Assembly (NCBI RefSeq): GCF_900172215.1
Contig: NZ_FWFP01000018.1
Location: 1 to 64,000, forward strand
DNA from: Ruegeria meonggei
GTDB lineage: Bacteria > Pseudomonadota > Alphaproteobacteria > Rhodobacterales > Rhodobacteraceae
DNA length: 64,000 nucleotides
Direction of reading: 5' to 3'
Part shown: in pieces, positions 1 through 64,000 of the stretch
Numbering within the stretch: position 1 is the stretch's first letter
Layout of the letters: each line of letters opens with the position of its first letter
Translations under genes and position numbers: made by a program
Notes under the pieces: generated by a model
Told to the model about the DNA's origin: nothing
The model's input: the letters and a program-made list of their open reading frames with translations, nothing else
Databases searched by the model: none

Positions 1-1
1 C

Positions 2-127
2 CCCCCGGGCTCGATGGGCGTCGACAAATACTGGTCCCCCGTAAACCGCGTCGACAACGCATACGGTGACAGAAACCTAATCTGCACATGCCCTCCAATG
101 TCAGAATACCAAGACGCAGCAGAGTAA
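2..127 (+). CDS. gcvP: Glycine dehydrogenase (decarboxylating), C-terminal end
   Basis: This is the last 41 codons of a gene that begins before the window. The reading frame starting at base 2 ends at TAA 125-127 and contains the motifs [12 protein letters not shown] and CTCPP, which are typical of the extreme C-terminus of the P-protein of the glycine cleavage system. That enzyme is PLP-dependent, decarboxylates glycine and passes the aminomethyl group to the H-protein lipoyl arm in the cytosol. The call rests on recognising this conserved tail; the catalytic part lies outside the window. A strong hairpin follows ten bases later, so the gene probably ends its transcription unit here. Confidence 0.85.
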
Positions 128-136
128 ACACAATAC

Positions 137-158
137 CCCCCCGCCAACAGGCGGGGGG
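137..158 (+). terminator. Rho-independent-type hairpin after gcvP
   Basis: A perfect 9-bp stem, CCCCCCGCC (137-145) with GGCGGGGGG (150-158), encloses the loop AACA. It begins 10 bases after the gcvP stop. There is no long T run behind it, as is common for GC-rich alphaproteobacterial terminators. Confidence 0.75.
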
Positions 159-218
159 CCTGCAAATCTGGGTTCGTCCCGTTTCATGTACCACCCGTAC
201 CTAGCCGTTTGAGGAACA

Positions 219-1235
219 ATGAAACACTATGTCCTTGGAAACCCCGAACTTTGCCCGGTCGACTCACGGCCTTCGAAACCAGGAAGGCTAAAACACATAG
301 AAGTCATCCTAAGCGACGAGAATGAAAAAGCGTCTGCCGAAGTGGTCATTGAATTCTATCGGGCTTTGAACACTCTGATTGAAGATCACACCTATGTTGT
401 CAATCTTTGTGTACCAACCGAACAACCAGCGGGTGGACCAATGTACTGGTCAGGTCGCACTGCAATTTTCTGGGGTGATCTTGAAAACACCTGGAGCTTG
501 AATGGTCCGCACAAAACCTGGGCTTCGCAGGTACTAAGCCAATCGCCCAGATCCATCCTCGTTGGTGGTGCTATTTTCGTGCTGGCAAGACTTCGGTGCG
601 CGGACCAAACGGCAGTGGCAGTTCACCCTAACTTCAAAGCCGCAGCACTCGAAAATGGGATCACAAGCTGCGGCCGCGGAACCAGTCTGGCGTTCGAGGG
701 GAGTGCGCACAGTGCGGCCACCAGGCTGAGCGCGCTAAAACTGTTGTCCGAGTTCGTGTCAATTGACCATGGCGAGCATCTGGCGGATCTTTTGCGCGCC
801 TATATCGGACTGTCGGAACCGCAGTACAAACACGAAAGCCAATTGGCGACCCGTTTGGTACGTCGCGCAAAAGGCGATCAGTTGATCCTGCGCGTCTTGG
901 ACACAATGCTGGACAATATTGAAGATCCAATAAGGATTTCTGATCTGGCTGCAAAAGTGAAAACATCAACGCGTCAGCTTCAACGTCAATTTCTGAAAAA
1001 GACGGGTACAAAGCTGTTAGCAACTTACAAAGAACTTCGCCTAGAACGCGCGCATAGCCTTTTGCGGCTCACTGACATGACCCAGATTGAAATCTCAGTA
1101 GCGACCGGCTTTTCCTCAAGCGTCGCATTGGCGCGCGCTTTTTTCGAGCACTACAATACGCGGCCGGAAAATATTCGAACTCAGCGCTTTCATGGAAATG
1201 ACGGCACGCTGATGGCAAAGCACACTCAATTCTAA
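219..1235 (+). CDS. GlxA-type AraC family transcriptional regulator
   Basis: A 338-residue cytoplasmic DNA-binding regulator. The N-terminal two thirds resemble a DJ-1/PfpI-like class I glutamine amidotransferase domain as in GlxA-type regulators, with no obvious catalytic cysteine that I can place with confidence. The C-terminal part, about residues 225-322, carries the two helix-turn-helix units of the AraC family (DPIRISDLAAKVKTSTRQLQ and TQIEISVATGFSSSVALARAF). The start is the ATG after TTTGAGGAACA, whose GAGGA serves as ribosome binding site. It stands alone between the gcvP terminator and the IS110/RND scar, so its target is not evident; members of this group often control amine or amino-acid catabolism. 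Confidence 0.8.
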   Translation: MKHYVLGNPELCPVDSRPSKPGRLKHIEVILSDENEKASAEVVIEFYRALNTLIEDHTYVVNLCVPTEQPAGGPMYWSGRTAIFWGDLENTWSLNGPHKTWASQVLSQSPRSILVGGAIFVLARLRCADQTAVAVHPNFKAAALENGITSCGRGTSLAFEGSAHSAATRLSALKLLSEFVSIDHGEHLADLLRAYIGLSEPQYKHESQLATRLVRRAKGDQLILRVLDTMLDNIEDPIRISDLAAKVKTSTRQLQRQFLKKTGTKLLATYKELRLERAHSLLRLTDMTQIEISVATGFSSSVALARAFFEHYNTRPENIRTQRFHGNDGTLMAKHTQF

Positions 1236-1348
1236 AAAAGAGCTTTGATAAGTGACGCGCCAAATTTTCAACGAGTAGCGACCCCTGATGCGCTTTAACA
1301 TCCCGTCACCGGTAGTCATGTAACAACGACAACGCAGACAACGCCAAC

Positions 1349-1513
1349 TCAGCGAAGGCCGATTTTGGCAAGCCGTTCGCTGAGTGATTGAAACACAGCA
1401 TACAGCACTGGGATCATGAGCAGACCCAGCGTGCTGTCCAGAACTATGCCAAATAGTACGGGAAAACCAATAGACACGCGCGCGGCAGCTCCAGCGCCGC
1501 TGGACAAAACCAG
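1349..1513 (-). pseudogene. Remnant of RND efflux pump inner-membrane subunit (C-terminal end)
   Basis: About 54 codons match the last segment of AcrB/MexB-type RND transporters: the pattern SSGAGAAARVSIG followed by a hydrophobic helix ending FGIVLDSTLGLLMIPVLYAV corresponds to the final periplasm-facing loop and last membrane helix. The gene is intact at its 3' end (TGA at 1351-1349), but everything upstream is missing and replaced in frame by IS110 transposase sequence at about 1513. No other RND or membrane-fusion gene is nearby. It cannot act as a pump; at most it is the tail of a 162-residue chimeric reading frame. Confidence 0.75.
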
Positions 1514-1892
1514 GGCGCGGTGTATTGCAAGAACGGCCTGCTGGTCTTCGGACTTGATCTCTACAAAGCGCATGGTTGGTCGACGCACTGCTTCATAAAT
1601 CGCCTCGGCATCCGCCGCGTCTGTCTTGCCGCGCTTCACATAGGGTTTGACATAGGCTGCTGGCATGAGCCGAACATCGTGGCCAAGTTTGCGCAGCTCG
1701 CGTGCCCAGTGGTGCGCCGAACCGCACGCTTCCATGCCGACAACACATCTCGGCAGCGTTTCGAAGAACGCCGGTAACTTCGCGCGCTTGATCTTCTTGT
1801 TGATGATCCGGCGTCCGGTGGCTGAAACACAGTGCACTGTCTGACGTCAGCGCTCATGGGGCCAAATCCAGGCCCACGGTTTTTACTGTCAT
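1514..1892 (-). mobile_element. IS110 family transposase remnant (N-terminal part, frameshifted)
   Basis: The reverse strand from ATG 1892 reads MTVKTVGLDLA, the standard IS110 transposase start, then hits a stop (TGA) after a frameshift near 1857. The correct frame resumes at about 1837 and runs through HHWARELRKLGHDVRLMP, YVKPYVKRGKTDAADAEAI and MRFVEIKS, all conserved in the N-terminal DEDD catalytic domain of IS110. Homology stops abruptly after the residues HRA at about 1514, where RND-pump sequence begins. The C-terminal Tnp_20 part is absent. The element is dead and probably removed the 5' part of the RND gene. Confidence 0.8.
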
Positions 1893-1997
1893 TGGGTGGC
1901 TCCTTTCCTAGCAGTCGATAACAACTGCACTTTGGCACGTTCGATGCCGGTGGAGCAGGAGCCATCCACCTCATCCGCTTTGCGCCGTTTTTAACGA

Positions 1998-2013
1998 CCC
2001 AATTGTGATTGGG
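1998..2013. promoter_or_regulatory. Inverted repeat upstream of VOC gene
   Basis: A perfect dyad, CCCAAT-TGTG-ATTGGG, lies 67 bases before the start of the VOC gene. It may be an operator or a short hairpin; nothing in the sequence decides which. Confidence 0.3.
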
Positions 2014-2079
2014 AATGCACTAACGTATGCAATGACGTACTACATTAGTTGTATTGATTTAGTCTCTGGGCCGGGCAAG

Positions 2080-2445
2080 ATGATTGAAGAACTACATCAC
2101 ATCCAAATTGCTATGCCAAAAGGCAGAGAAGGTGACGCTCGCAAATTCTATTGTGGCGTATTGGGTTTTTCTGAAGTTGAAAAACCCAAGGCCTTGCGCG
2201 GTCGCGGAGGAGTTTGGTTTCAATGCCAGAATGTGCGTTTTCATCTGGGAGTGGAAGAACCATTTGTTCCTGCGCTGAAAGCCCACCCGGGCTTTAGAGT
2301 AGACTCACTGGAGAACACTGTTGCTCATCTTAAGGCTGCAGGTGTTGACGTTCGAACTGACATCGACTTACCCGACATCAAGAGAATTTATATCAGCGAT
2401 CCGTTTGGAAATCGTATTGAACTGCTTGAAGTAGTTGCATTGTAG
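2080..2445 (+). CDS. VOC/glyoxalase-bleomycin resistance family protein
   Basis: A 121-residue single-module vicinal-oxygen-chelate protein. It shows the opening LHHIQIAMP, the FYCGVLGF turn, and the closing ISDPFGNRIELLE, which carries the C-terminal metal-ligand glutamate of the fold. Such proteins act as cytosolic dimers on diverse substrates (glyoxalase, dioxygenase or antibiotic-binding roles), so the substrate is unknown. The frame is open further upstream, but ATG 2080 is chosen because the conserved fold begins at once; the 25 codons before it have no domain character. It is monocistronic between the IS110 scar and a convergent LysR gene. Confidence 0.75.
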   Translation: MIEELHHIQIAMPKGREGDARKFYCGVLGFSEVEKPKALRGRGGVWFQCQNVRFHLGVEEPFVPALKAHPGFRVDSLENTVAHLKAAGVDVRTDIDLPDIKRIYISDPFGNRIELLEVVAL

Positions 2446-2578
2446 CGCTCGGCACGAGGACAACAGAGCCCGCGTTTCCTCCATCCAACTAACCCGAATG
2501 CTTCGCGGGATGGTCGATTGGCACCGTAGTGGCGACCGTGAAAACAAAAAAACGGATTTGGGTGGGTCTGTACGCTTC

Positions 2579-3490
2579 CTAGTTACGATCTGAAAAGGGA
2601 TCAGGAGGTGTGTTCAGCCGGAGATGCCGCATAAAGGCTCGGGCGATCCTTGGAACGGGCCTTTGGTCTGAAACAACAAAATGACCTCGATATCGCATGG
2701 GGGATTCAAACGGGACAAATGCCAGTTCTGGGGATCGATACATGTACACCGGAAATGGGTTGATCACCGCCAAGCCCAAACCTTCTCGCGCCATGTCAGC
2801 AGCGGCGAAAGAGGTCGAAACTTCAGCAACAATTCTGGGTTCGGCTCTAACCTGGTGCAACAACCGATCAAGTTGTCCACGCCGTCCATGACGATATGTC
2901 AAGGCGATCAGATCCTGTTCATGAAGGTCAGACGGGGTGAGTGTGTCGCGCGTTGCTAGTGGGTGTTCTGGGCGCATAACACAAACTGCAGGAGATACCC
3001 GAAAAGGAATGAGTTTGATACCTGCACGGCTTTGTTCAACGCCGGTCACTGCCAGATCAAATCGATTTTCCAAGACACCTAGCGTGACCAGGTCCGAAGT
3101 TGTCACTTCCAAATTGATGAAGAACCCTGGGTTCCCCCGTAAAAAACTTGCGATGAGGGAAACGATATATCGATGCGCATAGCTGGGTGGTGCGACCAGA
3201 CGCAGGGTTTCTTGCACGGCTTCGGCGGGGCCGTCGATCCGGTCCAAAGATTCGAACAGAGGATCAAGCCGCATGTTGAGCCTGACCGCCTCTTGCGTTG
3301 GGCGTAACCTGCCCGCGTCCCGCTCGAAGAGCATTTTCCCAAGCCGCGCTTCAAGGCTGCCAATCGAACGGCTGACCGCCGATTGCGACAAACCCAGTTG
3401 TCGCGCCGCCGCCGCCGTTGTTCCGGCCTGCATGAGTGCTCGCAATGCTTGGTATTCTGGCAGCGAATGCCAGTTGCGAGGTTTTACCAT
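2579..3490 (-). CDS. LysR family transcriptional regulator
   Basis: A 303-residue LysR-type regulator. The winged helix-turn-helix occupies about residues 10-68 (YQALRALMQAGTTAAAARQL, SQSAVSRSIGSLEARLG), followed by the linker and the two-lobed effector-binding domain. It diverges from the dipeptidase and peptide-transporter operon with about 118 bases between the starts, and a LysR-type dyad sits between them. It therefore most likely controls that operon in response to a peptide or amino-acid ligand, and probably its own expression. The ligand is not deducible. Confidence 0.9.
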   Translation of the reverse strand: MVKPRNWHSLPEYQALRALMQAGTTAAAARQLGLSQSAVSRSIGSLEARLGKMLFERDAGRLRPTQEAVRLNMRLDPLFESLDRIDGPAEAVQETLRLVAPPSYAHRYIVSLIASFLRGNPGFFINLEVTTSDLVTLGVLENRFDLAVTGVEQSRAGIKLIPFRVSPAVCVMRPEHPLATRDTLTPSDLHEQDLIALTYRHGRRGQLDRLLHQVRAEPRIVAEVSTSFAAADMAREGLGLAVINPFPVYMYRSPELAFVPFESPMRYRGHFVVSDQRPVPRIARAFMRHLRLNTPPDPFSDRN

Positions 3491-3522
3491 TTCTTTACGG
3501 CCTCATGATTCCGTCTACTTCT

Positions 3523-3537
3523 ATGAGTAAAACTCAT
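3523..3537. promoter_or_regulatory. Candidate LysR operator (T-N11-A dyad)
   Basis: ATGAGT-AAA-ACTCAT is a perfect 15-bp dyad containing the T-N11-A spacing of LysR sites (T3524, A3536). It lies between the LysR gene and the dipeptidase operon. Its position supports the dipeptidase start at 3609 rather than the TTG at 3537, which overlaps the dyad. Confidence 0.55.
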
Positions 3538-3608
3538 TGAAATTTTTTGCAATTATGATGATCCCGTCTGTTAGCGTGTATCGAAATGATACTGAAACAT
3601 GTGGTGCA

Positions 3609-4667
3609 ATGGTGAAAACGTCTCCGCTGATCTTCGACGGGCATAACGACGTATTGTCGAAACTTGCCTCGGCGGGTGGATTGTCAGAAGCTGGTCGCTT
3701 CCTTACAGGTCTTGATGGCGCGATTGATCTGGTCAAAGCCCGAAGTGGAGGCTTTGGCGGAGGTTTCTTTGCGATCTGGGTTCCATCATCGATGGATTTG
3801 GCGGCCAAGATGAAAAAGATGGTCCAGTCGAGTTATGACCTGCCGCTTCCAGATCAGATTGATGCCGAAGATGCCTTGCCTGCCGCGTTGGGCCAGATCG
3901 CAATCCTGCTCGAACTGGAGCGTTTGGGCGCATTGCAGGTGGTTCGTTCGGTCGCTGACATCCGGGATTGCATGGCGCAAGGCCGGATGGCCGCCATTTT
4001 TCACATAGAGGGTGCCGAGGCGATCGACACCGATCTGCATGCGCTAGATGTTTTTTACGCCGCGGGCCTGCGGTCGATAGGGCCGGTTTGGAGCCGACCA
4101 AACATCTTCGGGCGCGGAGTACCGTTGAAATTCCCATCAGGGCCAGATACTGGCGGCGGGTTGACCGATCGTGGTCTCAGGCTTGTGCGGCGCTGCAATG
4201 CACTTGGCATTATGCTGGACTTGTCACATCTCACTGAAAAGGGTTTTTGGGATGTGGCGCGGTATTCTGACGCCCCATTGGTTGCGACCCATTCCAACGC
4301 CCATGTTATATGCCCGCACGCCCGCAATCTGACGGATGATCAACTCCGCACGATTGCTGAAAGCGACGGAATGGTCGGCCTGAATTTTGCCACTGCATTT
4401 CTACGCGAAGATGGGCGGATGGTTTCCGACGTGCCTTTGACGCAGGTTCTGAGGCACCTTGATCACCTGATTGGTATACTGGGTGAGGATCGGGTTGGGC
4501 TCGGGTCGGACTATGACGGGGCAATGGTGCCGGAGGATGTGACGGATGTATCCATGCTGCCCCGACTACGAGATGCCATGGAGCGCCATGGTTATGGTGA
4601 AGAGCTCATCAAGAAGCTCTGCCACGAAAATTGGTTGCGTGTTCTCGAAAAGACCTGGGGGGCGTAA
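3609..4667 (+). CDS. Membrane dipeptidase-type peptidase (M19 family)
   Basis: A 352-residue zinc dipeptidase of the renal dipeptidase family, which hydrolyses dipeptides (often with a D-residue at the second position) using two zinc ions. Visible ligands are His12 and Asp14 in FDGHNDV, Glu134 in HIEGAE, His228 in THSN, and Asp301 in GSDYDG. No signal peptide is seen, so it is probably cytosolic and cuts peptides brought in by the transporter encoded just downstream. ATG 3609 is preferred over the longer frame from TTG 3537 because the conserved domain starts immediately and the upstream part overlaps the LysR dyad. It is the first gene of the operon, with 35 bases before the next gene. Confidence 0.88.
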   Translation: MVKTSPLIFDGHNDVLSKLASAGGLSEAGRFLTGLDGAIDLVKARSGGFGGGFFAIWVPSSMDLAAKMKKMVQSSYDLPLPDQIDAEDALPAALGQIAILLELERLGALQVVRSVADIRDCMAQGRMAAIFHIEGAEAIDTDLHALDVFYAAGLRSIGPVWSRPNIFGRGVPLKFPSGPDTGGGLTDRGLRLVRRCNALGIMLDLSHLTEKGFWDVARYSDAPLVATHSNAHVICPHARNLTDDQLRTIAESDGMVGLNFATAFLREDGRMVSDVPLTQVLRHLDHLIGILGEDRVGLGSDYDGAMVPEDVTDVSMLPRLRDAMERHGYGEELIKKLCHENWLRVLEKTWGA

Positions 4668-4702
4668 CCGTCGATGAAAGACATAGTGACAGAGAGGACA
4701 AC

Positions 4703-6298
4703 ATGAACGCATTTAGTAGATTGCTTACCGGAGCGGCGCTTGGAATGGCGCTGGCCGTGACTTCGACTTCCGCGATGGCAGAAACACCACCAAACATGCT
4801 GGTTATCGCAAATCGCATTGACGACATCACCACACTGGACCCAGCCGAGAGCTTTGAATTTGCCGGGTCCGATGTCAGCAGGAATGTTTATCGGAAACTG
4901 GTGAATTTCGACCCGCTGGATTTGGATGCCGGATATCAGCCGGATATTGCCGAAAGCTGGGACGTGTCAGAGGACGGAAAGTCCATCACATTCAAGATCC
5001 GGGACGGGTTGACGTTTCACTCCGGTAACCCTGTGACCGCCGATGATGTTCAGTTTTCGCTGCGCCGCGCGATCATTCTGAACAAAACTCCGGCGTTTAT
5101 CCTAACACAGTTTGGATTCACGCCTGAAAACATCGAGCAAACAATCGTTGCAGATGGCGATACGTTGACCATCACCACGGACAAGCCGTATGCGACATCC
5201 TTTGTCCTGAACTGCCTGACCTCTACAATTGGCGGGATCGTCGACAAAAAGACAGTGATGGAGCACGATAAAGATGGCGATTTGGGCAATGAATGGCTCA
5301 AAACCAACACGGCTGGATCGGGTGCCTATAGTCTGGTCAGCTGGAAGCCGAATGAAAGCGTAACGCTGAAATCTAACCCCGACTTCTATCTGGGCGCCCC
5401 GACTATGGAGCGTGTGGTCGTGCGCCACGTTCAAGAAAGCGCCAGTCAGCGCCTGTTGCTAGAACGCGGGGACATCGACATTGCCCGCAATCTGAACCCC
5501 GAAGATGTGGCTGGTGCCTCATCGGTAGATGGGGTCAAAATTGCTGACGAGCTGAAAGGCCGTCTGATGTATGTATCGCTGAACCAGAAGCATCCTGAAC
5601 TGAGCAAGCCTCAGGTCCGGCAGGCGTTTAAGTATCTCATCGATTATGAGGGAATGCGCGACAGCTTCTTAAAGGGTCAGTACACCATCCATCAGAACTT
5701 TCTACCTCAGACCTATCTGGGCGCATCCGATGAGGCCCCGTTCAACTTTGACATCGAAAAGGCCAAATCCTTGCTGGATGAGGCCGGTGTAAGCGGTCTA
5801 GAGATTGAGGTCGGCGTGCGCGAAGCACAGGAGCGCATTGAGATTGCGCAGGCCATGCAAAACGCGCTGGGACAAGTCGGTATCAAGATGAACATCACCG
5901 TCGGGACCGCTAAGCAGATTTTGGCGCGATACCGCTCGCGTGAACTGGACGTTTATCTTGGTGCGTGGGGACCAGATTACCCCGACCCGCAGACAAACGC
6001 CGGTACCTTCGCGTACAACCCGGACAATTCAGACGAGGCCAATGCCACCGGTTTGCTGGCCTGGCGGAATTCCTGGGATACAGATGGTCTGACCGAGAAG
6101 ACGAATGCTGCCGTTGTGGAAAACGATACAGTAAAACGTGCTGATATGTATAAGACAATTCAGGCAGATTTCCGTGAGACATCGCCTTTTGTCATCATGT
6201 TCCAGCAAATCGAACAATCGGCAATGCGTGACAATGTGACGGATTTCTCGACCGGGCAGGCGATTACGTCGGCGTCATACTGGCAGGTGACCAAATAG
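4703..6298 (+). CDS. Dipeptide/oligopeptide ABC transporter substrate-binding protein
   Basis: A 531-residue periplasmic binding protein of the SBP family 5 (DppA/OppA). Residues 1-25 form a signal peptide ending in SAMAE. The mature part contains the family features ITTLDPAESFEF, ESWDVSEDGKSITFKIR, TFHSGNPVTADDV and GAWGPDYPDPQ. It captures peptides for the permeases encoded immediately after it. ATG 4703 is preceded by AGAGAGGA; the frame is open further upstream inside the dipeptidase gene, but only this start gives an export signal. The stop codon abuts the start of the next gene (TAGATG). Confidence 0.92.
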   Translation: MNAFSRLLTGAALGMALAVTSTSAMAETPPNMLVIANRIDDITTLDPAESFEFAGSDVSRNVYRKLVNFDPLDLDAGYQPDIAESWDVSEDGKSITFKIRDGLTFHSGNPVTADDVQFSLRRAIILNKTPAFILTQFGFTPENIEQTIVADGDTLTITTDKPYATSFVLNCLTSTIGGIVDKKTVMEHDKDGDLGNEWLKTNTAGSGAYSLVSWKPNESVTLKSNPDFYLGAPTMERVVVRHVQESASQRLLLERGDIDIARNLNPEDVAGASSVDGVKIADELKGRLMYVSLNQKHPELSKPQVRQAFKYLIDYEGMRDSFLKGQYTIHQNFLPQTYLGASDEAPFNFDIEKAKSLLDEAGVSGLEIEVGVREAQERIEIAQAMQNALGQVGIKMNITVGTAKQILARYRSRELDVYLGAWGPDYPDPQTNAGTFAYNPDNSDEANATGLLAWRNSWDTDGLTEKTNAAVVENDTVKRADMYKTIQADFRETSPFVIMFQQIEQSAMRDNVTDFSTGQAITSASYWQVTK

Positions 6299-7357
6299 AT
6301 GGCACTAGCCGAAAGACCAACAGGGGGGCGCCGTTCGGCGCCTCTCATCCATTGGATCAAGAGCATTCTGAAAACTCTTGGTACCATTGCAATTACGATG
6401 CTGGGTTTGTTGTTCGTGACATTCATCATCGGTCGCGTGATGCCGATTGATCCGGTGCTGGCCATTGTTGGTGAACGTGCATCACAATCGACATATGATG
6501 CGGTCTACCAACAACTAGGTCTCGATAAACCGCTTCTGGTGCAGTTCTGGTATTATCTGTGGGATGTCCTGCACGGAGATTTCGGCAATTCACTGCTGAA
6601 TGCGCGCCCTGTATCCGAGGATATCGCCCGCGTTTTCCCCGCCACGTTGGAACTCGCCACTCTGGGTGTTCTGATCGGTATTTTTCTCGGCGTTCCGTTA
6701 GGGGTGATTGCCGCAGTCAAGCGTGGTTCGTGGATTGATCAGATCGCTCGGGTTGTCGCGCTTGTCGGCTATTCGATGCCTATCTTCTGGTTGGGCTTAA
6801 TGGGTCTGCTGGTGTTCTATGGGGTTCTTGGTTGGGTTGGTGGTCCCGGACGGCTGGACATTTTCTACGAAGATGTTGTGCCAACGCGTACGGGTTTGAT
6901 CCTGTTGGACAGCGCTATCGTTCAAGACTGGGATGTCTTCCGTAATGCTTTAACCCATATCATCTTGCCGGCGGCTTTGCTCGGCTATTACTCGTTGGCC
7001 TATATCAGCCGGATGACCCGTTCCTTCATGCTGGAACAGCTTTCGGCCGAATATGTCATCACCGCACGGGTCAAAGGCCTGTCGGAACGGCAAGTGATCT
7101 GGCGCCATGCATTCAAGAATATCCGGGTGCAACTGATCACGGTCATCGCGCTGAGCTATGCCAACCTGCTTGAAGGGTCCGTTCTGACCGAGATCATCTT
7201 CAGTTGGCCAGGCATCGGCAGTTACATCACAACGGCATTGCTGAGCGCAGACATGAATGCTGTTCTGGGCGGAACAGTTGTGGTCGGGCTGATCTTTATC
7301 TGTCTGAATATATTCTCTGATCTTCTCTATCGTTTCTTTGATCCGAGGTCGAAATGA
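6299..7357 (+). CDS. Peptide ABC transporter permease, DppB-type
   Basis: A 352-residue inner-membrane permease of the BPD_transp_1 family. It has an N-terminal helix, a conserved GRVMPIDPV segment after it, five further hydrophobic helices, and the cytoplasmic EAA loop (about YVITARVKGLSERQVIWRHA) that contacts the ATPases. It forms the channel together with the DppC-type partner. The start directly follows the stop of the binding protein with no gap, and its end overlaps the next gene by four bases, indicating translational coupling. The N-terminal 20 residues are unusually polar (ERPTGGRR). Confidence 0.92.
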   Translation: MALAERPTGGRRSAPLIHWIKSILKTLGTIAITMLGLLFVTFIIGRVMPIDPVLAIVGERASQSTYDAVYQQLGLDKPLLVQFWYYLWDVLHGDFGNSLLNARPVSEDIARVFPATLELATLGVLIGIFLGVPLGVIAAVKRGSWIDQIARVVALVGYSMPIFWLGLMGLLVFYGVLGWVGGPGRLDIFYEDVVPTRTGLILLDSAIVQDWDVFRNALTHIILPAALLGYYSLAYISRMTRSFMLEQLSAEYVITARVKGLSERQVIWRHAFKNIRVQLITVIALSYANLLEGSVLTEIIFSWPGIGSYITTALLSADMNAVLGGTVVVGLIFICLNIFSDLLYRFFDPRSK

Positions 7358-8265
7358 ACGATTTGACTTTGCGACAATGGCTGCTGGCCGACGCACCTAC
7401 GTCTCGCCGTCACGCCAGATTGTCCAGTCTGTATAAGGGCTGGCTAACACTGCGAACGAATTCCATGGCTATGGTTGGTTTGACCATTCTGGTACTTCTT
7501 GTTTTCACCGCGGTATTTGCCCCTGTTCTGGCCCCGCATGATCCGTTTTCTCAGGATCTTGCTAGCCGTCTTCAGCCCATAGGGACCGGGGGGCATCTTT
7601 TGGGCACCGACAGTTTGGGGCGGGATATTCTGTCCAGATTGATTTATGGTGCACGTATCACGCTCTACATCGTCGCTCTGGTTGCACTGATCGCCCCAGT
7701 AGCGGGTCTTTTGGTGGGGACTGTTGCGGGGTATGCAGGAGGTTGGACCGATGTCGTCCTGATGCGCATCACGGACATCTTCCTAGCTTTCCCGCGACTG
7801 GTTCTGGCGCTGGCATTTGTTGCTGCCCTTGGCGCCGGGATCGAAAATGCGGTGCTCGCAATTTCGCTTACGGCTTGGCCTCCCTATGCACGTATGTCGC
7901 GGGCCGAAACGCTGACCATCCGGTCAACTGACTATATCAACGCGATCCGCCTGCAAGGTGCAGGGCCTTTGCGGATCATCACGCGTCATATTTGGCCACT
8001 TTGCATTTCATCACTGATTGTGCGCGTCACGCTGGATATGGCTGGTATTATTCTGGCGGCGGCTGGCTTGGGTTTCCTCGGTCTGGGCGCACAACCGCCC
8101 AGTCCTGAATGGGGGGCGATGATATCAGAGGGTCGAAGATTTATTCTGGACCACTGGTGGGTTGCTACCGTACCGGGGCTCGCGATTTTTACGGTATCGC
8201 TGGCTTTCAACCTGCTGGGTGACGGCCTAAGGGACGCTCTGGACCCGAAGGATGACGGACAATGA
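7354..8265 (+). CDS. Peptide ABC transporter permease, DppC-type
   Basis: A 303-residue inner-membrane partner permease. It has the OppC-type N-terminal helix (residues about 38-60), the GTDSLGRDILSRLIYGAR motif that marks DppC proteins, and the EAA loop around YINAIRLQGAGPLRIITRH. The start overlaps the previous stop as ATGA, and the stop overlaps the next start in the same way. Together with the neighbours it completes a heterodimeric channel for short peptides. Confidence 0.92.
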   Translation: MNDLTLRQWLLADAPTSRRHARLSSLYKGWLTLRTNSMAMVGLTILVLLVFTAVFAPVLAPHDPFSQDLASRLQPIGTGGHLLGTDSLGRDILSRLIYGARITLYIVALVALIAPVAGLLVGTVAGYAGGWTDVVLMRITDIFLAFPRLVLALAFVAALGAGIENAVLAISLTAWPPYARMSRAETLTIRSTDYINAIRLQGAGPLRIITRHIWPLCISSLIVRVTLDMAGIILAAAGLGFLGLGAQPPSPEWGAMISEGRRFILDHWWVATVPGLAIFTVSLAFNLLGDGLRDALDPKDDGQ

Positions 8266-9110
8266 GTTTGCTGGACATCGAAGATCTTTGGGTCCGTTTT
8301 CCAACCCGTCAAGGCGTGTTCGACGCTGTACGCGGCGTGTCGTTCTCGCTTGGACGCGAACGGCTGGGTATTGTCGGTGAAAGTGGCTCCGGCAAGTCAA
8401 TGACGGGTCGGGCTATCCTGCGCCTTATCCGCAAGCCCGGCATAGTAGAGGCCAGTCATGTCAATCTTGAAGGCCGCGATCTGCTGAAGTTAAGCGAACG
8501 CGAGATGCGCGAGGTCCGGGGGAAGCAGATTTCCATGGTCATGCAAGACCCCAAATTCTCACTGAACCCGGTGGTCACTGTCGGTGAGCAACTTATGGAG
8601 GCCTATCTTCAACACAATTCCGGCTCCAAGTCTCGTGCACGGAAGATGGCTATCGAGATGCTGGAGAATGTGTCGATCCGTGATGCTGAGAGGGTGATGC
8701 GCGCTTATCCCCATGAAGTTTCCGGAGGTATGGGACAGCGTATCATGATCGCGATGATGCTGATCCCCAATCCCAAGATACTGATCGCGGATGAGCCGAC
8801 CTCAGCACTGGATGTTAGTGTCCAGAGACAGGTTCTGAACATCATGGACGGGCTGGTCAAGGAACGGGGCATGGGGCTGATCTTCATCAGTCACGATCTG
8901 AACCTCGTGTCCGAGTTCTGCGACCGCGTTCTCATCATGTATTCAGGCCGGATTGTCGAAGTCTGCGAAGCGAACAAGCTGCATCAGGCCCAGCATCCCT
9001 ATACCCAGGGGCTGTTAAATTCACTTCCCCGACTTGATGACAAGCGCACCCATCTGAGCGTCCTGACCCGAGACCCGTCATGGTCGAACGCACCAAGTGT
9101 CAGAGGTTGA
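8262..9110 (+). CDS. Peptide ABC transporter ATP-binding protein, DppD-type
   Basis: A 282-residue ATPase. It shows Walker A GESGSGKS (residues 39-46), the signature VSGGMGQR, Walker B ILIADEPTSALD and the switch histidine in ISHDL. It is shorter than usual DppD proteins (about 325 residues): the C-terminal oligopeptide-transporter tail is reduced to a short segment after HPYTQGLL, and no cysteine cluster is present. It starts inside the previous stop (ATGA) and pairs with the next ATPase to drive the importer. Confidence 0.9.
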   Translation: MSLLDIEDLWVRFPTRQGVFDAVRGVSFSLGRERLGIVGESGSGKSMTGRAILRLIRKPGIVEASHVNLEGRDLLKLSEREMREVRGKQISMVMQDPKFSLNPVVTVGEQLMEAYLQHNSGSKSRARKMAIEMLENVSIRDAERVMRAYPHEVSGGMGQRIMIAMMLIPNPKILIADEPTSALDVSVQRQVLNIMDGLVKERGMGLIFISHDLNLVSEFCDRVLIMYSGRIVEVCEANKLHQAQHPYTQGLLNSLPRLDDKRTHLSVLTRDPSWSNAPSVRG

Positions 9111-9111
9111 A

Positions 9112-9864
9112 ATGACGGCATTGGAAATCAGGGACCTAGACGTCTGGTTCGGCCACGCACATGACCGCGTTGATGCGGTCAAAGGTGCCAACCTCAGTGT
9201 CATGCAGGGCGAAAGCTTTGGTCTTGTGGGAGAGAGCGGATCCGGAAAATCTACCATCCTGCGCGCAATAACGGGGCTTGCGCCGCAATGGTCCGGTACC
9301 ATCGAAGTCGAAGGTCAGACGCTGTCCGGAGCGAAACGGGATCGCGCATTCTTTCGGACGGTGCAGATGGTGTTTCAGGATCCTTACGCCTCGCTTCATC
9401 CGCGGCACACAGTCGATCAGGTGCTCAGCGAAACTCTGCATCTGCACGGATTGGACAATATCGACAAACGGGTGGCGGGTCTGTTGGATGATGTCGGCCT
9501 TGGGCAACGGTTCCGGTTCCGATATCCGCACCAGCTCTCTGGTGGTCAGCGTCAGCGCGTTGCCATTGCAAGGGCCTTGGCAGGTGAGCCAGATATCCTG
9601 CTATTGGATGAGCCCACATCAGCCTTGGATGTCAGCGTTCAGGCCGAAGTTCTGAATTTGCTCGCTGACCTGCGCACGAAACACGGACTGACGTATCTGA
9701 TGGTATCCCATGACCTTCCTGTTATTGCGCATATGTGTGACCAATTGGCTGTCATGAGAAACGGCGAGATTGTGGAAGTCATGTCCTCCGCAACTCTGCG
9801 GATGGGAAACCCTAGGCATGAATACTCACAGGAATTGCTCAGAGCTTCGGTTGCTCCTCAGTGA
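9112..9864 (+). CDS. Peptide ABC transporter ATP-binding protein, DppF-type
   Basis: A 250-residue ATPase with Walker A GESGSGKST, signature LSGGQRQR, Walker B ILLLDEPTSALD and the ISHDL-equivalent VSHDL. It is the last gene of the dipeptidase/transporter operon. ATG 9112 follows the previous stop by one base; a GTG at 9097 in the same frame would overlap the upstream gene but adds only five residues. The protein lacks the usual long C-terminal extension and ends soon after the HEYSQELL helix. Confidence 0.9.
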   Translation: MTALEIRDLDVWFGHAHDRVDAVKGANLSVMQGESFGLVGESGSGKSTILRAITGLAPQWSGTIEVEGQTLSGAKRDRAFFRTVQMVFQDPYASLHPRHTVDQVLSETLHLHGLDNIDKRVAGLLDDVGLGQRFRFRYPHQLSGGQRQRVAIARALAGEPDILLLDEPTSALDVSVQAEVLNLLADLRTKHGLTYLMVSHDLPVIAHMCDQLAVMRNGEIVEVMSSATLRMGNPRHEYSQELLRASVAPQ

Positions 9865-10179
9865 GTGTGGCGTATTAATGTTGGGACGTTTAATGTGACA
9901 ACACCGATGCCGTTAAAGTAAACGCCGCTAAGAATAAAATTATTAATGTTGAATAGTCCACTGACCACAACGCCTAAAAATGATTTGCGGGCATTGCAGC
10001 CAGACTGAAATTTGGCGATTCATAAAATTCGCTTGCAATGCAGGAGCCATCCACACAAGACATTGGGACTTATCGGCGATGGGCAGTTTTCCGGAGTGCT
10101 TCTCAGCTGGTTGTAAGATGTCGCTGCTGGAACATTCGGAAAGTTATTCGACGGTGAGAATTTGACCCAAAGCGGGCTC
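9865..10179. other. Non-coding stretch between transporter operon and decayed cyclase
   Basis: About 315 bases without a supportable gene, AT-rich at 9890-9980. No convincing terminator hairpin or tRNA was seen. The only open frame (9980-10165) has no family character. Confidence 0.5.
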
Positions 10180-11966
10180 TCACACCTCTGTCCTCGCGTC
10201 GGCCAGTTGCAAGGCGTCGAAATAACGCTCGGTGTCTTCGCTCTTTTTGAACATGCGATGGACTTGTTCGGAATAGGCCTTCATGTCGAGGGGCTGCATT
10301 CGGGTTGCCGCGTTAAATGCTGTCCTTGCCTCATCCTGCCGGCCGGAAAGCGCCAGCACCGCGGCGACGACCCGGTGGCCCGTATCATGGGCAGAAGTGT
10401 GGTCAAGCGATGCCCGTCCATGCTCGATTGCCTCTTAGTAACGCCCAGCCATGATGGCATAGAGTCCCAGATGTGAATGCGGCAAGTGAACCCAGATATC
10501 GCGCGGCCCAAGTCTGATGGCCTGATTTGAGTGCTCGATGGCTCTTGCGTGATATTCGGTGCCGGAAAACCCTAACGAACAACCAAGCTGTGCATGTGCA
10601 AGCGAGTTATTTGGATTGAGCGCGACCGCGGTTTCACCCTCACGAATCCCCCCCTCGTGATAGCCGCTTACCCAGTAAGCCATGCTGAGTATCGCGTGTG
10701 CCAACTCATTCTTGCTGTCCAGTTCGATCGCTGCCTAGCTTGTCTGCACGGCCTTCTCGATCGTTTCTTTCGGCGTCCGCTCAACCCAGCCGCAAATCAG
10801 ATCCCAGCCGTAGCTGAAACAGAGCACGGCGTATGCCATAGAATTCTCGCCGGACTCTTCTATGAGTCTGCGGCAAATGTTTTGGGCCTCAATGGTGTCC
10901 TCTGGGGTGACACGATAAAGATGCCAGTGGGCCTTCATTAGGTGCTCCCAGGATACGAGCGCCTTCGGCACTACGCAGGGCAGTGTTTCGAATGTCAGCC
11001 GTGCAAACTTCACTGCTGATCGCGCCGGCAACGTTTATGGTGATTTCGTCCTGGACAGCGAATATGTCCGTGACTGGACGATCGTAACGCTCGGCCCAGA
11101 TGTGATTGCCGCTGTCAGCCTCGATCAACTGTGCCGTCACACGCACGCGCTCACCAGCGCGCCTGACGCTGCCCTCGAGCAAATAACGCACACCGAGTTC
11201 GCGCCCGATCTGACGCATATCCTTCGCCCGACCCCGATAGCTAAACGAACTGTTGCGGGCGATCACAAACAGGGTCACGGGCGCGGGAAAGCGCGGTGCA
11301 AACATCCTCGGCGACGCAATCGGCAAAATACTCCTGCTCCGGGTCATTCGAAATATTGTCGAACGCCAGAACGGCAATAGAGAGGTTTTCCGGCAGTGGC
11401 AGAGCCACTGGCTGCCGTAAGGGCCTGGTAGCGCTACTTGCGCCGGGATCGGTTTCCGGGTTCCCCGCGGACCACTTCCAAACCCGCACCGGGCGGTCAA
11501 TGTTCTTGACCTCCTGTTTGCCAGCATCCTCGAAGTTGAAGGCGAGCCGATCTCGGACCTGTTCATGGACTGCAACTGAAATGCACATCCCGCCTGGCTC
11601 TGACAAGGTTTCGAGACGCGCTGCCACATTGACTCCGTCCCCTTGGATATCCTCACCATCAATGACCACGTCACCGAGATTGACGCCGATCCGGAAAACA
11701 ATCTTCGACAATCCGGGGTCTCCATCGGCCAACGATAATTGCATCTCGGCGCCACACGCCACCGCATCGACAACGCTAGCGAACTCAATCAGAATGCCAT
11801 CACCCATCAGCTTAACGATACGTCCGCGACGTTTCTTGATCGCGGGATCGATGAGTTCTTCGCGAAGGGTCCGCAAGGCCAACAGCGTGCCCTCCTCATC
11901 AGCCCTGACCAAGCGTGAATAGCCGACCACATCCGCCGCAACTATGGCCGCAAGTCAACGTTTCAA
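10180..11966 (-). pseudogene. Decayed class III adenylate/guanylate cyclase with TPR repeats
   Basis: Read on the minus strand from about TTG 11966, the sequence gives LAAIVAADVVGYSRLV, KLMGDGILIEF and RIGVNLGDVV...GDGVNVAARLE, the class III cyclase domain, then a linker (LPENLSIAVLAFDNIS) and TPR helices ending at TGA 10182-10180. It is broken repeatedly: a TGA at 11957-11955 where an arginine is expected (CGA to TGA), a frameshift near 11265, another near 10960, a TAG at 10737-10735 and a TAA near 10439. The same frame continues sensibly after each stop. It is a paralogue in architecture of the intact gene at 13565 and faces away from it across a dead insertion sequence. Confidence 0.85.
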
Positions 11967-12245
11967 AAGTGATCCCCCCGGACGCGAACGTTAGCGGCAA
12001 AAAGCCCACAAACCTATCTTACAAAATACTTGGTTGAGAGTCCGCCCTTGGTTATTCTCGCCATCAGAATTTGTCGCAAAGAGAAGATTGATGCGGCCCC
12101 TTGAAGGCAGCTTCATCCACACAACCACGAGCACAATCAAGCGCACCCAACGTCTCCTCCCCGTCCGTGGCGTAGATGGCTATGGTTGCGAAGTGCGCTA
12201 TGCGGTCGCTCGAGTGGAAAATACCAACTTCTGCATTGTCCGGAT

Positions 12246-13033
12246 ACTGTTGAAAAAGTCCGCTGATTGGTTGCTGGTGTCCTGATTCACTTGATTTGAG
12301 AGTGGAGGGCATTGCGATGATGGGTCCAAAGCAGGTGGCGCTAGGTGCGCTGTTTTATGAGTTCTGAATCGAAGAATTTGTGCCAATTGATCATCCGCTA
12401 GGCTACTTTGATCGGTTTCTCGATCAGTCTGAGGTTCGCCCGCTTTTAGCGCCATCGTACAGTTCGCATGGCCGTCCTTCGATTGACCCTGAGTTGATGG
12501 TCTGGATGCTGTTGCTGGGCTATTGCCAGGGTATTCGGTCCGAGCGTCGCTTGTGCGAGTAGGTTCACGTCAATTTGGCATATAGGTGGTTTTGCAGGCT
12601 CGATTTAGCCGACCTAGTGCCCGATCATTCTACCTTTTCGAAGAACCGGCACGGGCGTTTCCGGGAGAGCGGATTGTTCCGGCATCTCTTCGAGACAGTT
12701 TTGCAGACGTGCATTGATGAGGGCTTGGTCGGCGGCGAGAGCTTTGGCGTCGACGCCAGCCTGATCCCTGCCAACGCGAACCAGACGCGTGGCATTGACA
12801 GCAAGGAAGGCTTCTCATCAGACCTGACCGCCCGTGTTATCGACGAATACCCTGAAACACTGGATGATGCCGCTTTCGGTGCGTCCACAAAAGTCGTCCC
12901 CAAGTACATCTCGCCCGTTTATCCTGCGGCACGGCGCATGATTGATCGGATCACAGAGCGCTTCGACATGACACCAGATAAGCTGGTCGGTGAACCGCGG
13001 TTTAGAGGGACTGTTTTCTTTGGTCAGCGCTGA
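12246..13033 (+). mobile_element. Degenerate IS1182-like (IS5-superfamily) transposase remnant
   Basis: The left end carries the typical terminal ACTGTTGAAAAAGTC at 12246. The transposase frame begins at ATG 12317 (MMGPKQVALGALFYEF), stops at TGA about 12365, resumes with the DUF772 motif HGRPSIDPELMVWMLLLGY, stops again at TAG about 12560, and resumes with RWFCRLDLADLVPDHSTFSKNRHGRF and the DDE-region VDASLI. An internal deletion then joins KYISPVYPAAR to RMIDRITERFDMTP, which lie far apart in intact copies, and the frame ends at 13033. No right terminal repeat was recognised. The element is inactive. Confidence 0.8.
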
Positions 13034-13564
13034 ACTCGGTCGGTCTGAAACTACCTACGTTTGTGGAAATACGAACATACAGAGCATTCTCTTGATCGAC
13101 CTGTGACATAGGCGCATTAGCTTACTCAGCGCAAACGTCCGCCTTGGGTTCGGGTAACCAAATTCCCTCAAGACGTGTAAGTCTGCTTTCAGGAAACGGC
13201 TCTGAGTTTGCAAAGTTCGCTTTCTGCGCTCTGAGGACACTCATGCGATTTGCAGCATCGGTCACGAAGGGCTCTCTACAGCCGTCGGAACTGGAGCAGC
13301 AGTAGATCAGTAGGTCTTGCTACCCCAGATGAGGACGGCCCAAAGCTGCCCTCTATAGCGATAGACGTCGCTGCGACGCAGCTTTCTATAAAGCGGACGT
13401 TGATAGTCAGCGCAGCATTCCGAGGGTGCCGATGACAGTTCTGCAGAAATAGCAGTCGTCGGAGACGCCGGAATTACTGATCCCCGTAATCCAAACTTAC
13501 TGCATCCCTGAAACTGTGGTTCAATGACCCGGGCAAGAGAACGCAACTGCGGAGCTGCTGCGGG
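13034..13564. other. Non-coding stretch before cyclase gene
   Basis: Some 530 bases with no supportable gene. It includes a short dyad around 13366-13381 (GACGTCGCTGCGACG) and sequence resembling degenerate intergenic debris common in Roseobacter genomes. It may hold the leader and promoter of the cyclase gene, but I cannot point to clear boxes. Confidence 0.4.
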
Positions 13565-15796
13565 ATGAGTATAGCGGAGCTGAACGGGAAGAGAAGACTT
13601 GCGGCGATCACGGCCGTAGACATGGTTGGTTACAGCCGGCTCATGGAACTCGACGAAGTTGGTACGCTCGCGCTGCAAAAGGCGATTCAGGACGAAGTGT
13701 TTGGCCCCGCGATCGAAGAATGCGGTGGGCGCGTCGTCAAGACGACCGGCGATGGTGCCTTGATCGAGTTCGGCAGCGCGGTCAACGCCGTCCGATGGGC
13801 CGCCCAGATACAATGCGAAATCGCCAAAAGGGCACGCGGGGCCAGCGGTGACCGCTGGATCGCCTACCGGGTTGGCATCAACGTTGGTGACATACTCGTT
13901 GACGGCGATGACATTTTCGGAGAAGGGGTCAACATCGCCGCGCGCCTCGAAGGATTGGCCGAGCCGGGAGGCATCCTCGTGTCCGAAGCGGTTTTTCGGA
14001 ATGTCAAAGGCAAGCTCGACCTCGGGTTCGCGGACCAGGGCACCTTGTCAGTAAAAAACATCTCCGAACCCGTGCATGCCTACAGTGTCCTACTCGACCC
14101 GGGAGATGCGGGCAAGATCGTCGCACGCAAAGAGCGTCTGCGCGTCGGTCGCCGGAAGCCGTTGATCGCGGCAGTTCTTTGCCTTGCGGCCGTCATCGGC
14201 GTATTTACGGCCAAGGATCTGTTCAAGGACACCGCACCAGACACGGCGGGCCTGCTGATCCTACCTTTTGAGTCTGAACATGGCGGCGATCAAGTCCTTG
14301 CCGATGCGGCGACCGAAATGCTGCTTCTGTCCTTCGAGCGGCAACGCCATATGCCCATTTCCACCTACAGAATGGCTTTGGCCTACGAGGGCATTGATGT
14401 GCCGCTGGACGAGGTCTCGCAAAACCTGGGCCTGCGTTATGTCCTCGATGGGTCAGCAGAGACGGTTAAGGGCCAGATCAAAGTGCAGGCGCGTCTGCGT
14501 GATACTGCGGAACCGGGTGACGGCACGCTCTGGCATCGGTCCTTGACCGGAGATCGAGATCAGTTTCTCGACATGGTCGTCACGCTCAAACTGGGCGCAG
14601 CCGGCGCAATGAAACTCAAACTCAATCCCGTTGAACGGGCCATCTTTGAATCGGCGCCCACGGACAGTCCAGCGGCCTATCTTGCATTTGCCAAGGCTAA
14701 ACGTTTGCTCGATAGCAAGGATTTTACGGACATCGGCGAGGCGCTCACCCAATTCGAGCGAGCGATCGAACTGGATCCGGCTTTTGTCGAAGCGAAGCTC
14801 GGATACGCAGAAGCCAATTTCAAAGTCTGGGAAGGCAGTTTCAATACGATCCGCTTCACACTGGACGCCCTCAAGATTGCAACTGACACTGTCGACGAGG
14901 TTTTGCAGAACGATCCAAAGCACCCGGTGGCCATTGGCTTGCAGGTCCAGTTGTTGATTCAGCACCTCGAACGCGACCGCGCCCTGTCGATTGCGCGAAG
15001 CTCCGTGTTCAGCAATCCCAACGAGCCAGTCTTGCGATATGTCCACGGCCTGAGCCTGACCACGATAGGTGACTACGACAAGGCGATCGAGGCATTCGAA
15101 GAGTTTGAACGACTGTCGCCCAGGCTGAACTCCGGCGAGACAGGTGATCTTGCTTGGAGCTATCTACGTGCCGGAGACAGCGACAGGGCACTCGCGCTCC
15201 TATCGGAGATTCCACAGGAGGAGATAAAAGAACAGCATCTCAGGATTATGGCCGATGCACAGTATGAGGAAGGAAACGTAGAGGCCGCCCGGGCCAATAT
15301 CGAGCGGTTTCTGGTAAACAATGTCTGGCTGAATCTGAATTGGATGAAGCCATGGTTCGAAATCTACCAGGATCCGACAGTCTATCAGACATATGCCGAG
15401 GCCATGCTGGGATCTGGCCTGCCTGAGTGGCCGTTCGACTTTCCTAAAGGGCGGGAAGGCGATCGTATCGATCATGAACAACTCGTTCAGCTGCATTCCG
15501 ACAAATTCGAGGAAAAGCACACGATTGGACCCTTCGGTGCTCCTTTTTCCGAAGAGCGGATGCCCGACGGGACGATCTCAATGAACTTCGCCTGGATGAA
15601 TGGGATACCTTTGACCGGAACATGGCGGATCGCTGGCGATCAGATTTGTCGAAGACTTCCTTCAGTCCATCAGGGTCGCGAACTCTGCCACTATCTTTAC
15701 CTTGATCGCGCTCGATCGACTGACGAGACCCTGTTCGTTTCATCCGTCCTAAACTTCGGTGTTATCGATTCTGAATTCGTACGCGTGAATGATTGA
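13565..15796 (+). CDS. Class III adenylate/guanylate cyclase with TPR domain
   Basis: A 743-residue protein. Residues about 8-175 form a class III nucleotide cyclase catalytic domain: RRLAAITAVDMVGYSRLM (metal-binding Asp in AVDMVGYS), KTTGDGALIEF and RVGINVGDIL...GEGVNIAARLE. A single membrane helix follows at about 199-215 (LIAAVLCLAAVIGVFTA), then a TolB-N-like segment and TPR repeats from about residue 365. It should make a cyclic nucleotide at the inner membrane with the TPR part as a periplasmic or interaction module. ATG 13565 is the first start before the domain; the ribosome binding site is weak. A decayed relative lies upstream on the other strand. Confidence 0.85.
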   Translation: MSIAELNGKRRLAAITAVDMVGYSRLMELDEVGTLALQKAIQDEVFGPAIEECGGRVVKTTGDGALIEFGSAVNAVRWAAQIQCEIAKRARGASGDRWIAYRVGINVGDILVDGDDIFGEGVNIAARLEGLAEPGGILVSEAVFRNVKGKLDLGFADQGTLSVKNISEPVHAYSVLLDPGDAGKIVARKERLRVGRRKPLIAAVLCLAAVIGVFTAKDLFKDTAPDTAGLLILPFESEHGGDQVLADAATEMLLLSFERQRHMPISTYRMALAYEGIDVPLDEVSQNLGLRYVLDGSAETVKGQIKVQARLRDTAEPGDGTLWHRSLTGDRDQFLDMVVTLKLGAAGAMKLKLNPVERAIFESAPTDSPAAYLAFAKAKRLLDSKDFTDIGEALTQFERAIELDPAFVEAKLGYAEANFKVWEGSFNTIRFTLDALKIATDTVDEVLQNDPKHPVAIGLQVQLLIQHLERDRALSIARSSVFSNPNEPVLRYVHGLSLTTIGDYDKAIEAFEEFERLSPRLNSGETGDLAWSYLRAGDSDRALALLSEIPQEEIKEQHLRIMADAQYEEGNVEAARANIERFLVNNVWLNLNWMKPWFEIYQDPTVYQTYAEAMLGSGLPEWPFDFPKGREGDRIDHEQLVQLHSDKFEEKHTIGPFGAPFSEERMPDGTISMNFAWMNGIPLTGTWRIAGDQICRRLPSVHQGRELCHYLYLDRARSTDETLFVSSVLNFGVIDSEFVRVND

Positions 15797-15901
15797 AGGT
15801 CAGATCTGCCCTGCTTTCGTTAATCCAACACCGAGATTGTCTCGTCTATCGGCAGACGCCATTGTTTCGGCTGGCTTGGTGTGGTGGATCGTTCAGTTCG
15901 G

Positions 15902-16489
15902 CTAGGACCTGTCTTTCGGCCAATGATCCTGCAGCAAATCTATGGCAGTGCGTCCGGCCTCCAGTGCCCGGTCTGCCTCTTCTTCAGTTCCTGCCAAACG
16001 AGCCAGAGTAATCGTACCCATCAAGAGTGCCATCGTGGCCAAGCCCTGGTCGGAGCCTGTTTCCGACGTGTCTCTTAGTAGGGCCGCCATGCGATCCGAA
16101 GCCTGAGCGCCCGCGTGCCGGGATGCACCCTTGGTGCGGGCAAGCTCAGTTCCCATCGCCGCCAGCGGGCATCCATGCCGACTGTCTTGAACATGCGCTT
16201 GGGACAGGTACTTCGCGATGTAGTCCTGGCGCTCCCTCTCTTGCCCTTCGCTGGCTTCTTCGCGTTCCATGCCTGAAACGACATCGTCGACCGCATGCCG
16301 GAAGGCTGCCGCGATCAAATCCTCTTTCGACTCGAAGTGCCGGTAGAAACCGCCATGTGTCATTCCGGCTGCCTTCATGACATCAGCGACGCTAGTCGCT
16401 TCGACCCCGCGTTCGCGGAACAACTGCGCTGCAGCATCCAGTATCCTGTTGTGACTGCGCTGTTTTTCCGCTTCCGACATCCTCGGCAT
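15902..16489 (-). CDS. TetR family transcriptional regulator
   Basis: A 195-residue TetR repressor. The helix-turn-helix is at about residues 9-55 (ILDAAAQLFRERGVEATSVADVMKAAGMTHGGFYRHF), followed by a C-terminal ligand domain with a cysteine in RHGCPLAAM as in the AcrR_C/YxaF-type group. ATG 16489 has GGGAGCGCG in front; the open frame reaches a TTG at 16516, but that lies in the promoter. It diverges from the NmrA-like reductase gene, with two near-identical direct repeats between them, so it most likely represses that operon and itself, releasing DNA on binding an electrophile or toxic small molecule. Confidence 0.88.
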   Translation of the reverse strand: MPRMSEAEKQRSHNRILDAAAQLFRERGVEATSVADVMKAAGMTHGGFYRHFESKEDLIAAAFRHAVDDVVSGMEREEASEGQERERQDYIAKYLSQAHVQDSRHGCPLAAMGTELARTKGASRHAGAQASDRMAALLRDTSETGSDQGLATMALLMGTITLARLAGTEEEADRALEAGRTAIDLLQDHWPKDRS

Positions 16490-16519
16490 TTTCGCGCTCC
16501 CAGAAGGGGTTGACAATTA

Positions 16520-16565
16520 AGATTGTATCTATCATCTAAATTATAGATTGCAACCATCATCTAAA
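16520..16565. promoter_or_regulatory. Tandem direct repeat, candidate TetR operator
   Basis: Two 21-bp copies, 16520-16540 and 16545-16565, are identical at 18 of 21 positions and share the core AGATTG...ATCATCTAAA. Their 25-bp period and place between the divergent TetR and NmrA-like genes suggest operator sites. A TTGACA box at 16510-16515 precedes them. The second copy runs into the ribosome binding site of the reductase gene. Confidence 0.6.
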
Positions 16566-16576
16566 GGAGCGTGCCC

Positions 16577-17683
16577 GTGCCTGCCAAGCCCAAGATCCTA
16601 GTCACAAGCGCAAGCGGTAAGACCGGATCGCAAGTTGCACTTCAGCTCAGAGCCAAGACTTTTCCTGTCCGTGCGTTCGTACGTCAGAGGGATCATCGTT
16701 CTGACCTGCTTGAGCGCGCTGGCGCTGAACTATTCGTGGGTGACCAGTATTCGCTGAGCGACATGCGCAAAGCCATGAAAGGCGTGCTGCGGGCGTATCA
16801 ATGCGCTCCGACAGCACCCAACGGGCTGCACTTCAATGCGGTCTTCACCGCTGCGGCTTACGAAGCAGAGGTTGAACACGTCGTTACACTTAGCCAATGG
16901 CTTTCGAGCGTAGATCACCCATCACTGTTTACGCGCGAAGTTTACCTGGGCGACATCCTGATCGGCATGCGCCCCGAGATGTCCGTAACCACGGTGAATG
17001 TCGGATGGTTTGCAGAAAACTACCTGATGGTGCTGGGCATGGCGGCCCATCTTGGGCTGTTCACGATGCCGCTTGGCGACGGCGACGTGAAAAAGAATGC
17101 AGCCCCCTCGAACAAGGACATTGCACGCGTGGTGGTCGGTGCCTTGGCGGACCCGGCAGGCCATGCGGGCAAGACTTACCGCCCCACGGGACCAACGCTG
17201 CTGTCGCCCAACGAGATCGCCGAAGCAATGGGCCGCGCGCTGGGACGGCGGGTACGCTATGTCGACATTTCCGAGCGTATGATGGTCAAGGCTCTGAAAG
17301 CCCTGCGCCCAGCAAATTATTCAGAAGCTGCAGTCACCCAGCTTGCAATCTATTCAGAAGAGTACAAGCGAGGCGCCTTTGCGGTGAACGCCACAACCGA
17401 GGATGTATTCCAAGTCGGAGGGTGCGAACCGGAAGCCTTCGAAAACATCGTGCGCCGCAAGGTCGCTGATCAACCAGACCTGGCGCGCAGCCTACCAGGC
17501 AGCATTGGCGCGATCGGCAGTTTTCTAAAGATCCTCGCGACGCGGCCCTTCGATCTTGATCGCGCACAGATGCAGCGAGACTACGTTCAGCTTTCCTCTT
17601 CGTCGTACTGCCTGGACGATGCGGCATGGACGGAAGGACACCAACCCAACGGCGGAGCAGCCTCACAGATGCGTGTCGCCTGA
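16577..17683 (+). CDS. NmrA-like NAD(P)-binding oxidoreductase
   Basis: A 368-residue Rossmann-fold protein of the NmrA/atypical SDR group. The nucleotide-binding motif is TSASGKTGSQVA near the N-terminus, followed by VRAFVRQRDHRSDLL, where the arginine typically contacts the NADP phosphate. GTG 16577 is chosen over GTG 16571 because AAAGGAG (16563-16569) is seven bases away, an ideal spacing. Relatives are quinone reductases (QorB-type) or redox-sensing regulators; which one cannot be told. It is the first gene of a TetR-controlled unit with a carbonic anhydrase and a membrane protein downstream. Confidence 0.8.
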   Translation: MPAKPKILVTSASGKTGSQVALQLRAKTFPVRAFVRQRDHRSDLLERAGAELFVGDQYSLSDMRKAMKGVLRAYQCAPTAPNGLHFNAVFTAAAYEAEVEHVVTLSQWLSSVDHPSLFTREVYLGDILIGMRPEMSVTTVNVGWFAENYLMVLGMAAHLGLFTMPLGDGDVKKNAAPSNKDIARVVVGALADPAGHAGKTYRPTGPTLLSPNEIAEAMGRALGRRVRYVDISERMMVKALKALRPANYSEAAVTQLAIYSEEYKRGAFAVNATTEDVFQVGGCEPEAFENIVRRKVADQPDLARSLPGSIGAIGSFLKILATRPFDLDRAQMQRDYVQLSSSSYCLDDAAWTEGHQPNGGAASQMRVA

Positions 17684-17730
17684 GACTGCGCGAGACGAAG
17701 GATTGACCCACCCGACGAAAGGACATTTTT

Positions 17731-18291
17731 ATGAACGTTCAAAATGAACTCATCACTCGAAACCAGGAATTCGCCGCAGGCTTTGACAGTGCTGACCTGC
17801 CGATCCTGCCAAAGTTGCGAACGGTTGTTTTGACTTGCGGCGATGCCCGGGTCGATCCCGCGCACATCCTCGGTCTGGAGCTTGGCGACGCGGTTGTGAT
17901 CCGAAACAACGGCGGACGAGTTACACGCGCCGCAATCGAAGAAATTGCCACCCTCGCCTTTCTGGTGAGTGCAATGACAGAGGGCCGCGAACAGGGGTTC
18001 AACGTAATCCTGATGCAGCACACACAATGTGGAGCCCAGCGGCTGTCCAATCCTGACCTTCAGGACATGTTGCTGGAAAAGCTTGGAATCGACGTGTCCG
18101 AATACGCAATCACGGACCAGGAAAGCGACCTTTCGGCAGACATCAAGCGTTTGGCCGTGGCACCAGAGGTGCCGGACGCAATCACCGTCTCAGCCTTGCT
18201 TTACGATGTCGCCACTGGAACAGCCCACGCTATTTCTCCTGCCATTTCACTAGGGGCAATGCGGGCTAAAGCGAGTGCATCGCGAGGGTGA
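17731..18291 (+). CDS. Beta-class carbonic anhydrase-like protein
   Basis: A 186-residue protein of the beta-carbonic anhydrase fold. The zinc site is visible as Cys36-x-Asp38-x-Arg40 (TCGDARVD) and His97-x-x-Cys100 (QHTQCG). It would interconvert carbon dioxide and bicarbonate in the cytosol. It belongs to the short type lacking some of the family's C-terminal helices, so a role on another small substrate (as with carbon disulfide or carbonyl sulfide hydrolases of this fold) is possible. The start has GAAAGGA eight bases upstream. It follows the NmrA-like gene by 47 bases in one operon. Confidence 0.85.
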   Translation: MNVQNELITRNQEFAAGFDSADLPILPKLRTVVLTCGDARVDPAHILGLELGDAVVIRNNGGRVTRAAIEEIATLAFLVSAMTEGREQGFNVILMQHTQCGAQRLSNPDLQDMLLEKLGIDVSEYAITDQESDLSADIKRLAVAPEVPDAITVSALLYDVATGTAHAISPAISLGAMRAKASASRG

Positions 18292-18352
18292 ACGTCTGCC
18301 CGAATCCGCCTCCAAATTCCGTAAACAGACGCATATCGAAAGGACCGATCAG

Positions 18353-18841
18353 ATGACCCCCACAGTGATATTCCTTCTTCAGTTCGCGATGAGCCTCTTT
18401 GTCTTTTCTCTAATCGCAGCGTGGTACGTAGCACCATGGCTTGCACGGCTGTCCGCGGCGGCGGCGCTCTCAATCCTCCTGCTGCCGCATGCTTTCCGAC
18501 ACATCGGAATGAGTTTCATGGTGCCAAATCTCAATAACTCAGGCCTGCCCGAGGCGTTTGCAACCAGCGCCAGCTATGGGGATCTGCTCTCGGCATTTCT
18601 GGCAATCGCCGCGCTTCTAGCCTTGCGATGGAGATCAGTGGCCGCCCTTCCGTTGGTGTGGGGTTTCAACATCCTTGGTACCCTCGATTTGGCGAACGCC
18701 CTGCGCCAAGCCGAGGCAATTGACTACTTTGGCCCCACATGGTTCATCCCGACATTCTTTGTGCCGGTACTGTTGGTCACGCATGTGATGATCTTTGCAC
18801 GACTGCTGAGGGCAGATGGACCCAAGACAGTCTCGGCATGA
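18353..18841 (+). CDS. Integral membrane protein of unknown function
   Basis: A 162-residue protein with about five hydrophobic segments (residues about 5-27, 34-50, 74-90, 95-112, 133-152). No recognised family signature. ATG 18353 follows AAAGGA with good spacing; the longer open frame upstream overlaps the carbonic anhydrase and is not hydrophobic. It is the last gene of the TetR/NmrA/carbonic anhydrase unit and is followed by a strong hairpin. Confidence 0.65.
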   Translation: MTPTVIFLLQFAMSLFVFSLIAAWYVAPWLARLSAAAALSILLLPHAFRHIGMSFMVPNLNNSGLPEAFATSASYGDLLSAFLAIAALLALRWRSVAALPLVWGFNILGTLDLANALRQAEAIDYFGPTWFIPTFFVPVLLVTHVMIFARLLRADGPKTVSA

Positions 18842-18860
18842 GAGGACAGATATCGTTCCA

Positions 18861-18885
18861 GGGCAGGCAGCGCTGCTGCCTGCCC
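18861..18885 (+). terminator. Hairpin after membrane protein gene
   Basis: A perfect 11-bp stem, GGGCAGGCAGC (18861-18871) with GCTGCCTGCCC (18875-18885), has a three-base loop. It begins 20 bases after the stop of the preceding gene. No T run follows. Confidence 0.7.
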
Positions 18886-18952
18886 CACTGGGCCTCACGG
18901 TCCAAAGATGAAATTCATCATGCTCCATGACGCCGCGAAGCGGTTTCCCCGA

Positions 18953-18983
18953 CTGCCGTTGGCTATCAAGTAACCAACGGCAG
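18953..18983 (-). terminator. Hairpin behind the SDR remnant
   Basis: CTGCCGTTGG (18953-18962) and CCAACGGCAG (18974-18983) form a perfect 10-bp stem with an 11-base loop. On the minus strand it begins five bases after the stop of the SDR remnant, so it is probably the original terminator of that lost gene. Confidence 0.6.
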
Positions 18984-18987
18984 AAAC

Positions 18988-19125
18988 TCAAATCAGGCGG
19001 GTCGCCATGCCACCGTCGACAGCGAATGGAGATCCCGTCACGAAACTTGCCCGGTCTGACAACAAGAACAAAGCAGATTGGGCAATCTCCTTTGGCTCTG
19101 CCATGCGTTTCAGGGGATGCAGGCC
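18988..19125 (-). pseudogene. Short-chain dehydrogenase remnant (C-terminal end)
   Basis: On the minus strand the sequence reads [20 protein letters not shown] followed by [18 protein letters not shown] and a TGA stop (18990-18988). This is the standard C-terminal end of classical SDR enzymes. The Rossmann motif, catalytic Tyr-Lys and all other upstream parts are missing. The remnant is cut at about 19125, exactly where a hydroquinone reductase fragment on the opposite strand begins. Confidence 0.8.
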
Positions 19126-19126
19126 G

Positions 19127-19645
19127 GCATTCGACGTCCTCGTTGAACCCGGGCAGGATTTCTATCCGCCTGCCCAAAGGCAGGAAATCGACCGGATCAG
19201 CGAAGATATCTACGGGCCAGTGAACAATGGAGTCTACCGCGCCGGTTTTGCCACCTCTCAGCAAGCCTATGACGAAGCGGTCACGAAATTGTTTTCCAAG
19301 CTGGACGATCTCGACCAGCTTCTCGGCATGCAGCGCTATCTTGTCGGGGACCGGATTACCGAGGCTGATTGGCGGCTATTCACAACCCTTGTCCGCTTTG
19401 ATCCGGTTTACGTGACGCATTTCAAGACCGACCGCAAACGTATCTCGGACTATGCGAACCTGGCACCATATCTGCGCGAATTGTACCAGGTCTCAGGTGT
19501 CTCGGACACAATCGATATGGGTTCACTCCGCGCACATTATTTCCAGAGCCACAGGCATTTCAATCCTCATTGGATCGTATCTGCCGGGCCCGAGTTCGAC
19601 CTCGACCAGCCACATAGTCGCGACCTTGCGTTTCCGAAGATCTGA
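19127..19645 (+). pseudogene. Glutathionyl-hydroquinone reductase remnant (C-terminal domain)
   Basis: The plus-strand frame from about 19127 reads FDVL...[45 protein letters not shown] and VYVTHFK, the helical domain of the Xi-class GST (YqjG/PcpF type). The N-terminal thioredoxin-fold domain with its catalytic Cys-Pro motif is absent. An ATG at 19007 opens the frame, but its first 40 codons are antisense to the SDR remnant, so a 212-residue product would be chimeric and lack the active-site cysteine. The native stop (19643-19645) is retained. Confidence 0.8.
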
Positions 19646-19761
19646 AAACGTGTGCGTGATCGCGTCACGACGATCGAACGCTTAACCGGCTGAATTTCTT
19701 ACGAACTGAACCGTAACCAATTGGGGACAGCCCCCAATATCTGCTGATGGAGAAACTTTTC

Positions 19762-20178
19762 ATGCAAATCCTGTCCAAACTGGCCGTAGGTGCGATGGCA
19801 CTTTGGCTTTCCAATCAAGCCATTGCCGGCGCTCAAGATACCGCTGGTGTGCTGGAGCTGGCAAAAAACGATGGCCGCGCGACAGCGGTAGGTATCGACG
19901 GCGTGAACGAAGTTCTGCGCGGTGTTGGTGTTCGCGTAAGCACTGTTGCCGTGCCGGAAGAAGCATTGCCGTTGCTGGAGGCCTCACATTCCCGGGCGAT
20001 AGCCGAAGAAGAGGCCGAGGCGCTGATTTCGCATTTCGAATTGACCCGTGATGACCTTCTGGCCCAGATCGAGGCTGCGGGTCGGGTCCCTACCGTCGAA
20101 AATGGAGGGTTTCTGATTACCTCGGAGCCGGGTGTTGCCCCTTGGGGCGAAGAAGGGGCGATTATCGGGTTTGCTTAA
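19762..20178 (+). CDS. Small exported protein of unknown function
   Basis: A 138-residue protein with a likely signal peptide (MQILSKLAVGAMALWLSNQAIAGAQD) and a mature acidic part rich in Glu and Ala with a helical middle (EEEAEALISHFELTRDDLLAQIEAAG). No known family was recognised. ATG 19762 follows GGAGAAACTTTTC; the in-frame ATG at 19747 would place charged residues before the signal. A hairpin (ATTGGGG 19720-19726 with CCCCAAT 19732-19738) precedes it and may be an operator or attenuator. It stands alone. Confidence 0.55.
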   Translation: MQILSKLAVGAMALWLSNQAIAGAQDTAGVLELAKNDGRATAVGIDGVNEVLRGVGVRVSTVAVPEEALPLLEASHSRAIAEEEAEALISHFELTRDDLLAQIEAAGRVPTVENGGFLITSEPGVAPWGEEGAIIGFA

Positions 20179-20233
20179 GCACCGAATTGGGTAGGCAAGC
20201 TTAGGCTAGTATTAGAGGTGTTCCTTGTCGTTT

Positions 20234-20698
20234 TCACTTGCCGCGCCACAGTAACCAATACGTGACACCGAACGCCAAACCGAGCCCCGAACACCCAACG
20301 AAGTAAAGCGGTTCTAAGTCCGAAGTATCGAGTGTGATAACCTTTCTGGCAACCGCCAAAAGAGCAGTTGCAATAACCAGTTTTACATGGATGACAATTG
20401 CAGTCAGGTAGAGTGTGACGTTGGTATAGATTTCGATAGCGATCAAAACCACCAAAGCGGCCGCAAAGACGTCGAGCAGATCACTGACATCAAGAATAAG
20501 AACCGGTGGACTTACAAGCTTTATGTAGAACGAATACCCGGCATCAATGACGGCGAATCCGATCACAATGACCATGAACAAAGACATCACCCGAACCGCG
20601 TGTCGTAAAAGACGGTTGCAGTTTCTGACGATCAGGTCTTCATGATCGGGATCAAGCTCGACATGCGCTTGCCCGTTGGGTTGCATCTGTTCGACCAT
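20234..20698 (-). CDS. PsiE-like phosphate-starvation-inducible membrane protein
   Basis: A 154-residue inner-membrane protein with four hydrophobic segments after a polar N-terminal 25 residues; the pattern VSDLLDVFAAALVVLIAIEIYTN, then VKLVIATALLAVARKVI, is characteristic of the PsiE family. Its biochemical role is unknown. ATG 20698 has a strong GGGAGG ribosome site; the frame is open further upstream but enters the previous gene. It is the last gene of a minus-strand run with the outer-membrane protein and two DUF1254 proteins. Confidence 0.75.
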   Translation of the reverse strand: MVEQMQPNGQAHVELDPDHEDLIVRNCNRLLRHAVRVMSLFMVIVIGFAVIDAGYSFYIKLVSPPVLILDVSDLLDVFAAALVVLIAIEIYTNVTLYLTAIVIHVKLVIATALLAVARKVITLDTSDLEPLYFVGCSGLGLAFGVTYWLLWRGK

Positions 20699-20747
20699 CA
20701 AGACCTCCCTAATTTCCGCATCTGGCAAGCAAAGCCTGTGCCAAAGG

Positions 20748-21536
20748 TCAGCGCCTTCTGGGTAAGACGACTTGGGCCTGCAAGCGTAGTCTAAGGCCAT
20801 CTGCACCGACCTCGGGTGTCTCCAGCCAATAGCCGACCCCGGCTTGCAGATTGACCGGCACCGCCCCCCATTGCACCAGCCGTGACACCGATGCGTTGAC
20901 TGGCACGGCCCAGGCTTCAGCCTCCCAGTCATAGGTGCTTTCGCTTTGAAGCGAATAGGTCCATGCACCTTCAGTGGAGTAAGCAAGAAAAGGCTGGAGA
21001 AAACTCACATTCGTGGGGGTTTCGGGATTGCTCTCCAGATCCCACAGATGATTGGCCAGCGCACCATAGGTCCACGGCCCGGTCTGACGCAGGGCAATGC
21101 CGGTGATCCCGGCTGCCCATGTGTCGCTTGACACGTCACTAAAGGTTGGTAACCGCACGACCGGACCAATGCCCCATGTCAGATCCCCTGTTCCTGTGGG
21201 AGAAAACCATGCGGAGAACAGAATATCGCCGACCCCTTCCTGACGCGTCCCCGGGACAACGTCTTCCTGCCAGATGTAAGGAATGATCGTACGGGTGATC
21301 AGGTTTAGGTCATTGTTAAGTTCAAAGGGCACGACCGGCTGAAAGTTCAACGTGGTGCGCGACCCCTGATCAGAGACACCCAGGTTATCATCATAGTTCA
21401 ACTGAAACGGAACCGAGATGATGGCAGCAAGCGGGTTGGCCAGTTCCTGGGCCAAATCGGCGGCCTCGTCTGCAACGGTTGAGGTTCCTACGCTGGCTGC
21501 AAAAAACAGCCCCACAAGTGCATGGGATCGACGCAT
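20748..21536 (-). CDS. Outer-membrane beta-barrel protein (Phenol_MetA_deg/transporter type)
   Basis: A 262-residue protein with a signal peptide (residues 1-22, ending STVADE) followed by alternating amphipathic strands and ending in the aromatic-poor strand LRLRLQAQVVLP. Segments such as VPFQLNYDDNLG, FQPVVPFELNNDLNLITRT and GVGDILFSAWFSPT match the MetA-pathway phenol degradation-like family (PF13557), thought to be outer-membrane channels or lipid/hydrophobic-compound transporters. AAAGGAG precedes the start. It lies 40 bases after a DUF1254 gene, so co-expression is likely. Confidence 0.7.
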   Translation of the reverse strand: MRRSHALVGLFFAASVGTSTVADEAADLAQELANPLAAIISVPFQLNYDDNLGVSDQGSRTTLNFQPVVPFELNNDLNLITRTIIPYIWQEDVVPGTRQEGVGDILFSAWFSPTGTGDLTWGIGPVVRLPTFSDVSSDTWAAGITGIALRQTGPWTYGALANHLWDLESNPETPTNVSFLQPFLAYSTEGAWTYSLQSESTYDWEAEAWAVPVNASVSRLVQWGAVPVNLQAGVGYWLETPEVGADGLRLRLQAQVVLPRRR

Positions 21537-21576
21537 AGCCGTGTACTCCTTTTGAAGGGCGGGATGGGCGAGTGGC

Positions 21577-22587
21577 CTAGTTGATCGGTTCCACCGTAGG
21601 GAACGACCACCTACCGCTCAGGATTGCATCCTCTGGCTCGTAAAGACGGACGGCGTAGTTCCACCCCGGAGTGATCGGAAGGCAGTTCACGCGGCCGTCC
21701 TCGCACCCACCGAAATGGAGCGTAACTGATCCGTCATCCGCGGCTTCGGCCGTGTAGCCGTTGTAGCTGTTAACACCCAGATCATTAGCAGCCAGGAAAC
21801 CCTCGCCATTATAGACGGTCACCGACCAGAACGCCCGAACCGGGACATCCTTAACTGTAACCGTGTGTGGCGTTTCTCCGTCGTTCTTATCGACCGCGCT
21901 TAGCAGGTAAATTGCTGCCTCAGGGGGCAGACCGCCCCAACCCGAAAGCGCCCCAACCAGAAACTGAACCGGGTCAACGTCCTCTTTGGTTCTACCAAAG
22001 GCACGCGACGTATCGATGCCCAGCAGGGACAAATCGCTGATTGCCTGACGCGCTACGGCGAGTTGTTCGGTATTCCAGCTGGGCGCATCAAACGGACCAG
22101 TTCCACCGCCACTGACGACAATCTGATCCTGCGCCACCCGTGCTGCGGCGATGTCATCTGGGTCGGTTACGTCTGCAAAAGTGCGGAAGGCGATGAATCC
22201 GAATGGCGTACCAAGGTCTTCTTTGGTGATCAGGTAAGAGCCGGGCGTTGCCTCGGCGTACATGAAATGATCCTGGTTGATGACATGCATCGAGATGTAA
22301 CGGCCATCCGCTTCGGGAAGCGTGACTTCGACTGGTTCGCTCAAATCCAATAGAACGGCGGAATAGAGCGTGTCCTGGTTCATGCGGATCACTGGCTGAT
22401 TGTCAGGTGTGGTGGCTTCGCGCATATGCCCTAACTCGCCAACGGCCGAGCCGAGGTTATTCATGTTGGTGCGGAACATATGGTCCGTTTCAGCGCGCAC
22501 GAGATTGTCCACGTTCACATCGACAACATCCTCAGCCCAGACCCCTGTTGGGAGTGTAAGAGCGACTGTCAGAAATAGTATCTTCAT
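21577..22587 (-). CDS. DUF1254/DUF1214 domain exported protein
   Basis: A 336-residue protein with a signal peptide (residues 1-18) and the two domains usually found together: DUF1254 (about 30-150; NQPVIRMNQDTLYSAVLLDL, GRYISMHVINQDHFM) and DUF1214 (about 220-330; FWSVTVYNGEGFL, ending WNYAVRLYEPEDAILSGRW). The biochemical function is unknown. A paralogue follows upstream with a 16-base gap, and both keep a Cys pair in FGGCEDGRVNCLP. It is probably periplasmic. Confidence 0.8.
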   Translation of the reverse strand: MKILFLTVALTLPTGVWAEDVVDVNVDNLVRAETDHMFRTNMNNLGSAVGELGHMREATTPDNQPVIRMNQDTLYSAVLLDLSEPVEVTLPEADGRYISMHVINQDHFMYAEATPGSYLITKEDLGTPFGFIAFRTFADVTDPDDIAAARVAQDQIVVSGGGTGPFDAPSWNTEQLAVARQAISDLSLLGIDTSRAFGRTKEDVDPVQFLVGALSGWGGLPPEAAIYLLSAVDKNDGETPHTVTVKDVPVRAFWSVTVYNGEGFLAANDLGVNSYNGYTAEAADDGSVTLHFGGCEDGRVNCLPITPGWNYAVRLYEPEDAILSGRWSFPTVEPIN

Positions 22588-22603
22588 CTCAGCATCCTGT
22601 TTT

Positions 22604-23662
22604 TCAGTTCACGGGTTGCACGGTCGGGAAGGCCCAGTTTCCGTCGATTACGTCAGGGCCGGGCTGATAAAGGCGTACTGCATAGTTCCAGCCATCCATG
22701 ATCGGAAGGCAGTTGGCGCGACCGTCGTCGCAGCCCCCGAAATGCACGGTCACGCTGCCGTCGTCATTCCTGGTGCCCGAAACCGAATTGATCACGTAGG
22801 CGTCAAGGGAATTGAGTTCAAAGAATCCGTCTGCATTGTACAGGCTCACGGACCAGAATGCGTTTACGGGCACATCCGCCGGCACCTGGATACTGTATTC
22901 GCCGAGCGGCAGGCCGGGCTCGATATTGAGATAGAAGGCTTCCTCTTCCGGTAGACCTCCAAAGCCGACTGCGGTGCCCAGGAAATGGCGCAACGGGTCG
23001 ACGTGATCTGCCGTGCCAAAGGTCCGAACGCTATCTGTGGCGAACCTGCCCAACTCAATCGCGGCCTGACGCACGGCCGCGAAGCTTTCGGTGTCATAAT
23101 TGGGCATCTCAAAGGGCGTTGCCGAGGCAGCTTCGATAGTGAACCCGTTCTGAATTGTGTTGACTGCCGCGATGTCCTCCGGACTCTCGGCATCCACCAG
23201 TATTCTCATAAATACAAGTACGTAGGGGGTGTCGAATGTGTCCATGTCGAGCTGAAACACACCACCACCGTCAAACACTTCATTGATGAAATGGTTCTGA
23301 TTGACCACCATCGTCGTCATGTACCGGTCGCCCACATCGGGCAGTGTCAAGGTTGCGCCTTTGCTGATGTCGATAACCGCAACGCTATAGAGCGTGTCCC
23401 GGTTCATCCGGATAGTGGGCTGATTGTCGATTGGCGTGGGTTCTTTGAAGTGGAAGAACTGGTTTACGCCTCCGGCCAACCTGTCATACGTTTTCAATTC
23501 GTTATCAGTCGCAGCCCGAACAAAGTTACTTATTGTGACCGGCACCTCGTATGTCTCGGCAAGTGCATCGACTGTGGTATCAAAGCTCTGAGCCGTCGCG
23601 GAGCTGCCTAACGCTGCAGCCAAGGCCGCCAGCTTCCAGCGTTTGTGCGTGTGATTGATCAT
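22604..23662 (-). CDS. DUF1254/DUF1214 domain exported protein (paralogue)
   Basis: A 352-residue protein of the same build as its downstream neighbour: signal peptide (residues about 10-28), DUF1254 with NQPTIRMNRDTLYSVAVIDI and DRYMTTMVVNQNHFI, then DUF1214 with FWSVSLYNADGFFELNS and FGGCDDGRANCLP. ATG 23662 follows GGAGAGGCAA; an ATG at 23695 in frame has no such site. It is the first gene of the four-gene minus-strand run and probably arose by duplication together with the next gene. The role of the pair is unknown. Confidence 0.8.
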   Translation of the reverse strand: MINHTHKRWKLAALAAALGSSATAQSFDTTVDALAETYEVPVTISNFVRAATDNELKTYDRLAGGVNQFFHFKEPTPIDNQPTIRMNRDTLYSVAVIDISKGATLTLPDVGDRYMTTMVVNQNHFINEVFDGGGVFQLDMDTFDTPYVLVFMRILVDAESPEDIAAVNTIQNGFTIEAASATPFEMPNYDTESFAAVRQAAIELGRFATDSVRTFGTADHVDPLRHFLGTAVGFGGLPEEEAFYLNIEPGLPLGEYSIQVPADVPVNAFWSVSLYNADGFFELNSLDAYVINSVSGTRNDDGSVTVHFGGCDDGRANCLPIMDGWNYAVRLYQPGPDVIDGNWAFPTVQPVN

Positions 23663-23822
23663 TTGCCTCTCCACTAACCAACTATAAAAATGCATTGCTT
23701 GATGGTCCCGGCACCTGATCAGGCGCGCATACTCACGCCTCTCACTTTGCGGTGTGCAGAAATTCTACTATTGGAACCGTGGTCATTGCTTTTCAACAAA
23801 ACACAGAACTCGAATGTATGCC

Positions 23823-23899
23823 CTGACAGATTGGAACAACCGCGTCGGAAAACTGGTTCAAAATGACAGGGTGCGAAAACGCTTTAACCAGTCTGTCAG
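23823..23899. promoter_or_regulatory. Widely spaced inverted repeat in divergent AraC region
   Basis: CTGACAGATTGG (23823-23834) and CCAGTCTGTCAG (23888-23899) are inverted copies matching at 11 of 12 positions with 53 bases between them. They lie in the 472-base region between the divergent DUF1254 operon and the AraC regulator, which otherwise shows no gene. Paired half-sites of this kind fit an AraC-type regulator that loops DNA. Confidence 0.45.
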
Positions 23900-24134
23900 A
23901 ATTTCTTCTTCTTTGCGGTCATGCGGCTGACCGATAATTCCTGTTAGAATATCAATTCCTTAAACTGCAATCAGCGGGTGGTGAGATGTAACTTGCGCAT
24001 GTCCCATCCAACGGGAACTGACTTTCTTTCTTCAAAAAGTGTGTTTGGCTTTGACACAGGTCAGGGACACCGAGCTGCGCCGGACTATGTTTGGAGTGCT
24101 CAAAATTTTCATTGCAGTTCGTGTAGGATGTAGG

Positions 24135-25208
24135 ATGACGGGCCAGGACGGGAACGCTCAGCACAGGACACCGCCACTTGCGCGCGGGCGGGTTCTCTTG
24201 CCGCTGTTGGTGGCTTATCGGGAATCCGGTCGATCCGTAGAAGATCTCCTTGCGGGTTTCGATCTTTCGTTTTCAGAGTTAAGCGCACCAAATTGCTTCA
24301 TTCCACACGATACGATCTACGCCGTGTTCGAAGCGGTCGCGCAAAACACATCACCAGATTTTCCCGCACTTGTTGGCCAGACTTCAGATCCGACCGTTTC
24401 ATCCCCATTCGGGCAAGCCTTTCGGACCGCCAATTCCCTGGCTGATTTCATCGGCAAGTTCTGCGTTCATGCGGGAAACAACACAAATGCGGTCACGATG
24501 ACACTCGATGTATCCGGAGATTACGCCGTGCTTTCTGCTAAACGCAGGTTCACGCCGCGCTGCTCTCCTGCCTATATGGATGCGTTCCAGATCAGCCGGT
24601 GGGTCACGTTACTACATGAAACCGCTGGTCAGAATTGGGAAGCAAACAGGGTCCTTGTTCGGGTGAATCGTCCTGATTTGTTCCCATCATACTTCTACGG
24701 TATCAGGGCAGTCGGTGCGGGCCCAGACGGGTATTCCATCCGCTTCCCAAGTGCCTGGCTTCTGCACGATTTTGTTAACCGAACCGCCGCCGAAGGCATT
24801 CCGGCAGGTCAGGACGCCAAAAATCCAGTACCGACAGACTTACTGAGTTCGATCCAGAGCGTTGCCAACTCGATGGTAGGGCGAAGTGACTTTTCAGTTA
24901 CGACGCTTGCAAGAGCATGCGGTGCTCGTGGTGCTGTTCTCAATCGCCGACTTGCGGCTTATGGGACATCTCTTTCGCGCATAGTCATCGAAGCCAAATG
25001 CGACCGTGCTAAACACCTGCTTTCCGGGTCTGCGACGTCAGTCGGCGATATCGCTGATCAGCTAGGGTACTCTGACGCAACCGCCATGACACGGGCATTC
25101 AAGAAATGGACCGGTCAAACACCTTCTGATTTTCGCGCGCACGAAGTGAAGCGCCACGCGGCGTCTGTGCCGATACTCGACCCAGTCGAATGCGAGTGTG
25201 AAACGTAA
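24135..25208 (+). CDS. AraC family transcriptional regulator (OruR/ArgR-like N-domain)
   Basis: A 357-residue regulator. The N-terminal 220 residues match the AraC-type ligand-binding domain PF12625 (LLPLLVAYRESGRSVEDLL, then the FPALVGQ and SPFGQAFRTANSL segments). The C-terminal helix-turn-helix pair is at about residues 255-345 (RSDFSVTTLARACGARGAVLNRRLA and TSVGDIADQLGYSDATAMTRAFKKWTGQTPSDFR). ATG 24135 has AGGATGTAGG before it; 32 more codons are open upstream but without domain character. It diverges from the DUF1254/outer-membrane operon and is the likely regulator of it. Confidence 0.85.
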   Translation: MTGQDGNAQHRTPPLARGRVLLPLLVAYRESGRSVEDLLAGFDLSFSELSAPNCFIPHDTIYAVFEAVAQNTSPDFPALVGQTSDPTVSSPFGQAFRTANSLADFIGKFCVHAGNNTNAVTMTLDVSGDYAVLSAKRRFTPRCSPAYMDAFQISRWVTLLHETAGQNWEANRVLVRVNRPDLFPSYFYGIRAVGAGPDGYSIRFPSAWLLHDFVNRTAAEGIPAGQDAKNPVPTDLLSSIQSVANSMVGRSDFSVTTLARACGARGAVLNRRLAAYGTSLSRIVIEAKCDRAKHLLSGSATSVGDIADQLGYSDATAMTRAFKKWTGQTPSDFRAHEVKRHAASVPILDPVECECET

Positions 25209-25278
25209 CAGGACTACGGCGCGGTCCACCTTTTGCCGCGCTTCAAACTCTGGATAGGCAAAACAGGGGAAGCGGGTC

Positions 25279-25881
25279 ATGGAGCGCTTAAGAATATGCC
25301 GTATCGCAGCCAACTCGCTAGTTGCAGCGATGACGCTGCTTGGCGGATCCGCAGCAGTGGCACAGGATACCGGCTGGAGCTTTTACGGCAGCTTCTACAT
25401 CTACGGCGCAGAAACCAAGACAACAATTGGCTCGCTGGAGTCGGAGCTGAGCTTCAGTGATGCGGTTGAAAACCTTGATCTGGCCTTCATGGGAACGCTT
25501 GAAGCGCGAAATGGCCGATGGTCGCTGATCGCGGATTACATGCGCACAGACCTGTCCTTTGACGGTGATACTCCCGGCCCGGTGTTCAGCGGCGCTGAAA
25601 CCAGTCTGAAGACGCAGTTCTTCAGTGGCTATGCCGCCTACACGGCCTATCAGAACCAAAATCTGGCCGTGGATGTTGGGGGTGGATTTCGTTGGTTTGA
25701 GACAAGCAGCACAACCACTCTGGTCGGCGGCCCCACCCCGGCGCCAAGTGCTAAGACCAGCGACGATTGGATAGACCCTCTGATCGCAGCCCGTACCAAC
25801 CGTTCATTTACCGCGCTGGTGTCGCACTGCGGTCCATCGTTCCTGACATTCGCTGCAACTGCACATTCTGGTCAAATGTAA
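25279..25881 (+). pseudogene. Truncated outer-membrane beta-barrel protein
   Basis: A 200-residue frame with a signal peptide (cleavage near AVAQD) and a first half typical of a Rhodobacterales outer-membrane protein (GWSFYGSFYIYG, LSFSDAVENLDLAFMG, DVGGGFRWFET, DDWIDPLIAAR). Homologues, as I recall them, continue for about 60 more residues ending in a barrel strand with terminal Phe. Here the family match stops at about 25800 and an unrelated, Cys-containing tail (SFTALVSHCG...) closes the frame. The tail sequence contains ACATTCGCTGC, also seen in other intergenic spots, so it is probably junk. A folded barrel is unlikely. Confidence 0.6.
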
Positions 25882-25961
25882 GTTCACACATTGATTCCAC
25901 GTGGTCGATCCGGGTTTAAGAGTGGATTCCATTAATTCGAGTTCTCAGGTAATACGTAACT

Positions 25962-28496
25962 ATGGATATCGTCGTCATTACGACCATCATCACTTCTCTT
26001 TTTGTTGTAATCGGCGTGGCGGAACCATTGGCTGCACGGTTGCGCCTGCCTTACAGCGTTATCCTTGCCGTCCTGGGTATTGTGATCGGACTTGGCGCGA
26101 CGTTCTTTCTCAATACTGACTTGACAGATGCGCTGAACCCCGGAGCGCGGGCGATTATTGATTTGCCGATCCGGTCAGACGTCTTCCTCTATGTTTTCCT
26201 GCCAACGTTGCTCTTTCAGGCCACACTCGGCATGGACCTGCGCAGGATGCTGGATGACTGGATGCCCATCCTGATGATGGCCGTTGTGGCAGTGATTGTG
26301 GCGACATTCTCCATTGGCTATGCGCTGAGTTGGGTAAGCACGCTGCCACTGGCCGCCTGCCTGCTGGTTGGCGCCATTGTGTCAACGACTGATCCCTCGG
26401 CGGTTGTCAGCATTTTCCGGTCGATCTCGGCACCGCGCAGGCTGTCGCGAATAATCGAGGGCGAAAGCCTTCTTAACGATGCAGCTGCGGTTGCTCTTTT
26501 CGGGCTATTCATGAGCTTTGTCATGCTCGGGAGACCCAATCCATTACTAAGTGAAGCCGCGGGGCAATTTCCGCTATTAATCGCAGGCGGAGTACTCACC
26601 GGTTGGCTCATGGCGCGCCTAGCAGTTTGGCTGATGGCCTTTGTAGATCGCTGGGAGATGGCGCAGATTTCAATTTCCATTGCGCTGCCATACCTCGCCT
26701 ACATCGTTGCAGAACAAAGCATCGGGGCTTCGGGTGTCATCGCGGTGGTGGCCGCTGGTCTTACTCTCAACCTCACAGGCCTCGGTCGTTTGTCACCGGT
26801 CGCCTGGACAAATCTGCAAGAAGTTTGGGATCTTCTGGCACATTGGGCAGGCGCGCTGATCTTTATTCTGGCAGCATTACTGATACCGCGATTGCTGGAA
26901 GAGGTGCGGCCGTCCGACTTCGGCCTGCTGGTTGTGGTGGTTCTGGCTGCCATGTTCGCGAGAGCGGCAATTCTGTTCGGGTTGCTGCCATTGCTTACGG
27001 CAATCGGTATGTCGCCTGCTGTTGAACGTCCCTATCGCACCGCAATACTGTGGGGTGGGCTGCGTGGTGCCGTGACGCTGGCGCTGGCTCTGGCAGTCAC
27101 CGAAAGCACGCATATCCCGCTTGAGACAAAGCGCTTGGTCGGCATCCTGGCCACAGGCTTTACGCTGTTTACACTGATTGTTCAGGGCACAACCTTGCGC
27201 ACGGTGATCACAAAACTGGGGCTCGACAAGCTTTCTCCGCTTGATACGGCACTTTCACGACAAGTGGTCGCTGTTGCTTTGCAATCGGTTCGCGAGGACG
27301 TGTCCCGCACCGCAGAAAACTATAACCTGACGCACGATATCGTCAGAAACGAAGCCAAACAGTTTAGCGAACGCCTGGACGAGGCCGTAAAGGCCGCCGA
27401 AGACAGTGCGCAGATCCTGGATCGTGACCGGGTCACTCTTGGCCTTATTGCACTGGCCGGTGCAGAGCGGGATTCCGTCCTGGCTCGGATGCGGGAACGC
27501 ACCATGTCATCGGTTCTGAGTGAGAAGATTCTGTCCGATGCGGATCGGCTCATTGAAGGCGCACGGGCTGGCGGGCGGATTGGCTATCAGCGCGCATCAA
27601 ATCGGTCGGTCGTTTACGGCAGATCTTTTCGGATCGCCGTGTTTCTGCACAACCGGCTTGGAATTTCGTTCCCGCTCACGCGTATCACAACGGATAGGTT
27701 CGAAAGATTGCTCATGCAACGTCTGATCCTGCAGGGCCTCGATGGATTCGTCCGCGGCCGCATCCGCCGGATCCATGGCCGCCGGGTTGCCGAATTGCTG
27801 GATGAAGTGTTGGCGCGTCGATCCGAGGCGGTTGAGACGGCGCTTGAAGGCCTGCGACTGCAATTTCCCGGTTACGCCGAAAAGTTAGAGCGACGATTCA
27901 TCCAGCGAACCGCGCTGCGCCTTGAAGAACGTGAATATGCGGTCATGCGCGAAGACGGCCTTGTGGGCGAAGAACTTTATTCTGTGTTGATGCAGGAAGT
28001 GGCGACGCGACGTACGTTATCTGAAGGACGTCCGAAGTTGGACATCACTCTTAAAGGACGGGATCTAGTCAGGCAATTCCCACTATTTTCCGATCTCGAC
28101 AAGTCTTCGCTCAGGAAACTCAGCCGGGCGCTGCGTACTCGATATGCCAACGCGGGTGATACCATCATTTCCAAAGACGAATTCGCCCAGAGTGTATTCT
28201 TCATTGCTTCCGGAGCGGTGGAAGTGGAACTCGGCAGGAAAACCTCGCGGCTGGGTCGTGGTGAAATGTTCGGGCAATTGGCCATGTTATTGAAACGGCC
28301 CCGTCGCGTAAACGTGCGGGCATTGGCACCGTCGACGCTGCTTATGCTCGACGAGGCAAGTTTCCGACGCTTGCTGCGGCGAAGCAAAGCCATGCGAAAC
28401 TCTGTCAAGATGAGCGCTGATAAGCGCATGATCGACCCTGCGGCGTTGGACCTGAATGAGCCCGCAGGTTCCTCTGGAAATGGGGCCATTTCTTGA
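25962..28496 (+). CDS. CPA1 sodium/proton antiporter with cyclic-nucleotide-binding domain
   Basis: An 844-residue protein. Residues about 1-415 form the multi-helix Na+/H+ exchanger of the NhaP/SOS1 type, with the active-site segment ESLLNDAAAVALF (ND motif) and RTAILWGGLRGAVTLALALAV. A long cytoplasmic helical region follows (about 420-700), and a cNMP-binding domain occupies about 704-815 (FPLFSDLDKSSLRKL, RGEMFGQLAMLLKRPRRVNVRAL). It exchanges cations for protons at the inner membrane and is presumably gated by cAMP or cGMP. A membrane-bound cyclase gene lies just downstream on the opposite strand. The layout resembles plant SOS1 antiporters. Confidence 0.9.
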   Translation: MDIVVITTIITSLFVVIGVAEPLAARLRLPYSVILAVLGIVIGLGATFFLNTDLTDALNPGARAIIDLPIRSDVFLYVFLPTLLFQATLGMDLRRMLDDWMPILMMAVVAVIVATFSIGYALSWVSTLPLAACLLVGAIVSTTDPSAVVSIFRSISAPRRLSRIIEGESLLNDAAAVALFGLFMSFVMLGRPNPLLSEAAGQFPLLIAGGVLTGWLMARLAVWLMAFVDRWEMAQISISIALPYLAYIVAEQSIGASGVIAVVAAGLTLNLTGLGRLSPVAWTNLQEVWDLLAHWAGALIFILAALLIPRLLEEVRPSDFGLLVVVVLAAMFARAAILFGLLPLLTAIGMSPAVERPYRTAILWGGLRGAVTLALALAVTESTHIPLETKRLVGILATGFTLFTLIVQGTTLRTVITKLGLDKLSPLDTALSRQVVAVALQSVREDVSRTAENYNLTHDIVRNEAKQFSERLDEAVKAAEDSAQILDRDRVTLGLIALAGAERDSVLARMRERTMSSVLSEKILSDADRLIEGARAGGRIGYQRASNRSVVYGRSFRIAVFLHNRLGISFPLTRITTDRFERLLMQRLILQGLDGFVRGRIRRIHGRRVAELLDEVLARRSEAVETALEGLRLQFPGYAEKLERRFIQRTALRLEEREYAVMREDGLVGEELYSVLMQEVATRRTLSEGRPKLDITLKGRDLVRQFPLFSDLDKSSLRKLSRALRTRYANAGDTIISKDEFAQSVFFIASGAVEVELGRKTSRLGRGEMFGQLAMLLKRPRRVNVRALAPSTLLMLDEASFRRLLRRSKAMRNSVKMSADKRMIDPAALDLNEPAGSSGNGAIS

Positions 28497-28884
28497 GAGA
28501 TCACCAATTGGAACGAAGCCGCGAAAACAACAGTGTTGTTTCACGGGTACCAGTCGAGTTCGGTTTCGTTGAATGTCTGCTCCTATTAGACGGTTGGTCA
28601 CTCGAAAAACCGTCAATACCCTCAACATCTCAGACAATCGCCCAAATATCCGATCTCCCATTATTAGAGTGTCAGTCAAGAAGTGCAGCTGTATGAGACG
28701 GCAGGGCACGTGATCTTCGACAGATCACGGCCCATTCCGGTCATTCGGCGACCGCGTGGTGATGCTGCGGTCGCACCCATTTTTCGGACATTCGCTGCGA
28801 GAGCGAAGTCCCCGGCGTGCTGAGCTCACACAACGCGACACTTGTCGGACTTTCCCGAAGCCCCTTAACTTAAACGGATGTTTC
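28497..28884. other. Intergenic region with several hairpins between antiporter and cyclase
   Basis: No gene is supported in these 388 bases. Three dyads occur close together: CGTGATCT/AGATCACG (28709-28729), GCGACCGC/GCGGTCGC (28748-28774) and TTCGCT/AGCGAA (28793-28809). The first may terminate the antiporter transcript; the others look like debris or a shared terminator for the two convergent genes. Confidence 0.5.
28709..28729. terminator. Hairpin between convergent antiporter and cyclase genes
   Basis: A perfect 8-bp stem, CGTGATCT and AGATCACG, with the loop TCGAC, extended by flanking GGGC/GGCCC pairing. It lies in the convergent region and could act in both directions; no strong T run. 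Confidence 0.45.
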
Positions 28885-30945
28885 TTATTGGTTCTTATTG
28901 GTGCTTGTAACCGCACGCCAGCCTTCTTTTGGCGGCCTGTCTAACAGGTCTTGGGCGCGGGCCATCATGGCGATTGAGGCGGGGTCTCCGTTTCGCGCCT
29001 GGTCTGCGGCCGCGAATGCGGCAACGGCCTCTTCAAACCGCCCTGTCCGATAATGTGCAAGGCCCTGTTCATAAGCCTCTATCCAGGCAAATGATCCATC
29101 ACGTCCATCCGCCATGACGATCAGTTCGTAGACCACCAGCTCTTCAACACGTCCAAACACGGTAACCGTGTCCAACTCGCGGACCACGATTGCGTCAGCT
29201 GCCTGTCGCCTCGTTTCCGGCCCGACCAGGACCAGCGTTCCATAGTCTTTGTTGGCCCCTTCCAACCGACTGGCAACGTTCACGACATCACCAATCGCGG
29301 TGTAGTTCAACCGCTGCTCTGATCCGATATTTCCGACCAGAGCCTCGCCGCTGTTCACCCCGATCCTGACGCATAGGGGGTTGCCAGCCTCATCTTTAAT
29401 TCCGGACGCGCCCACGGCAGCGACAAGGTCCAGCGCGGCGCGGCAGGCATTTTCAGCGTGGTTGGCATCTTTACGCGGCGCCCCCCAAAACGCCATCACG
29501 GCATCGCCAATAAACTTGTCAATCGTCCCACCGTTTTGAGTAATGGCCGCAGAGGCCGCGCTGAAGAAGGGCTCCATCAGTTGGACAATCTTTGGGCCAA
29601 GTTTTTCGGACAGCCCGGTGAAACCCGTTACATCGCAAAACAACACAGAGATCTGTTTCATTTCTCCGCCCGGCTGTATCTTGATGCCCTCAGCAACCAG
29701 CATACGCACGAGGTCGGTGGGCACGTATTTTCGGAAAGCGGACAAACCAGCAGCCATGCTCGCGGCTGCCGCAGAAAGATTGGCAAGCTCAGACAGTTTG
29801 GAGGGTCTGCGCTCAATGCGTTCGACGTCAAAGCGTTCGATTTTGCCAAGATCTTCGGCGATGCGTGCCAACGGATTTGCGACAATGCTTCGGATCAGCC
29901 AGATCGCCAACCCGGTTGCGACGACCACAACACCGATCAATACGTATATAAGGTTTATCAGCGTTTCATCGATGTCCGACAGAAACGCCGCTTCGGGTAT
30001 GACCGTGGCAACGCGCCAGCCATAAAACCCCAATGGCGTCAGCGCCACCGCATAAGGCACGCCGTCGATGACGACGCGTTTCGTCAACGTGCCCTGGGCA
30101 TTCGCTTGGGGGTCTGCCAACAACCTTTCGCCTGAGATCATGGCAACTTCATAAAGCTTCCCTTCGCCCATGCGCGCTGGGGTAATCTCATCCGCTTCTG
30201 CATCAGGTACCGCAATAACTTTGCCGTCAGCGTTCAGAATAAATGCCGCGCCGAATTCGCCGGGCGCAAGCTTGGCAAGAAAACGTGACAAACGATCCGT
30301 TTCGATTGCAACGGCCAGAACACCTTGCCGCGTTCGGTTGACGTCTATCGGACCAGCAAAGGCGTAAACGGTTTTTTTACTATCCGGAAGGTCGCGCGTT
30401 TCGATCCACCCCGCAGAGCTGAGACCCATAAAGTTTTCAAACCAGGCATGTTCGCGCGGATCATAGGATGTTTCGGTAAAGGTCCGCTCCTCGAACTGAA
30501 TGTCACCGGGGATAAAGATGTAGCGATCCTTCCGCAGCATCCGGTCGCGGATTCCCTTGTCGATTTCAATCATCTCAAGCCCGCCGTCACCTAGACGGTG
30601 CGACGCGAAAAAATTGCCATCGGGCCAGCCAAAGAACATCCATGAGATATTCGGCTGCGCCTGCAATTGCGACAGAAAAACAAACTCGCGCTTGTCGGCC
30701 TGTCGCGTCGCGATGACGTTCTGGACAAAGATCGTGCGAACGGCTGCCCAGGCGGCTTCGGCCGACCTAAGCGTCACCCCCAGTTCGATTCGGACAGTCT
30801 TCGCGATCTGGCCGTTGATTTCAGCTGCAAGCATGCGGCTATTGTCGCGCGCAGTCGTCCACCACAGGGAATGGACAATAAAGGTCGACACCCCGATAGA
30901 CACAGCCACCAGAATTGACACAGCGATTCCCACGCTAAGTCGCAC
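28885..30945 (-). CDS. Membrane adenylate/guanylate cyclase with Cache-type sensor
   Basis: A 686-residue protein. A membrane helix (about 5-25) precedes a large extracytoplasmic Cache-like sensor (residues about 30-325, with FFGWPDGNF and VYAFAGPIDV), followed by a second helix (about 328-350) and a HAMP-like linker. The class III cyclase domain is at about 425-590 with ISVLFCDVTGFTGLSE (metal Asp), GGTIDKFIGDAVMAFWGAP, RIGVNSGEALVGNIG and YTAIGDVVNVASRLE. The start is GTG 30945 after GGCGGAG. It should sense a periplasmic signal and make a cyclic nucleotide, which the convergent antiporter's binding domain could read. The C-terminal 70 residues resemble a single TPR. Confidence 0.9.
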   Translation of the reverse strand: MRLSVGIAVSILVAVSIGVSTFIVHSLWWTTARDNSRMLAAEINGQIAKTVRIELGVTLRSAEAAWAAVRTIFVQNVIATRQADKREFVFLSQLQAQPNISWMFFGWPDGNFFASHRLGDGGLEMIEIDKGIRDRMLRKDRYIFIPGDIQFEERTFTETSYDPREHAWFENFMGLSSAGWIETRDLPDSKKTVYAFAGPIDVNRTRQGVLAVAIETDRLSRFLAKLAPGEFGAAFILNADGKVIAVPDAEADEITPARMGEGKLYEVAMISGERLLADPQANAQGTLTKRVVIDGVPYAVALTPLGFYGWRVATVIPEAAFLSDIDETLINLIYVLIGVVVVATGLAIWLIRSIVANPLARIAEDLGKIERFDVERIERRPSKLSELANLSAAAASMAAGLSAFRKYVPTDLVRMLVAEGIKIQPGGEMKQISVLFCDVTGFTGLSEKLGPKIVQLMEPFFSAASAAITQNGGTIDKFIGDAVMAFWGAPRKDANHAENACRAALDLVAAVGASGIKDEAGNPLCVRIGVNSGEALVGNIGSEQRLNYTAIGDVVNVASRLEGANKDYGTLVLVGPETRRQAADAIVVRELDTVTVFGRVEELVVYELIVMADGRDGSFAWIEAYEQGLAHYRTGRFEEAVAAFAAADQARNGDPASIAMMARAQDLLDRPPKEGWRAVTSTNKNQ

Positions 30946-31277
30946 TTAAATCTCCGCCAAATTACTCATATTCTTCAGTATTGAATTGAAATTGCTAGGA
31001 GGGCACAACTTTCTTCGACCTATCCCAAAATCTCACGCAACTGTTAGGTAGCAGCAAAGGACTGTGTTGAAGCGGGCGCTTGAACATTGACTACTGTAGC
31101 TGACCTTTGCGATTTTGCCAGACGCTGTGTGCAGATGACGTGCGGCCCATTGCGGCCGTTGACCACCCAGTGTTGATGCCGCCGTAGCAGCCCGCCTTGC
31201 CGCCATTCGCTGCAGCGGCGAGATAGGAGGCCTGTCAAACTCACTGATTGCGGACAATGCAGCCGTTTGATCTATCG
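30946..31277. other. Non-coding stretch upstream of cyclase and behind GNAT gene
   Basis: 332 bases with no supportable gene. It probably contains the cyclase promoter near 30950-31000 (AT-rich) and, from 31130 to 31260, GC-rich intergenic debris including CCATTCGCTGC, similar to other spots in the window. Confidence 0.4.
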
Positions 31278-31850
31278 CTATTGGGCGGCTCGAAACATCG
31301 GGAACAGCGGTGGGGCATTGTCGGCTTTGATTAGACCCATCTCTTGGAAACCATAGCGCTTATACAGCGATAAATTTGTAGGGTTTGTCGACTCTAAGTA
31401 AGCAGGTCTTCCATCTTCGTCACAACGTTTGAGGCAGTATTCAAGCAACGCGGACCCCAACCCTTTTCCTTGGCGAATTGGATCGACCGCAATAAAAGCT
31501 AAATGCCAGCAGTCCTTATCGGGATGATAATTGTCCATCTGCCCGAAGGTTTCGAACAACGCATCATGCTTTTCTGATGAGACCGTCTGCTCAAAACAGG
31601 CGACAAGCCGTTCTTCGTCAGGGTGAATGCTTGGCGGAAGCCAAAGTGCGCCAGCAGTAAAATCATCGTTTCGAAACGCGCTACCCTGTTCAAATGCACG
31701 CCCTCCAAAAAAGTCGATAACTCGCGGAAAGTGGGTAAGGAAATCGGCAGGTTCAGGATACAGCCAACGCATGAATGGGTCGGCAGAAAACCCAAGAGCA
31801 AGTCCGCTTAACAAACTTTCTGCTTCACTTGGGGTTGATGATCTAAACAT
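31278..31850 (-). CDS. GNAT family N-acetyltransferase
   Basis: A 190-residue acetyltransferase of the GNAT fold. The acetyl-CoA-binding motif A is visible as AFIAVDPIRQGKGLGSALL (R/Q-x-x-G-x-G/A), followed by the late strand YLESTNPTNLSLYKRYGFQEMG. ATG 31850 has AAAGGTAA upstream; 23 extra codons are open before it but look non-coding. The substrate amine is unknown. The gene stands alone. Confidence 0.8.
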   Translation of the reverse strand: MFRSSTPSEAESLLSGLALGFSADPFMRWLYPEPADFLTHFPRVIDFFGGRAFEQGSAFRNDDFTAGALWLPPSIHPDEERLVACFEQTVSSEKHDALFETFGQMDNYHPDKDCWHLAFIAVDPIRQGKGLGSALLEYCLKRCDEDGRPAYLESTNPTNLSLYKRYGFQEMGLIKADNAPPLFPMFRAAQ

Positions 31851-32145
31851 GAAATTACCTTTGGTCGTTCCACCTCGATTTTCACGTTCAGCATGTGGGC
31901 CGCAAATACTTGTTGTCAAATGCGCAATTTATTGTCCTGCTCAAGCAACGATGGATGACTGAATTGGGCTGAGGCGTGTGGGGGCAATACAACACTCGGA
32001 GGTCAGGCACATTTCACTTGGATGAAGACCGGCCCAGAACTGCCGTTGGACGACGAGTGCCGTCGCTGCGGTGCGGCCCGCCAGAGGAGACATGGCTGGA
32101 GTAGCAAAATTTGGTAACCGCCGAATTCACAGCCTGCGCAACAAG
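31851..32145. other. Non-coding stretch between GNAT gene and terminator hairpin
   Basis: About 295 bases. No gene, repeat or RNA could be supported apart from the GNAT leader at its left end. Confidence 0.4.
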
Positions 32146-32179
32146 GCAGTCATAAGCGCCCCGTGGCGCTTATGACTGC
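32146..32179 (-). terminator. Strong terminator hairpin after DUF2938 gene
   Basis: A perfect 15-bp stem, 32146-32160 with 32165-32179 (GCAGTCATAAGCGCC and its complement), has a four-base loop. It begins 24 bases after the stop of the minus-strand DUF2938 gene and is followed by CTTGTTG on that strand. Confidence 0.75.
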
Positions 32180-32203
32180 TTTCGGTACGCTCTTCGCGAA
32201 ATG

Positions 32204-32695
32204 TTAGATCAAATTGGATACACCGTTTGCCGCGACCCAAAGCCCAATTCCAAAGCTGAGATGTGCAAAGACGCTCTTGAGCCGCGCAGCTCGTGGGTCG
32301 GGCGTCAACCGTGCCGCCAACCCCGCTCCCATGCCCGGCTGAAGGATCAGAAAAGGCGCCAGCACTGTCAGTATTCCAAACGTAATCGCAGGCAGCAGGC
32401 TCGGCACTTCAAGCCAGCCCCGACCGACCACGGCCAAAAAACCCAGCGCAAACACGACGCCCGTCAGATAATGTGCGCTCCAGCCCAACAAACGCTCCGC
32501 CGGAACAGGGTCGCTGGCCATGATGGGCCGATGAACGAGCCGTCCCTGTGCCACATGGCCGAGCCAACGGCCCACCATCGCATAGTTGAGCGATTGCTGA
32601 GAGAAGATCAGCTTCTGGGAAAGGGCGACCACATCCATGAAGGCTGTCGCGCCTATGCCGATCAGAACCGCGCTGAAGAAAATTTCTGTTGTCAT
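32204..32695 (-). CDS. DUF2938 family membrane protein
   Basis: A 163-residue protein with four hydrophobic helices. Conserved DUF2938 features include the N-terminal helix IFFSAVLIGIGATAFMDVVAL, the GRWLGHVAQGRLVH segment and GWSAHYLTGVVFALGF. The function is unknown. ATG 32695 gives the natural family start; the open frame to 32746 overlaps the promoter. It diverges from a MerR regulator and is probably its target, a common arrangement for this family. Confidence 0.8.
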   Translation of the reverse strand: MTTEIFFSAVLIGIGATAFMDVVALSQKLIFSQQSLNYAMVGRWLGHVAQGRLVHRPIMASDPVPAERLLGWSAHYLTGVVFALGFLAVVGRGWLEVPSLLPAITFGILTVLAPFLILQPGMGAGLAARLTPDPRAARLKSVFAHLSFGIGLWVAANGVSNLI

Positions 32696-32741
32696 GGAGG
32701 TATCGACCTTAGTTTCTGTTGATGTTTTGCAGTGGAGGGGC

Positions 32742-32772
32742 AACATGCAACTTCAAGCCCACTTGAGGTCAA
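32742..32772 (-). promoter_or_regulatory. MerR-type promoter/operator for DUF2938 gene
   Basis: On the minus strand TTGACC (32772-32767) and CATGTT (32747-32742) are separated by 19 bases, the long spacer typical of MerR-controlled promoters. Within the spacer lies a dyad, ACTTCAAGC and ACTTGAGGT (32750-32769), resembling SoxR-type sites. It overlaps the ribosome binding site of the divergent MerR gene. Confidence 0.6.
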
Positions 32773-32776
32773 GATC

Positions 32777-33208
32777 ATGCTCGACATTTCTGAACTTTCT
32801 CGCGCAAGCGGATTTTCACCGTCAAAACTCCGTTATTATGAAGAGGTTGACCTCATCCGGTCGGCGGGCCGAAGGGGGTTGAAGCGTCTATATGAGGATG
32901 AGGTGAAGACGCGGATTTCCCTCATTTCTCTGGCGCAAACCGCCGGGTTTTCACTCGGCGTGATCAAAGAGACGATGGGTTCAGAAGGCAGGCCCGATCT
33001 GGATCGTACTGTTCTGGCAGCAAAGGCCGATGCAATTGACGTTAGGATCAAGGAACTGACGGCCTTACGGGACGGCCTTCGCCATGTCATGAATTGCACC
33101 GCCGAAAACCATCTGGATTGCCCGCGATTTCAGCGCATCATTCGTGTTGCACTGACGAAGAAACAGAGCGATGCGAAACGTTCCAAAAAGAATCCCGACA
33201 ACGGGTGA
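32777..33208 (+). CDS. MerR family transcriptional regulator
   Basis: A 143-residue regulator. The winged helix is at about residues 1-70 (MLDISELSRASGFSPSKLRYYEEVDLI, RLYEDEVKTRISLISLAQTAGFSLGVI), followed by a dimerisation helix and a C-terminal tail with two cysteines (NCTAENHLDCPRF), possibly metal- or redox-responsive but without the SoxR iron-sulfur spacing. ATG 32777 follows GAGGTCAAG; that site is also part of the operator. It divergently controls the DUF2938 gene and perhaps itself. Confidence 0.85.
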   Translation: MLDISELSRASGFSPSKLRYYEEVDLIRSAGRRGLKRLYEDEVKTRISLISLAQTAGFSLGVIKETMGSEGRPDLDRTVLAAKADAIDVRIKELTALRDGLRHVMNCTAENHLDCPRFQRIIRVALTKKQSDAKRSKKNPDNG

Positions 33209-33303
33209 GGGGATTGAGCGTGGACACCTATCCACCATTTTGGGCTGTTGACGTGTCAAGATACTGGGATCACTTCCGCCCAGACGTCACGCGTTTCCGG
33301 TGT

Positions 33304-34089
33304 TCAGCGCGGTAATTCGCTGAATGGGCAGACATCGTCTTCGAACGGAACATGCCGTCTCCGGAACGAGGTTCCCTCGACGATCTCGGGGCGGCTGATC
33401 CGATCCATGCGAAAATGCCGGAAATCCTCACGGCTGGAATCCCAGGCTACGAGATACCAGAGCGGCGGCAGGATGAGCATAGCTTGCGGTTCGACTTCGC
33501 GGCTTGTTTCCGCGCCTTTGGCGTCCCGGTAGCCGAAGCGCAGGTTTTGCCGTTGCAGAAACGCGGTCTCGAAGGCAGGCAAAAGCGCGGGGTCAATAGT
33601 GCCCATGTCCAAGATGTCCTGTTTGGGCGAAAGTTGTCCGACATGCAGACAGTCAAGGAACCTGCGCAGATCCCGCACCTTGTCCGACGGCAAGGCCTTC
33701 TCGATCTTGGCGAGCCCCGCGTCGGCGAGGCCGGAGAAGGGAAGGCTTCGCGCCGCACGCATGGCTGCGACACTGACGAGAAGTGCAAACACCTCTGTGA
33801 CCGAAAGACGGGCCGTAGTCTGCACGGATTGCGGATCAAGTTGCACGCCCCCGCCGCGCCCACATTCGGAATGGATGACAAAACCCTGATCACGCAACGC
33901 CCCGATATCGCGCAATACCGTTCGTCTGGACGCACCGACCTGACAGGCCAGTTCGTCGACCGTTGCGGTTCCGTTACGGCGAAGGGTGCGCACGATAGTA
34001 TCACCGGCGTCATGCTCTACGTCGATCCGTGGGGAAAGACGATGGGATATGAGGACGTTTTTACGAAAATTGAGATGTGCCGAAATCAC
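33304..34089 (-). CDS. WYL-domain HTH transcriptional regulator (YafY type)
   Basis: A 261-residue regulator. An HTH_11 winged helix lies near the N-terminus (RRNGTATVDELACQVGASRRTVLRDIGALRDQGF), followed by a WYL domain (RQNLRFGYRDAKGAETSREVEPQAM, LWYLVAWDSSREDFRHFRMDRI) that senses ligands or nucleic acid. The start is uncertain: the frame is open to a TTG at 34128, but that overlaps the methylglyoxal synthase gene; GTG 34089 is the last plausible start before the HTH and has no clear ribosome site. It faces away from mgsA and may control it. Confidence 0.8.
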   Translation of the reverse strand: MISAHLNFRKNVLISHRLSPRIDVEHDAGDTIVRTLRRNGTATVDELACQVGASRRTVLRDIGALRDQGFVIHSECGRGGGVQLDPQSVQTTARLSVTEVFALLVSVAAMRAARSLPFSGLADAGLAKIEKALPSDKVRDLRRFLDCLHVGQLSPKQDILDMGTIDPALLPAFETAFLQRQNLRFGYRDAKGAETSREVEPQAMLILPPLWYLVAWDSSREDFRHFRMDRISRPEIVEGTSFRRRHVPFEDDVCPFSELPR

Positions 34090-34105
34090 TATGAAGAGGT
34101 AGGCC

Positions 34106-34525
34106 TTGGAGCAGATTTTGTTGAGCAATTCATCCGATAGCCCGCTAAGGCTGGCACTGGTCGCTCATGACGCCAAGAAGGGTGATCTGGTAGACTGGGT
34201 TCGACTACATGTGTCATTGCTCGAAGGAGCAAACTTATTCGCAACCGGAACGACCGGGACCAAAGTCCAAGAGGCATCACCACTGCTAAAGCTCACCTGC
34301 CTCAAAAGCGGCCCCTTGGGCGGAGATCAGCAGCTTGGCGCAATGATCTGTGAAGGGAAGCTCGACGCCTTGTTCTTCTTCATCGATCCGATGTCTCCTA
34401 TGCCACATGATGTCGATGTCAAAGCCCTCAGCAGGTTAGCGATTGTCTATGATCTTCCCTCAGCTCATAGCCCAAGCACTGCGGACTTCGTACTGAAGGG
34501 TTTGTATTCTCAACTTGATTGTTGA
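34106..34525 (+). CDS. mgsA: Methylglyoxal synthase
   Basis: A 139-residue enzyme that turns dihydroxyacetone phosphate into methylglyoxal and phosphate, a bypass of lower glycolysis. Family motifs are LALVAHDAKK, ATGTTG (phosphate loop), KSGPLGGDQQLGAMI, FFIDPM...PHDVDVKAL (catalytic Asp) and the late TADF. The start is the TTG at 34106, preceded by GAAGAGGT with good spacing; no ATG occurs before the conserved region. It is shorter at the C-terminus than the E. coli enzyme (about 152 residues) but keeps the active site. A WYL regulator diverges from it. Confidence 0.9.
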   Translation: MEQILLSNSSDSPLRLALVAHDAKKGDLVDWVRLHVSLLEGANLFATGTTGTKVQEASPLLKLTCLKSGPLGGDQQLGAMICEGKLDALFFFIDPMSPMPHDVDVKALSRLAIVYDLPSAHSPSTADFVLKGLYSQLDC

Positions 34526-34823
34526 CGCAGCCTTTAGCCAGCAGTCAGGTTCGGGTAGGGTGAGGCGAAAGGGACCTTTTTTGCGACAGTATGGTGCGAC
34601 CTGAAAAGTCATTGAATTCATTTGTTTTGGATCGCTGCAAAAGCTTTGAGCAAATTGTGAACTCACAAAAACCGGGTAAGTGGAATTATGTAAACTATAC
34701 TGATTAACATCGCGACTCTCCCAAGAACACAACCTTAGTCAAAAACCCATTCGAGGAAACCGCGTTATCCGGCATCGATTTACTTACGCTCTGCTACTGT
34801 CGAATCCATTGCAGATCAGCAAT
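34526..34823. other. Non-coding stretch between mgsA and nadC
   Basis: About 298 bases, AT-rich from 34600 to 34710. A minus-strand open frame (34460-34732) overlaps the end of mgsA and has no family character. No clear hairpin was seen for either convergent gene. Confidence 0.4.
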
Positions 34824-35672
34824 TCAAAAATCCAAGCCGACATCAACAGAGCGGTATGAATGGGTCAACGCTCCGGAGGAAATGTAATCCACTCCGGTCG
34901 CAGCGATGGCTGCCACAGTGTCATGACTGACGCTTCCAGAGGCTTCGGTCACCAATTGGCCGTCTGCCATTGCTACAGCCTCTTGCAATTCGTTCGGGGA
35001 CATATTGTCCAGCAAAACAACGTCCGCCCCTCCGACCTCAAGCACTTCGGCCAATTGGTCCAACTGATCCACTTCGATTTCGATCTTCATCATATGTGAA
35101 GCGCGCGTCTTTGCAGTCTCCAGAACCGCACGCACGCCGCCAGCAGCGGCGATGTGGTTGTCCTTGATCAGGATCGCATCTGAGAGCGAAAAGCGGTGGT
35201 TGAATCCGCCACCGTGCAGAACGGCTTGTTTCTCGACAATGCGGAGCCCTGGGGTTGTCTTGCGTGTGCAGGTTATACGCGTTTTGGTTCCCCTTGTTTC
35301 GGCAACTAACGCTGCGGTTAACGTTGCGATCCCTGCCAGTCGTCCAACAAAGTTCAATGCCACCCGTTCCGCAGAAAGGATCGAGGCCGCGCTGCCCTGG
35401 ATTTCCATCAGCGCGTCCCCTTTTGCGCAATGCTGACCATCATGAAAATGAGTGATGATATCCAGCTTGGGATCGACCAGACGAAAGGCCAGCTCTGCCA
35501 CTTGCAAACCCGAGATCACAGCGTCTTCGCGGGCGTTCAGCCGAGCGCTGTAAGTCGCCGCAGCAGGGATAACGGTCAGGGTGGTAATGTCTCCGTTGGC
35601 CCCCAGATCCTCCATCAGCGCGGATCGGACTAGCGGTTCAAGGATCAAGTCGTGCAGTGCCGGATAACTCAT
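34824..35672 (-). CDS. nadC: Nicotinate-nucleotide pyrophosphorylase (quinolinate phosphoribosyltransferase)
   Basis: A 282-residue enzyme making nicotinate mononucleotide from quinolinate and PRPP with loss of carbon dioxide, the last step of de novo NAD ring synthesis. Motifs include EDLGANGDITT at the N-terminus, RVALNFVGRLAGIATLT, CTRKTTPGLRIVEKQAVLHGGGFNHR (Arg/Lys/His substrate residues), IEIEVDQL and the late EASGSVSHDTV. The ATG overlaps the nadB stop (ATGA). It is the last gene of nadABC. Confidence 0.95.
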   Translation of the reverse strand: MSYPALHDLILEPLVRSALMEDLGANGDITTLTVIPAAATYSARLNAREDAVISGLQVAELAFRLVDPKLDIITHFHDGQHCAKGDALMEIQGSAASILSAERVALNFVGRLAGIATLTAALVAETRGTKTRITCTRKTTPGLRIVEKQAVLHGGGFNHRFSLSDAILIKDNHIAAAGGVRAVLETAKTRASHMMKIEIEVDQLDQLAEVLEVGGADVVLLDNMSPNELQEAVAMADGQLVTEASGSVSHDTVAAIAATGVDYISSGALTHSYRSVDVGLDF

Positions 35673-37234
35673 GTGGCGTCCTTTGCGATACGGTCCCTCA
35701 ACGCCATTGCCTCGCTCAGTGTCAGAATCGAGCGTTGGCCAGGGCCGGGGGTGGTTTCAGGAAAATCAGATCGGTAATGCGCACCGCGGCTTTCCTCGCG
35801 GATCAGTGCTGCCGCGGTTATCAGGGTGGCCGTTGCGGTCATGTTTAGGAAAACTTCTGACTCCGCATGATGGGCCTCAAGCGCTGCGATATCGGAAAGG
35901 GCGATTTCCAACCCGGCCCGCTCGCGTACAACGCCCGCATGTGAGGTCATGGTTCGGCGCAAGGCGGACACGGTCTGTTCATGTGTATTGTTCATACCAA
36001 GGGCGAAACGGATATCGACTGACGGTGTATTTTCCGCAGGTACAACCTCTGCAATATCCCGAGCGCAGGCACGCGCAAAGACCAGAGCCTCAAGCAGTCC
36101 GTTTGAGGCCAGACGGTTGGCACCATGCAAGCCGGTGCAGGCAGCCTCACCACAAACCCAAAGCCCGGCCAATGAGCTGCGGCCCGTCATATCCGTCACC
36201 ACTCCGCCCATATGGTAATGCGCCGATGCCGTTATCGGGATGGTCTCGGAAACCGGATTGACGCCGTTGCGGGTGCAGGCGTCGGTTACAGAGGGGAACA
36301 AGGTCGCAATTTCGGCACCGATAGCCGCACGTGTATCGAGCGCAGGGCGTAGGCCAGATTGCGTGTGCAGATAGACGGCGCGGGCGACGATGTCGCGAGG
36401 AGCCAGTTCACCATCGGGATGAATATCGGCCATGAACCGATGGCCAGTCTTGTCGATCAAGGCTGCTCCTTCCCCGCGCAGCGCTTCGGTTGCCAAAGGC
36501 GTCGGATCTTCTCCCACGTCGATCGCTGTGGGATGAAACTGCACGAACTCCGCATCGGCGATACGCGCGCCGGCACGGGCCGCCATCCCGATCCCTTGCC
36601 CCCGGATATGCGCAGGGTTGGTGGTCTGCTCATACAGGCCCGATGAGCCACCCGTAGCCAGAACATGCGCGCTTCCCCGTAACAAAACCGGCTGCGCATC
36701 AGGCGCGTCGATGCTGGTCAGGAAAACTCCGGTGACTTGAGCGCCGTCACTTTCCAATGCAACAGCCTGCGCAGCTTCGACCACCTGAACAGAAGACGTC
36801 CGGCGCAATTCCGCAATCATCGCCCGCATGATTTCAGCCCCGGCCTGATCGCCCTTGACCCGCACCACACGGGCAGCGGAATGGGCGGCCTCGCGCGATT
36901 GAACAAAGCTTCCGTCAGCCCTGCGATCAAAGCCGGTGCCAAGATCTGACAGGTCCAGTACATGCTCGCGCGCCGAACGGGTCACAAATTCAGCCACTTC
37001 ACGCAAAACAGACCCGGACCCAGCCCGCATCGTATCATCCGCATGAGCCTGAGCACTGTCGGTTGGTGCCATCGCAGCGGCCACACCGCCCTGGGCCCAA
37101 GCTGAACTGGTCCCGGTTCCCAAAGGTTCCGGTGAGATCATGACAACCGGTCGCGGCGCCAGTTTCAACGCCGCATAAACAGCGGCCAAACCTGCACCAA
37201 TGATGACCACGCGATTTGTGGCTAACCGTTGCAT
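35669..37234 (-). CDS. nadB: L-aspartate oxidase
   Basis: A 521-residue FAD enzyme that oxidises L-aspartate to iminoaspartate for quinolinate synthesis. The FAD-binding motif VVIIGAGLAAVYAAL is at residues 9-23; further features are SSAWAQGGVAAAM, the HIRGQGIGMAARAGARIADAEFVQFHPT segment and SAHYHMGGVVTD with the catalytic His/Arg region. The C-terminal helical domain is complete. ATG 37234 lies eight bases after nadA, and the stop overlaps nadC, so the three genes are tightly coupled. Confidence 0.95.
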   Translation of the reverse strand: MQRLATNRVVIIGAGLAAVYAALKLAPRPVVMISPEPLGTGTSSAWAQGGVAAAMAPTDSAQAHADDTMRAGSGSVLREVAEFVTRSAREHVLDLSDLGTGFDRRADGSFVQSREAAHSAARVVRVKGDQAGAEIMRAMIAELRRTSSVQVVEAAQAVALESDGAQVTGVFLTSIDAPDAQPVLLRGSAHVLATGGSSGLYEQTTNPAHIRGQGIGMAARAGARIADAEFVQFHPTAIDVGEDPTPLATEALRGEGAALIDKTGHRFMADIHPDGELAPRDIVARAVYLHTQSGLRPALDTRAAIGAEIATLFPSVTDACTRNGVNPVSETIPITASAHYHMGGVVTDMTGRSSLAGLWVCGEAACTGLHGANRLASNGLLEALVFARACARDIAEVVPAENTPSVDIRFALGMNNTHEQTVSALRRTMTSHAGVVRERAGLEIALSDIAALEAHHAESEVFLNMTATATLITAAALIREESRGAHYRSDFPETTPGPGQRSILTLSEAMALRDRIAKDAT

Positions 37235-37242
37235 TGGGACGA

Positions 37243-38295
37243 TCAGATACCCAATTGCCGCGACAGGTCTATCATACGATGTACGGACTGCCGTGCTTTG
37301 ACTGCAACGTCGGCGTCAACCTCAACCTGACCGGTCATGGTGTCGAGTGCAAAGAGCACCTTTTCCAGGGTAATTTTCTTCATGTACGGGCACATGTTGC
37401 AGGGTCCGACGAACTCGACCTCGGGCAGTTCATCGGCAATGTTCGATGCCATTGAACATTCAGTAATGAGCAACGCCTTTTCGGGTTTTTCGTCGGTAAC
37501 GTATTTGATTATGCCGCTGGTTGATCCGGAAAAATCGGATTCCGCCACAACGTCCGGCGGGCATTCCGGATGCGCAATCAGGCGTGTCCCGGGGTTCCAT
37601 TCGCGAAAATCACGCAGATCGCTGGCGCTATATTGTTCGTGGACGATGCAGGATCCTTCCCACCAGACAACATTCTTTTGGGGCACATCGCGCGCAACGT
37701 TCTGCGCCAGGTATTGGTCGGGGGTCATGATCACGGTGTGGCTGTCCTGGGCCGCAACGATCTGCGCTGCGTTGGATGACGTACAGCAGATGTCCGACGC
37801 CGCTTTGACTTCTGCGGTGGTGTTTACATAAGACACAACCGGAGCCCCGGGATACCGCGTGCGCATTTCCTCGATACCTTCCGCAGTAATCGATTCTGCC
37901 AGCGAACACCCCGCCTCCATATCTGGCATCAGCACTGTTTTGGTTGGGCTAAGAATTTTGGACGTCTCGGCCATGAAATGCACGCCACACTGCACGATAA
38001 CATCTGCCTCGACCTCGGTCGCCCTGATGGCAAGCTGCAGGCTATCCCCGCCAAAATCGGAAATGCCATGGTATATCTCTGGCGTCATGTAGTTGTGACC
38101 CAAGATCACTGCATTACGCTCGGCTTTTAGATCAATGATTGCCTTTACATATGGCGCATAGATTGCCCAATCGACGGGCGATACCACACGCGACATCCGA
38201 TCATAGATATCGGTCATGCTGGCGGCCAGCTCGGGCGATGGGGTCAGATCATACTTTTCGGAGAGGTGAGCGCGCTGCGCGGGGAGGTCGAACAC
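37243..38295 (-). CDS. nadA: Quinolinate synthase
   Basis: A 350-residue enzyme that condenses iminoaspartate with dihydroxyacetone phosphate to quinolinate, using a 4Fe-4S cluster. The three cluster cysteines are visible in VQCGVHFMAE, DICCTSSNA and GPCNMCPYM; HNYMTPEIY and GGDSLQLA are also conserved. It is the first gene of nadABC. The start codon at 38295 is a GTG in front of TTCGACCTCCC; the first 30 residues are less conserved, so a later start is possible. A pair of direct repeats lies about 115-150 bases upstream. Confidence 0.95.
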   Translation of the reverse strand: MFDLPAQRAHLSEKYDLTPSPELAASMTDIYDRMSRVVSPVDWAIYAPYVKAIIDLKAERNAVILGHNYMTPEIYHGISDFGGDSLQLAIRATEVEADVIVQCGVHFMAETSKILSPTKTVLMPDMEAGCSLAESITAEGIEEMRTRYPGAPVVSYVNTTAEVKAASDICCTSSNAAQIVAAQDSHTVIMTPDQYLAQNVARDVPQKNVVWWEGSCIVHEQYSASDLRDFREWNPGTRLIAHPECPPDVVAESDFSGSTSGIIKYVTDEKPEKALLITECSMASNIADELPEVEFVGPCNMCPYMKKITLEKVLFALDTMTGQVEVDADVAVKARQSVHRMIDLSRQLGI

Positions 38296-38409
38296 GGGAC
38301 TGATTTCTGCCTAGCTAACTTGTGGTGACCTAAGTAACGAACTCGATTTAAATTGAACACCAGTCAATAAAGGAAAATGTGCCAATTTTCGCCGTCGACT
38401 TGGAACCAA

Positions 38410-38443
38410 TTGACTTTTTTAGCTTCTACCTTTGACTTTTTTA
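38410..38443. repeat. Tandem direct repeats upstream of nadA
   Basis: TTGACTTTTTTA occurs twice, at 38410-38421 and 38432-38443 (period 22 bases, two helical turns). A third TTGAC follows at 38446. The site lies 115-148 bases upstream of nadA, between it and the ccdB stop, and may bind a regulator of NAD synthesis; this is inference only. Confidence 0.45.
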
Positions 38444-38554
38444 TCTTGACACTCAAACCACAAGGTCATGGGGATGTCCATTCCATCAAAACCTCGCCAA
38501 GTTGTTGACGTGGGCCTGTGCCAACTGCTGCCGGGGCGGCGCCTCTTACTTCTA

Positions 38555-38854
38555 TCAGAATCCCTGCATGAGCATATCTACGGCGACTGTGATCTGTTCA
38601 AACTCGTCTTTGAGATCACAAACTTGAGACTTGAGAATTCCAACAGGCACGGCCGCTAAAAAGTGGGTGGCCATGACGACATGTTCACCATTGATCTCGA
38701 ATACTGGGTTGAGCCGGGTCGCAGGTTTTGGAGCTTTCGTTTTCGGCAAAAGCGGCACAACAACACGCGTGTTCAAATCACTCAGAAGATCAGTTTGAAC
38801 ATCCAGAAGGAATCCATCACCAGAAGGGTTGGGAAAAACATCGTATTTTGGCAT
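38555..38854 (-). CDS. ccdB: CcdB-type toxin
   Basis: A 99-residue toxin of the CcdB family, which poisons DNA gyrase. The family start PKYDVFPNPSGDGFLLDVQTDLL, the VVPLLPKTKAP loop and PVFEINGEHVVMATHFLAAVP are clear, and it ends in the conserved hydrophobic helix ITVAVDMLMQGF. The three-residue end seen in F-plasmid CcdB (Trp-Gly-Ile) is replaced by GF. It is the second gene of the pair; its start overlaps the antitoxin stop by one base (TAATG). Confidence 0.92.
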   Translation of the reverse strand: MPKYDVFPNPSGDGFLLDVQTDLLSDLNTRVVVPLLPKTKAPKPATRLNPVFEINGEHVVMATHFLAAVPVGILKSQVCDLKDEFEQITVAVDMLMQGF

Positions 38855-39084
38855 TAGAACTGTCTGAAGCTTTCCAGTGGCAGCCCATGTCGTTCCACAT
38901 AAGAATTGGAGCTTCTCAGAGCTGCAGCATTTTCACTTTTCCATTGCTCTGCCTTTGCAGCAGCAACGGCTACACGTACCCCGTCTTCGGCCGCGCGCGA
39001 TAGGTTTACTTTCAGCTCCTTGGCTTCAGAAAGTAAGACACTGTCGAGCGACAGATTAGTTGGTTTTCGTGATTGGGCATTCAT
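38854..39084 (-). CDS. ccdA: CcdA-type antitoxin
   Basis: A 76-residue antitoxin. The N-terminal ribbon-helix-helix (RKPTNLSLDSVLLSEAKEL) binds DNA, and the C-terminal half (EQWKSENAAALRSSNSYVERHGLPL) matches the toxin-binding tail of CcdA, including the ...NGLPL-like end. It should neutralise CcdB and repress the operon. A good promoter sits directly upstream, and the pair separates nadABC from the divergent operon at 39315. Confidence 0.92.
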   Translation of the reverse strand: MNAQSRKPTNLSLDSVLLSEAKELKVNLSRAAEDGVRVAVAAAKAEQWKSENAAALRSSNSYVERHGLPLESFRQF

Positions 39085-39107
39085 TCGATAGATCTCCGCA
39101 TGCGCCT

Positions 39108-39136
39108 AAAATATCAACAAGAGTTATGGGCGTCAA
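39108..39136 (-). promoter_or_regulatory. Sigma-70-type promoter of ccdAB
   Basis: On the minus strand TTGACG (39136-39131) and TATTTT (39113-39108) are separated by 17 bases, giving a transcript start about 20 bases before the ccdA ribosome site GGAGA. Confidence 0.6.
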
Positions 39137-39197
39137 CTATGCGCATACTTGGCTTCACGCCGCTGACTTTCTGAGGATTCACTGACTGATTCGTCAG

Positions 39198-39214
39198 CAC
39201 TATGCATCATAGTG
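39198..39214. promoter_or_regulatory. Dyad in the ccdAB / VOC operon divergent region
   Basis: CACTATG-CAT-CATAGTG is a perfect 7-bp dyad. A related half, AGTATAGTGCATAAT, follows at about 39241. It sits midway between the divergent ccdA and VOC genes and may be an operator of either. Confidence 0.4.
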
Positions 39215-39253
39215 TTGAAAAATATGGCAACTTGATCCACAGTATAGTGCATA

Positions 39254-39273
39254 ATGCGGGAATTTCCCCGCAT
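39254..39273. promoter_or_regulatory. Dyad upstream of the VOC/nitrilase/decarboxylase operon
   Basis: ATGCGGG (39254-39260) and CCCGCAT (39267-39273) form a 7-bp inverted repeat 42 bases before the first gene of the operon, a position fitting a repressor operator or leader hairpin. Confidence 0.4.
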
Positions 39274-39314
39274 ATTCCATCGGGCGACCCCCGCCCTATT
39301 CGGAGATTTCGAAT

Positions 39315-39836
39315 ATGAAAAAGAAGCCTGCCACCCTGCCGCGCGGTTATCGCACCTGCACGGTATCGCTTGCCGTTGCGGATGTTCCTGCGGCTCTGAA
39401 ATTCTATGAAAACGCCTTTGACGCAAAGGTTCAGGCCTGTGACGCCGATGAGGCCCCCGGCTTTGCAGCCATCAAGATCGGCAACTCGATGCTTTTTGTG
39501 TCAACCGGATGGGGCACGCATGGTCCCATTGTTTCGGGTGCCATCACGCCAGTTAGTCAGCATATGTATGTCGAGGATATCGATGCTGTCCTGTCGACTG
39601 CATTGGAAAACGGCGCAAACCTGATTGCCGAAGCAAACGACACCTATTGGGGCGAGCGTTGTGCCACTGTTGCCGACCCGTTCGGACATATCTGGACGCT
39701 GGCAACGCGCATTGAGAACCTCAAGTCCGAAGATATCAGCGAGCGTCGCAAAGTGCTGTTTCGAACGTTTCAGGGTCAGGAGGACGAAGCCATAGCCGTG
39801 GCGGTTGAGACGACAGAGCAGACCGAGGCCGCGTGA
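39315..39836 (+). CDS. VOC family protein (PhnB/glyoxalase-like)
   Basis: A 173-residue vicinal-oxygen-chelate protein of the PhnB-like type: TCTVSLAVADVPAALKFYENAF opens the fold, HMYVEDIDAVLSTALENGA forms the second half, and WGERCATVADPFGHIWTLATR closes it. The 35 C-terminal residues are acidic and unstructured (ending TTEQTEAA). GGAG lies before the ATG. It appears to be the first gene of a seven-gene unit, with 69 bases to the next gene, and may act on the small molecule that the downstream enzymes make. Its substrate is unknown. Confidence 0.75.
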   Translation: MKKKPATLPRGYRTCTVSLAVADVPAALKFYENAFDAKVQACDADEAPGFAAIKIGNSMLFVSTGWGTHGPIVSGAITPVSQHMYVEDIDAVLSTALENGANLIAEANDTYWGERCATVADPFGHIWTLATRIENLKSEDISERRKVLFRTFQGQEDEAIAVAVETTEQTEAA

Positions 39837-39905
39837 TCCGTCAGAGGTTGAACGGCAGACGGATCGTGAGGTGCCGGAATGGGTGTGTTCATTAACAGGA
39901 AAATC

Positions 39906-40256
39906 ATGAACGACGCACCCCTTCCCACTTTCACAATCCGCCAGAACGATCTGGCTATTCTGACCGCCGAGAACCGGATCGGAGATTATCCGGTTGCGGT
40001 TCGCACCGCGCGCGAGGTGGTCAGCGGTGGCTTTGCCAACCAGTCGGCGCACCCCAACACTTGGACGGTCTACTTTTTTGTAGATGGCCAGTGGGCGCTA
40101 GTTGAATCCACGCGCGGGCTGCGGCGCGAATGGTCCAGCCTGGACCGGATTGAAAAATGGTTGCGCAGTTGCGGCTTCCGCTTCTTCTGGGTGCGTAATG
40201 ACATCGATTTTGTCGAACCGCTGACCGAAGATGCGACCGAGGAAGCGGCTCTATGA
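39906..40256 (+). CDS. Conserved-looking protein of unknown function in amide/amine operon
   Basis: A 116-residue soluble protein with no family I recognise. Aromatic-rich strands (NTWTVYFFVDGQWALVEST) and a helix (REWSSLDRIEKWLRSCGFRFFWVRNDI) suggest a small alpha/beta fold. ATG 39906 directly follows AGGAAAATC; an ATG at 39879 in frame lacks a site. Its stop overlaps the start of the next, very small gene as ATGA, so the two are translationally coupled. Confidence 0.65.
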   Translation: MNDAPLPTFTIRQNDLAILTAENRIGDYPVAVRTAREVVSGGFANQSAHPNTWTVYFFVDGQWALVESTRGLRREWSSLDRIEKWLRSCGFRFFWVRNDIDFVEPLTEDATEEAAL

Positions 40257-40390
40257 AGGTTGAATTCCTGAATAACCATGGCCTGAGGGCAGCAGGCTTG
40301 CGTGACCACACGGTTTTATGCTCCGATGAAGAACGCCGGATCAAAACGGCGGTCGCAATCGGCAACAAAATGAGAAGAAACAAAAAATGA
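40253..40390 (+). CDS. 45-residue basic small protein, ATGA-coupled on both sides
   Basis: The frame ATG 40253 to TGA 40388-40390 encodes 45 residues, beginning MKVEFLNNHGLRAAGLRD and ending in a basic cluster (KMRRNKK). The start overlaps the stop of the previous gene (ATGA) with GAGGAAG seven bases upstream, and its own stop overlaps the start of the nitrilase-like gene, again as ATGA. That it fills the gap exactly between two coupled genes is the main evidence that it is real. It has one Cys and no signal or membrane helix. It could be a carrier or precursor peptide, an accessory subunit or merely a coupling leader; nothing shows which. Confidence 0.6.
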   Translation: MKVEFLNNHGLRAAGLRDHTVLCSDEERRIKTAVAIGNKMRRNKK

Positions 40391-41355
40391 CCCCTTTTGC
40401 GATAACCGGAATCCAGATGCATGTGGGCGCGATGCACTCGAACGTCGATGCGATGCTGCATCGCATCGACGTGATGATGGCACGGTTCCCCTGGACCCAA
40501 ATGGCTTTGTTCAGTGAGCTGGCACCTTATGGTCCACTTGATCGGTTTGCCCAGCCGTTTCCCAATGATGATCTGTCACGCTTTCAGGATGCGGCACGGC
40601 GCTACGGAATTTGGCTGATCCCCGGCTCGATGTTCGAAAAGCGCGAGGACGGGCGCGTTTTCAACACCTCAGTAGTGATCAACCCGGATGGTGAAATCGT
40701 CTCGAAATATTCTAAGATGTTTCCGTTCAAACCCTATGAGCAGAACATCGCCTCGGGCACCGAGTTCTGCATCTTTGACGTGCCGGATGTAGGCCGGTTT
40801 GGTCTGTCGATCTGCTATGACATCTGGTTCCCCGAAACTACCCGCCACTTGACCTCGCAAGGGGTCGAGGTTCTGCTGCACCCTGTTCTGACTGGCACGA
40901 CCGACCGAGAGGCCGAATTGTCGATTGCCAAGGCAACTGCCGCGCAGTTCCAGTGTTACGTGTTCGACGTGAACGGGCTGGCTGCGGGTGGCGTGGGTCG
41001 CTCGCTGGTGGTTGATCCGTCAGCCACCGTTCTGCACCAATCCGCAGGGCAGGAGGATATTTTCCCGATTGAGATCGATCTGGATCAGGTTCGCCGCCAG
41101 CGCGAGGTTGGATTGAAAGGTCTGGGGCAGGTGCTCAAAAGCTTCCGAGATCGAGAGGCTGATTTCCCCGTATATGACCGTAACAGCGGGGCGGATGCTT
41201 ATCTGCACACCCTCGGCCCGCTGCGCATACCGCAAAAGGGCGACGCGGCAGGTGTCGCCGCGACCGACCCCAGAACAGCACTGGGATACAGCGAAGACGC
41301 CGCGAAAAAGCCCGATAATCTGTATCTCTACGAGGGGCGCTCAGGCACAGACTGA
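40387..41355 (+). CDS. Carbon-nitrogen hydrolase (nitrilase superfamily)
   Basis: A 322-residue enzyme of the nitrilase/amidase fold. The catalytic triad is visible: Glu44 (FSELAPYGP), Lys110 (KYSKMFPF) and Cys143 (SICYDIWFPE). Such enzymes cut C-N bonds of amides, N-carbamoyl compounds or nitriles through a Cys acyl-enzyme, or transfer the acyl group. The protein is longer than N-carbamoylputrescine amidase (about 290), with an extra C-terminal segment of 50 residues rich in Asp and Ala. It is coupled to the preceding small gene and followed after 42 bases by a PLP decarboxylase, so a role with an amino-acid-derived amine is plausible. Confidence 0.85.
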   Translation: MTPFAITGIQMHVGAMHSNVDAMLHRIDVMMARFPWTQMALFSELAPYGPLDRFAQPFPNDDLSRFQDAARRYGIWLIPGSMFEKREDGRVFNTSVVINPDGEIVSKYSKMFPFKPYEQNIASGTEFCIFDVPDVGRFGLSICYDIWFPETTRHLTSQGVEVLLHPVLTGTTDREAELSIAKATAAQFQCYVFDVNGLAAGGVGRSLVVDPSATVLHQSAGQEDIFPIEIDLDQVRRQREVGLKGLGQVLKSFRDREADFPVYDRNSGADAYLHTLGPLRIPQKGDAAGVAATDPRTALGYSEDAAKKPDNLYLYEGRSGTD

Positions 41356-41397
41356 TATCGGGCAGCTTTTCGGTATCAGCAGAAAGGACAGGATTTC

Positions 41398-44130
41398 ATG
41401 CACGGCATTTCCGATAGCGAAAAGCTCCCAACAATTTCAGACTACTACAGCGCCTCACAATTGAGGGCGGATAGGTGGAGCGCGCTACGGGAAACCGCTG
41501 AATCTCTGGACCGCGACGGTGACGAAAAACATCGTGTACGCGCCCTGCAACTGATGCAGGCGCTGGCGCCGATCGAGATGTATTTCGCCTTTCCCGGTGG
41601 ATCCGCCTTTGATTACCTGCGCCGGTTGCTTGAGCATGGCAATTTCACCGATTTCTCAACCGCAGTGCGCCGGGTGGCGCGCGCGTTGACCTCCGGAGCC
41701 TATCGCCGTCGTTCGATTCCACTGATCGCGGATGAGACTGAAGGCGACGAATTCGAAGACGAGTCGACCCAAACCCACGAAGCCCGCGCATTGGGGCGGC
41801 CGTATTTCGAGGTGATGATCGTCGACAATGTCAACGAGCAGCAGGAAAAATTCTTACAAACCAGCCTGCAACGCATGCGCCGCAGCGAAGACCCGTTCAT
41901 CTATGAGACTGTCGTTGTGCCCAGTGTCGAAGATGCGTTGATCGGGGTTCTGTTCAATCAGAATGTGCAGGCTGTCATCGTCCGCCCGGGTTTGGGGCTG
42001 AAGTCCAAGAACGAAACCAATGTTCTTGGCCGCTACATGAGCCTCTATGGCGAAGGGGCCGACCTCGAGGAGTTGACACCATCGGAATACGGGCCCGAAA
42101 CCTGCCGCCGTATCGGGATGTTACGCCCGGAACTGGATGCCTATCTGATCACCGACCGGTCTGCCGAAGACATCGCCGTGCTTGACCTGGGCCTGTGCCG
42201 GCGCGTGTTCTACAATCAGGAAGATTTTCTGGAGCTGCATCTCAACATCCTGCGGGGTGTGCAGCGTCGCTATAAAACACCGTTCTTCACCGCACTAAAG
42301 GAATACTCCAAGCAGCCGACGGGCGTGTTTCATGCAATGCCGATCAGCCGTGGTAAATCGATCAGCCGCAGTCATTGGATTCAGGATATGGGGGCGTTTT
42401 ACGGCTCGAACATCTTCATGGCCGAAACCTCCGCCACGTCCGGTGGTCTGGATTCACTGCTGGAGCCACGTGGTCCGATCAAAGAGGCGCAGGAAGCCGC
42501 CGCCCGCGCTTTCGGTTCCAAACAGACGTTCTTTGCCACTAACGGCACCTCAACCTGCAACAAGATTGTTGTGCAGGCATTGGTGAAGCCCGGAGACATC
42601 GTGCTGGTCGACCGCGATTGCCATAAATCGCATCATTACGGCATGGTTCTGGCTGGTGCGAGCGTGGTCTATATGGACAGCTATCCGCTGCACGAATACT
42701 CGATGTACGGCGCGGTTCCGATCCGCGAAATCAAGCATAAGCTTTTGGCCCTGAGGGCTGAGGGTAAGCTGGACCGAGTTCGGATGGTGCTGCTGACTAA
42801 CTGCACCTTTGACGGCATTGTCTATAACGTCCAGCGGGTGATGCAGGAATGTTTGGCGATCAAGAAAGACCTCGTGTTCCTGTGGGACGAAGCATGGTTT
42901 GCCTATGCAAGGTTCGCCCCCAATTCGCGGGTGCGTACTGCGATGCGGTCGGCCAATATCCTGCGTGAAGAGTTCCGGACACCGGAACATGCCGAGGCCT
43001 ATAACGCCCAACAGGCAATACTGGAAGGCGCCGATGACGATGTTTGGCTTAACACTCGTCTTATCGCGCCGCCCAATGCACGGGTACGGGTTTACGCCAC
43101 GCAATCCACCCATAAGACGCTGACGTCTCTGCGTCAGGGATCAATGATTCACGTCAACGATCAGCGCTTTAAGGGAGCGGTCGAAGAGGCGTTCCACGAA
43201 GCTTACATGACACATACGTCCACTTCGCCGAACTATCAGATCATCGCCTCTCTCGATGTCGGGCGCAGACAGGTTGAGCTTGAGGGCTTTGAATTTGTCC
43301 AGCGGCAGGTGGAAAGCGCCATGGCAATCCGAAGGGCGGTGTCGACACATCCGCTGCTGAAGAAATATTTCAAACTGGTAACTGCAGGCGACATGATTCC
43401 CGAGGAATATCGTGAAAGTGGGATGAAGAGCTATTTCGACCCCGATCAGGGCTGGGCAGATGTCTGGGATTCCTGGTCACGTGACGAGTTCGTGTTGGAT
43501 GCCACCCGTATCACGCTGCATGTGGGTGCCACCGGATGGGACGGCGACACGTTCAAGACAAAGATACTGATGGACAAGTACGGCATCCAAATCAACAAGA
43601 CCTCGCGCAACACTGTGCTGTTCATGACCAATATCGGCACAACGCGCAGTTCCGTTGCGTATTTGATTGAGGTTCTGGTTGAGATCGCCAAAGAGCTGGA
43701 CGATCTTATGGATGATGCATCCAGGATGGAAAAACTGGCCTTTGACAAGCGTGTCAAAAATCTGGTTGAAAATGTTCCGCCGCTGCCCGATTTCAGCAGG
43801 TTCCACGATGCGTTCCGCTGTGAAAAAGGCACCGAAGCGGGCAACATTCGCAGGGCCTTCTTCCTGTCGTATGACGAGGATAACTGTGACTATGTCGAGC
43901 CGGACAAGGGCATGTTGGACAGATTGGAAGCGGGCGAAGAACTTGTCTCTGCCACCTTCGTCATCCCCTATCCGCCCGGCTTTCCCATATTGGTGCCGGG
44001 GCAGGTCATAAGCCCAGAGATTCTAAGATTCATGCAAGCGCTGGACGTCTCGGAAATCCACGGATTCCGCGCTGATCTTGGCCTGCGCATTTTTACCGAA
44101 GACGCTTTGAAATCAGTCAAGAACCCCTAA
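41398..44130 (+). CDS. Orn/Lys/Arg decarboxylase family protein (PLP fold type I)
   Basis: A 910-residue enzyme. An N-terminal extension and wing domain (to about residue 300) carries the receiver-like segment DALIGVLFNQNVQAVIVRPGLG; the PLP domain follows with TSATSGGLDSLLEPRGPIKEAQEAAARAFG, the WDEAWFA segment (cofactor Asp) and the Schiff-base Lys573 in STHKTLTSLRQGS; the C-terminal domain ends with VSATFVIPYPPGFPILVPG. It is longer than E. coli inducible decarboxylases (about 715-755). The family removes the alpha-carboxyl of basic amino acids to give polyamine-type amines; the exact amino acid is not decided by the motifs. AGAAAGGA precedes the ATG. Confidence 0.88.
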   Translation: MHGISDSEKLPTISDYYSASQLRADRWSALRETAESLDRDGDEKHRVRALQLMQALAPIEMYFAFPGGSAFDYLRRLLEHGNFTDFSTAVRRVARALTSGAYRRRSIPLIADETEGDEFEDESTQTHEARALGRPYFEVMIVDNVNEQQEKFLQTSLQRMRRSEDPFIYETVVVPSVEDALIGVLFNQNVQAVIVRPGLGLKSKNETNVLGRYMSLYGEGADLEELTPSEYGPETCRRIGMLRPELDAYLITDRSAEDIAVLDLGLCRRVFYNQEDFLELHLNILRGVQRRYKTPFFTALKEYSKQPTGVFHAMPISRGKSISRSHWIQDMGAFYGSNIFMAETSATSGGLDSLLEPRGPIKEAQEAAARAFGSKQTFFATNGTSTCNKIVVQALVKPGDIVLVDRDCHKSHHYGMVLAGASVVYMDSYPLHEYSMYGAVPIREIKHKLLALRAEGKLDRVRMVLLTNCTFDGIVYNVQRVMQECLAIKKDLVFLWDEAWFAYARFAPNSRVRTAMRSANILREEFRTPEHAEAYNAQQAILEGADDDVWLNTRLIAPPNARVRVYATQSTHKTLTSLRQGSMIHVNDQRFKGAVEEAFHEAYMTHTSTSPNYQIIASLDVGRRQVELEGFEFVQRQVESAMAIRRAVSTHPLLKKYFKLVTAGDMIPEEYRESGMKSYFDPDQGWADVWDSWSRDEFVLDATRITLHVGATGWDGDTFKTKILMDKYGIQINKTSRNTVLFMTNIGTTRSSVAYLIEVLVEIAKELDDLMDDASRMEKLAFDKRVKNLVENVPPLPDFSRFHDAFRCEKGTEAGNIRRAFFLSYDEDNCDYVEPDKGMLDRLEAGEELVSATFVIPYPPGFPILVPGQVISPEILRFMQALDVSEIHGFRADLGLRIFTEDALKSVKNP

Positions 44131-44152
44131 GGGGCCAGGGAGGACAACAAAC

Positions 44153-45601
44153 ATGCCAAAGAAGGTGCTCAAGAACATCTCGGAAATCCGCCGGTACTTC
44201 CACACCAACAAGGATCCGGTCTATTTCGTGTCGGCGACCAATTTCAACCTGTTGGGGTTGGACGAATGGGTGATGAATTTCACCTATATCTGCTACATGG
44301 ATTGCTTTGATGGTCGACATCCGAACGTGTTCGTGCCTTCAGAAATGCCGCATGACGAGTTCCAGTCGATCGAAGACATTAACAACTATCTGTTGCAGCA
44401 CAAAGAAGTCATCGACCTGATCAAACGGCGCGGCGGGAAACCGAAGTTTGTCTTCCTGATGTTCGATGAGACCACCGAGAAACTGGTCAAAGATCTGGGT
44501 GGTCAGCTCTGGTTTCCCAAAGCCAAGCTGCGCACCAAATGCGACAACAAGATCGAGACCGTGCGCATCGGCAACAAGGCGGGCGTACCGTCCGTGCCAA
44601 ATACTCTGAGCGTCGTCAAAAGCTATGATCATCTGCAAAAGATCTGCGACAAGGCCGGGCTGGGCCATGATCTGGTGCTGCAATCCGCCTTCGGCGACAG
44701 TGGCCACACAACGTTTTTCATCAAGTCAGAGGGTGATTTCAACAAACACAAAGATGAGATCATTGGCGAAGGCGAAATCAAGATCATGAAACGGATCGAT
44801 TGTCGCGGCGCGGCGATCGAAGCCTGTGCCACATCTGAAGGCACCATCGTTGGTCCGCTGATGACCGAACTTGTGGGCTTTAATGAACTGACCCCCTATC
44901 GCGGTGGTTGGTGTGGCAATGAAATCTTCTCAACTGCGTTCCCACCCAAAGCCCGCGAACAGGCGCGGCAACTGACATTCCAATTCGGGGAAGAGCTACG
45001 CAAGTCCGGCTATCGCGGTTACTTCGAACTCGATTTCCTGATCGACAAAAAAACTGACGAGCTATGGCTGGGCGAGCTGAACCCGCGCATCACCGGGGCC
45101 AGTTCGATGACCAACCATGCGGCCTTTGCTCATGCGGATGCGCCACTGTTTTTGTTTCACTTGCTGGAGTTCAGCAAGAAACCCTTCAAGCTGGATGTTG
45201 AGGAACTCAATGCCCGTTGGGCTGACCCGGACATGATCGACAGTTGGTCGCAGATGGTGATCAAGCACACCGATGATAGCGTGGATCGCATCACCCAGGC
45301 CCCGCAATCGGGCATCTACAAGATGCTGGAAGATGGCCGCGTAGTGTTTGACCGGTTCGATTATCACCGCCGCGCGGTGGGTGAGAATGAGGCGTTTTTC
45401 CTGCGTATCTCGAATGTCGGCGATTATCGCTATGAGGGCGCCGATCTGGGCATTCTGGTGACGCGCGGTCGATCGATGACTAAAGGCTTCAAACTGACCG
45501 ACAAATCGAAAAAGTGGATTCACGGCATCAAGTCGGCTTACGCGGCGGAACCGCTGCCTGCGGCGCAGCCGATGGAAGACCCTGCGTTCAAAATTATGTA
45601 G
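44153..45601 (+). CDS. ATP-grasp superfamily ligase (biotin carboxylase-like)
   Basis: A 482-residue protein with an ATP-grasp core at about residues 120-330: KLRTKCDNKIETVRIGNKAGVP, VLQSAFGDSGHTTFFI (phosphate loop), IKIMKRIDCRGAAIEA and FELDFLIDKKTDELWLGELNPRITGA (Mg-binding Glu/Asn-Pro-Arg). Databases often call such proteins biotin carboxylase, but no biotin carrier or transferase gene is nearby, so a carboxylate-amine ligase joining an acid to an amine through an acyl phosphate is more likely (inference). AGGGAGGA lies before the ATG. It lies 22 bases after the decarboxylase and eight bases before the C45 hydrolase. Confidence 0.8.
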   Translation: MPKKVLKNISEIRRYFHTNKDPVYFVSATNFNLLGLDEWVMNFTYICYMDCFDGRHPNVFVPSEMPHDEFQSIEDINNYLLQHKEVIDLIKRRGGKPKFVFLMFDETTEKLVKDLGGQLWFPKAKLRTKCDNKIETVRIGNKAGVPSVPNTLSVVKSYDHLQKICDKAGLGHDLVLQSAFGDSGHTTFFIKSEGDFNKHKDEIIGEGEIKIMKRIDCRGAAIEACATSEGTIVGPLMTELVGFNELTPYRGGWCGNEIFSTAFPPKAREQARQLTFQFGEELRKSGYRGYFELDFLIDKKTDELWLGELNPRITGASSMTNHAAFAHADAPLFLFHLLEFSKKPFKLDVEELNARWADPDMIDSWSQMVIKHTDDSVDRITQAPQSGIYKMLEDGRVVFDRFDYHRRAVGENEAFFLRISNVGDYRYEGADLGILVTRGRSMTKGFKLTDKSKKWIHGIKSAYAAEPLPAAQPMEDPAFKIM

Positions 45602-45609
45602 AAAGCCCC

Positions 45610-46593
45610 ATGGCGCTTGTTTTTCGCTCAATTGACGAGGAACAGCCCGGTCCAAAGCTGGCCGAGCTGTTTGCCGAATACTGGCCCGCCTACCGCAAAT
45701 GGTGGGCGCAAGAGGGGTATTCGGCCCGCCCGACCTATCGCGAGTGTCTGCGCGCGTTGGAACGTCATATGCCTGAGATTCTACCTCTGTATGAGCAGGT
45801 GGTTGAACTTGTGGGTGGCAGCGACAGCCAGGCACGGTTCCTCAGCTTTTACTGCCCACCCAAATACCTGTCTGGTTGCAGTCAAGCGATCTGGCGCGGC
45901 AAGACACCAATATTAGTACGCAACTATGACTATCACCCAAGAACATTTGACGCCGCCTTGTTGAAAACCCGATGGGACAGGCGCGGTGTGATCGGGATGA
46001 GCGACGGAGTTCTGGGCCTGCTTGATGGGATCAACGATGCTGGTCTGACCGTCTCGCTGACCTTCGGCGGACGCCCCGAGGTGGGCGACGGGTTCGGCGT
46101 GCCGCTGATCCTGCGCTATGTGCTGCAGACCTGCCAAACCACGGTAGAGGCGGTGGACTGCCTGTGCCGTATCCCCTGCCACATGAGCTATAACGTCACC
46201 GTTCTGGATGCGAAATACAATCACAGCACGGTCTACGTTGCGCCCGACCGGCACCCGCAGATCTCGGACCTGCCCGTGGCCACGAACCATCAGGGCCATG
46301 TTGAATGGTCACAGCACGCCCGGTTTACCGCGACTGTTGAGCGAGAGAGGTTTCTTTTAAACCGCCTCAATCATCACCCGGAGAGCGAACAGCGCTTCAT
46401 TGATGCTTTTCTGCGTCCTCCGCTTTATTCAACTGCATTTAAGTCGGGGTTCGGTACACTCTACACTGCCGCCTACCGACCAGCCAAAAGACAACTTGAG
46501 CTATTGTGGCCAGGTGCAAGTTGGAATTTCTCGTTCGATAGTTTCAGTGAAAGTGAACGCAGTATTTGGCTACCTGAACAGGAACTACTGTAA
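45610..46593 (+). CDS. C45 family Ntn-hydrolase (acyl-CoA:6-aminopenicillanate acyltransferase-like)
   Basis: A 327-residue protein of the AAT/C45 family. The likely nucleophile is Cys90 in SGCSQAIW, preceded by Gly89 where autoprocessing would expose it as an N-terminal Cys; RNYDYHP supplies the conserved Asn-x-Asp, and GRPEVGDGFGVPLILRYVLQT is typical. Members transfer or hydrolyse acyl groups on amines. Start ATG 45610 follows the ATP-grasp stop by eight bases; a longer frame reaches back into that gene. It is the last gene of the operon. An unusually long 89-residue propeptide region precedes the Cys. The substrate is unknown. Confidence 0.82.
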   Translation: MALVFRSIDEEQPGPKLAELFAEYWPAYRKWWAQEGYSARPTYRECLRALERHMPEILPLYEQVVELVGGSDSQARFLSFYCPPKYLSGCSQAIWRGKTPILVRNYDYHPRTFDAALLKTRWDRRGVIGMSDGVLGLLDGINDAGLTVSLTFGGRPEVGDGFGVPLILRYVLQTCQTTVEAVDCLCRIPCHMSYNVTVLDAKYNHSTVYVAPDRHPQISDLPVATNHQGHVEWSQHARFTATVERERFLLNRLNHHPESEQRFIDAFLRPPLYSTAFKSGFGTLYTAAYRPAKRQLELLWPGASWNFSFDSFSESERSIWLPEQELL

Positions 46594-46916
46594 GAGTAGC
46601 AGTGTCCGTCATCAGGGTTTTTGCGACGCAACCGTTAAAACCGCTAGGAGTTCCGCGATTTCTCGCCAGCCTAGTGTCACCGCGAGCTTCAAAGCCCGGA
46701 AGTTGTTGGTGTTCGACCTATGCCCAACCGTAGCGATTGTGAAAATTGGGTTCAATCGTTCAGCAGTTTGTTGCAACCAAGCAGAATCCTATGATCAGAG
46801 GTATGTTAATACTTAACTCAAGTAATGCCTCGTTTTCTTTAACCATTCGTTATTCAAATCATCGGAGATCAAACTAATTTCCGTCAATCTGCCAATGTGA
46901 CAGCATCAGAACCCAT

Positions 46917-46931
46917 CGTAAGAATCTTACG
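46917..46931. promoter_or_regulatory. 15-bp dyad, copy 1
   Basis: CGTAAGA-A-TCTTACG is a perfect palindrome around one base. It shares 14 of 15 positions with a second dyad 99 bases further on. Confidence 0.45.
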
Positions 46932-47015
46932 ACCATCCGAGGTCGGCTCTGAGCTCAGTTCGCGGATGCTGCATTATTATGGCACGACTACAGCGCATTA
47001 CGAAGCTGACATTGA

Positions 47016-47030
47016 CGTAAGCATCTTACG
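47016..47030. promoter_or_regulatory. 15-bp dyad, copy 2
   Basis: CGTAAG-CAT-CTTACG differs from copy 1 at a single base. The 99-base spacing (about nine helical turns) places both on the same DNA face, consistent with paired operator sites of a gene that has been lost to the adjacent IS element. Confidence 0.45.
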
Positions 47031-47248
47031 CAGGCATCGTTCTCTCCGTGGTTGCAACTGGTCTTGAGCGGTTTAGTTGCTTTTCTAGGATCTGATTAGT
47101 CTACCAAAGCGGTGCCATGCTTGTGGGCGCTCAAATAACTAACGAGATTACATGGTTGGGCTCGACACATGCAACTGAATTCACGTCTTCTCGAGTGTTT
47201 CCACGCTACGATGATGATCAGCCCCACCTAAGTGGTCCAGTTTGAATG

Positions 47249-48109
47249 TTAGTGCATGATGGGCCTGGTTTCCATTGGGACGATGGTTTTCGGGGCCGGT
47301 GGGCGGTAGCCCAGAGCACTGTGAGGGCGTTTGGTGTTGTAGTGTTTCCTCCATTGTTCGATCAGGATTTGTGCCTCCCGCAAGCTGTAGAATACCTCGC
47401 CATTCAGCAGTTCATCTCTGAACCGGGCGTTGAAGCTCTCGCAGTATCCGTTCTCCCAAGGTGATCCCGGCTCAATGTAGGCAGTCCTGGCACCGGCCGC
47501 TGCAATCCAATCTTGGACGGCCTGAGAATGAACTCAGGGCCATTGTCTGATCGGATGTAGGCAGGCACGCCTCGCAGGGTAAACAGGTCCGTTAGTGCGT
47601 CTATAACCTCGGTCGAGTTCAGCTTCCGCTTCACCCGGATCGCCAGGCATTCCCGGCTGTATTCATCCAGGACATTCAGAGTCCGGAACGCATTCCCGTC
47701 ATCCGTCCGGTGGTGCACGAAGTCGTAGGACCAGACGTGGTCACGATACTCCGGCCGCAGCCGAACACACGAGCCGTCGTTCAGCCAGAGCCGCCCTTTC
47801 TTCGGCTGTTTCATTGGCACTTTAAGCCCTTCACGTCGCCATAGACGTTCGACACGCTTGTCGTTCACCAACCAGCCCGCATCCCGCAGCATTGCGGCAA
47901 TCCGGCGATACCCGTATCGACCATATTGGCGCGTCAGCTCGATCATGTCAGACACCAGGCGGTCTTCGTCAGCACGTCCAACTGGCAACCGCCTCTGCGT
48001 GGAACGGTGCTGACCCAGAACACGGCAGACCCGCCGTTCAGACACCCGCATCTCGTTGCGAATGTGATCAATGCAAGCCCGGCGACGTGACGGGCTCAGT
48101 AGTTTCCCC
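47249..48109 (-). pseudogene. IS3 transposase OrfB, frameshifted
   Basis: The DDE integrase part of the IS3 element. Recognisable segments are RRACIDHIRNEMRVSERRVC, YGYRRIAAMLRDAGW, VWSYDFVHHRTDDGNAFRTL (first Asp) and [11 protein letters not shown] (second Asp). One base is missing near 47531, after which the right frame reads [16 protein letters not shown] (catalytic Glu), [18 protein letters not shown] and ends at TAA 47251-47249. OrfB is normally made by -1 slippage from orfA; the slippery G-GGA-AAC lies at 48109-48103. The deletion should inactivate this copy. Confidence 0.8.
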
Positions 48110-48374
48110 GTGCAGCCTCAGACAGGATCAGCTTGTCCAAAGTCAGATCCGATACCGCCCGGCGCAATCGGTCATTCTCCTTTTGAAGGCGCTTTAGTTC
48201 TTTCAGTTGGTCGGTTCCCATGCCGCCATATTGCTTGCGCCAGCGGTAAAACGTCTGCTCGGTTATCTGCACCTGGCGGATAGCATCAACACGTGGCATC
48301 CCTTGGCCGCACAGCACCTCAACCTGCCGTAACTTCGTGACAATCTCTTCCGGCTTGTGTCGCTTGTTTCCCAT
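48096..48374 (-). CDS. IS3 transposase OrfA
   Basis: A 92-residue helix-turn-helix protein, beginning MGNKRHKPEEIVTKLRQVEVL, with the HTH TEQTFYRWRKQYGGM and a leucine-zipper-like coiled coil LKELKRLQKENDRLRRAVSDL. It binds the element ends and is fused to OrfB by -1 frameshifting at a slippery G-GGA-AAC just before its stop. This frame is intact. Confidence 0.88.
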   Translation of the reverse strand: MGNKRHKPEEIVTKLRQVEVLCGQGMPRVDAIRQVQITEQTFYRWRKQYGGMGTDQLKELKRLQKENDRLRRAVSDLTLDKLILSEAARGNY

Positions 48375-48430
48375 CTTTGATTCTCCGCATCCTAACTATA
48401 GGGGCGGACCAATTCTGTGGGGGAGGATCA

Positions 48431-49153
48431 ATTCCACCTGCGACAACCGGCGTGGGTTCCGTGGCGATCCGTCTGCTCCGCGTGAAAAGCGTTGACCTGG
48501 GCGCTTTCAGCTTTGCTAGCAAAGAGGGCGCACTAGCTGAAAGCAACGATCACAGCGCGCTTGAAAATGCTCGGGCTGCTCTAGCAGCGGGCACAATGAG
48601 CTTTGACGAGCTGGCCGACCTTTCGATGCAGAGCAAATGGAACGTGATTATTGCGGGCGGTACATCGTCGGGCAAAACCACTGTTTTGAATGCAATGTTG
48701 AAGCGCGTCGATCCAGGCGAACGGATCGTGACGATTGAGGAAGTGGCAGAGCTGGACATCGAGCAACCAAACTCGGTTGACTTGCTTGCTGATCGTTCCG
48801 AAGAAAATGGGCCTCGATCCCCGACGAAACTGCTTGAATCTGCGCTTCGCCTCCGGCCTGATCGGCTGGTTTGCGGGGAAATCCGGGGCGACGACGCGAA
48901 TATGTTCTTGGAGCTGGTGAACACCGGCCACGATGGATCTGTCTGCACCATGCACGCAAACTCGCCCGTTGATGCCATTGGGCGCATGAGCAAAATGGTG
49001 CGGCGCGGATCTCCGACTGTCCAAAAGTCAGAGGTGGTTGATGACATCAGAGCCACCATTCACATGATCGTTCACATGAAGAAAATCGGAGACGAGCGGA
49101 AGGTCAACGGCGTGATTTTCCGGCCCCTGATGACCGCTGACCAACTTATCTGA
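48431..49153 (+). pseudogene. virB11: VirB11-type secretion ATPase, 5'-truncated by IS3
   Basis: The frame contains the C-terminal ATPase half of VirB11/TrbB: SVAIRL, the Walker A GGTSSGKTT, IVTIEEVAELDI, RLRPDRLVCGEIRGDDA (Walker B region) and GHDGSVCTMHANSP. The N-terminal domain is lost; real homology begins at about PPATTGVGSVAIR, directly at the IS3 end (48431), and the open frame's first codons from 48377 lie inside the IS. It would have powered a type IV secretion or conjugation channel. The virD4-like gene follows, so this was part of a transfer locus. The remainder lacks the N-domain needed for hexamer assembly. Confidence 0.85.
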
Positions 49154-49165
49154 AGGAGTCAAAAG

Positions 49166-49324
49166 ATGAAGAAATTTGAGTATCGAGACGTGCCCTTTTC
49201 GGAGCATGACGACGCGAAAGTAAAGTTCGCAAAGCTGGGGAATGAAGGTTGGGGAATGGTCGGTGTCGCCCGCGCTGAATTTGGCCTTGTGTGCTTTTTC
49301 AAGCGTGAGCTGACGGATGGCTGA
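49166..49324 (+). CDS. Small DUF4177-like protein in transfer locus
   Basis: A 52-residue protein (MKKFEYRDVPFSEHDD... ending CFFKRELTDG). The pattern, in which an opening YEY-like strand is followed by LGNEGWGMVGVA and a closing FFKREL, matches small DUF4177-type proteins. AAGGAGT stands eight bases before the ATG. It overlaps the start of virD4 by eight bases, so both are probably translated together. The function is unknown. Confidence 0.65.
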   Translation: MKKFEYRDVPFSEHDDAKVKFAKLGNEGWGMVGVARAEFGLVCFFKRELTDG

Positions 49325-51221
49325 GTTTCAGGATCTCCCAAAAGGCAAGAAGGTAGCGATAGCCGGCACAATGGGCTTTATCGCTACTTCAGCCTGTGCG
49401 GTGTTGGTGGTCGGCCTGGACATCGAATACCTCAACACGAAAGGATTCCGGGGGCTGCACATCTGGGCAATCCCGGAAAAGCTCATGGCACGGCCTGCAG
49501 AAGAACAACAGGTCATCGGGCTTGTGGCTGTTGTGGCCGTCTGCGTTCTGACCTTTGCGTTTGTGGCCGCTGCTTTGCGCGGCCCCTCGACCAAATACGG
49601 GGATGCGGTTTTTGCGAAAGCGCCTCAGCTCGTCACAGAAGGATACGCGGCACCTCTGAAGCTGAAATCAAAACTGGACAGTGAAATCGTCTTTGCCAAA
49701 TTCGGGCCACCAAAAGAGAAAAACGCGATTTTCTATAAGCCCGGTCCAAGCGTACAGAAACCACATGCGATGTTCATTGCTCCGTCTGGCTCGGGTAAAA
49801 CAAGCGGCTTTGTGATCCCCGACATTCTGCGTTTCAACGGCTCCTGCGTTGTTCTGGACATCAAAGGCGAGATATTCCAAGCGACCGGCGCACGGCGGGC
49901 AACAATGGGGGATGAGGTCTTTGTTTTCGACCCTGAGAACCCAGAAAAAAGCCACAGCTATAACCCGCTGAGGCGCGCAGCTCGCGCAGACAATCTGGAT
50001 CGGCGTTGGGAAGAAGTAATTCAGGTCGCAACGCAGATGTTCGACACGCCCAGCTCGTCCGCTCAGGGTTTTTTGGGCGGCGTCGAAGGCATGTTCTGCG
50101 CAATGGCAATGTTGGCAATCAAGCGGAACCGTCCGTACATTTCCGAGATCCTGCGCCTGGTCAAAACGACCAAGCAAAAGGATTATGAAAAGATGGCCGA
50201 AGAAGTAGGCTATGCCCGGGCAGCAGATGAGTTCCTGAATCTCGCAGCCGAAGAATCCAAAATCCTCCGGTCAACGATTTCGGTTATGAACAACTCCGGC
50301 CTTCAGCTCTGGCGCAACCCGTCTGTGGCAAGGGCGACGCAGGGCAATGACATCAACTTTGAAGATCTGCGTCGGCGCCCCACCTCGATCTACTTTTCTG
50401 TGCCGGGGAAAAAGGTCAAAGAATTCCGGACACTCATTCGCCTGTTCTTCCTCGATCTGGTGAACACAATCGAAACCCACGAACCGGGCCCAGATGAGCC
50501 GTTCAAGGTTTTGATGCTGCTCGATGAGTTTCAGCGTCTCGGCCACCTTGAGCGCGTCGTTGAAGCATATGACACCATGCGATCGTTCGGCGGTCGGATC
50601 ATCGTGATTTCGCAAACGCTGTCGCGCCTGCAGGACATTTATGGGCACGAGGGCGTCCGGGCGATGCTGGCAAACGCCGGAACGCAGATGTTTGCGGCCT
50701 CCGAAGACTCTGAGGTGCGTGAACATGTGTCCAGGTCCATCGGTGACAAAACCGTCATGAGCAAATCAAAGTCACGGGCGCTGGGTAAAATGGAAATGGG
50801 CAGCATATCAGAGCGTGAAGAAGGCATTCGTCTGCTCAGGCCGGAACACGTTGGCCGACTGCCTGAAAGTGAGGTTGTGCTGATCCGCGAGGGTAAGATG
50901 CCGGTGATTGCAAACAAGATCAGGTACTTTGAAGATCCCTATTTCATGCAGTTCTTGGGTGGCGAAAGTCCGAAGATCAAAGGCACACACCTCGATCTGG
51001 CTGTAGAGCAAGCCAGGGACACGGCAAAGGTGCTGGCTGATGCGAAACCGGCCCCTGCCCCGGTGAAAGAGGTTTCGGAAAAAGATCAGGAACTTCAGGC
51101 GGCGTTTGATGCGCAGCGCACAGTAGCCAAAAGAAAAAGCCGGTCCGCAAAAGACATGGCGGTGGAGAAGTTGGCGACACAACCGTCGAGCCCAGTCGGA
51201 AACGCGCAGCACTCCAGTTGA
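49317..51221 (+). CDS. virD4: VirD4/TraG-type conjugative coupling protein
   Basis: A 634-residue coupling ATPase. Two N-terminal membrane helices (about 16-36 and 63-83) anchor it, Walker A PSGSGKTS is at residues 156-163, Walker B-type VLMLLDEFQRLG follows at about 398-410, and the conserved NPLRRAA, FSVPGKKVKEFRTLIR and AANAGTQMF-like segments are present. It brings the relaxase-DNA complex or effector proteins to a type IV channel. The gene is intact, but no relaxase or other VirB genes occur in the window apart from the cut virB11, so it may be an orphan. Its last 60 residues are basic and disordered. Confidence 0.92.
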   Translation: MAEFQDLPKGKKVAIAGTMGFIATSACAVLVVGLDIEYLNTKGFRGLHIWAIPEKLMARPAEEQQVIGLVAVVAVCVLTFAFVAAALRGPSTKYGDAVFAKAPQLVTEGYAAPLKLKSKLDSEIVFAKFGPPKEKNAIFYKPGPSVQKPHAMFIAPSGSGKTSGFVIPDILRFNGSCVVLDIKGEIFQATGARRATMGDEVFVFDPENPEKSHSYNPLRRAARADNLDRRWEEVIQVATQMFDTPSSSAQGFLGGVEGMFCAMAMLAIKRNRPYISEILRLVKTTKQKDYEKMAEEVGYARAADEFLNLAAEESKILRSTISVMNNSGLQLWRNPSVARATQGNDINFEDLRRRPTSIYFSVPGKKVKEFRTLIRLFFLDLVNTIETHEPGPDEPFKVLMLLDEFQRLGHLERVVEAYDTMRSFGGRIIVISQTLSRLQDIYGHEGVRAMLANAGTQMFAASEDSEVREHVSRSIGDKTVMSKSKSRALGKMEMGSISEREEGIRLLRPEHVGRLPESEVVLIREGKMPVIANKIRYFEDPYFMQFLGGESPKIKGTHLDLAVEQARDTAKVLADAKPAPAPVKEVSEKDQELQAAFDAQRTVAKRKSRSAKDMAVEKLATQPSSPVGNAQHSS

Positions 51222-51285
51222 AGGCGTAGATGCCCATCATCGAGCACGAGCTGCGACTGCGCTTCGATGTATAGGTATATTATTT

Positions 51286-51314
51286 TTGACTCTGTGTATA
51301 ATATTTCATACAAG
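51286..51314 (+). promoter_or_regulatory. Candidate promoter of the membrane protein/Xre/methyltransferase unit
   Basis: TTGACT (51286-51291) and TACAAG (51309-51314) lie 17 bases apart in an AT-rich patch that also contains a TATAAT at 51297-51302. The start codon of the next gene is 55 bases further. Confidence 0.4.
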
Positions 51315-51368
51315 GCGTAAACAATAATCGACTCACCAGAAGTGTCCTGTCCAAAAGGGATTTCAGAA

Positions 51369-51818
51369 ATGACCTACCAAGATCGCAATACCGTCGTCTC
51401 GATCTTCGTGAACCTCGCCGTTAGTGCATTTGTTGTTTCACGGCTTCTGGATATGAATGCCTCTGGATTGTTTGATGGTCCAGGCGCAGTGAACAACTGG
51501 GCCCGCATGGTGATCTGGCTGATCCCCCTGGGCGTCTTTGCCACCATCATCGGCACCATACTGTTCAACATTGGATTTGCGATTGTTACACACGAACCCA
51601 AACCCAGCTTCGTCGTTGATGAACGTGACAAGATGTTCGAGCGCCGTGGCAGCTACGCCATCATTATCTTCGCGGGTGCGGGTTTTGTCTCAGCCGTCGT
51701 CGCGATGGCTCTCAACGCATCAGCGCTCACCGGCTTCAACATCATCTATTTCGGAATGGCTTTCGGATCCCTGTCAGCAGATATTGTCAAATTTGCTAGC
51801 TATCGGCGGGGGTATTGA
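51369..51818 (+). CDS. DUF2178-like four-helix membrane protein
   Basis: A 149-residue protein with four hydrophobic helices (about 9-27, 45-68, 92-112, 120-140) and a cytoplasmic loop VVDERDKMFERRGSYAI between helices two and three. That DERD-x-x-I/F-x-x-RG pattern is shared with membrane proteins commonly paired with small YozG-type Xre regulators. AAGGGA precedes ATG 51369. The Xre gene follows after three bases. Function unknown, perhaps a sensor or stress protein regulated by its partner. Confidence 0.7.
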   Translation: MTYQDRNTVVSIFVNLAVSAFVVSRLLDMNASGLFDGPGAVNNWARMVIWLIPLGVFATIIGTILFNIGFAIVTHEPKPSFVVDERDKMFERRGSYAIIIFAGAGFVSAVVAMALNASALTGFNIIYFGMAFGSLSADIVKFASYRRGY

Positions 51819-51821
51819 TCC

Positions 51822-52040
51822 ATGGGCAAGCTCAGGATCACCAACAACATTAGACGTCTACGCTTTGACGCTGATGAAATGACGCAAAAGGAACTCGCCG
51901 AAAAGGTTGGAGTCACCCGACAAACCATCGTTGCCATCGAAAACGCCAAATATTCACCAACGCTCGAGCTGGCCATCTTGATTTCTCGTGTGTTCGGCGA
52001 GCCCCTCGAAAAAGTCTTCGACATCCAAGACGCCAGCTAA
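51822..52040 (+). CDS. YozG-like Xre family helix-turn-helix regulator
   Basis: A 72-residue protein that is almost only an HTH_3 domain: NIRRLRFDADEMTQKELAEKVGVTRQTIVAIENAKYSPTLELAILIS with the recognition helix in TRQTIVAIE. The closing FGEPLEKVF is typical of the YozG group. It starts three bases after the membrane protein gene and is surely co-transcribed; pairs of this kind usually autoregulate. The next gene, a methyltransferase, lies 37 bases downstream. Confidence 0.88.
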   Translation: MGKLRITNNIRRLRFDADEMTQKELAEKVGVTRQTIVAIENAKYSPTLELAILISRVFGEPLEKVFDIQDAS

Positions 52041-52077
52041 ATCATCGCGCCTGCTGCACCTTACCAAAGGAATAGAT

Positions 52078-52701
52078 ATGTTCATCAACCCTCCTCGGTT
52101 CTGGAATCTGATGGCGCGCTCCTATGCCCGCCGTCCGGTTCAAAACCAAGCCGCGTATGAGTACAAACTGAACATTACTTCGAGACACCTGTCCCCCCAA
52201 GACCGCGTCCTAGAATTCGGTTGTGGCACAGGTACGACGGCGCTCATTCACGCCCCAAAAGTCGCCCATATCGACGCCATCGACTATTCCTCCGAAATGA
52301 TCTCAATCGCCCAGGAAAAGGCCAAAGTGCAGGGCATCAAGAACGTCAACTTTGAAGTCAGCGCATTTGATTGCTGGCCTATCCCAGTGAGCGGTCAACA
52401 ATATGATGCCGTGTTGGCTATGTCGATCTTACACCTTGTCCTGGACCTTGACGCGACACTGGATCGCGTTCGCAGTTCCTTGAAAGAAGGTGGTCTGTTC
52501 TTCAGCTCGACGGTCTGCCTGGAAGGTCTCGAGAAGTTCGTCATACCAGCTCTCGGGACCATCGGCCTATTGCCCAAGATCCGCGTCCTGACGCAAGAAA
52601 TCCTTGTCGAGCGTGTGCAAGCTCATGGGTTCGAAATTGAACAAAAGTGGCGTCCCGAAACGGGTTCGACTGCTTTCATCATCGCAAGGAACAGCGGTTA
52701 G
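52078..52701 (+). CDS. Class I SAM-dependent methyltransferase
   Basis: A 207-residue methyltransferase of the Rossmann type. Motif I is VLEFGCGTGTTAL; AIDYSSEMISIAQEKA supplies the acidic SAM-ribose ligand, and YDAVLAMSILHLVLDLDATL and LKEGGLFFSSTVCL are motifs IV-VI. AAAGGA precedes ATG 52078; the longer frame upstream overlaps the Xre gene. The substrate is not evident; UbiE/small-molecule types are nearest. It is the third gene of the membrane protein/Xre unit. Confidence 0.82.
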   Translation: MFINPPRFWNLMARSYARRPVQNQAAYEYKLNITSRHLSPQDRVLEFGCGTGTTALIHAPKVAHIDAIDYSSEMISIAQEKAKVQGIKNVNFEVSAFDCWPIPVSGQQYDAVLAMSILHLVLDLDATLDRVRSSLKEGGLFFSSTVCLEGLEKFVIPALGTIGLLPKIRVLTQEILVERVQAHGFEIEQKWRPETGSTAFIIARNSG

Positions 52702-53008
52702 TTCGTTCGACATCTGACAACACTAACCCAGCCGTTCACGCACGCCGCAGAGAACGGCTGGAGAGCGCCCTTCCTGTGAATTCGTTTTTCGCGCTGCGAG
52801 CGCTCGCAGCACGGATTTTGCCGCGCAGGCATCATCTTTAGCGCGGCAATGCAGTGTTACAGCCGCCATTCGTGTCGGGTGCAGCAAGATTTCGCCAGGC
52901 AAGGAACGAGTCGCGGGACAAAGGGTAAATTCACCGCGTTTGCGCCAAGGTCTGCAATATCGAATAACCGACCGCATAATCGATGTGCGGCACCTACCAG
53001 AAACCGGT
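52702..53008. other. Convergent intergenic region with hairpins
   Basis: 307 bases between the ends of the methyltransferase and UspA genes. It contains CAGCCGTT/AACGGCTG (52729-52760) and a perfect 18-bp palindrome GCTGCGAGCGCTCGCAGC (52793-52810), which may end transcription from either side. No gene is supported. Confidence 0.5.
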
Positions 53009-53416
53009 TCAGCGGACCACGTGGACAGAACAATTGGCGTGGTGAACGACCCGGTTCGCAGTCGACCCAATAAAAATGTTCTCGATCCCCGGCTTGTGTG
53101 AGGCCAGCACTATGCAATCGATGTCATTTTCATTTGCGAAATCAACGATCGCTCGGCCAGCGCTCCCCGAGATAAGCCGCGGTTTCGCACCCGGTAGCTC
53201 TGCAGCGTTCCGATGTAAGCCCTCCTGAAGCTCTTTTCGCGTGTTTGCCAGAACTTCCTCGGGTATCTGGGATGCCACATATGCAGGGATCGGCTCCTGC
53301 ACATGGAGCACTGTGAATTCCGCATCGGCATTCGCTAGCAAACGAGCAGCTTCAAAAGAGGCCTGTGTATCGTGATCTTTGTCCAGCGCGACTGGAATCA
53401 GAATGTTCTTATACAT
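53009..53416 (-). CDS. Universal stress protein UspA family
   Basis: A 135-residue single-domain Usp. YKNILIPVALDKD opens the fold; FTVLHVQEPIPAYV is the second strand; the ATP-binding signature is only partly kept: GSAGRAIVDFANENDIDCIVLASHKPG followed by GSTANRVVHHANCSVHVVR, matching G-2x-G-9x-G(S/T). It is therefore probably an ATP-binding Usp. It follows the phasin-like gene by 60 bases on the same strand, likely under its FNR-type promoter. Such proteins rise in stationary or low-oxygen conditions. Confidence 0.92.
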   Translation of the reverse strand: MYKNILIPVALDKDHDTQASFEAARLLANADAEFTVLHVQEPIPAYVASQIPEEVLANTRKELQEGLHRNAAELPGAKPRLISGSAGRAIVDFANENDIDCIVLASHKPGIENIFIGSTANRVVHHANCSVHVVR

Positions 53417-53476
53417 GTTAGTGACCTTCGATTGCTCCAGCTACGATCATTCCGGCCTCCGCGGTGATACGGCACT

Positions 53477-53926
53477 CTAAACCGGTTCGGATTTCGAAGA
53501 CTTACCCGCTTTCTTTGCTGTGCTTGCAACATCATCTATTGTTTTTTCCACAGCTTCGGCTTCGGTTTCCGCTGCATATGCTACACATCGGGCAACTGTT
53601 TCGAACCATTCCTGAGCGTCAGCCACGAGGCGTTCGGCTGAATGCTTCTGCCAGTCTGCTATGGATTGCAGTGCTTTCGCCGGATCAGCCGGGTCTGCAG
53701 CAGACGCCGAGCGCGCAGCTTCTAGCGCGGTTCGAACAGCCTCGTGACGCCTCTCAAACCAATGTTGAGCAAAGGCCTCTGTCTCTTTCAGTGATTTCTC
53801 CTGCGTGTCCCAGAATTGCTCAAGCTGAGCGCCTAAAAACGGATTGGCCGTAGTAGTCGGCTGCATCTGCTTGAAAACATCGACAAGTGGGTTGGAGTAA
53901 CTTGATTTTGGCTTCTCTTCAGGCAT
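53477..53926 (-). CDS. Phasin-like protein
   Basis: A 149-residue, largely helical protein. The central amphipathic helices (FWDTQEKSLKETEAFAQHWFERRHEAVRTALEAARS and LQSIADWQKHSAERLVADAQEWFETVARC) resemble the Phasin_2 family that coats polyhydroxyalkanoate granules; the Ala/Lys-rich tail (STAKKAGKSSKSEPV) also fits. The match is by character rather than a diagnostic motif. A candidate FNR-type box lies 60 bases upstream, and UspA follows, so it is the first gene of a stress unit. Confidence 0.65.
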   Translation of the reverse strand: MPEEKPKSSYSNPLVDVFKQMQPTTTANPFLGAQLEQFWDTQEKSLKETEAFAQHWFERRHEAVRTALEAARSASAADPADPAKALQSIADWQKHSAERLVADAQEWFETVARCVAYAAETEAEAVEKTIDDVASTAKKAGKSSKSEPV

Positions 53927-53985
53927 CGGAGATTCCTCCTCATCTTCCCAATGCTGAATGTTACCAATTCTCGTAGAAAATAACC

Positions 53986-53999
53986 TTAATGTAGATCAA
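53986..53999 (-). promoter_or_regulatory. Candidate FNR/CRP-type box before phasin-UspA unit
   Basis: TTAAT-GTAG-ATCAA matches the FNR consensus TTGAT-N4-ATCAA at 9 of 10 positions and lies 60 bases before the phasin-like start, a position fitting activation at about -41. Confidence 0.65.
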
Positions 54000-54059
54000 C
54001 CGACGTCAACAAACGTGGGCAGTGGTGCTCTACAATCTAATGGCGGCATTTGTACCAAC

Positions 54060-54467
54060 CTACTCGATTTGAATAGACTCCAGATAAAAAATCACATTTG
54101 CCAACGGCACACCTGCGAACATCGGCTGGCCGTCAGGCATGGTCAGCGCAACTTTTTGGTCCGAATCCAAAGCTGGTCCAAAAATGGGCATTTCTCCGCC
54201 ATGCGCGAGCAATGGTGCGCGACCATCAATTTGACGCGCCACCGCCTCAATCGGAAAAACGCCGTCGTTTTGGGCCGCAAGCCTGGTCAAATCAGGCGTC
54301 CTTATCGCCAACATCTCCGCCATTGGACCATCTCCTGAGGCTTCGAAACCATGGCATTGCCAGCAATAGGTTCTGTAGAGATTGTGCCCGTTTTGAAGGT
54401 CAATATCCTGCGCCAGTGCAGCACTTGCAGCAAATATTGACAAAAGAAGTGCGCGACAAACTGGCAT
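54060..54467 (-). CDS. Periplasmic cytochrome c (single haem)
   Basis: A 135-residue protein with a signal peptide (residues 1-19, ending ALAQD) and one haem site, Cys35-x-x-Cys38-His39 (YCWQCHGFEASGDGPMA). MPIFGPAL near residue 97 may give the axial Met. ATG 54467 follows GGAGGAG; 21 extra codons upstream are open but not a signal. It resembles small cytochrome_CBB3-type electron carriers or subunits, as found in low-oxygen respiration or denitrification. It diverges from the APC permease with an FNR-type box between them. Confidence 0.85.
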   Translation of the reverse strand: MPVCRALLLSIFAASAALAQDIDLQNGHNLYRTYCWQCHGFEASGDGPMAEMLAIRTPDLTRLAAQNDGVFPIEAVARQIDGRAPLLAHGGEMPIFGPALDSDQKVALTMPDGQPMFAGVPLANVIFYLESIQIE

Positions 54468-54633
54468 CTGTTCCTCCTCCAAAGTCAGAATTTCGAGTTT
54501 AGAATACGCGCTATTGCATGAACGCTTCATTGATCTCGCTCATATTCAGCCTTTGAGTACCAGCTGGAAAAAACCGTAACGAAAGGACGTTCGCTGCAGT
54601 TGATTCCGCCTCGCTGATCGGGTCTTAGGCCTA

Positions 54634-54647
54634 ATGATTTAGATCAA
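54634..54647. promoter_or_regulatory. Candidate FNR/CRP-type box between cytochrome c and permease
   Basis: ATGAT-TTAG-ATCAA matches TTGAT-N4-ATCAA at 9 of 10 positions. It lies 167 bases before the cytochrome start and 147 before the permease start and may serve either gene or both. Confidence 0.65.
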
Positions 54648-54793
54648 TGCAAAATGAAGCATTACATAGCAAAGTATGAATGTTTCAGCAGAAGCTCGGC
54701 ATGAGTGTTGGCGAGCCCCTGGTTTATGCTCGGGGTGCCTGTTCGCGGCACAGCTTCGGTACGCAGGCAATTGTCCATCAAGGAGTGAGGCCA

Positions 54794-56014
54794 ATGCATA
54801 CAGTTGATCCACCGACACCTAAACTCCGACGCGCGCTTACCACCCCGTTGCTTACGCTTTATGGGCTAGGCGTCACCGTCGGTGCGGGGATCTATGTGCT
54901 CGTTGGCGCTACCGCCGAGGTCGCGGGTCCTTATGCAGCAGTTTCGTTTCTTGTTGCAGCGCTTGTCGTTTCGCTGACTGCTTTGTCGTACGCCGAACTC
55001 GCGACACGCTTTCCCGTAAGCGCGGGTGAAGCGGCATACGTTGAAGCGGGATTTCAAAGGGGCTGGATGGCGGTTCTAATCGGTCTTGCCGTTGCTGCGT
55101 CTGGGATTATTTCAGCCTCCGCTGTTGCGATTGGCGCGGCCTCATACCTTCACACCCTGACGGGGCTTGGCACCGCGTTGCTTACGATCGGCGTTGTGTC
55201 GGTCATGGGGCTGATTGCAATCTGGGGCATTACACAATCGGTATTTGTGGCAGCCGTGATCACGGTCATCGAGATCGCGGGGCTTCTTTTTGTGATTGGC
55301 TGGGGCATGTCTGTGCAGGAACCGCAAGGTCATGAAATTAGTGAGATGATTCCGGGACTCGAGCTCAGTACCTGGCGCGGTATTATGGCGGCATCTCTGC
55401 TGGCTTTTTTTGCCTTTGTCGGCTTTGAGGACATGGCAAACGTCGCCGAAGAGGTAAAAGACCCAACCCACACAATTCCAAAGGCTATCCTTTTGACGCT
55501 CGTTCTGGCGACGGGTTTGTATCTGGCGACCTCGATCACGGTCCTGCTCGTTGTTCCTATCGATACCTTGTCGACCTCGGCCGCCCCACTCACGCTGGTT
55601 TTCTTCGACGCACCCGAAGTAATCAAACAAGGGTTCGCCGCAGTCGCGGTCGTTGCAACAGTCAATGGCGTCATGATCCAGATGATTATGGCGTCGCGGG
55701 TGATCTATGGTCTTGCCGACCGGGATCATCTGCCGAAAATACTGGCGACTGTCCCGCAGGTTACCCAAACACCGGTCGTCGCAACCCTGTTGGTAGTTGC
55801 GATAATCCTTCTGCTGACGCAAACTTTGCCAATCGGCATACTAGCGGAACGCACATCCCAGATCGTTTTGGGAGTGTTTGTTCTGGTCAATGTCTCGCTA
55901 ATCATTCTGAAGTTGAAACCAGCCTCAACCCGGCAACAATTCCAAGTACCTCTTATCGTGCCAATTCTTGGAGTGCTGACCAGCGCTCTGCTTTTTGGTG
56001 CCGGATTTCTCTGA
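54794..56014 (+). CDS. APC family amino acid permease
   Basis: A 406-residue transporter with about 11-12 hydrophobic helices. The first helix carries the substrate-binding break GLGVTVGAGIYVLVG, and the sixth FFAFVGFEDMANVAEEVKDP is typical of the family; the conserved loop MIMASRVIYGLADRDHLP follows. It imports or exchanges amino acids or amines at the inner membrane. ATG 54794 follows AAGGAGTGAGG; the longer frame is open but lacks a site. An FNR-type box lies in its upstream region. It is somewhat shorter than typical APC members (about 430-450). Confidence 0.85.
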   Translation: MHTVDPPTPKLRRALTTPLLTLYGLGVTVGAGIYVLVGATAEVAGPYAAVSFLVAALVVSLTALSYAELATRFPVSAGEAAYVEAGFQRGWMAVLIGLAVAASGIISASAVAIGAASYLHTLTGLGTALLTIGVVSVMGLIAIWGITQSVFVAAVITVIEIAGLLFVIGWGMSVQEPQGHEISEMIPGLELSTWRGIMAASLLAFFAFVGFEDMANVAEEVKDPTHTIPKAILLTLVLATGLYLATSITVLLVVPIDTLSTSAAPLTLVFFDAPEVIKQGFAAVAVVATVNGVMIQMIMASRVIYGLADRDHLPKILATVPQVTQTPVVATLLVVAIILLLTQTLPIGILAERTSQIVLGVFVLVNVSLIILKLKPASTRQQFQVPLIVPILGVLTSALLFGAGFL

Positions 56015-56097
56015 GAGGAAAACCGACAGCACAGGGTCATCAGAACGGGGTCCGACAGACGCATGAACACTGATCGACCAACACTTGGAAGGCGGAT

Positions 56098-56589
56098 ATG
56101 GCAAGTCGTTCGATTGCGCAGGTTGTGGTGTTACTTACGATTGCCGCCGGAGTGCTGGCCCTACCAAACCTTGCTTTGTACTACGGGGTGCATGAATGGA
56201 CGGCCGCGCGCACAGGTGGCGTTGTGGATGCAAGGTTCATCGCCATTCTTGACACGGCCGTTGAGTCACCGCTGGGTCAGATCGCGATGGTCCCAATGTT
56301 GGCCTGGATCGCGCGCAACGCCCCAACACATCTGAATGCCACCTTTTTTGCCGTAATGGCGTCGTTCACCAACATGGCATTGTCGGCAAGCAGCCTTGGA
56401 ACAAAATATCTGAACCAGATCTTCACCGTTACCCGCGCGGTTACCGATCCCAGAACGGGTACCGTTGCCCCCGTCGCTGACTATAGCCACTTGGGGAGCT
56501 TGCTAATTACTGTAGGCTTGATCTCCGTCATCGTTCCACTGGCTGTGATTTTTCTTGTGCAAAACTCGCCTTATCAGACGCGCGATTAA
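56098..56589 (+). pseudogene. Probable C-terminal remnant of a larger transporter
   Basis: A 163-residue frame with about three hydrophobic helices. The segments GGVVDARFIAILDTAVESPLGQIAMVPMLAWIARNAP and FAVMASFTNMALSASSLGTKYLNQIF resemble, as I recall, the closing third of MFS/BT1-like transporters of about 600 residues in Rhodobacterales. No matching N-terminal part lies upstream, only the APC gene 84 bases away. GGAAGG before ATG 56098 means it could still be translated. It could alternatively be a genuine small membrane protein. Confidence 0.5.
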
Positions 56590-56598
56590 ACATGTGGA

Positions 56599-58173
56599 TC
56601 AATCGCTTTCATCGAGAAGTGTCTTGAGGTGTGACACCGGAACGCCAATATTCGAGCCGCCAAATTCGGGTAAGATCGCGGCATTGATAGCAACCACCTC
56701 GCCGTTTCGGTTCAGGGCAGGTCCGCCGCTTCCACCAGTTGTGGTTTCCGCGTCATAAACGACTGCACCGGGACTGATCTGGGCGACGATCCCCCGACTG
56801 GCCAGAGGCCTGATCTTGTTCTGCTCTGAAAGGTTTTTGGCAATCGACCAGAAATCGACGGCGCCATCTCTCTCAAGCGTTTTCAGAAAATCTGGCCCGG
56901 CCTGCACGATCAAGGCCTTAAGGCCAGTCGGAAATCCAAGCAGGAAAACTTCTTCACCTGCACGCGGCGGGTCTGGTGCCAGTGAAAGCCCGAGCCCTTG
57001 AACACGGTTTGCATCAACGGACAGAAGCGCCAGATCGGCCGTGTTGCTTGCCCTAAGCAATACCGCTTCCATTGGCTTGGATTGTTCTGGCAGATAAGCC
57101 AGCAGACTAAGTATCTCGGCTTCAAGCCCTGCTGCCTTCAGGGCCTGCGCCCGATCCCCGGTCGTCCAGGGCAAGGCGACATGACGGTTGGTCACCAACA
57201 GAGAGGTGCCCTGCAACAGAAACCCGGTTCCGGTGAACTGAAACTCTGCTGGCGCGCCTGCCGCATCTGGCTCAATCCATGGTTTCCCGAATGGAGTTTT
57301 TAGTTTCTCCCCGTCCGGGCCAAGCACATGCCGCAGCAATTTGCCGCTTTCGGTTTGTCGCAATCCGTAGTCCCCTTGGACAAAGGCAATGGATCGCGTC
57401 GAGGCCGTAATTACCCGCCTGGACGCGCCAGCGCGCTCTTCCAATGTCCCAAGGCGCTGCTCGGTGGAAATCACCTGGTTGTCAAACGCTTCTCTGAGCG
57501 CGACCAGATCATCCGCCGTCAATGCATCTTCTCGCGTCTGCGAAAGTATGACAGCAACCGCCTCGATCTTGAGGGATTCCTGTTTTAGGCTGTCCGCCAG
57601 CTTCCAGTCGTTCTGAAAGAGCAAATAGCCAAAGGCAAAGATCAGAAGAAGTATTCCGATAACGGTAACCCTGAACAAAACCGTGGTTTGTGATGTCAGT
57701 CGACGTCCGCCGTCGCGCAGCGCACCGGACATTTTTCTGGCGAAGGGTCGTCGGCTGGAGCGCGCATACACATAAGCGTCACTTATTATGTCTTCGACCG
57801 TGTGATGTGCAGGGAATGAGTGGTCACACACCCTGTAGCGCGACATGGGGCCTTCTTCACCGAACTCAATCATGTCGCCATGCCCAAGAGCTGCCGAAGC
57901 AGTTTTTTGACCATTGACCCAGACATCCCGGCCGGGCAACGCGTTTAGCGTGTAACCGCCTTGCGACCACTGAAAGGTCGCCACGTCTTCGTCATGCGGG
58001 GGCACATCCTCTTTCCGCCTGAACTTCAGGATACGGTCAGGACCCACAGAAGCGGACAAAGCGTTGCCGACAAGCCAGGTAACGGTTCCGCGGGATGGCC
58101 CGGTCAAGCTCTCCAAGAATGCACGGACATCGCTCGTTTCACCGTCCATGTCGCTTCGGTCCGGCGTCCGCAT
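56599..58173 (-). CDS. FHA-domain, membrane-anchored trypsin-like serine protease
   Basis: A 524-residue protein with an unusual order: a cytoplasmic N-terminal FHA-like domain (about residues 25-115; ATFQWSQGGYTLNAL, VWVNGQ, LGHGDMIEFG), a membrane helix (about 165-187, VLFRVTVIGILLLIFAFGYLLF), a coiled segment, then a periplasmic S1C/trypsin-type protease. The triad is visible: His331 (TNRHVAL), Asp380 (ADLALLSVD) and Ser482 (TTGGSGGPA). No PDZ domain follows. It could couple recognition of a phosphothreonine partner inside the cell to proteolysis outside. It follows Hsp20 on the same strand after 149 bases. Confidence 0.85.
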   Translation of the reverse strand: MRTPDRSDMDGETSDVRAFLESLTGPSRGTVTWLVGNALSASVGPDRILKFRRKEDVPPHDEDVATFQWSQGGYTLNALPGRDVWVNGQKTASAALGHGDMIEFGEEGPMSRYRVCDHSFPAHHTVEDIISDAYVYARSSRRPFARKMSGALRDGGRRLTSQTTVLFRVTVIGILLLIFAFGYLLFQNDWKLADSLKQESLKIEAVAVILSQTREDALTADDLVALREAFDNQVISTEQRLGTLEERAGASRRVITASTRSIAFVQGDYGLRQTESGKLLRHVLGPDGEKLKTPFGKPWIEPDAAGAPAEFQFTGTGFLLQGTSLLVTNRHVALPWTTGDRAQALKAAGLEAEILSLLAYLPEQSKPMEAVLLRASNTADLALLSVDANRVQGLGLSLAPDPPRAGEEVFLLGFPTGLKALIVQAGPDFLKTLERDGAVDFWSIAKNLSEQNKIRPLASRGIVAQISPGAVVYDAETTTGGSGGPALNRNGEVVAINAAILPEFGGSNIGVPVSHLKTLLDESD

Positions 58174-58322
58174 GGTTCATCTCAGTTCCTTAGCGCTTTG
58201 GGCACATTACCATGCGCAGCGGTGAAACCGCCATGGTTGGCAATAATGTGCGCATTCAGAAGAACGTTGAGCTTCCATATGCTGCCCCGATCACGATGAT
58301 TGCGCGCATACCGTCGATGCGC

Positions 58323-58826
58323 CTATTTCGATGAGACCTTGATCTTTCGGCTGGGATCCTGGGGTTCGGTTTTTGGCATGGTGATGTGCAGGACACCTTT
58401 GTCGAACGCAGCGGAAATCTCCTCGATATCGACTGCATCCGGCAGCGTCATTGTCCGGGTAAAACTGCCATAGCTTCTCTCGCTAACGCGCAGATCGCCC
58501 GTGTCATCATGTGTGACATTCTTCTGGCCTCGCAGGGTCAATCTGCGGTCTTTGATTTCGACTTCGACGTCGTCTTCTTCGAGACCCGGCAATTCAGCCG
58601 TGAGATTTATCGCTGTATCCGTCTCGTGGATGTCAATCGCCGGCGAAATCGCACCCGTCATGTCCAACGACGGGAAGCCCGTGCGTTGCGCAGCTGTTTC
58701 CAGTGGCAGGAATGGCGCTGCGCCCCCGAAAAAGCGCGACATAATGGATTCCATTTCGCGTCGAAAATTATCAGAGAGCGGATGTGTTCCAGCAAACAGT
58801 TGCGGGGTATTTTTATCTTCAAGCAT
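58323..58826 (-). CDS. Small heat shock protein, Hsp20/alpha-crystallin family
   Basis: A 167-residue holdase chaperone. The alpha-crystallin domain spans about residues 55-155: PAIDIHETDTAINLTAELPGLEEDDVEVEIKDRRLTLRGQK, then FTRTMTLPDAVDIEEISAAFDKGVLHITMPK, closing with a C-terminal basic tail (RKIKVSSK). The I-x-I/V motif is replaced by KIKV. It keeps unfolded proteins soluble under stress. A strong purine-rich site (AGGAGGA) precedes the ATG, and a possible FNR-type box lies 70 bases upstream. Confidence 0.93.
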   Translation of the reverse strand: MLEDKNTPQLFAGTHPLSDNFRREMESIMSRFFGGAAPFLPLETAAQRTGFPSLDMTGAISPAIDIHETDTAINLTAELPGLEEDDVEVEIKDRRLTLRGQKNVTHDDTGDLRVSERSYGSFTRTMTLPDAVDIEEISAAFDKGVLHITMPKTEPQDPSRKIKVSSK

Positions 58827-58895
58827 TTTCTGATCCTCCTCCTTTGGTGCGATTGGGGGGAGGCGGTATTATGGCAAAAAACGCGTCTAATTACC

Positions 58896-58909
58896 TTGAT
58901 CTTGCGCAA
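58896..58909 (-). promoter_or_regulatory. Weak FNR/CRP-type box before Hsp20
   Basis: TTGAT-CTTG-CGCAA has a perfect left half and a 3-of-5 right half of the FNR consensus, 70 bases before the Hsp20 start. It is weaker than the other boxes in this island. Confidence 0.4.
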
Positions 58910-59022
58910 CCCAGTGTCCTCGGTATCGCGCCAAAAGGACATCCCGGCCGTATCAGTATTCCGAATGTAACAAGGCGCATTACCAATCATACGTCCAGGC
59001 CAAGGGGCAAACTGATCTGACT

Positions 59023-60141
59023 CTATTGCGCCAACGAGCGTCTGAAAAGCATCAGGCTTGACACCAGAAGGACTGCGCCCAGTAACGCCATCCATAGGAA
59101 CTCTGGCCATACCGTTTCAAACCCAGCACCCTTGAAGATGATGGATTGACCGGCGGACATATAGTGGCGGGAAGGAAGGATCGATGTTCCGAACCGAAGC
59201 CAGTCGGGCTGACCCTCGATCGGTGTCTCTCCTCCTGACAGCATCAGCATTGGAAGGACTGTCAGCATTACCAAAAGCGCGAACTGCGCCATTGAGCGCG
59301 CAATCGTTGCAAGAAATACCCCAAGTGCGGTTGCTGTGAAAAGAAACAGCGCGGTGCCAACTAAAAACAACACCTTCGACCCCGCGATGTTGATCCCCAG
59401 GAAACCTTGCATAACAAAGGTCAGTGATAAGGCGGCCGCGACAAGAACCACCGCTGCGTTTGCCCAAATCTTGGCCATCGCAATGTCAAACGGGGTAAGC
59501 GGCATCGCAAGCAGGTGTTCGATTGTGCCATGTTCACGCTCGCGGATCATCGCGGCACCGGTGAGTATCGTGGTCAGCCACATGATCTGGCCGATGAGCG
59601 CCACGATACCGGCAAAACGAACAGTATCACGGTTGGGATTGAACGCACTGCGCATGATGATATCGACGGGCAATGACTCAGCCAGGTCCGCACCAATGGC
59701 AAAGCGACGGATCTCGGCGCTGAGGATATTGACGATATAGTTTGCGCCAATCCCGGCCTGTTCCATCGCCGTCGCATCAATCAGAACCTGAATTTCCGGC
59801 GTGCGCCCGGCGCGAACATCTTTCTCGAACCCTGGTGGCACCGCGACCACAAACAGGAAATGCCCGGCATCCATCTTTTCGGCTCCGGTACCCGGTGCGA
59901 TCTGGACAACGGGTTGAAACTCCGGAGGGAAGAACGCCGTAGCAAGAGACCGTGAAAGGGGCGAGCCATCCTCATTGGCAAATGCAATGGAGGCATTGTT
60001 GACCGAGTTCGAAACCCCTGTCGCCTCCATCACGGGTGCCAGCGTGAATGACCAGACCAGCAGCGCCATCATCACCCAGTCACGTCGAAGGCTCATCATT
60101 TCTTTCAAGCCAAGCCAGAAGATGCAGGACAACCGTTGCAT
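59023..60141 (-). CDS. ABC-2 type transporter permease (YhhJ type)
   Basis: A 372-residue ABC-2 permease. An N-terminal helix (about 22-40) is followed by a large periplasmic loop with SVNNASIAFANEDGSPLSR and PEIQVLIDATA, then five helices from about residue 175, including the signature MIREREHGTIEHLLAMPLTPFDIAMAKIW. The start follows the stop of the upstream ABC fusion directly (TGAATG), so they are coupled. With the RbbA-type fusion and the HlyD protein it makes a tripartite-type exporter of unknown substrate. Confidence 0.9.
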   Translation of the reverse strand: MQRLSCIFWLGLKEMMSLRRDWVMMALLVWSFTLAPVMEATGVSNSVNNASIAFANEDGSPLSRSLATAFFPPEFQPVVQIAPGTGAEKMDAGHFLFVVAVPPGFEKDVRAGRTPEIQVLIDATAMEQAGIGANYIVNILSAEIRRFAIGADLAESLPVDIIMRSAFNPNRDTVRFAGIVALIGQIMWLTTILTGAAMIREREHGTIEHLLAMPLTPFDIAMAKIWANAAVVLVAAALSLTFVMQGFLGINIAGSKVLFLVGTALFLFTATALGVFLATIARSMAQFALLVMLTVLPMLMLSGGETPIEGQPDWLRFGTSILPSRHYMSAGQSIIFKGAGFETVWPEFLWMALLGAVLLVSSLMLFRRSLAQ

Positions 60142-62838
60142 TCACTTCTCCTGCGCTCGAAGCAAAAGGGCCGCGATCAGCGTCAGCACCGGCCCGAAAC
60201 AGGCCAGGGCGAGAAGATCGGGGGCAAGCGCATCCCAGCCCAGCCCTTTGGTGAAGGCACCGACATTCAGGTGCAGGAAATAGGATGACGGCCAGAGCGA
60301 TCCGATTGTCTGCGCACCGCCTTCAAGCGTTGAAACCGGCTGCAGCAGGCCCGAGAACTGAATGGTCGGTACGACCGAGGCGATGGCGGTGGCGAAGGTA
60401 GCGGCCACCTGGCTTGAGGTCATGGTCGCAATGAGCAGCCCATAAGATGTGGTCGCCCAGACATACAGCAACGCGCCAATCGCCAGGGGAACCGGGTTGC
60501 CTTTGAGCGGTACATCAAAAACAAGGACCGTCACTCCGGCCAAGAGCAGGAAATTGGCGAACGCGATTGCGATATAGGGGATTTGTTTGCCAATCAGAAA
60601 CTCAAGGCGCGTCGTTGGCGTCGCATAGAAATTGGTGATTGTTCCCAACTCTTTCTCACGCGCGACGCTGACCGCCATCAGAACTGCCGGCAACATTATC
60701 AACAGGATTGCGGGCATGGCCGGGGCCATTGCGGCAATACTCTCAAAACTCTGATTGTATCTGAAGCGCGGCTCGATACGGGCGATCTCGGCCGGATGCA
60801 CACCGTTTTTGCGTGCCATTGCTTCCAAAAAGGTATTGTGGAGCCCCGCCACATAGCCTTCCACTGTCTCGCCCTTGAATGGAATTGCGCCGTCCACAAT
60901 TGCAAGCACGTCCGTTGCTTCACCAGAGCGGATCTTGCGCCCAAAATCAGGTGGGAGTTCGACAACCAGCGAGGCATCTCCTCGGGCCAGCCGTTCATGG
61001 CCCTCATCGATACTCGTCAGTGGCTTCGTTGGGTTGAAGTAGCGCGATCCGGAAATCTCGGCAATGTAGGCGCGGCTTTCGGGCCCCTGTGACAAATCCA
61101 GTACCGCGAAATCCAGTTCTTCGATGTCCAGCGTAATCCCATAGCAAAAGACCAGCATCAGGATCACCGAGCCCAGGAACGCAAACGCCAAACGCACGCG
61201 GTCGCGCAAAATCTCGATGGTTTCACGCCTCGTATATGCCAGTGCGCGCCTGATACCCCCGCCAGCGCAGTCATCAAGGGCATGAACCGAAGCCTCAGGT
61301 GCTTTCACCGGTGCCGGAGGGTCAGCGGCCTTCAATACCGTGACAAACGCTTCCTCCAGACTGTCTGCCTGTGCCTCGGTGATCAACGCATCCGGTGTTC
61401 CCTCAGCCAGAACCCGGCCCGCATGCATGAATGACACCCGATCACAGCGCTCTGCTTCGGCCATGAAATGGGTCGAGACGAAAATCGTTACATCCTCATC
61501 TCTCGAAAGCTCAATCAGCAGAGCCCAAAACGAGTCGCGCGCCTCAGGGTCCACCCCCGAAGTTGGTTCATCCAGGATCAGCACGCGAGGTCGGTGGATT
61601 ACAGCGACCGCCAGGGAGAGACGTTGCTTGATGCCAAGTGGCAGCGCCGTGGCCAGCATGTCCATATGTGCAATCAGGCCAAAGCGCTCTGCCAATTCAT
61701 CGATACGTATCTCTCGGTCCGTGATCGCAAAGATGCGGGCGTGAAGCTGAAGGTTCTGTCGAACGGTCAACTCGCCATAAAGCGAGAATGCCTGACTCAT
61801 ATAGCCAATCTCGCGACGCATCCTCAGGTCGCGCGCTTCAACCGGCCTTCCGAATAATAGCGCCTCACCTTCACTTGCGGGCAAAAGACCTGTCAGCATT
61901 TTCATGGTTGTCGACTTGCCGCAGCCGTTCGACCCGAGGAAGCCGAAGATCTCACCACGGTTGATCGAGAATTCGACGTCATTGACCGCGGTGAAATCGC
62001 CAAAGCGCCGCGTCAATCCACGTGCCGTGATCACCGGGTCGGCCTCACGCTGATGTGTGGGCGCTTTCTTTGGTGCGATCAGGGGATCTCCGTGCGCTTG
62101 CAGCCGCCGGTAGGACGTTTCAAGATCGCTGGCTTCCCCCTTCAATTCTGCCGGAGAACCATGGAAAAGCACGCGCCCGGCATCCATCGCGACGATAAAG
62201 TCGAATTGTTCGGCTTCTTCCATATAGGCTGTCGAAACCAGTATGGAGAGGTCGGGTGTAGCCTCTCGGACCGCGTCGATCAGCGCCCAGAACTGACGCC
62301 GCGACAGTGGGTCGATGCCGGTGGTCGGCTCATCCAGAACCAAAAGCTTAGGATCATGGATCAGTGCACAACACAGCCCGAGCTTTTGCTTCATGCCGCC
62401 CGAGAGTTTTCCCATCAGCCGATCAGAGAAAGGCGCAAGCCCGGTCGCCGACAGCAATGCTGCGATCCGGATGTCACGCTCCTGCTGCCCCTGTCCGAAG
62501 AGACGCGAAAAAAACTCAAGGTTCTCGCGCACCGACAATTCTGCATAGAGATTACGGCCCAACCCCTGCGGCATAAATGCGATCGCAGGGCAGATATGGT
62601 GACGATGGGCGCGGTCGTCGATTGGGCCTCCGAGAACATTGATTGTGCCGGATTGAAGCTTCTTTGCGCCGGTGATCAATCCCAAAAGCGTTGATTTGCC
62701 AACCCCGTCAGGCCCGATCAGCCCAATAAGCTGACCAACCGGCAGATCAAGCGACAGGTTATCGAGTGCAATGCGCTGGCGATACTTATGCGTGACACCA
62801 CTGACGCAGAAACCAGATGTGCCCGCCTGGGAATTCAT
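60142..62838 (-). CDS. RbbA-type ABC exporter: two ATPase domains fused to ABC-2 permease
   Basis: An 898-residue fusion. The first ATPase (about 10-220) has GPDGVGKST, LSGGMKQKL and LLVLDEPTTGID; the second (about 255-475) has GSNGCGKST, a Walker B LILDEPTSGVD, but its signature region reads LPLGIKQRL instead of LSGGQ. A permease with six helices follows from about 540 (EILRDRVRLAFAFLGSVILMLVFC, SVAREKELGTITNFYATP). Homologues include E. coli YhiH/RbbA, reported as ribosome-associated ATPase, though an export role with YhiI and YhhJ partners is equally suggested by context. The start overlaps the HlyD stop (ATGA). Confidence 0.92.
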   Translation of the reverse strand: MNSQAGTSGFCVSGVTHKYRQRIALDNLSLDLPVGQLIGLIGPDGVGKSTLLGLITGAKKLQSGTINVLGGPIDDRAHRHHICPAIAFMPQGLGRNLYAELSVRENLEFFSRLFGQGQQERDIRIAALLSATGLAPFSDRLMGKLSGGMKQKLGLCCALIHDPKLLVLDEPTTGIDPLSRRQFWALIDAVREATPDLSILVSTAYMEEAEQFDFIVAMDAGRVLFHGSPAELKGEASDLETSYRRLQAHGDPLIAPKKAPTHQREADPVITARGLTRRFGDFTAVNDVEFSINRGEIFGFLGSNGCGKSTTMKMLTGLLPASEGEALLFGRPVEARDLRMRREIGYMSQAFSLYGELTVRQNLQLHARIFAITDREIRIDELAERFGLIAHMDMLATALPLGIKQRLSLAVAVIHRPRVLILDEPTSGVDPEARDSFWALLIELSRDEDVTIFVSTHFMAEAERCDRVSFMHAGRVLAEGTPDALITEAQADSLEEAFVTVLKAADPPAPVKAPEASVHALDDCAGGGIRRALAYTRRETIEILRDRVRLAFAFLGSVILMLVFCYGITLDIEELDFAVLDLSQGPESRAYIAEISGSRYFNPTKPLTSIDEGHERLARGDASLVVELPPDFGRKIRSGEATDVLAIVDGAIPFKGETVEGYVAGLHNTFLEAMARKNGVHPAEIARIEPRFRYNQSFESIAAMAPAMPAILLIMLPAVLMAVSVAREKELGTITNFYATPTTRLEFLIGKQIPYIAIAFANFLLLAGVTVLVFDVPLKGNPVPLAIGALLYVWATTSYGLLIATMTSSQVAATFATAIASVVPTIQFSGLLQPVSTLEGGAQTIGSLWPSSYFLHLNVGAFTKGLGWDALAPDLLALACFGPVLTLIAALLLRAQEK

Positions 62839-63830
62839 TCGAACAATTCGGGTGGAATCCGCCTTTCCAGATATTCCGGCCATACACGGCCAGAAGAAAG
62901 CCTAATCACAGCGATACCGCGAAGGCCGGTTTTCACATGTTCGATCCGTTCTGCGATCAGATCCTCAGGAATACGAACCCGAACGCGAAAGACCAACTGT
63001 TCACGCTCGCTCAATGTCTCGACTTGCTTCGGAGTGAACTGGGCTTCGGGGGATACAAAAGTGACGGTTGCAGGAATGGCAAAATCCGGCAAGGCATCAA
63101 GTACGATGCGCGCCTCAGCCCCGATGGGCAGCAACCCCGCTTCGCGAGCGGGCAGGTACACGTCCATATAGACGTTCTCTAAGCTGAGAAGTGTGAGGAT
63201 CGGCTCCCCCGCGCCGACAACTTCGCCGGGCTCAGCCAGTCTGTAAAGAACGCGCCCTGGCATGGGGGCGACAAGCGAAGCATCCTCGATCTGAGCTGTG
63301 ATCCGGCGCATTTCGGCTTCGGCAGCAGCGATCTGGCTGTCTGATGTTGCAACCCGGGCCTTCGCCGCACCCAGGACGGCATCGGCAACCTGAAATGCGG
63401 TTTCGCGATCCTCGAAAACGGTCATCGAAATGTTTTGACCGGCCAACAGTGCCTTTGCCCGTTCCAGTTCCTGCGCCGCGCGACGCTGTTGGCTTTCTCG
63501 TTGGACAACTACAGCCTCGGCTTCAGCCTTGGCTTGACGCGCCAATGCTACCTCGGCTTTGGCGCGATCAAGCGCTGCAGACAGTTCATCGGTATCCATC
63601 TCGACCAGCAGCTCACCCACAGCAACCAAGTGGCCTTCTGCCGCCAAAACCTGTGCAACTCGCCCTGCGAAGGTGGGGGCAATTTCCACTTGTTCGGCCT
63701 CTATCCGTCCATTGCCCTGTACAAATCCAACTGGCAATTCGCTGCTGTCTTCTGAAACGAATATGTACAACGCCGCACCTGCGAGAAGGAGCATTACGAC
63801 GATCAGTATTGCGCGCACATTCTTTTTCAT
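62835..63830 (-). CDS. HlyD family membrane fusion protein (YhiI type)
   Basis: A 331-residue periplasmic adaptor. A single N-terminal membrane anchor (about residues 6-24, AILIVVMLLLAGAALYIFV) is followed by the lipoyl half-motif (GRIEAEQVEIAPTFAGRVAQVLAAEGHLVAVGELLVEMD), a long alpha-hairpin coiled coil (about 75-180, rich in AKAEVALARQAKAEAEAV) and the second lipoyl and barrel parts. It is the first gene of the exporter operon, coupled to the ABC fusion by ATGA. An FNR-type box lies about 61 bases before its start. Confidence 0.92.
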   Translation of the reverse strand: MKKNVRAILIVVMLLLAGAALYIFVSEDSSELPVGFVQGNGRIEAEQVEIAPTFAGRVAQVLAAEGHLVAVGELLVEMDTDELSAALDRAKAEVALARQAKAEAEAVVVQRESQQRRAAQELERAKALLAGQNISMTVFEDRETAFQVADAVLGAAKARVATSDSQIAAAEAEMRRITAQIEDASLVAPMPGRVLYRLAEPGEVVGAGEPILTLLSLENVYMDVYLPAREAGLLPIGAEARIVLDALPDFAIPATVTFVSPEAQFTPKQVETLSEREQLVFRVRVRIPEDLIAERIEHVKTGLRGIAVIRLSSGRVWPEYLERRIPPELFE

Positions 63831-63890
63831 GATCTGGCATACCGCGGTTAGGGCTACTAGGTGACGTTATCTCAAACCCCGCAAAATGCT

Positions 63891-63904
63891 TTGTTTTGGA
63901 TCAA
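63891..63904 (-). promoter_or_regulatory. Candidate FNR/CRP-type box before exporter operon
   Basis: TTGTT-TTGG-ATCAA matches TTGAT-N4-ATCAA at 9 of 10 positions, 61 bases before the HlyD start. The rest of the window's end (63905-64000) shows no gene. Confidence 0.6.
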
Positions 63905-64000
63905 ACAGAGCCCTTTAGAGGGTTGTTCAGGCCAAACTCGGGTAGAAAACCGGCGCAGCAGTCTGATTGTTAACCCGCATCAATGGCTCAATGCGGATTT

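Follow-up and report, generated by a model that had tools for sequence, protein, structure and literature searches.

In the Puu pathway of Escherichia coli, one of the described systems closest to the locus analysed here, the ligase is of the glutamine-synthetase type. To our knowledge, arginine degradation through 2-ketoarginine and 4-guanidinobutyrate requires no ligase, C45 enzyme or carbon-nitrogen hydrolase (CNH), and the Doe set for ectoine degradation, as we know it, does not contain the four genes on which this work centers. Isopenicillin N acyltransferase, the C45/AAT enzyme of Penicillium, removes an aminoadipyl amide. The Puu pathway, encoded by puuPADRCBE, is outlined as a sequence of ATP-dependent amide tagging, oxidation and hydrolysis leading to GABA (PMC9397018). 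Structure 9N0O is that of Mycobacterium tuberculosis Rv2531c, the activity of which is described as not clarified in a passage on this protein (PMC12910592), while the passage on ATP-grasp enzymes in PMC8407117 names COG2308, a circularly permuted ATP-grasp, with no mention there of the cassette. Searches of the full-text literature (open PMC papers) for the gene set, its parts or Puu genes in Roseobacter yielded, among the titles listed, none describing the set, and no named pathway for it, in agreement with the claim of a first-pass annotation of this DNA that no standard polyamine, beta-lactam or siderophore set known to it has such content.

The window, a stretch of 64,000 nucleotides from Ruegeria meonggei (contig NZ_FWFP01000018.1), contains a locus in which six genes are supported, all of them on the forward strand: a VOC protein gene, a gene designated U125, CNH, a long PLP decarboxylase (DC), an ATP-grasp ligase (GRASP) and a C45 acyltransferase/hydrolase (Table 1). 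Intergenic gaps measure 42 bases between CNH and DC, 22 between DC and GRASP and 8 between GRASP and C45. The first-pass annotation had proposed seven same-strand genes; six of them hold, and the exception is a 45-residue peptide gene, the start or frame of which is missing in three of the nine Ruegeria loci compared (the ATG is absent in L023 and L024, and the frame is broken in L019). The two ATGA overlaps described in the same annotation both rest on this peptide and are lost with it, leaving 130 bases between U125 and CNH. The idea of a peptide carrier has no gene behind it and is likewise rejected on the non-conserved frame. The region is probably a leader or intergenic block upstream of CNH, conserved at the DNA level.

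Table 1. Features of the locus, in window coordinates (family scores in bits)
Feature	Coordinates	Strand	Basis
VOC (glyoxalase-like) protein, 173 aa, accessory	39315..39836	+	PF00903 42.8 bits, cut-off 20.6
U125, protein with no family match, accessory partner of VOC	39906..40256	+	ORF from 39879, likely start ATG 39906
45-aa ORF, unsupported gene call	40253..40390	+	start or frame lost in 3 of 9 Ruegeria loci
CNH, carbon-nitrogen hydrolase, 322 aa, Glu44/Lys110/Glu118/Cys143	40387..41355	+	PF00795 101.3 bits, cut-off 23.2
DC, long Orn/Lys/Arg-type PLP decarboxylase, 910 aa, Lys573	41398..44130	+	PF01276 253.3 bits, cut-off 27
GRASP, ATP-grasp ligase, 482 aa	44153..45601	+	NF005096/PRK06524 750.4 bits, cut-off 684
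C45, autoproteolytic Ntn acyltransferase/hydrolase, 327 aa, nucleophile Cys90	45610..46593	+	NF040521 176.9 bits, cut-off 85 (scored on the ORF from 45514; gene taken from ATG 45610)

Sequence comparison identifies CNH, DC, GRASP and C45 as the core of the cassette, four predicted and mutually unrelated enzymes that are inherited together in many bacteria. Among 80 loci collected through GRASP, DC and C45 are each present in 79 and CNH in 75, the five loci without CNH lying on contigs that end inside DC. Twenty further loci, mostly distant, display at least four gene orders and keep most of the set (C45 in 18, DC in 17 and CNH in 16). In genome searches with thresholds that included E 1e-20 and E 1e-100, 14 of 61 genomes (our own and 60 relatives) encode GRASP, the same 14 encode C45 and 12 of these encode DC; no GRASP, C45 or DC was found in the other 47. 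On these co-occurrence counts, the association among the core genes is far beyond chance. Four of the genes grouped by the first-pass annotation can therefore be regarded as a conserved unit; they travel together, and the independent occurrence elsewhere that it had named as evidence against the grouping was not what was seen. The distribution is patchy and often plasmid-borne, and extends across Alphaproteobacteria, Cupriavidus and other classes of the phylum. CNH was not found at E 1e-30 in the genomes of L101 and L102, nor DC at E 1e-20 in that of L112, so neither gene is indispensable.

The active-site residues proposed from the sequence were borne out, all of them being invariant in aligned diverse relatives. 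Cys90 of C45 is conserved in 20 of 20 relatives, Glu44, Lys110 and Cys143 of CNH, together with Glu118, in 13 of 13, and the PLP lysine of DC, Lys573, in 13 of 13. A search of solved structures with the C45 sequence returned no match at E up to 1, and a model was folded instead (pLDDT 91.5), the best match of which is the precursor form of isopenicillin N acyltransferase (2x1c; Z 30.5, rmsd 3.1, 303 residues). With a family score over the cut-off, a Cys nucleophile inside the chain, as in the Penicillium enzyme, and the AAT fold, C45 is a predicted autoproteolytic acyltransferase/hydrolase; it differs from the Penicillium enzyme in being bacterial, in sharing only ~16% identity with it and in lying in an operon where no beta-lactam genes were seen within the window. 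CNH combines the PF00795 match and the Glu-Lys-Cys triad of the nitrilase superfamily, and its assignment as N-carbamoylputrescine amidase (TIGR03381) was rejected at 68.1 bits against an equivalog cut-off of 410.25. DC belongs to the Orn/Lys/Arg decarboxylase superfamily by PF01276 score and PLP lysine; a standard lysine, arginine or ornithine decarboxylase assignment was discarded, the best NCBIfam score being 208.3 against a cut-off of 968. The homology of DC to Rv2531c spans almost the whole protein: query residues 19-906 match 9n0n/9n0o, chains solved under the name "probable amino acid decarboxylase", at E about 1e-244.

Biotin carboxylase (BC) binds bicarbonate through a Gln and employs a catalytic Glu, and PylC is an amide ligase. 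GRASP is a member of NF005096/PRK06524, a family named "biotin carboxylase", by a score over the curated cut-off, and the solved folds nearest to its predicted model (pLDDT 86.7) are biotin carboxylase and PurK, with PylC also among the listed matches. Lys133, Glu308, Asn310 and Arg312 are kept in 28 of 28 aligned rows, but the BC residues that the family name implies are missing: the columns of the BC Gln and of the catalytic Glu, after the E-x-N-x-R motif, hold Thr/Ser and Ala/Ile/Cys, respectively, in all 28. We therefore reject a biotin carboxylase function for GRASP.

Genes recurring beside the cassette point to the breakdown of nitrogen compounds. Genes for GabT-like transaminases lie near 38 of 108 non-window loci (L076, at 34%, was left out), and the one that was scored reached 770 against an equivalog cut-off of 724; the R. 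meonggei genome has a GabT homologue (81%) elsewhere and none in the window. The SSADH-type aldehyde dehydrogenase of L019 scores 722 (cut-off 646). Relatives of a PuuR-like regulator occur near 37 of 108 loci by tblastn, PuuR being the sole family matched by the regulator of L037 (134 bits, under the cut-off of 211). TAXI-TRAP genes are found near 27 of 89 loci, and Pot- and Dpp-like transporters are also among the recurrent neighbors. Six of the 108 loci encode an agmatinase-type ureohydrolase (partial in L107), and the three that were scored all exceed the TIGR01230 cut-off of 174.3; in L112, an agmatinase, an FAD oxidoreductase and an aldehyde dehydrogenase lie near the cassette. GRASP and C45 are flanked in L012, and by homology in L018, by genes of the 2-ketoarginine route. 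In L104 and L105 the cassette sits within the ectoine degradation genes, between doeA-doeB-Lrp and an aldehyde dehydrogenase plus aminotransferase, adjoining eutB (L105 scores: DoeA 670 over 613, DoeB 492 over 403, EutB 466 over 413), and in L095 DoeB lies directly upstream (514 over 403). The first-pass annotation had suggested that the genes could build, tailor or degrade an amide-linked molecule, without choosing between these. Making and breaking amides around a decarboxylated basic amino acid is a natural reading, and the catabolic and uptake neighbors favor degradation, building being less favored.

Co-inheritance of the core beside genes for GABA, arginine or ectoine breakdown suggests an undescribed amine-degradation route that proceeds via a temporary amide tag, and we assign a probability of roughly 0.45 to a cassette that is catabolic in this sense and ends in GABA. 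The gene set, its linkage, its conserved active-site residues, the predicted folds and the neighbors are the observations from which we infer the substrates, tag, order of steps and role of CNH that follow. DC would decarboxylate a basic amino acid, most likely arginine or ornithine and possibly 2,4-diaminobutyrate or lysine, to a di- or guanidino-amine, and an agmatinase-type enzyme, where encoded, would turn agmatine into putrescine. With ATP, GRASP may then link glutamate or a related carboxylic acid to one of the amino groups, and this tag would keep the later aldehyde from cyclizing. Oxidation of the free end would fall to an aldehyde dehydrogenase together with either a transaminase or an FAD oxidase, whether their genes lie nearby or elsewhere, after which C45 would hydrolyze the amide to free a GABA-type omega-amino acid, to be passed by GabT and succinate-semialdehyde dehydrogenase to succinate. 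CNH could open a second amide, such as that of a deaminated or mis-transaminated conjugate. It is a more tentative proposal that a Rv2531c-type DC, an ATP-grasp ligase, an IAT-like C45 and a nitrilase-type amidase make the decarboxylate-tag-oxidize-untag module complete, with an acid other than glutamate as the tag.

The proposed route would resemble Puu in its ATP-dependent tagging, oxidation and hydrolysis to GABA and possibly in the use of GabT and SSADH and in the PuuR-like regulator near many copies. It differs in that the ligase is an ATP-grasp enzyme, the hydrolase is C45 instead of C26, and DC and CNH are built in. No PuuA-type (glutamine-synthetase-type) ligase was encountered in the cluster; of the 108 loci, a single one (L085) has a glutamine-synthetase-like gene, in a class assigned by our own reading, at a distance of ~8 kb. 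Neither was a C26 gamma-glutamyl-GABA hydrolase (PuuD), C45 being the Ntn-type amide hydrolase present. Among the C26 matches listed for R. meonggei, none is on the contig of the cassette (they fall on C20, C17 and C21). A strong Peptidase_C26 match, at E 5e-54 or below, occurs in every one of the 37 genus genomes, whether they carry the cassette or lack it, and the usual hydrolase family thus does not seem displaced. Replacement of PuuD is unsupported, although this is a weak test, since 14 of 14 control genomes match the family too.

Several observations run against the catabolic reading. Its conserved core includes no oxidase or aldehyde dehydrogenase, GabT is adjacent in about a third of loci, and the arginine route next to GRASP and C45 in L012 and L018 is not known to require a tag. 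The ectoine loci L104 and L105 count against putrescine, which is not an intermediate there. These two loci, with DoeB in L095, would suit a cassette dedicated to ectoine-derived 2,4-diaminobutyrate, in which DC yields 1,3-diaminopropane and the other enzymes lead to beta-alanine; we consider this unlikely, because DoeA or DoeB relatives appear in the fetched flanks of just 3 of 108 non-window loci and the agmatinase-type and arginine genes of other loci do not fit. The occurrence of arginine and agmatinase-type genes close to certain copies is in line with GRASP acting as a bicarbonate-using N-carboxylase, like PurK and biotin carboxylase, to form a carbamate or carboxylated guanidine that CNH and C45 break down. 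The structural matches of GRASP and the weak similarity of CNH to N-carbamoylputrescine amidase (68 bits) agree with this, but the substituted BC columns count against it, as does the fact that none of the six window genes encodes a biotin carrier, and we consider it unlikely.

A biosynthetic cassette would draw on the same activities, DC providing an amine, GRASP coupling an acid to it, C45 swapping or trimming the acyl group and CNH trimming a terminal amide, to deliver a secreted signal, osmolyte or antimetabolite. Enzymes of these types form amides in natural products, and a patchy (14 of 61 genomes), plasmid-located distribution is common for product clusters; the recurrent neighbors that could be identified (GabT, SSADH, TRAP, Pot- and Dpp-like transporters, Doe and agmatinase) nevertheless serve uptake and degradation, and we regard biosynthesis as doubtful. 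The same patchy, plasmid-borne occurrence might be ascribed to hitch-hiking, with plasmids and islands carrying four genes that share no pathway, which the linkage counts contradict: the set is largely kept despite shuffled orders across Alphaproteobacteria, Cupriavidus and other classes, and plasmid NZ_CP084753 of Roseateles sp. XES5 retains DC elsewhere on the same replicon. This explanation is exceedingly improbable.

Whatever its chemistry, the conserved four-gene set poses a well-defined, testable problem. If the catabolic reading holds, marine and soil bacteria would possess a second route, built from unrelated enzymes, for the breakdown of polyamine-type nitrogen compounds. The misleading name of PRK06524 would be corrected and that family given a function, a bacterial C45 subfamily would acquire a likely substrate class, and the Rv2531c decarboxylase branch would gain a metabolic context and a harmless bacterial system in which to probe its substrate.

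VOC and U125 do not qualify as core members. VOC adjoins the cassette in the window and in eight other Ruegeria loci (L019-L025, L118), is differently arranged in L112 (51%) and has weak counterparts in L074 and L080 (29-31%). U125, for which searches of Pfam and NCBIfam gave no match, shares 85-93% identity with its counterparts in the other Ruegeria loci, compared with 70% in L112 and 40% in L074, and wherever found, among loci all fetched through GRASP, it neighbors a VOC-like gene. The two genes form a real, if lineage-limited, pair.

The window forms part of contig C33 in a genome totaling 4.54 Mb, and its nearest named relatives are Ruegeria, with 96-98% identity in the ATP-grasp ligase (GRASP, family NF005096/PRK06524) at loci L019-L025 (L numbers denote loci fetched through GRASP). 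The first-pass annotation had described a seven-gene operon, of which six plus-strand genes are supported and a 45-residue peptide (P45) is not. The catalytic residues it named were correct and are invariant in aligned relatives: Cys90 of the C45 Ntn acyltransferase/hydrolase (20/20), Glu44, Lys110 and Cys143 of the carbon-nitrogen hydrolase (CNH), kept together with Glu118 (13/13), and Lys573 of the long Orn/Lys/Arg-type PLP decarboxylase (DC; 13/13). The top NCBIfam matches of CNH, deaminated glutathione amidase and N-carbamoylputrescine amidase, each score far below cut-off.

Supported genes of the window locus
Gene	Coordinates	Strand	Remark
VOC, glyoxalase-like protein	39315-39836	+	supported gene
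U125, unknown protein	39906-40256	+	supported gene, no Pfam match
CNH	40387-41355	+	supported gene
DC, PLP decarboxylase	41398-44130	+	supported gene
GRASP	44153-45601	+	supported gene
C45	45610-46593	+	supported gene

Comparison of nine Ruegeria loci (the window, L019-L025 and L118) led us to reject P45 as a gene because its frame is not conserved: the ATG start is missing in L023 and L024 and the frame is disrupted in L019. The DNA block at 40295-40376, upstream of the CNH start, is nevertheless largely invariant in all nine, frame open or not; we treat P45 as a leader or intergenic block, and this block is a possible regulatory leader. VOC and U125 are genuine genes, found together beside the cassette (the core of CNH, DC, GRASP and C45) in all eight other Ruegeria loci examined, and accessory to it, since they occur in 10/89 loci. 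L112 carries VOC (51%) and U125 (70-75%) in a different arrangement, and L074 and L080 show weak matches to both, with U125 in opposite orientation. U125, found next to a VOC-like gene in three arrangements, has the conserved stretch W-x-V ... V-D-G ... R-E-W-S-S-L-D-R.

Linkage of the core was assessed on the best 80 of 479 relatives from a single scan with a 9-row GRASP alignment. DC was found in 79 of these 80 loci (missing near L037), C45 in 79 (missing in L097) and CNH in 75, the five loci without CNH (L031, L052, L065, L086, L089) lying on contigs that end inside DC. Adding eight plasmid loci and the window gave an 89-locus set in which tblastn with the window proteins located GRASP in 89, C45 in 88, DC in 86, CNH in 81, VOC and U125 in 10 each, and P45 in 8. 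Because the 80 loci come mostly from related Rhodobacterales and are not 80 independent events, we took 20 further loci from the class sample, the phylum sample and relatives, the majority, though not every one, distant; here C45 was present in 18/20, DC in 17/20 and CNH in 16/20, with L110 and L117 cut by contig ends and L116 repeating L055. Gene order varies among them: besides CNH-DC-GRASP-C45, we observed CNH-GRASP-C45-DC (L103, L104, L105), DC-GRASP-C45 without CNH (L101, L102), CNH-GRASP-C45 without DC (L113), C45 and CNH separate from GRASP (L112), a divergent arrangement (L100) and GRASP alone (L099).

Core members missing from a locus are sometimes encoded elsewhere, as with DC on the plasmid of L012 (59%) and in the genome of L037 (74%), or CNH in the genome of L099 (57%), where DC gives only a partial match (32%). 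At E 1e-20 the L018 plasmid and the L112 genome yielded no DC; at E 1e-30 the L101 and L102 genomes and the three rhizobial plasmids yielded no CNH. Neither CNH nor DC is indispensable in every genome. The 61 genomes compared were our own and 60 relatives, and 37 of them belong to the window's genus. GRASP at 47% identity or more occurs in 14, all of that genus, a count that excludes five matches near E 1e-3 with 23% identity. C45 (E 1e-20) is present in the same 14 and DC (E 1e-100) in 12 of them (missing in genomes G010 and G028), and none of the three was found at these thresholds in the other 47. GRASP (E 1e-60) occurs in 11/385 class-sample and 11/398 phylum-sample genomes, own genome included in each, and its distribution is therefore patchy. 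It also matches 32 plasmid records, 24 across most of its length, from Roseobacter, Pseudorhodobacter, Cupriavidus, Roseateles, Shinella, Rhizobium and Sinorhizobium. One genome of the window's genus, G017, holds two different GRASP-C45 copies, on contigs C12 (312648-314084; GRASP 60% identical to the window) and C17 (117301-118749; 87%). An apparently decayed copy lies at 7147-11688 of Rhizobium plasmid NZ_CP071402 (L013), with DC annotated in two pieces, C45 shortened and transposases adjoining; the plasmid has a second DC.

The predicted GRASP structure (28-row alignment, pLDDT 86.7, pTM 0.87) has biotin carboxylases and PurK as its best matches (Foldseek E 1e-18 to 1e-16; Z 21.5-23.1); for PylC, Z is 21.8 and the rmsd 4.3 over 324 residues. 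Profile alignment places its E-L-N-P-R-I-T-G-A opposite E-V-N-P-R-I-Q-V-E of pyruvate carboxylase, a motif whose Gln and Glu serve bicarbonate binding and catalysis in E. coli biotin carboxylase. In 28/28 rows the Gln position is Thr/Ser and the Glu position Ala/Ile/Cys, and Lys133, Glu308, Asn310 and Arg312 are invariant; on this pattern the ATP- and metal-site residues look retained, unlike the carboxylase residues. The C45 model (24 rows, pLDDT 91.5) best matches isopenicillin N acyltransferase precursor 2x1c (Z 30.5, rmsd 3.1, 303 residues), with NAAA clearly behind (Z 24.1). Isopenicillin N acyltransferase takes an L-alpha-aminoadipyl group off an amide, a removal resembling that of a gamma-glutamyl group. 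DC is homologous across nearly its entire length to 9n0n/9n0o, and the protein solved in 9N0O is M. tuberculosis Rv2531c. A 2026 review (PMC12910592) describes the activity of Rv2531c as not clarified, and a heading in PMC4569260 describes adi (Rv2531c) as not crucial for growth on arginine.

Clustering of called ORFs from the 89 loci revealed, besides many rarer clusters, a class III transaminase (42/89), an XRE-cupin regulator (33), a TAXI-TRAP binding protein and a fused permease (27 each; the TRAP parts match PF16868 and PF06808), a universal stress protein (24), ABC ATPases (14) and an aldehyde dehydrogenase (ALDH; 9). Among the 108 non-window loci, transaminases comprise a GabT group of 38 (leaving out L076, at 34%), a PRK07483 group of 10 and a pair in L104/L105, and tblastn identified relatives of PuuR in 37, of ureohydrolases in six (L012, L018, L108, L109, L112 and, partially, L107) and of DoeA or DoeB in three (L095, L104, L105). 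The L037 GabT (770 vs cut-off 724) and the L019 ALDH, an SSADH (722 vs 646), pass their cut-offs; the L037 regulator (PuuR 134, cut-off 211) and the PotB-like L064 permease fall below theirs. The genes flanking GRASP-C45 in L012 include an agmatinase-type ureohydrolase (216 vs 174.3), a 5-guanidino-2-oxopentanoate decarboxylase (733 vs 500), a D-amino acid dehydrogenase (472 vs 383), an ALDH and an ornithine-racemase-like protein (397, below 480); CNH and an Lrp regulator are oriented divergently. L018 resembles L012 by ORF clustering. The ureohydrolases of L109 (193.7) and L112 (219.5) also pass the agmatinase cut-off, and L112 has an ALDH and an FAD oxidoreductase of amino-acid oxidase type (below cut-offs). 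L104/L105 have the cassette flanked by doeA-doeB-Lrp on one side and by ALDH, transaminase and eutB on the other, with DoeA, DoeB and EutB of L105 all above cut-off, and in L095 DoeB is immediately upstream. A glutamine-synthetase-like gene, possibly of PuuA type by reading, lies ~8 kb downstream of the cassette in L085 (19281-20645), and none of the other 107 non-window loci has a relative of it at E 1e-20.

We read the cassette, with a probability of roughly 0.45, as a catabolic tag-oxidise-untag route for amines from basic amino acids, ending in GABA, because of its enzyme types and because genes for GABA, arginine and ectoine breakdown and for uptake adjoin it. DC would act on basic amino acids, GRASP would be an ATP-using ligase and C45 an IAT-type amidase; CNH could open a deaminated conjugate, the weakest part of the proposal. 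The gamma-glutamyl-putrescine (Puu) pathway, outlined in PMC9397018 as PuuA, PuuB, PuuC and PuuD, then PuuE and SSADH, under PuuR control, is likewise a tag-oxidise-untag route; the cassette would act in a similar way but is not a member of it, since its ligase and hydrolase belong to other families. Among the titles listed by searches of open PMC papers for the gene set or its parts, none describes it.

Several results keep this estimate below even odds. Each of the 37 genomes of the window's genus has a strong C26 match (E no higher than 5e-54), so the usual hydrolase family is apparently not displaced, although C26 also matches in 14/14 control genomes and the test is weak either way. The core lacks an oxidase or ALDH, diaminobutyrate is a better fit than arginine to the ectoine setting, the arginine route of L012/L018 is not known to require a tag, and CNH and DC can each be dispensed with in some genomes. 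The cassette could also serve biosynthesis of a small amide, an alternative that likewise lowers our estimate for the catabolic route.

Upstream of the cassette, Ruegeria L019-L021 carry divergent gabT and SSADH-type genes. The upstream side of the window differs, and tblastn gave no credible regulator, gabT or gabD match in its 64 kb; GabT is encoded elsewhere in the own genome at 81% identity. The place of gabD-gabT is taken in the window by two small overlapping minus-strand ORFs (38555-39084) resembling, by sequence reading, a CcdA/CcdB toxin-antitoxin pair. Downstream, 47249-48374 and 48377-51221 hold, by reading, pieces resembling an IS3-type transposase, beside an ORF like VirB11 and a gene like VirD4, and the cassette thus apparently sits beside conjugation genes. 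Rieske-oxygenase-like and reductase-like genes were read upstream of the cassette in Defluviimonas L059, L060 and L081, and L099 has, near its lone GRASP, a gene distantly related to the Rieske-like one.
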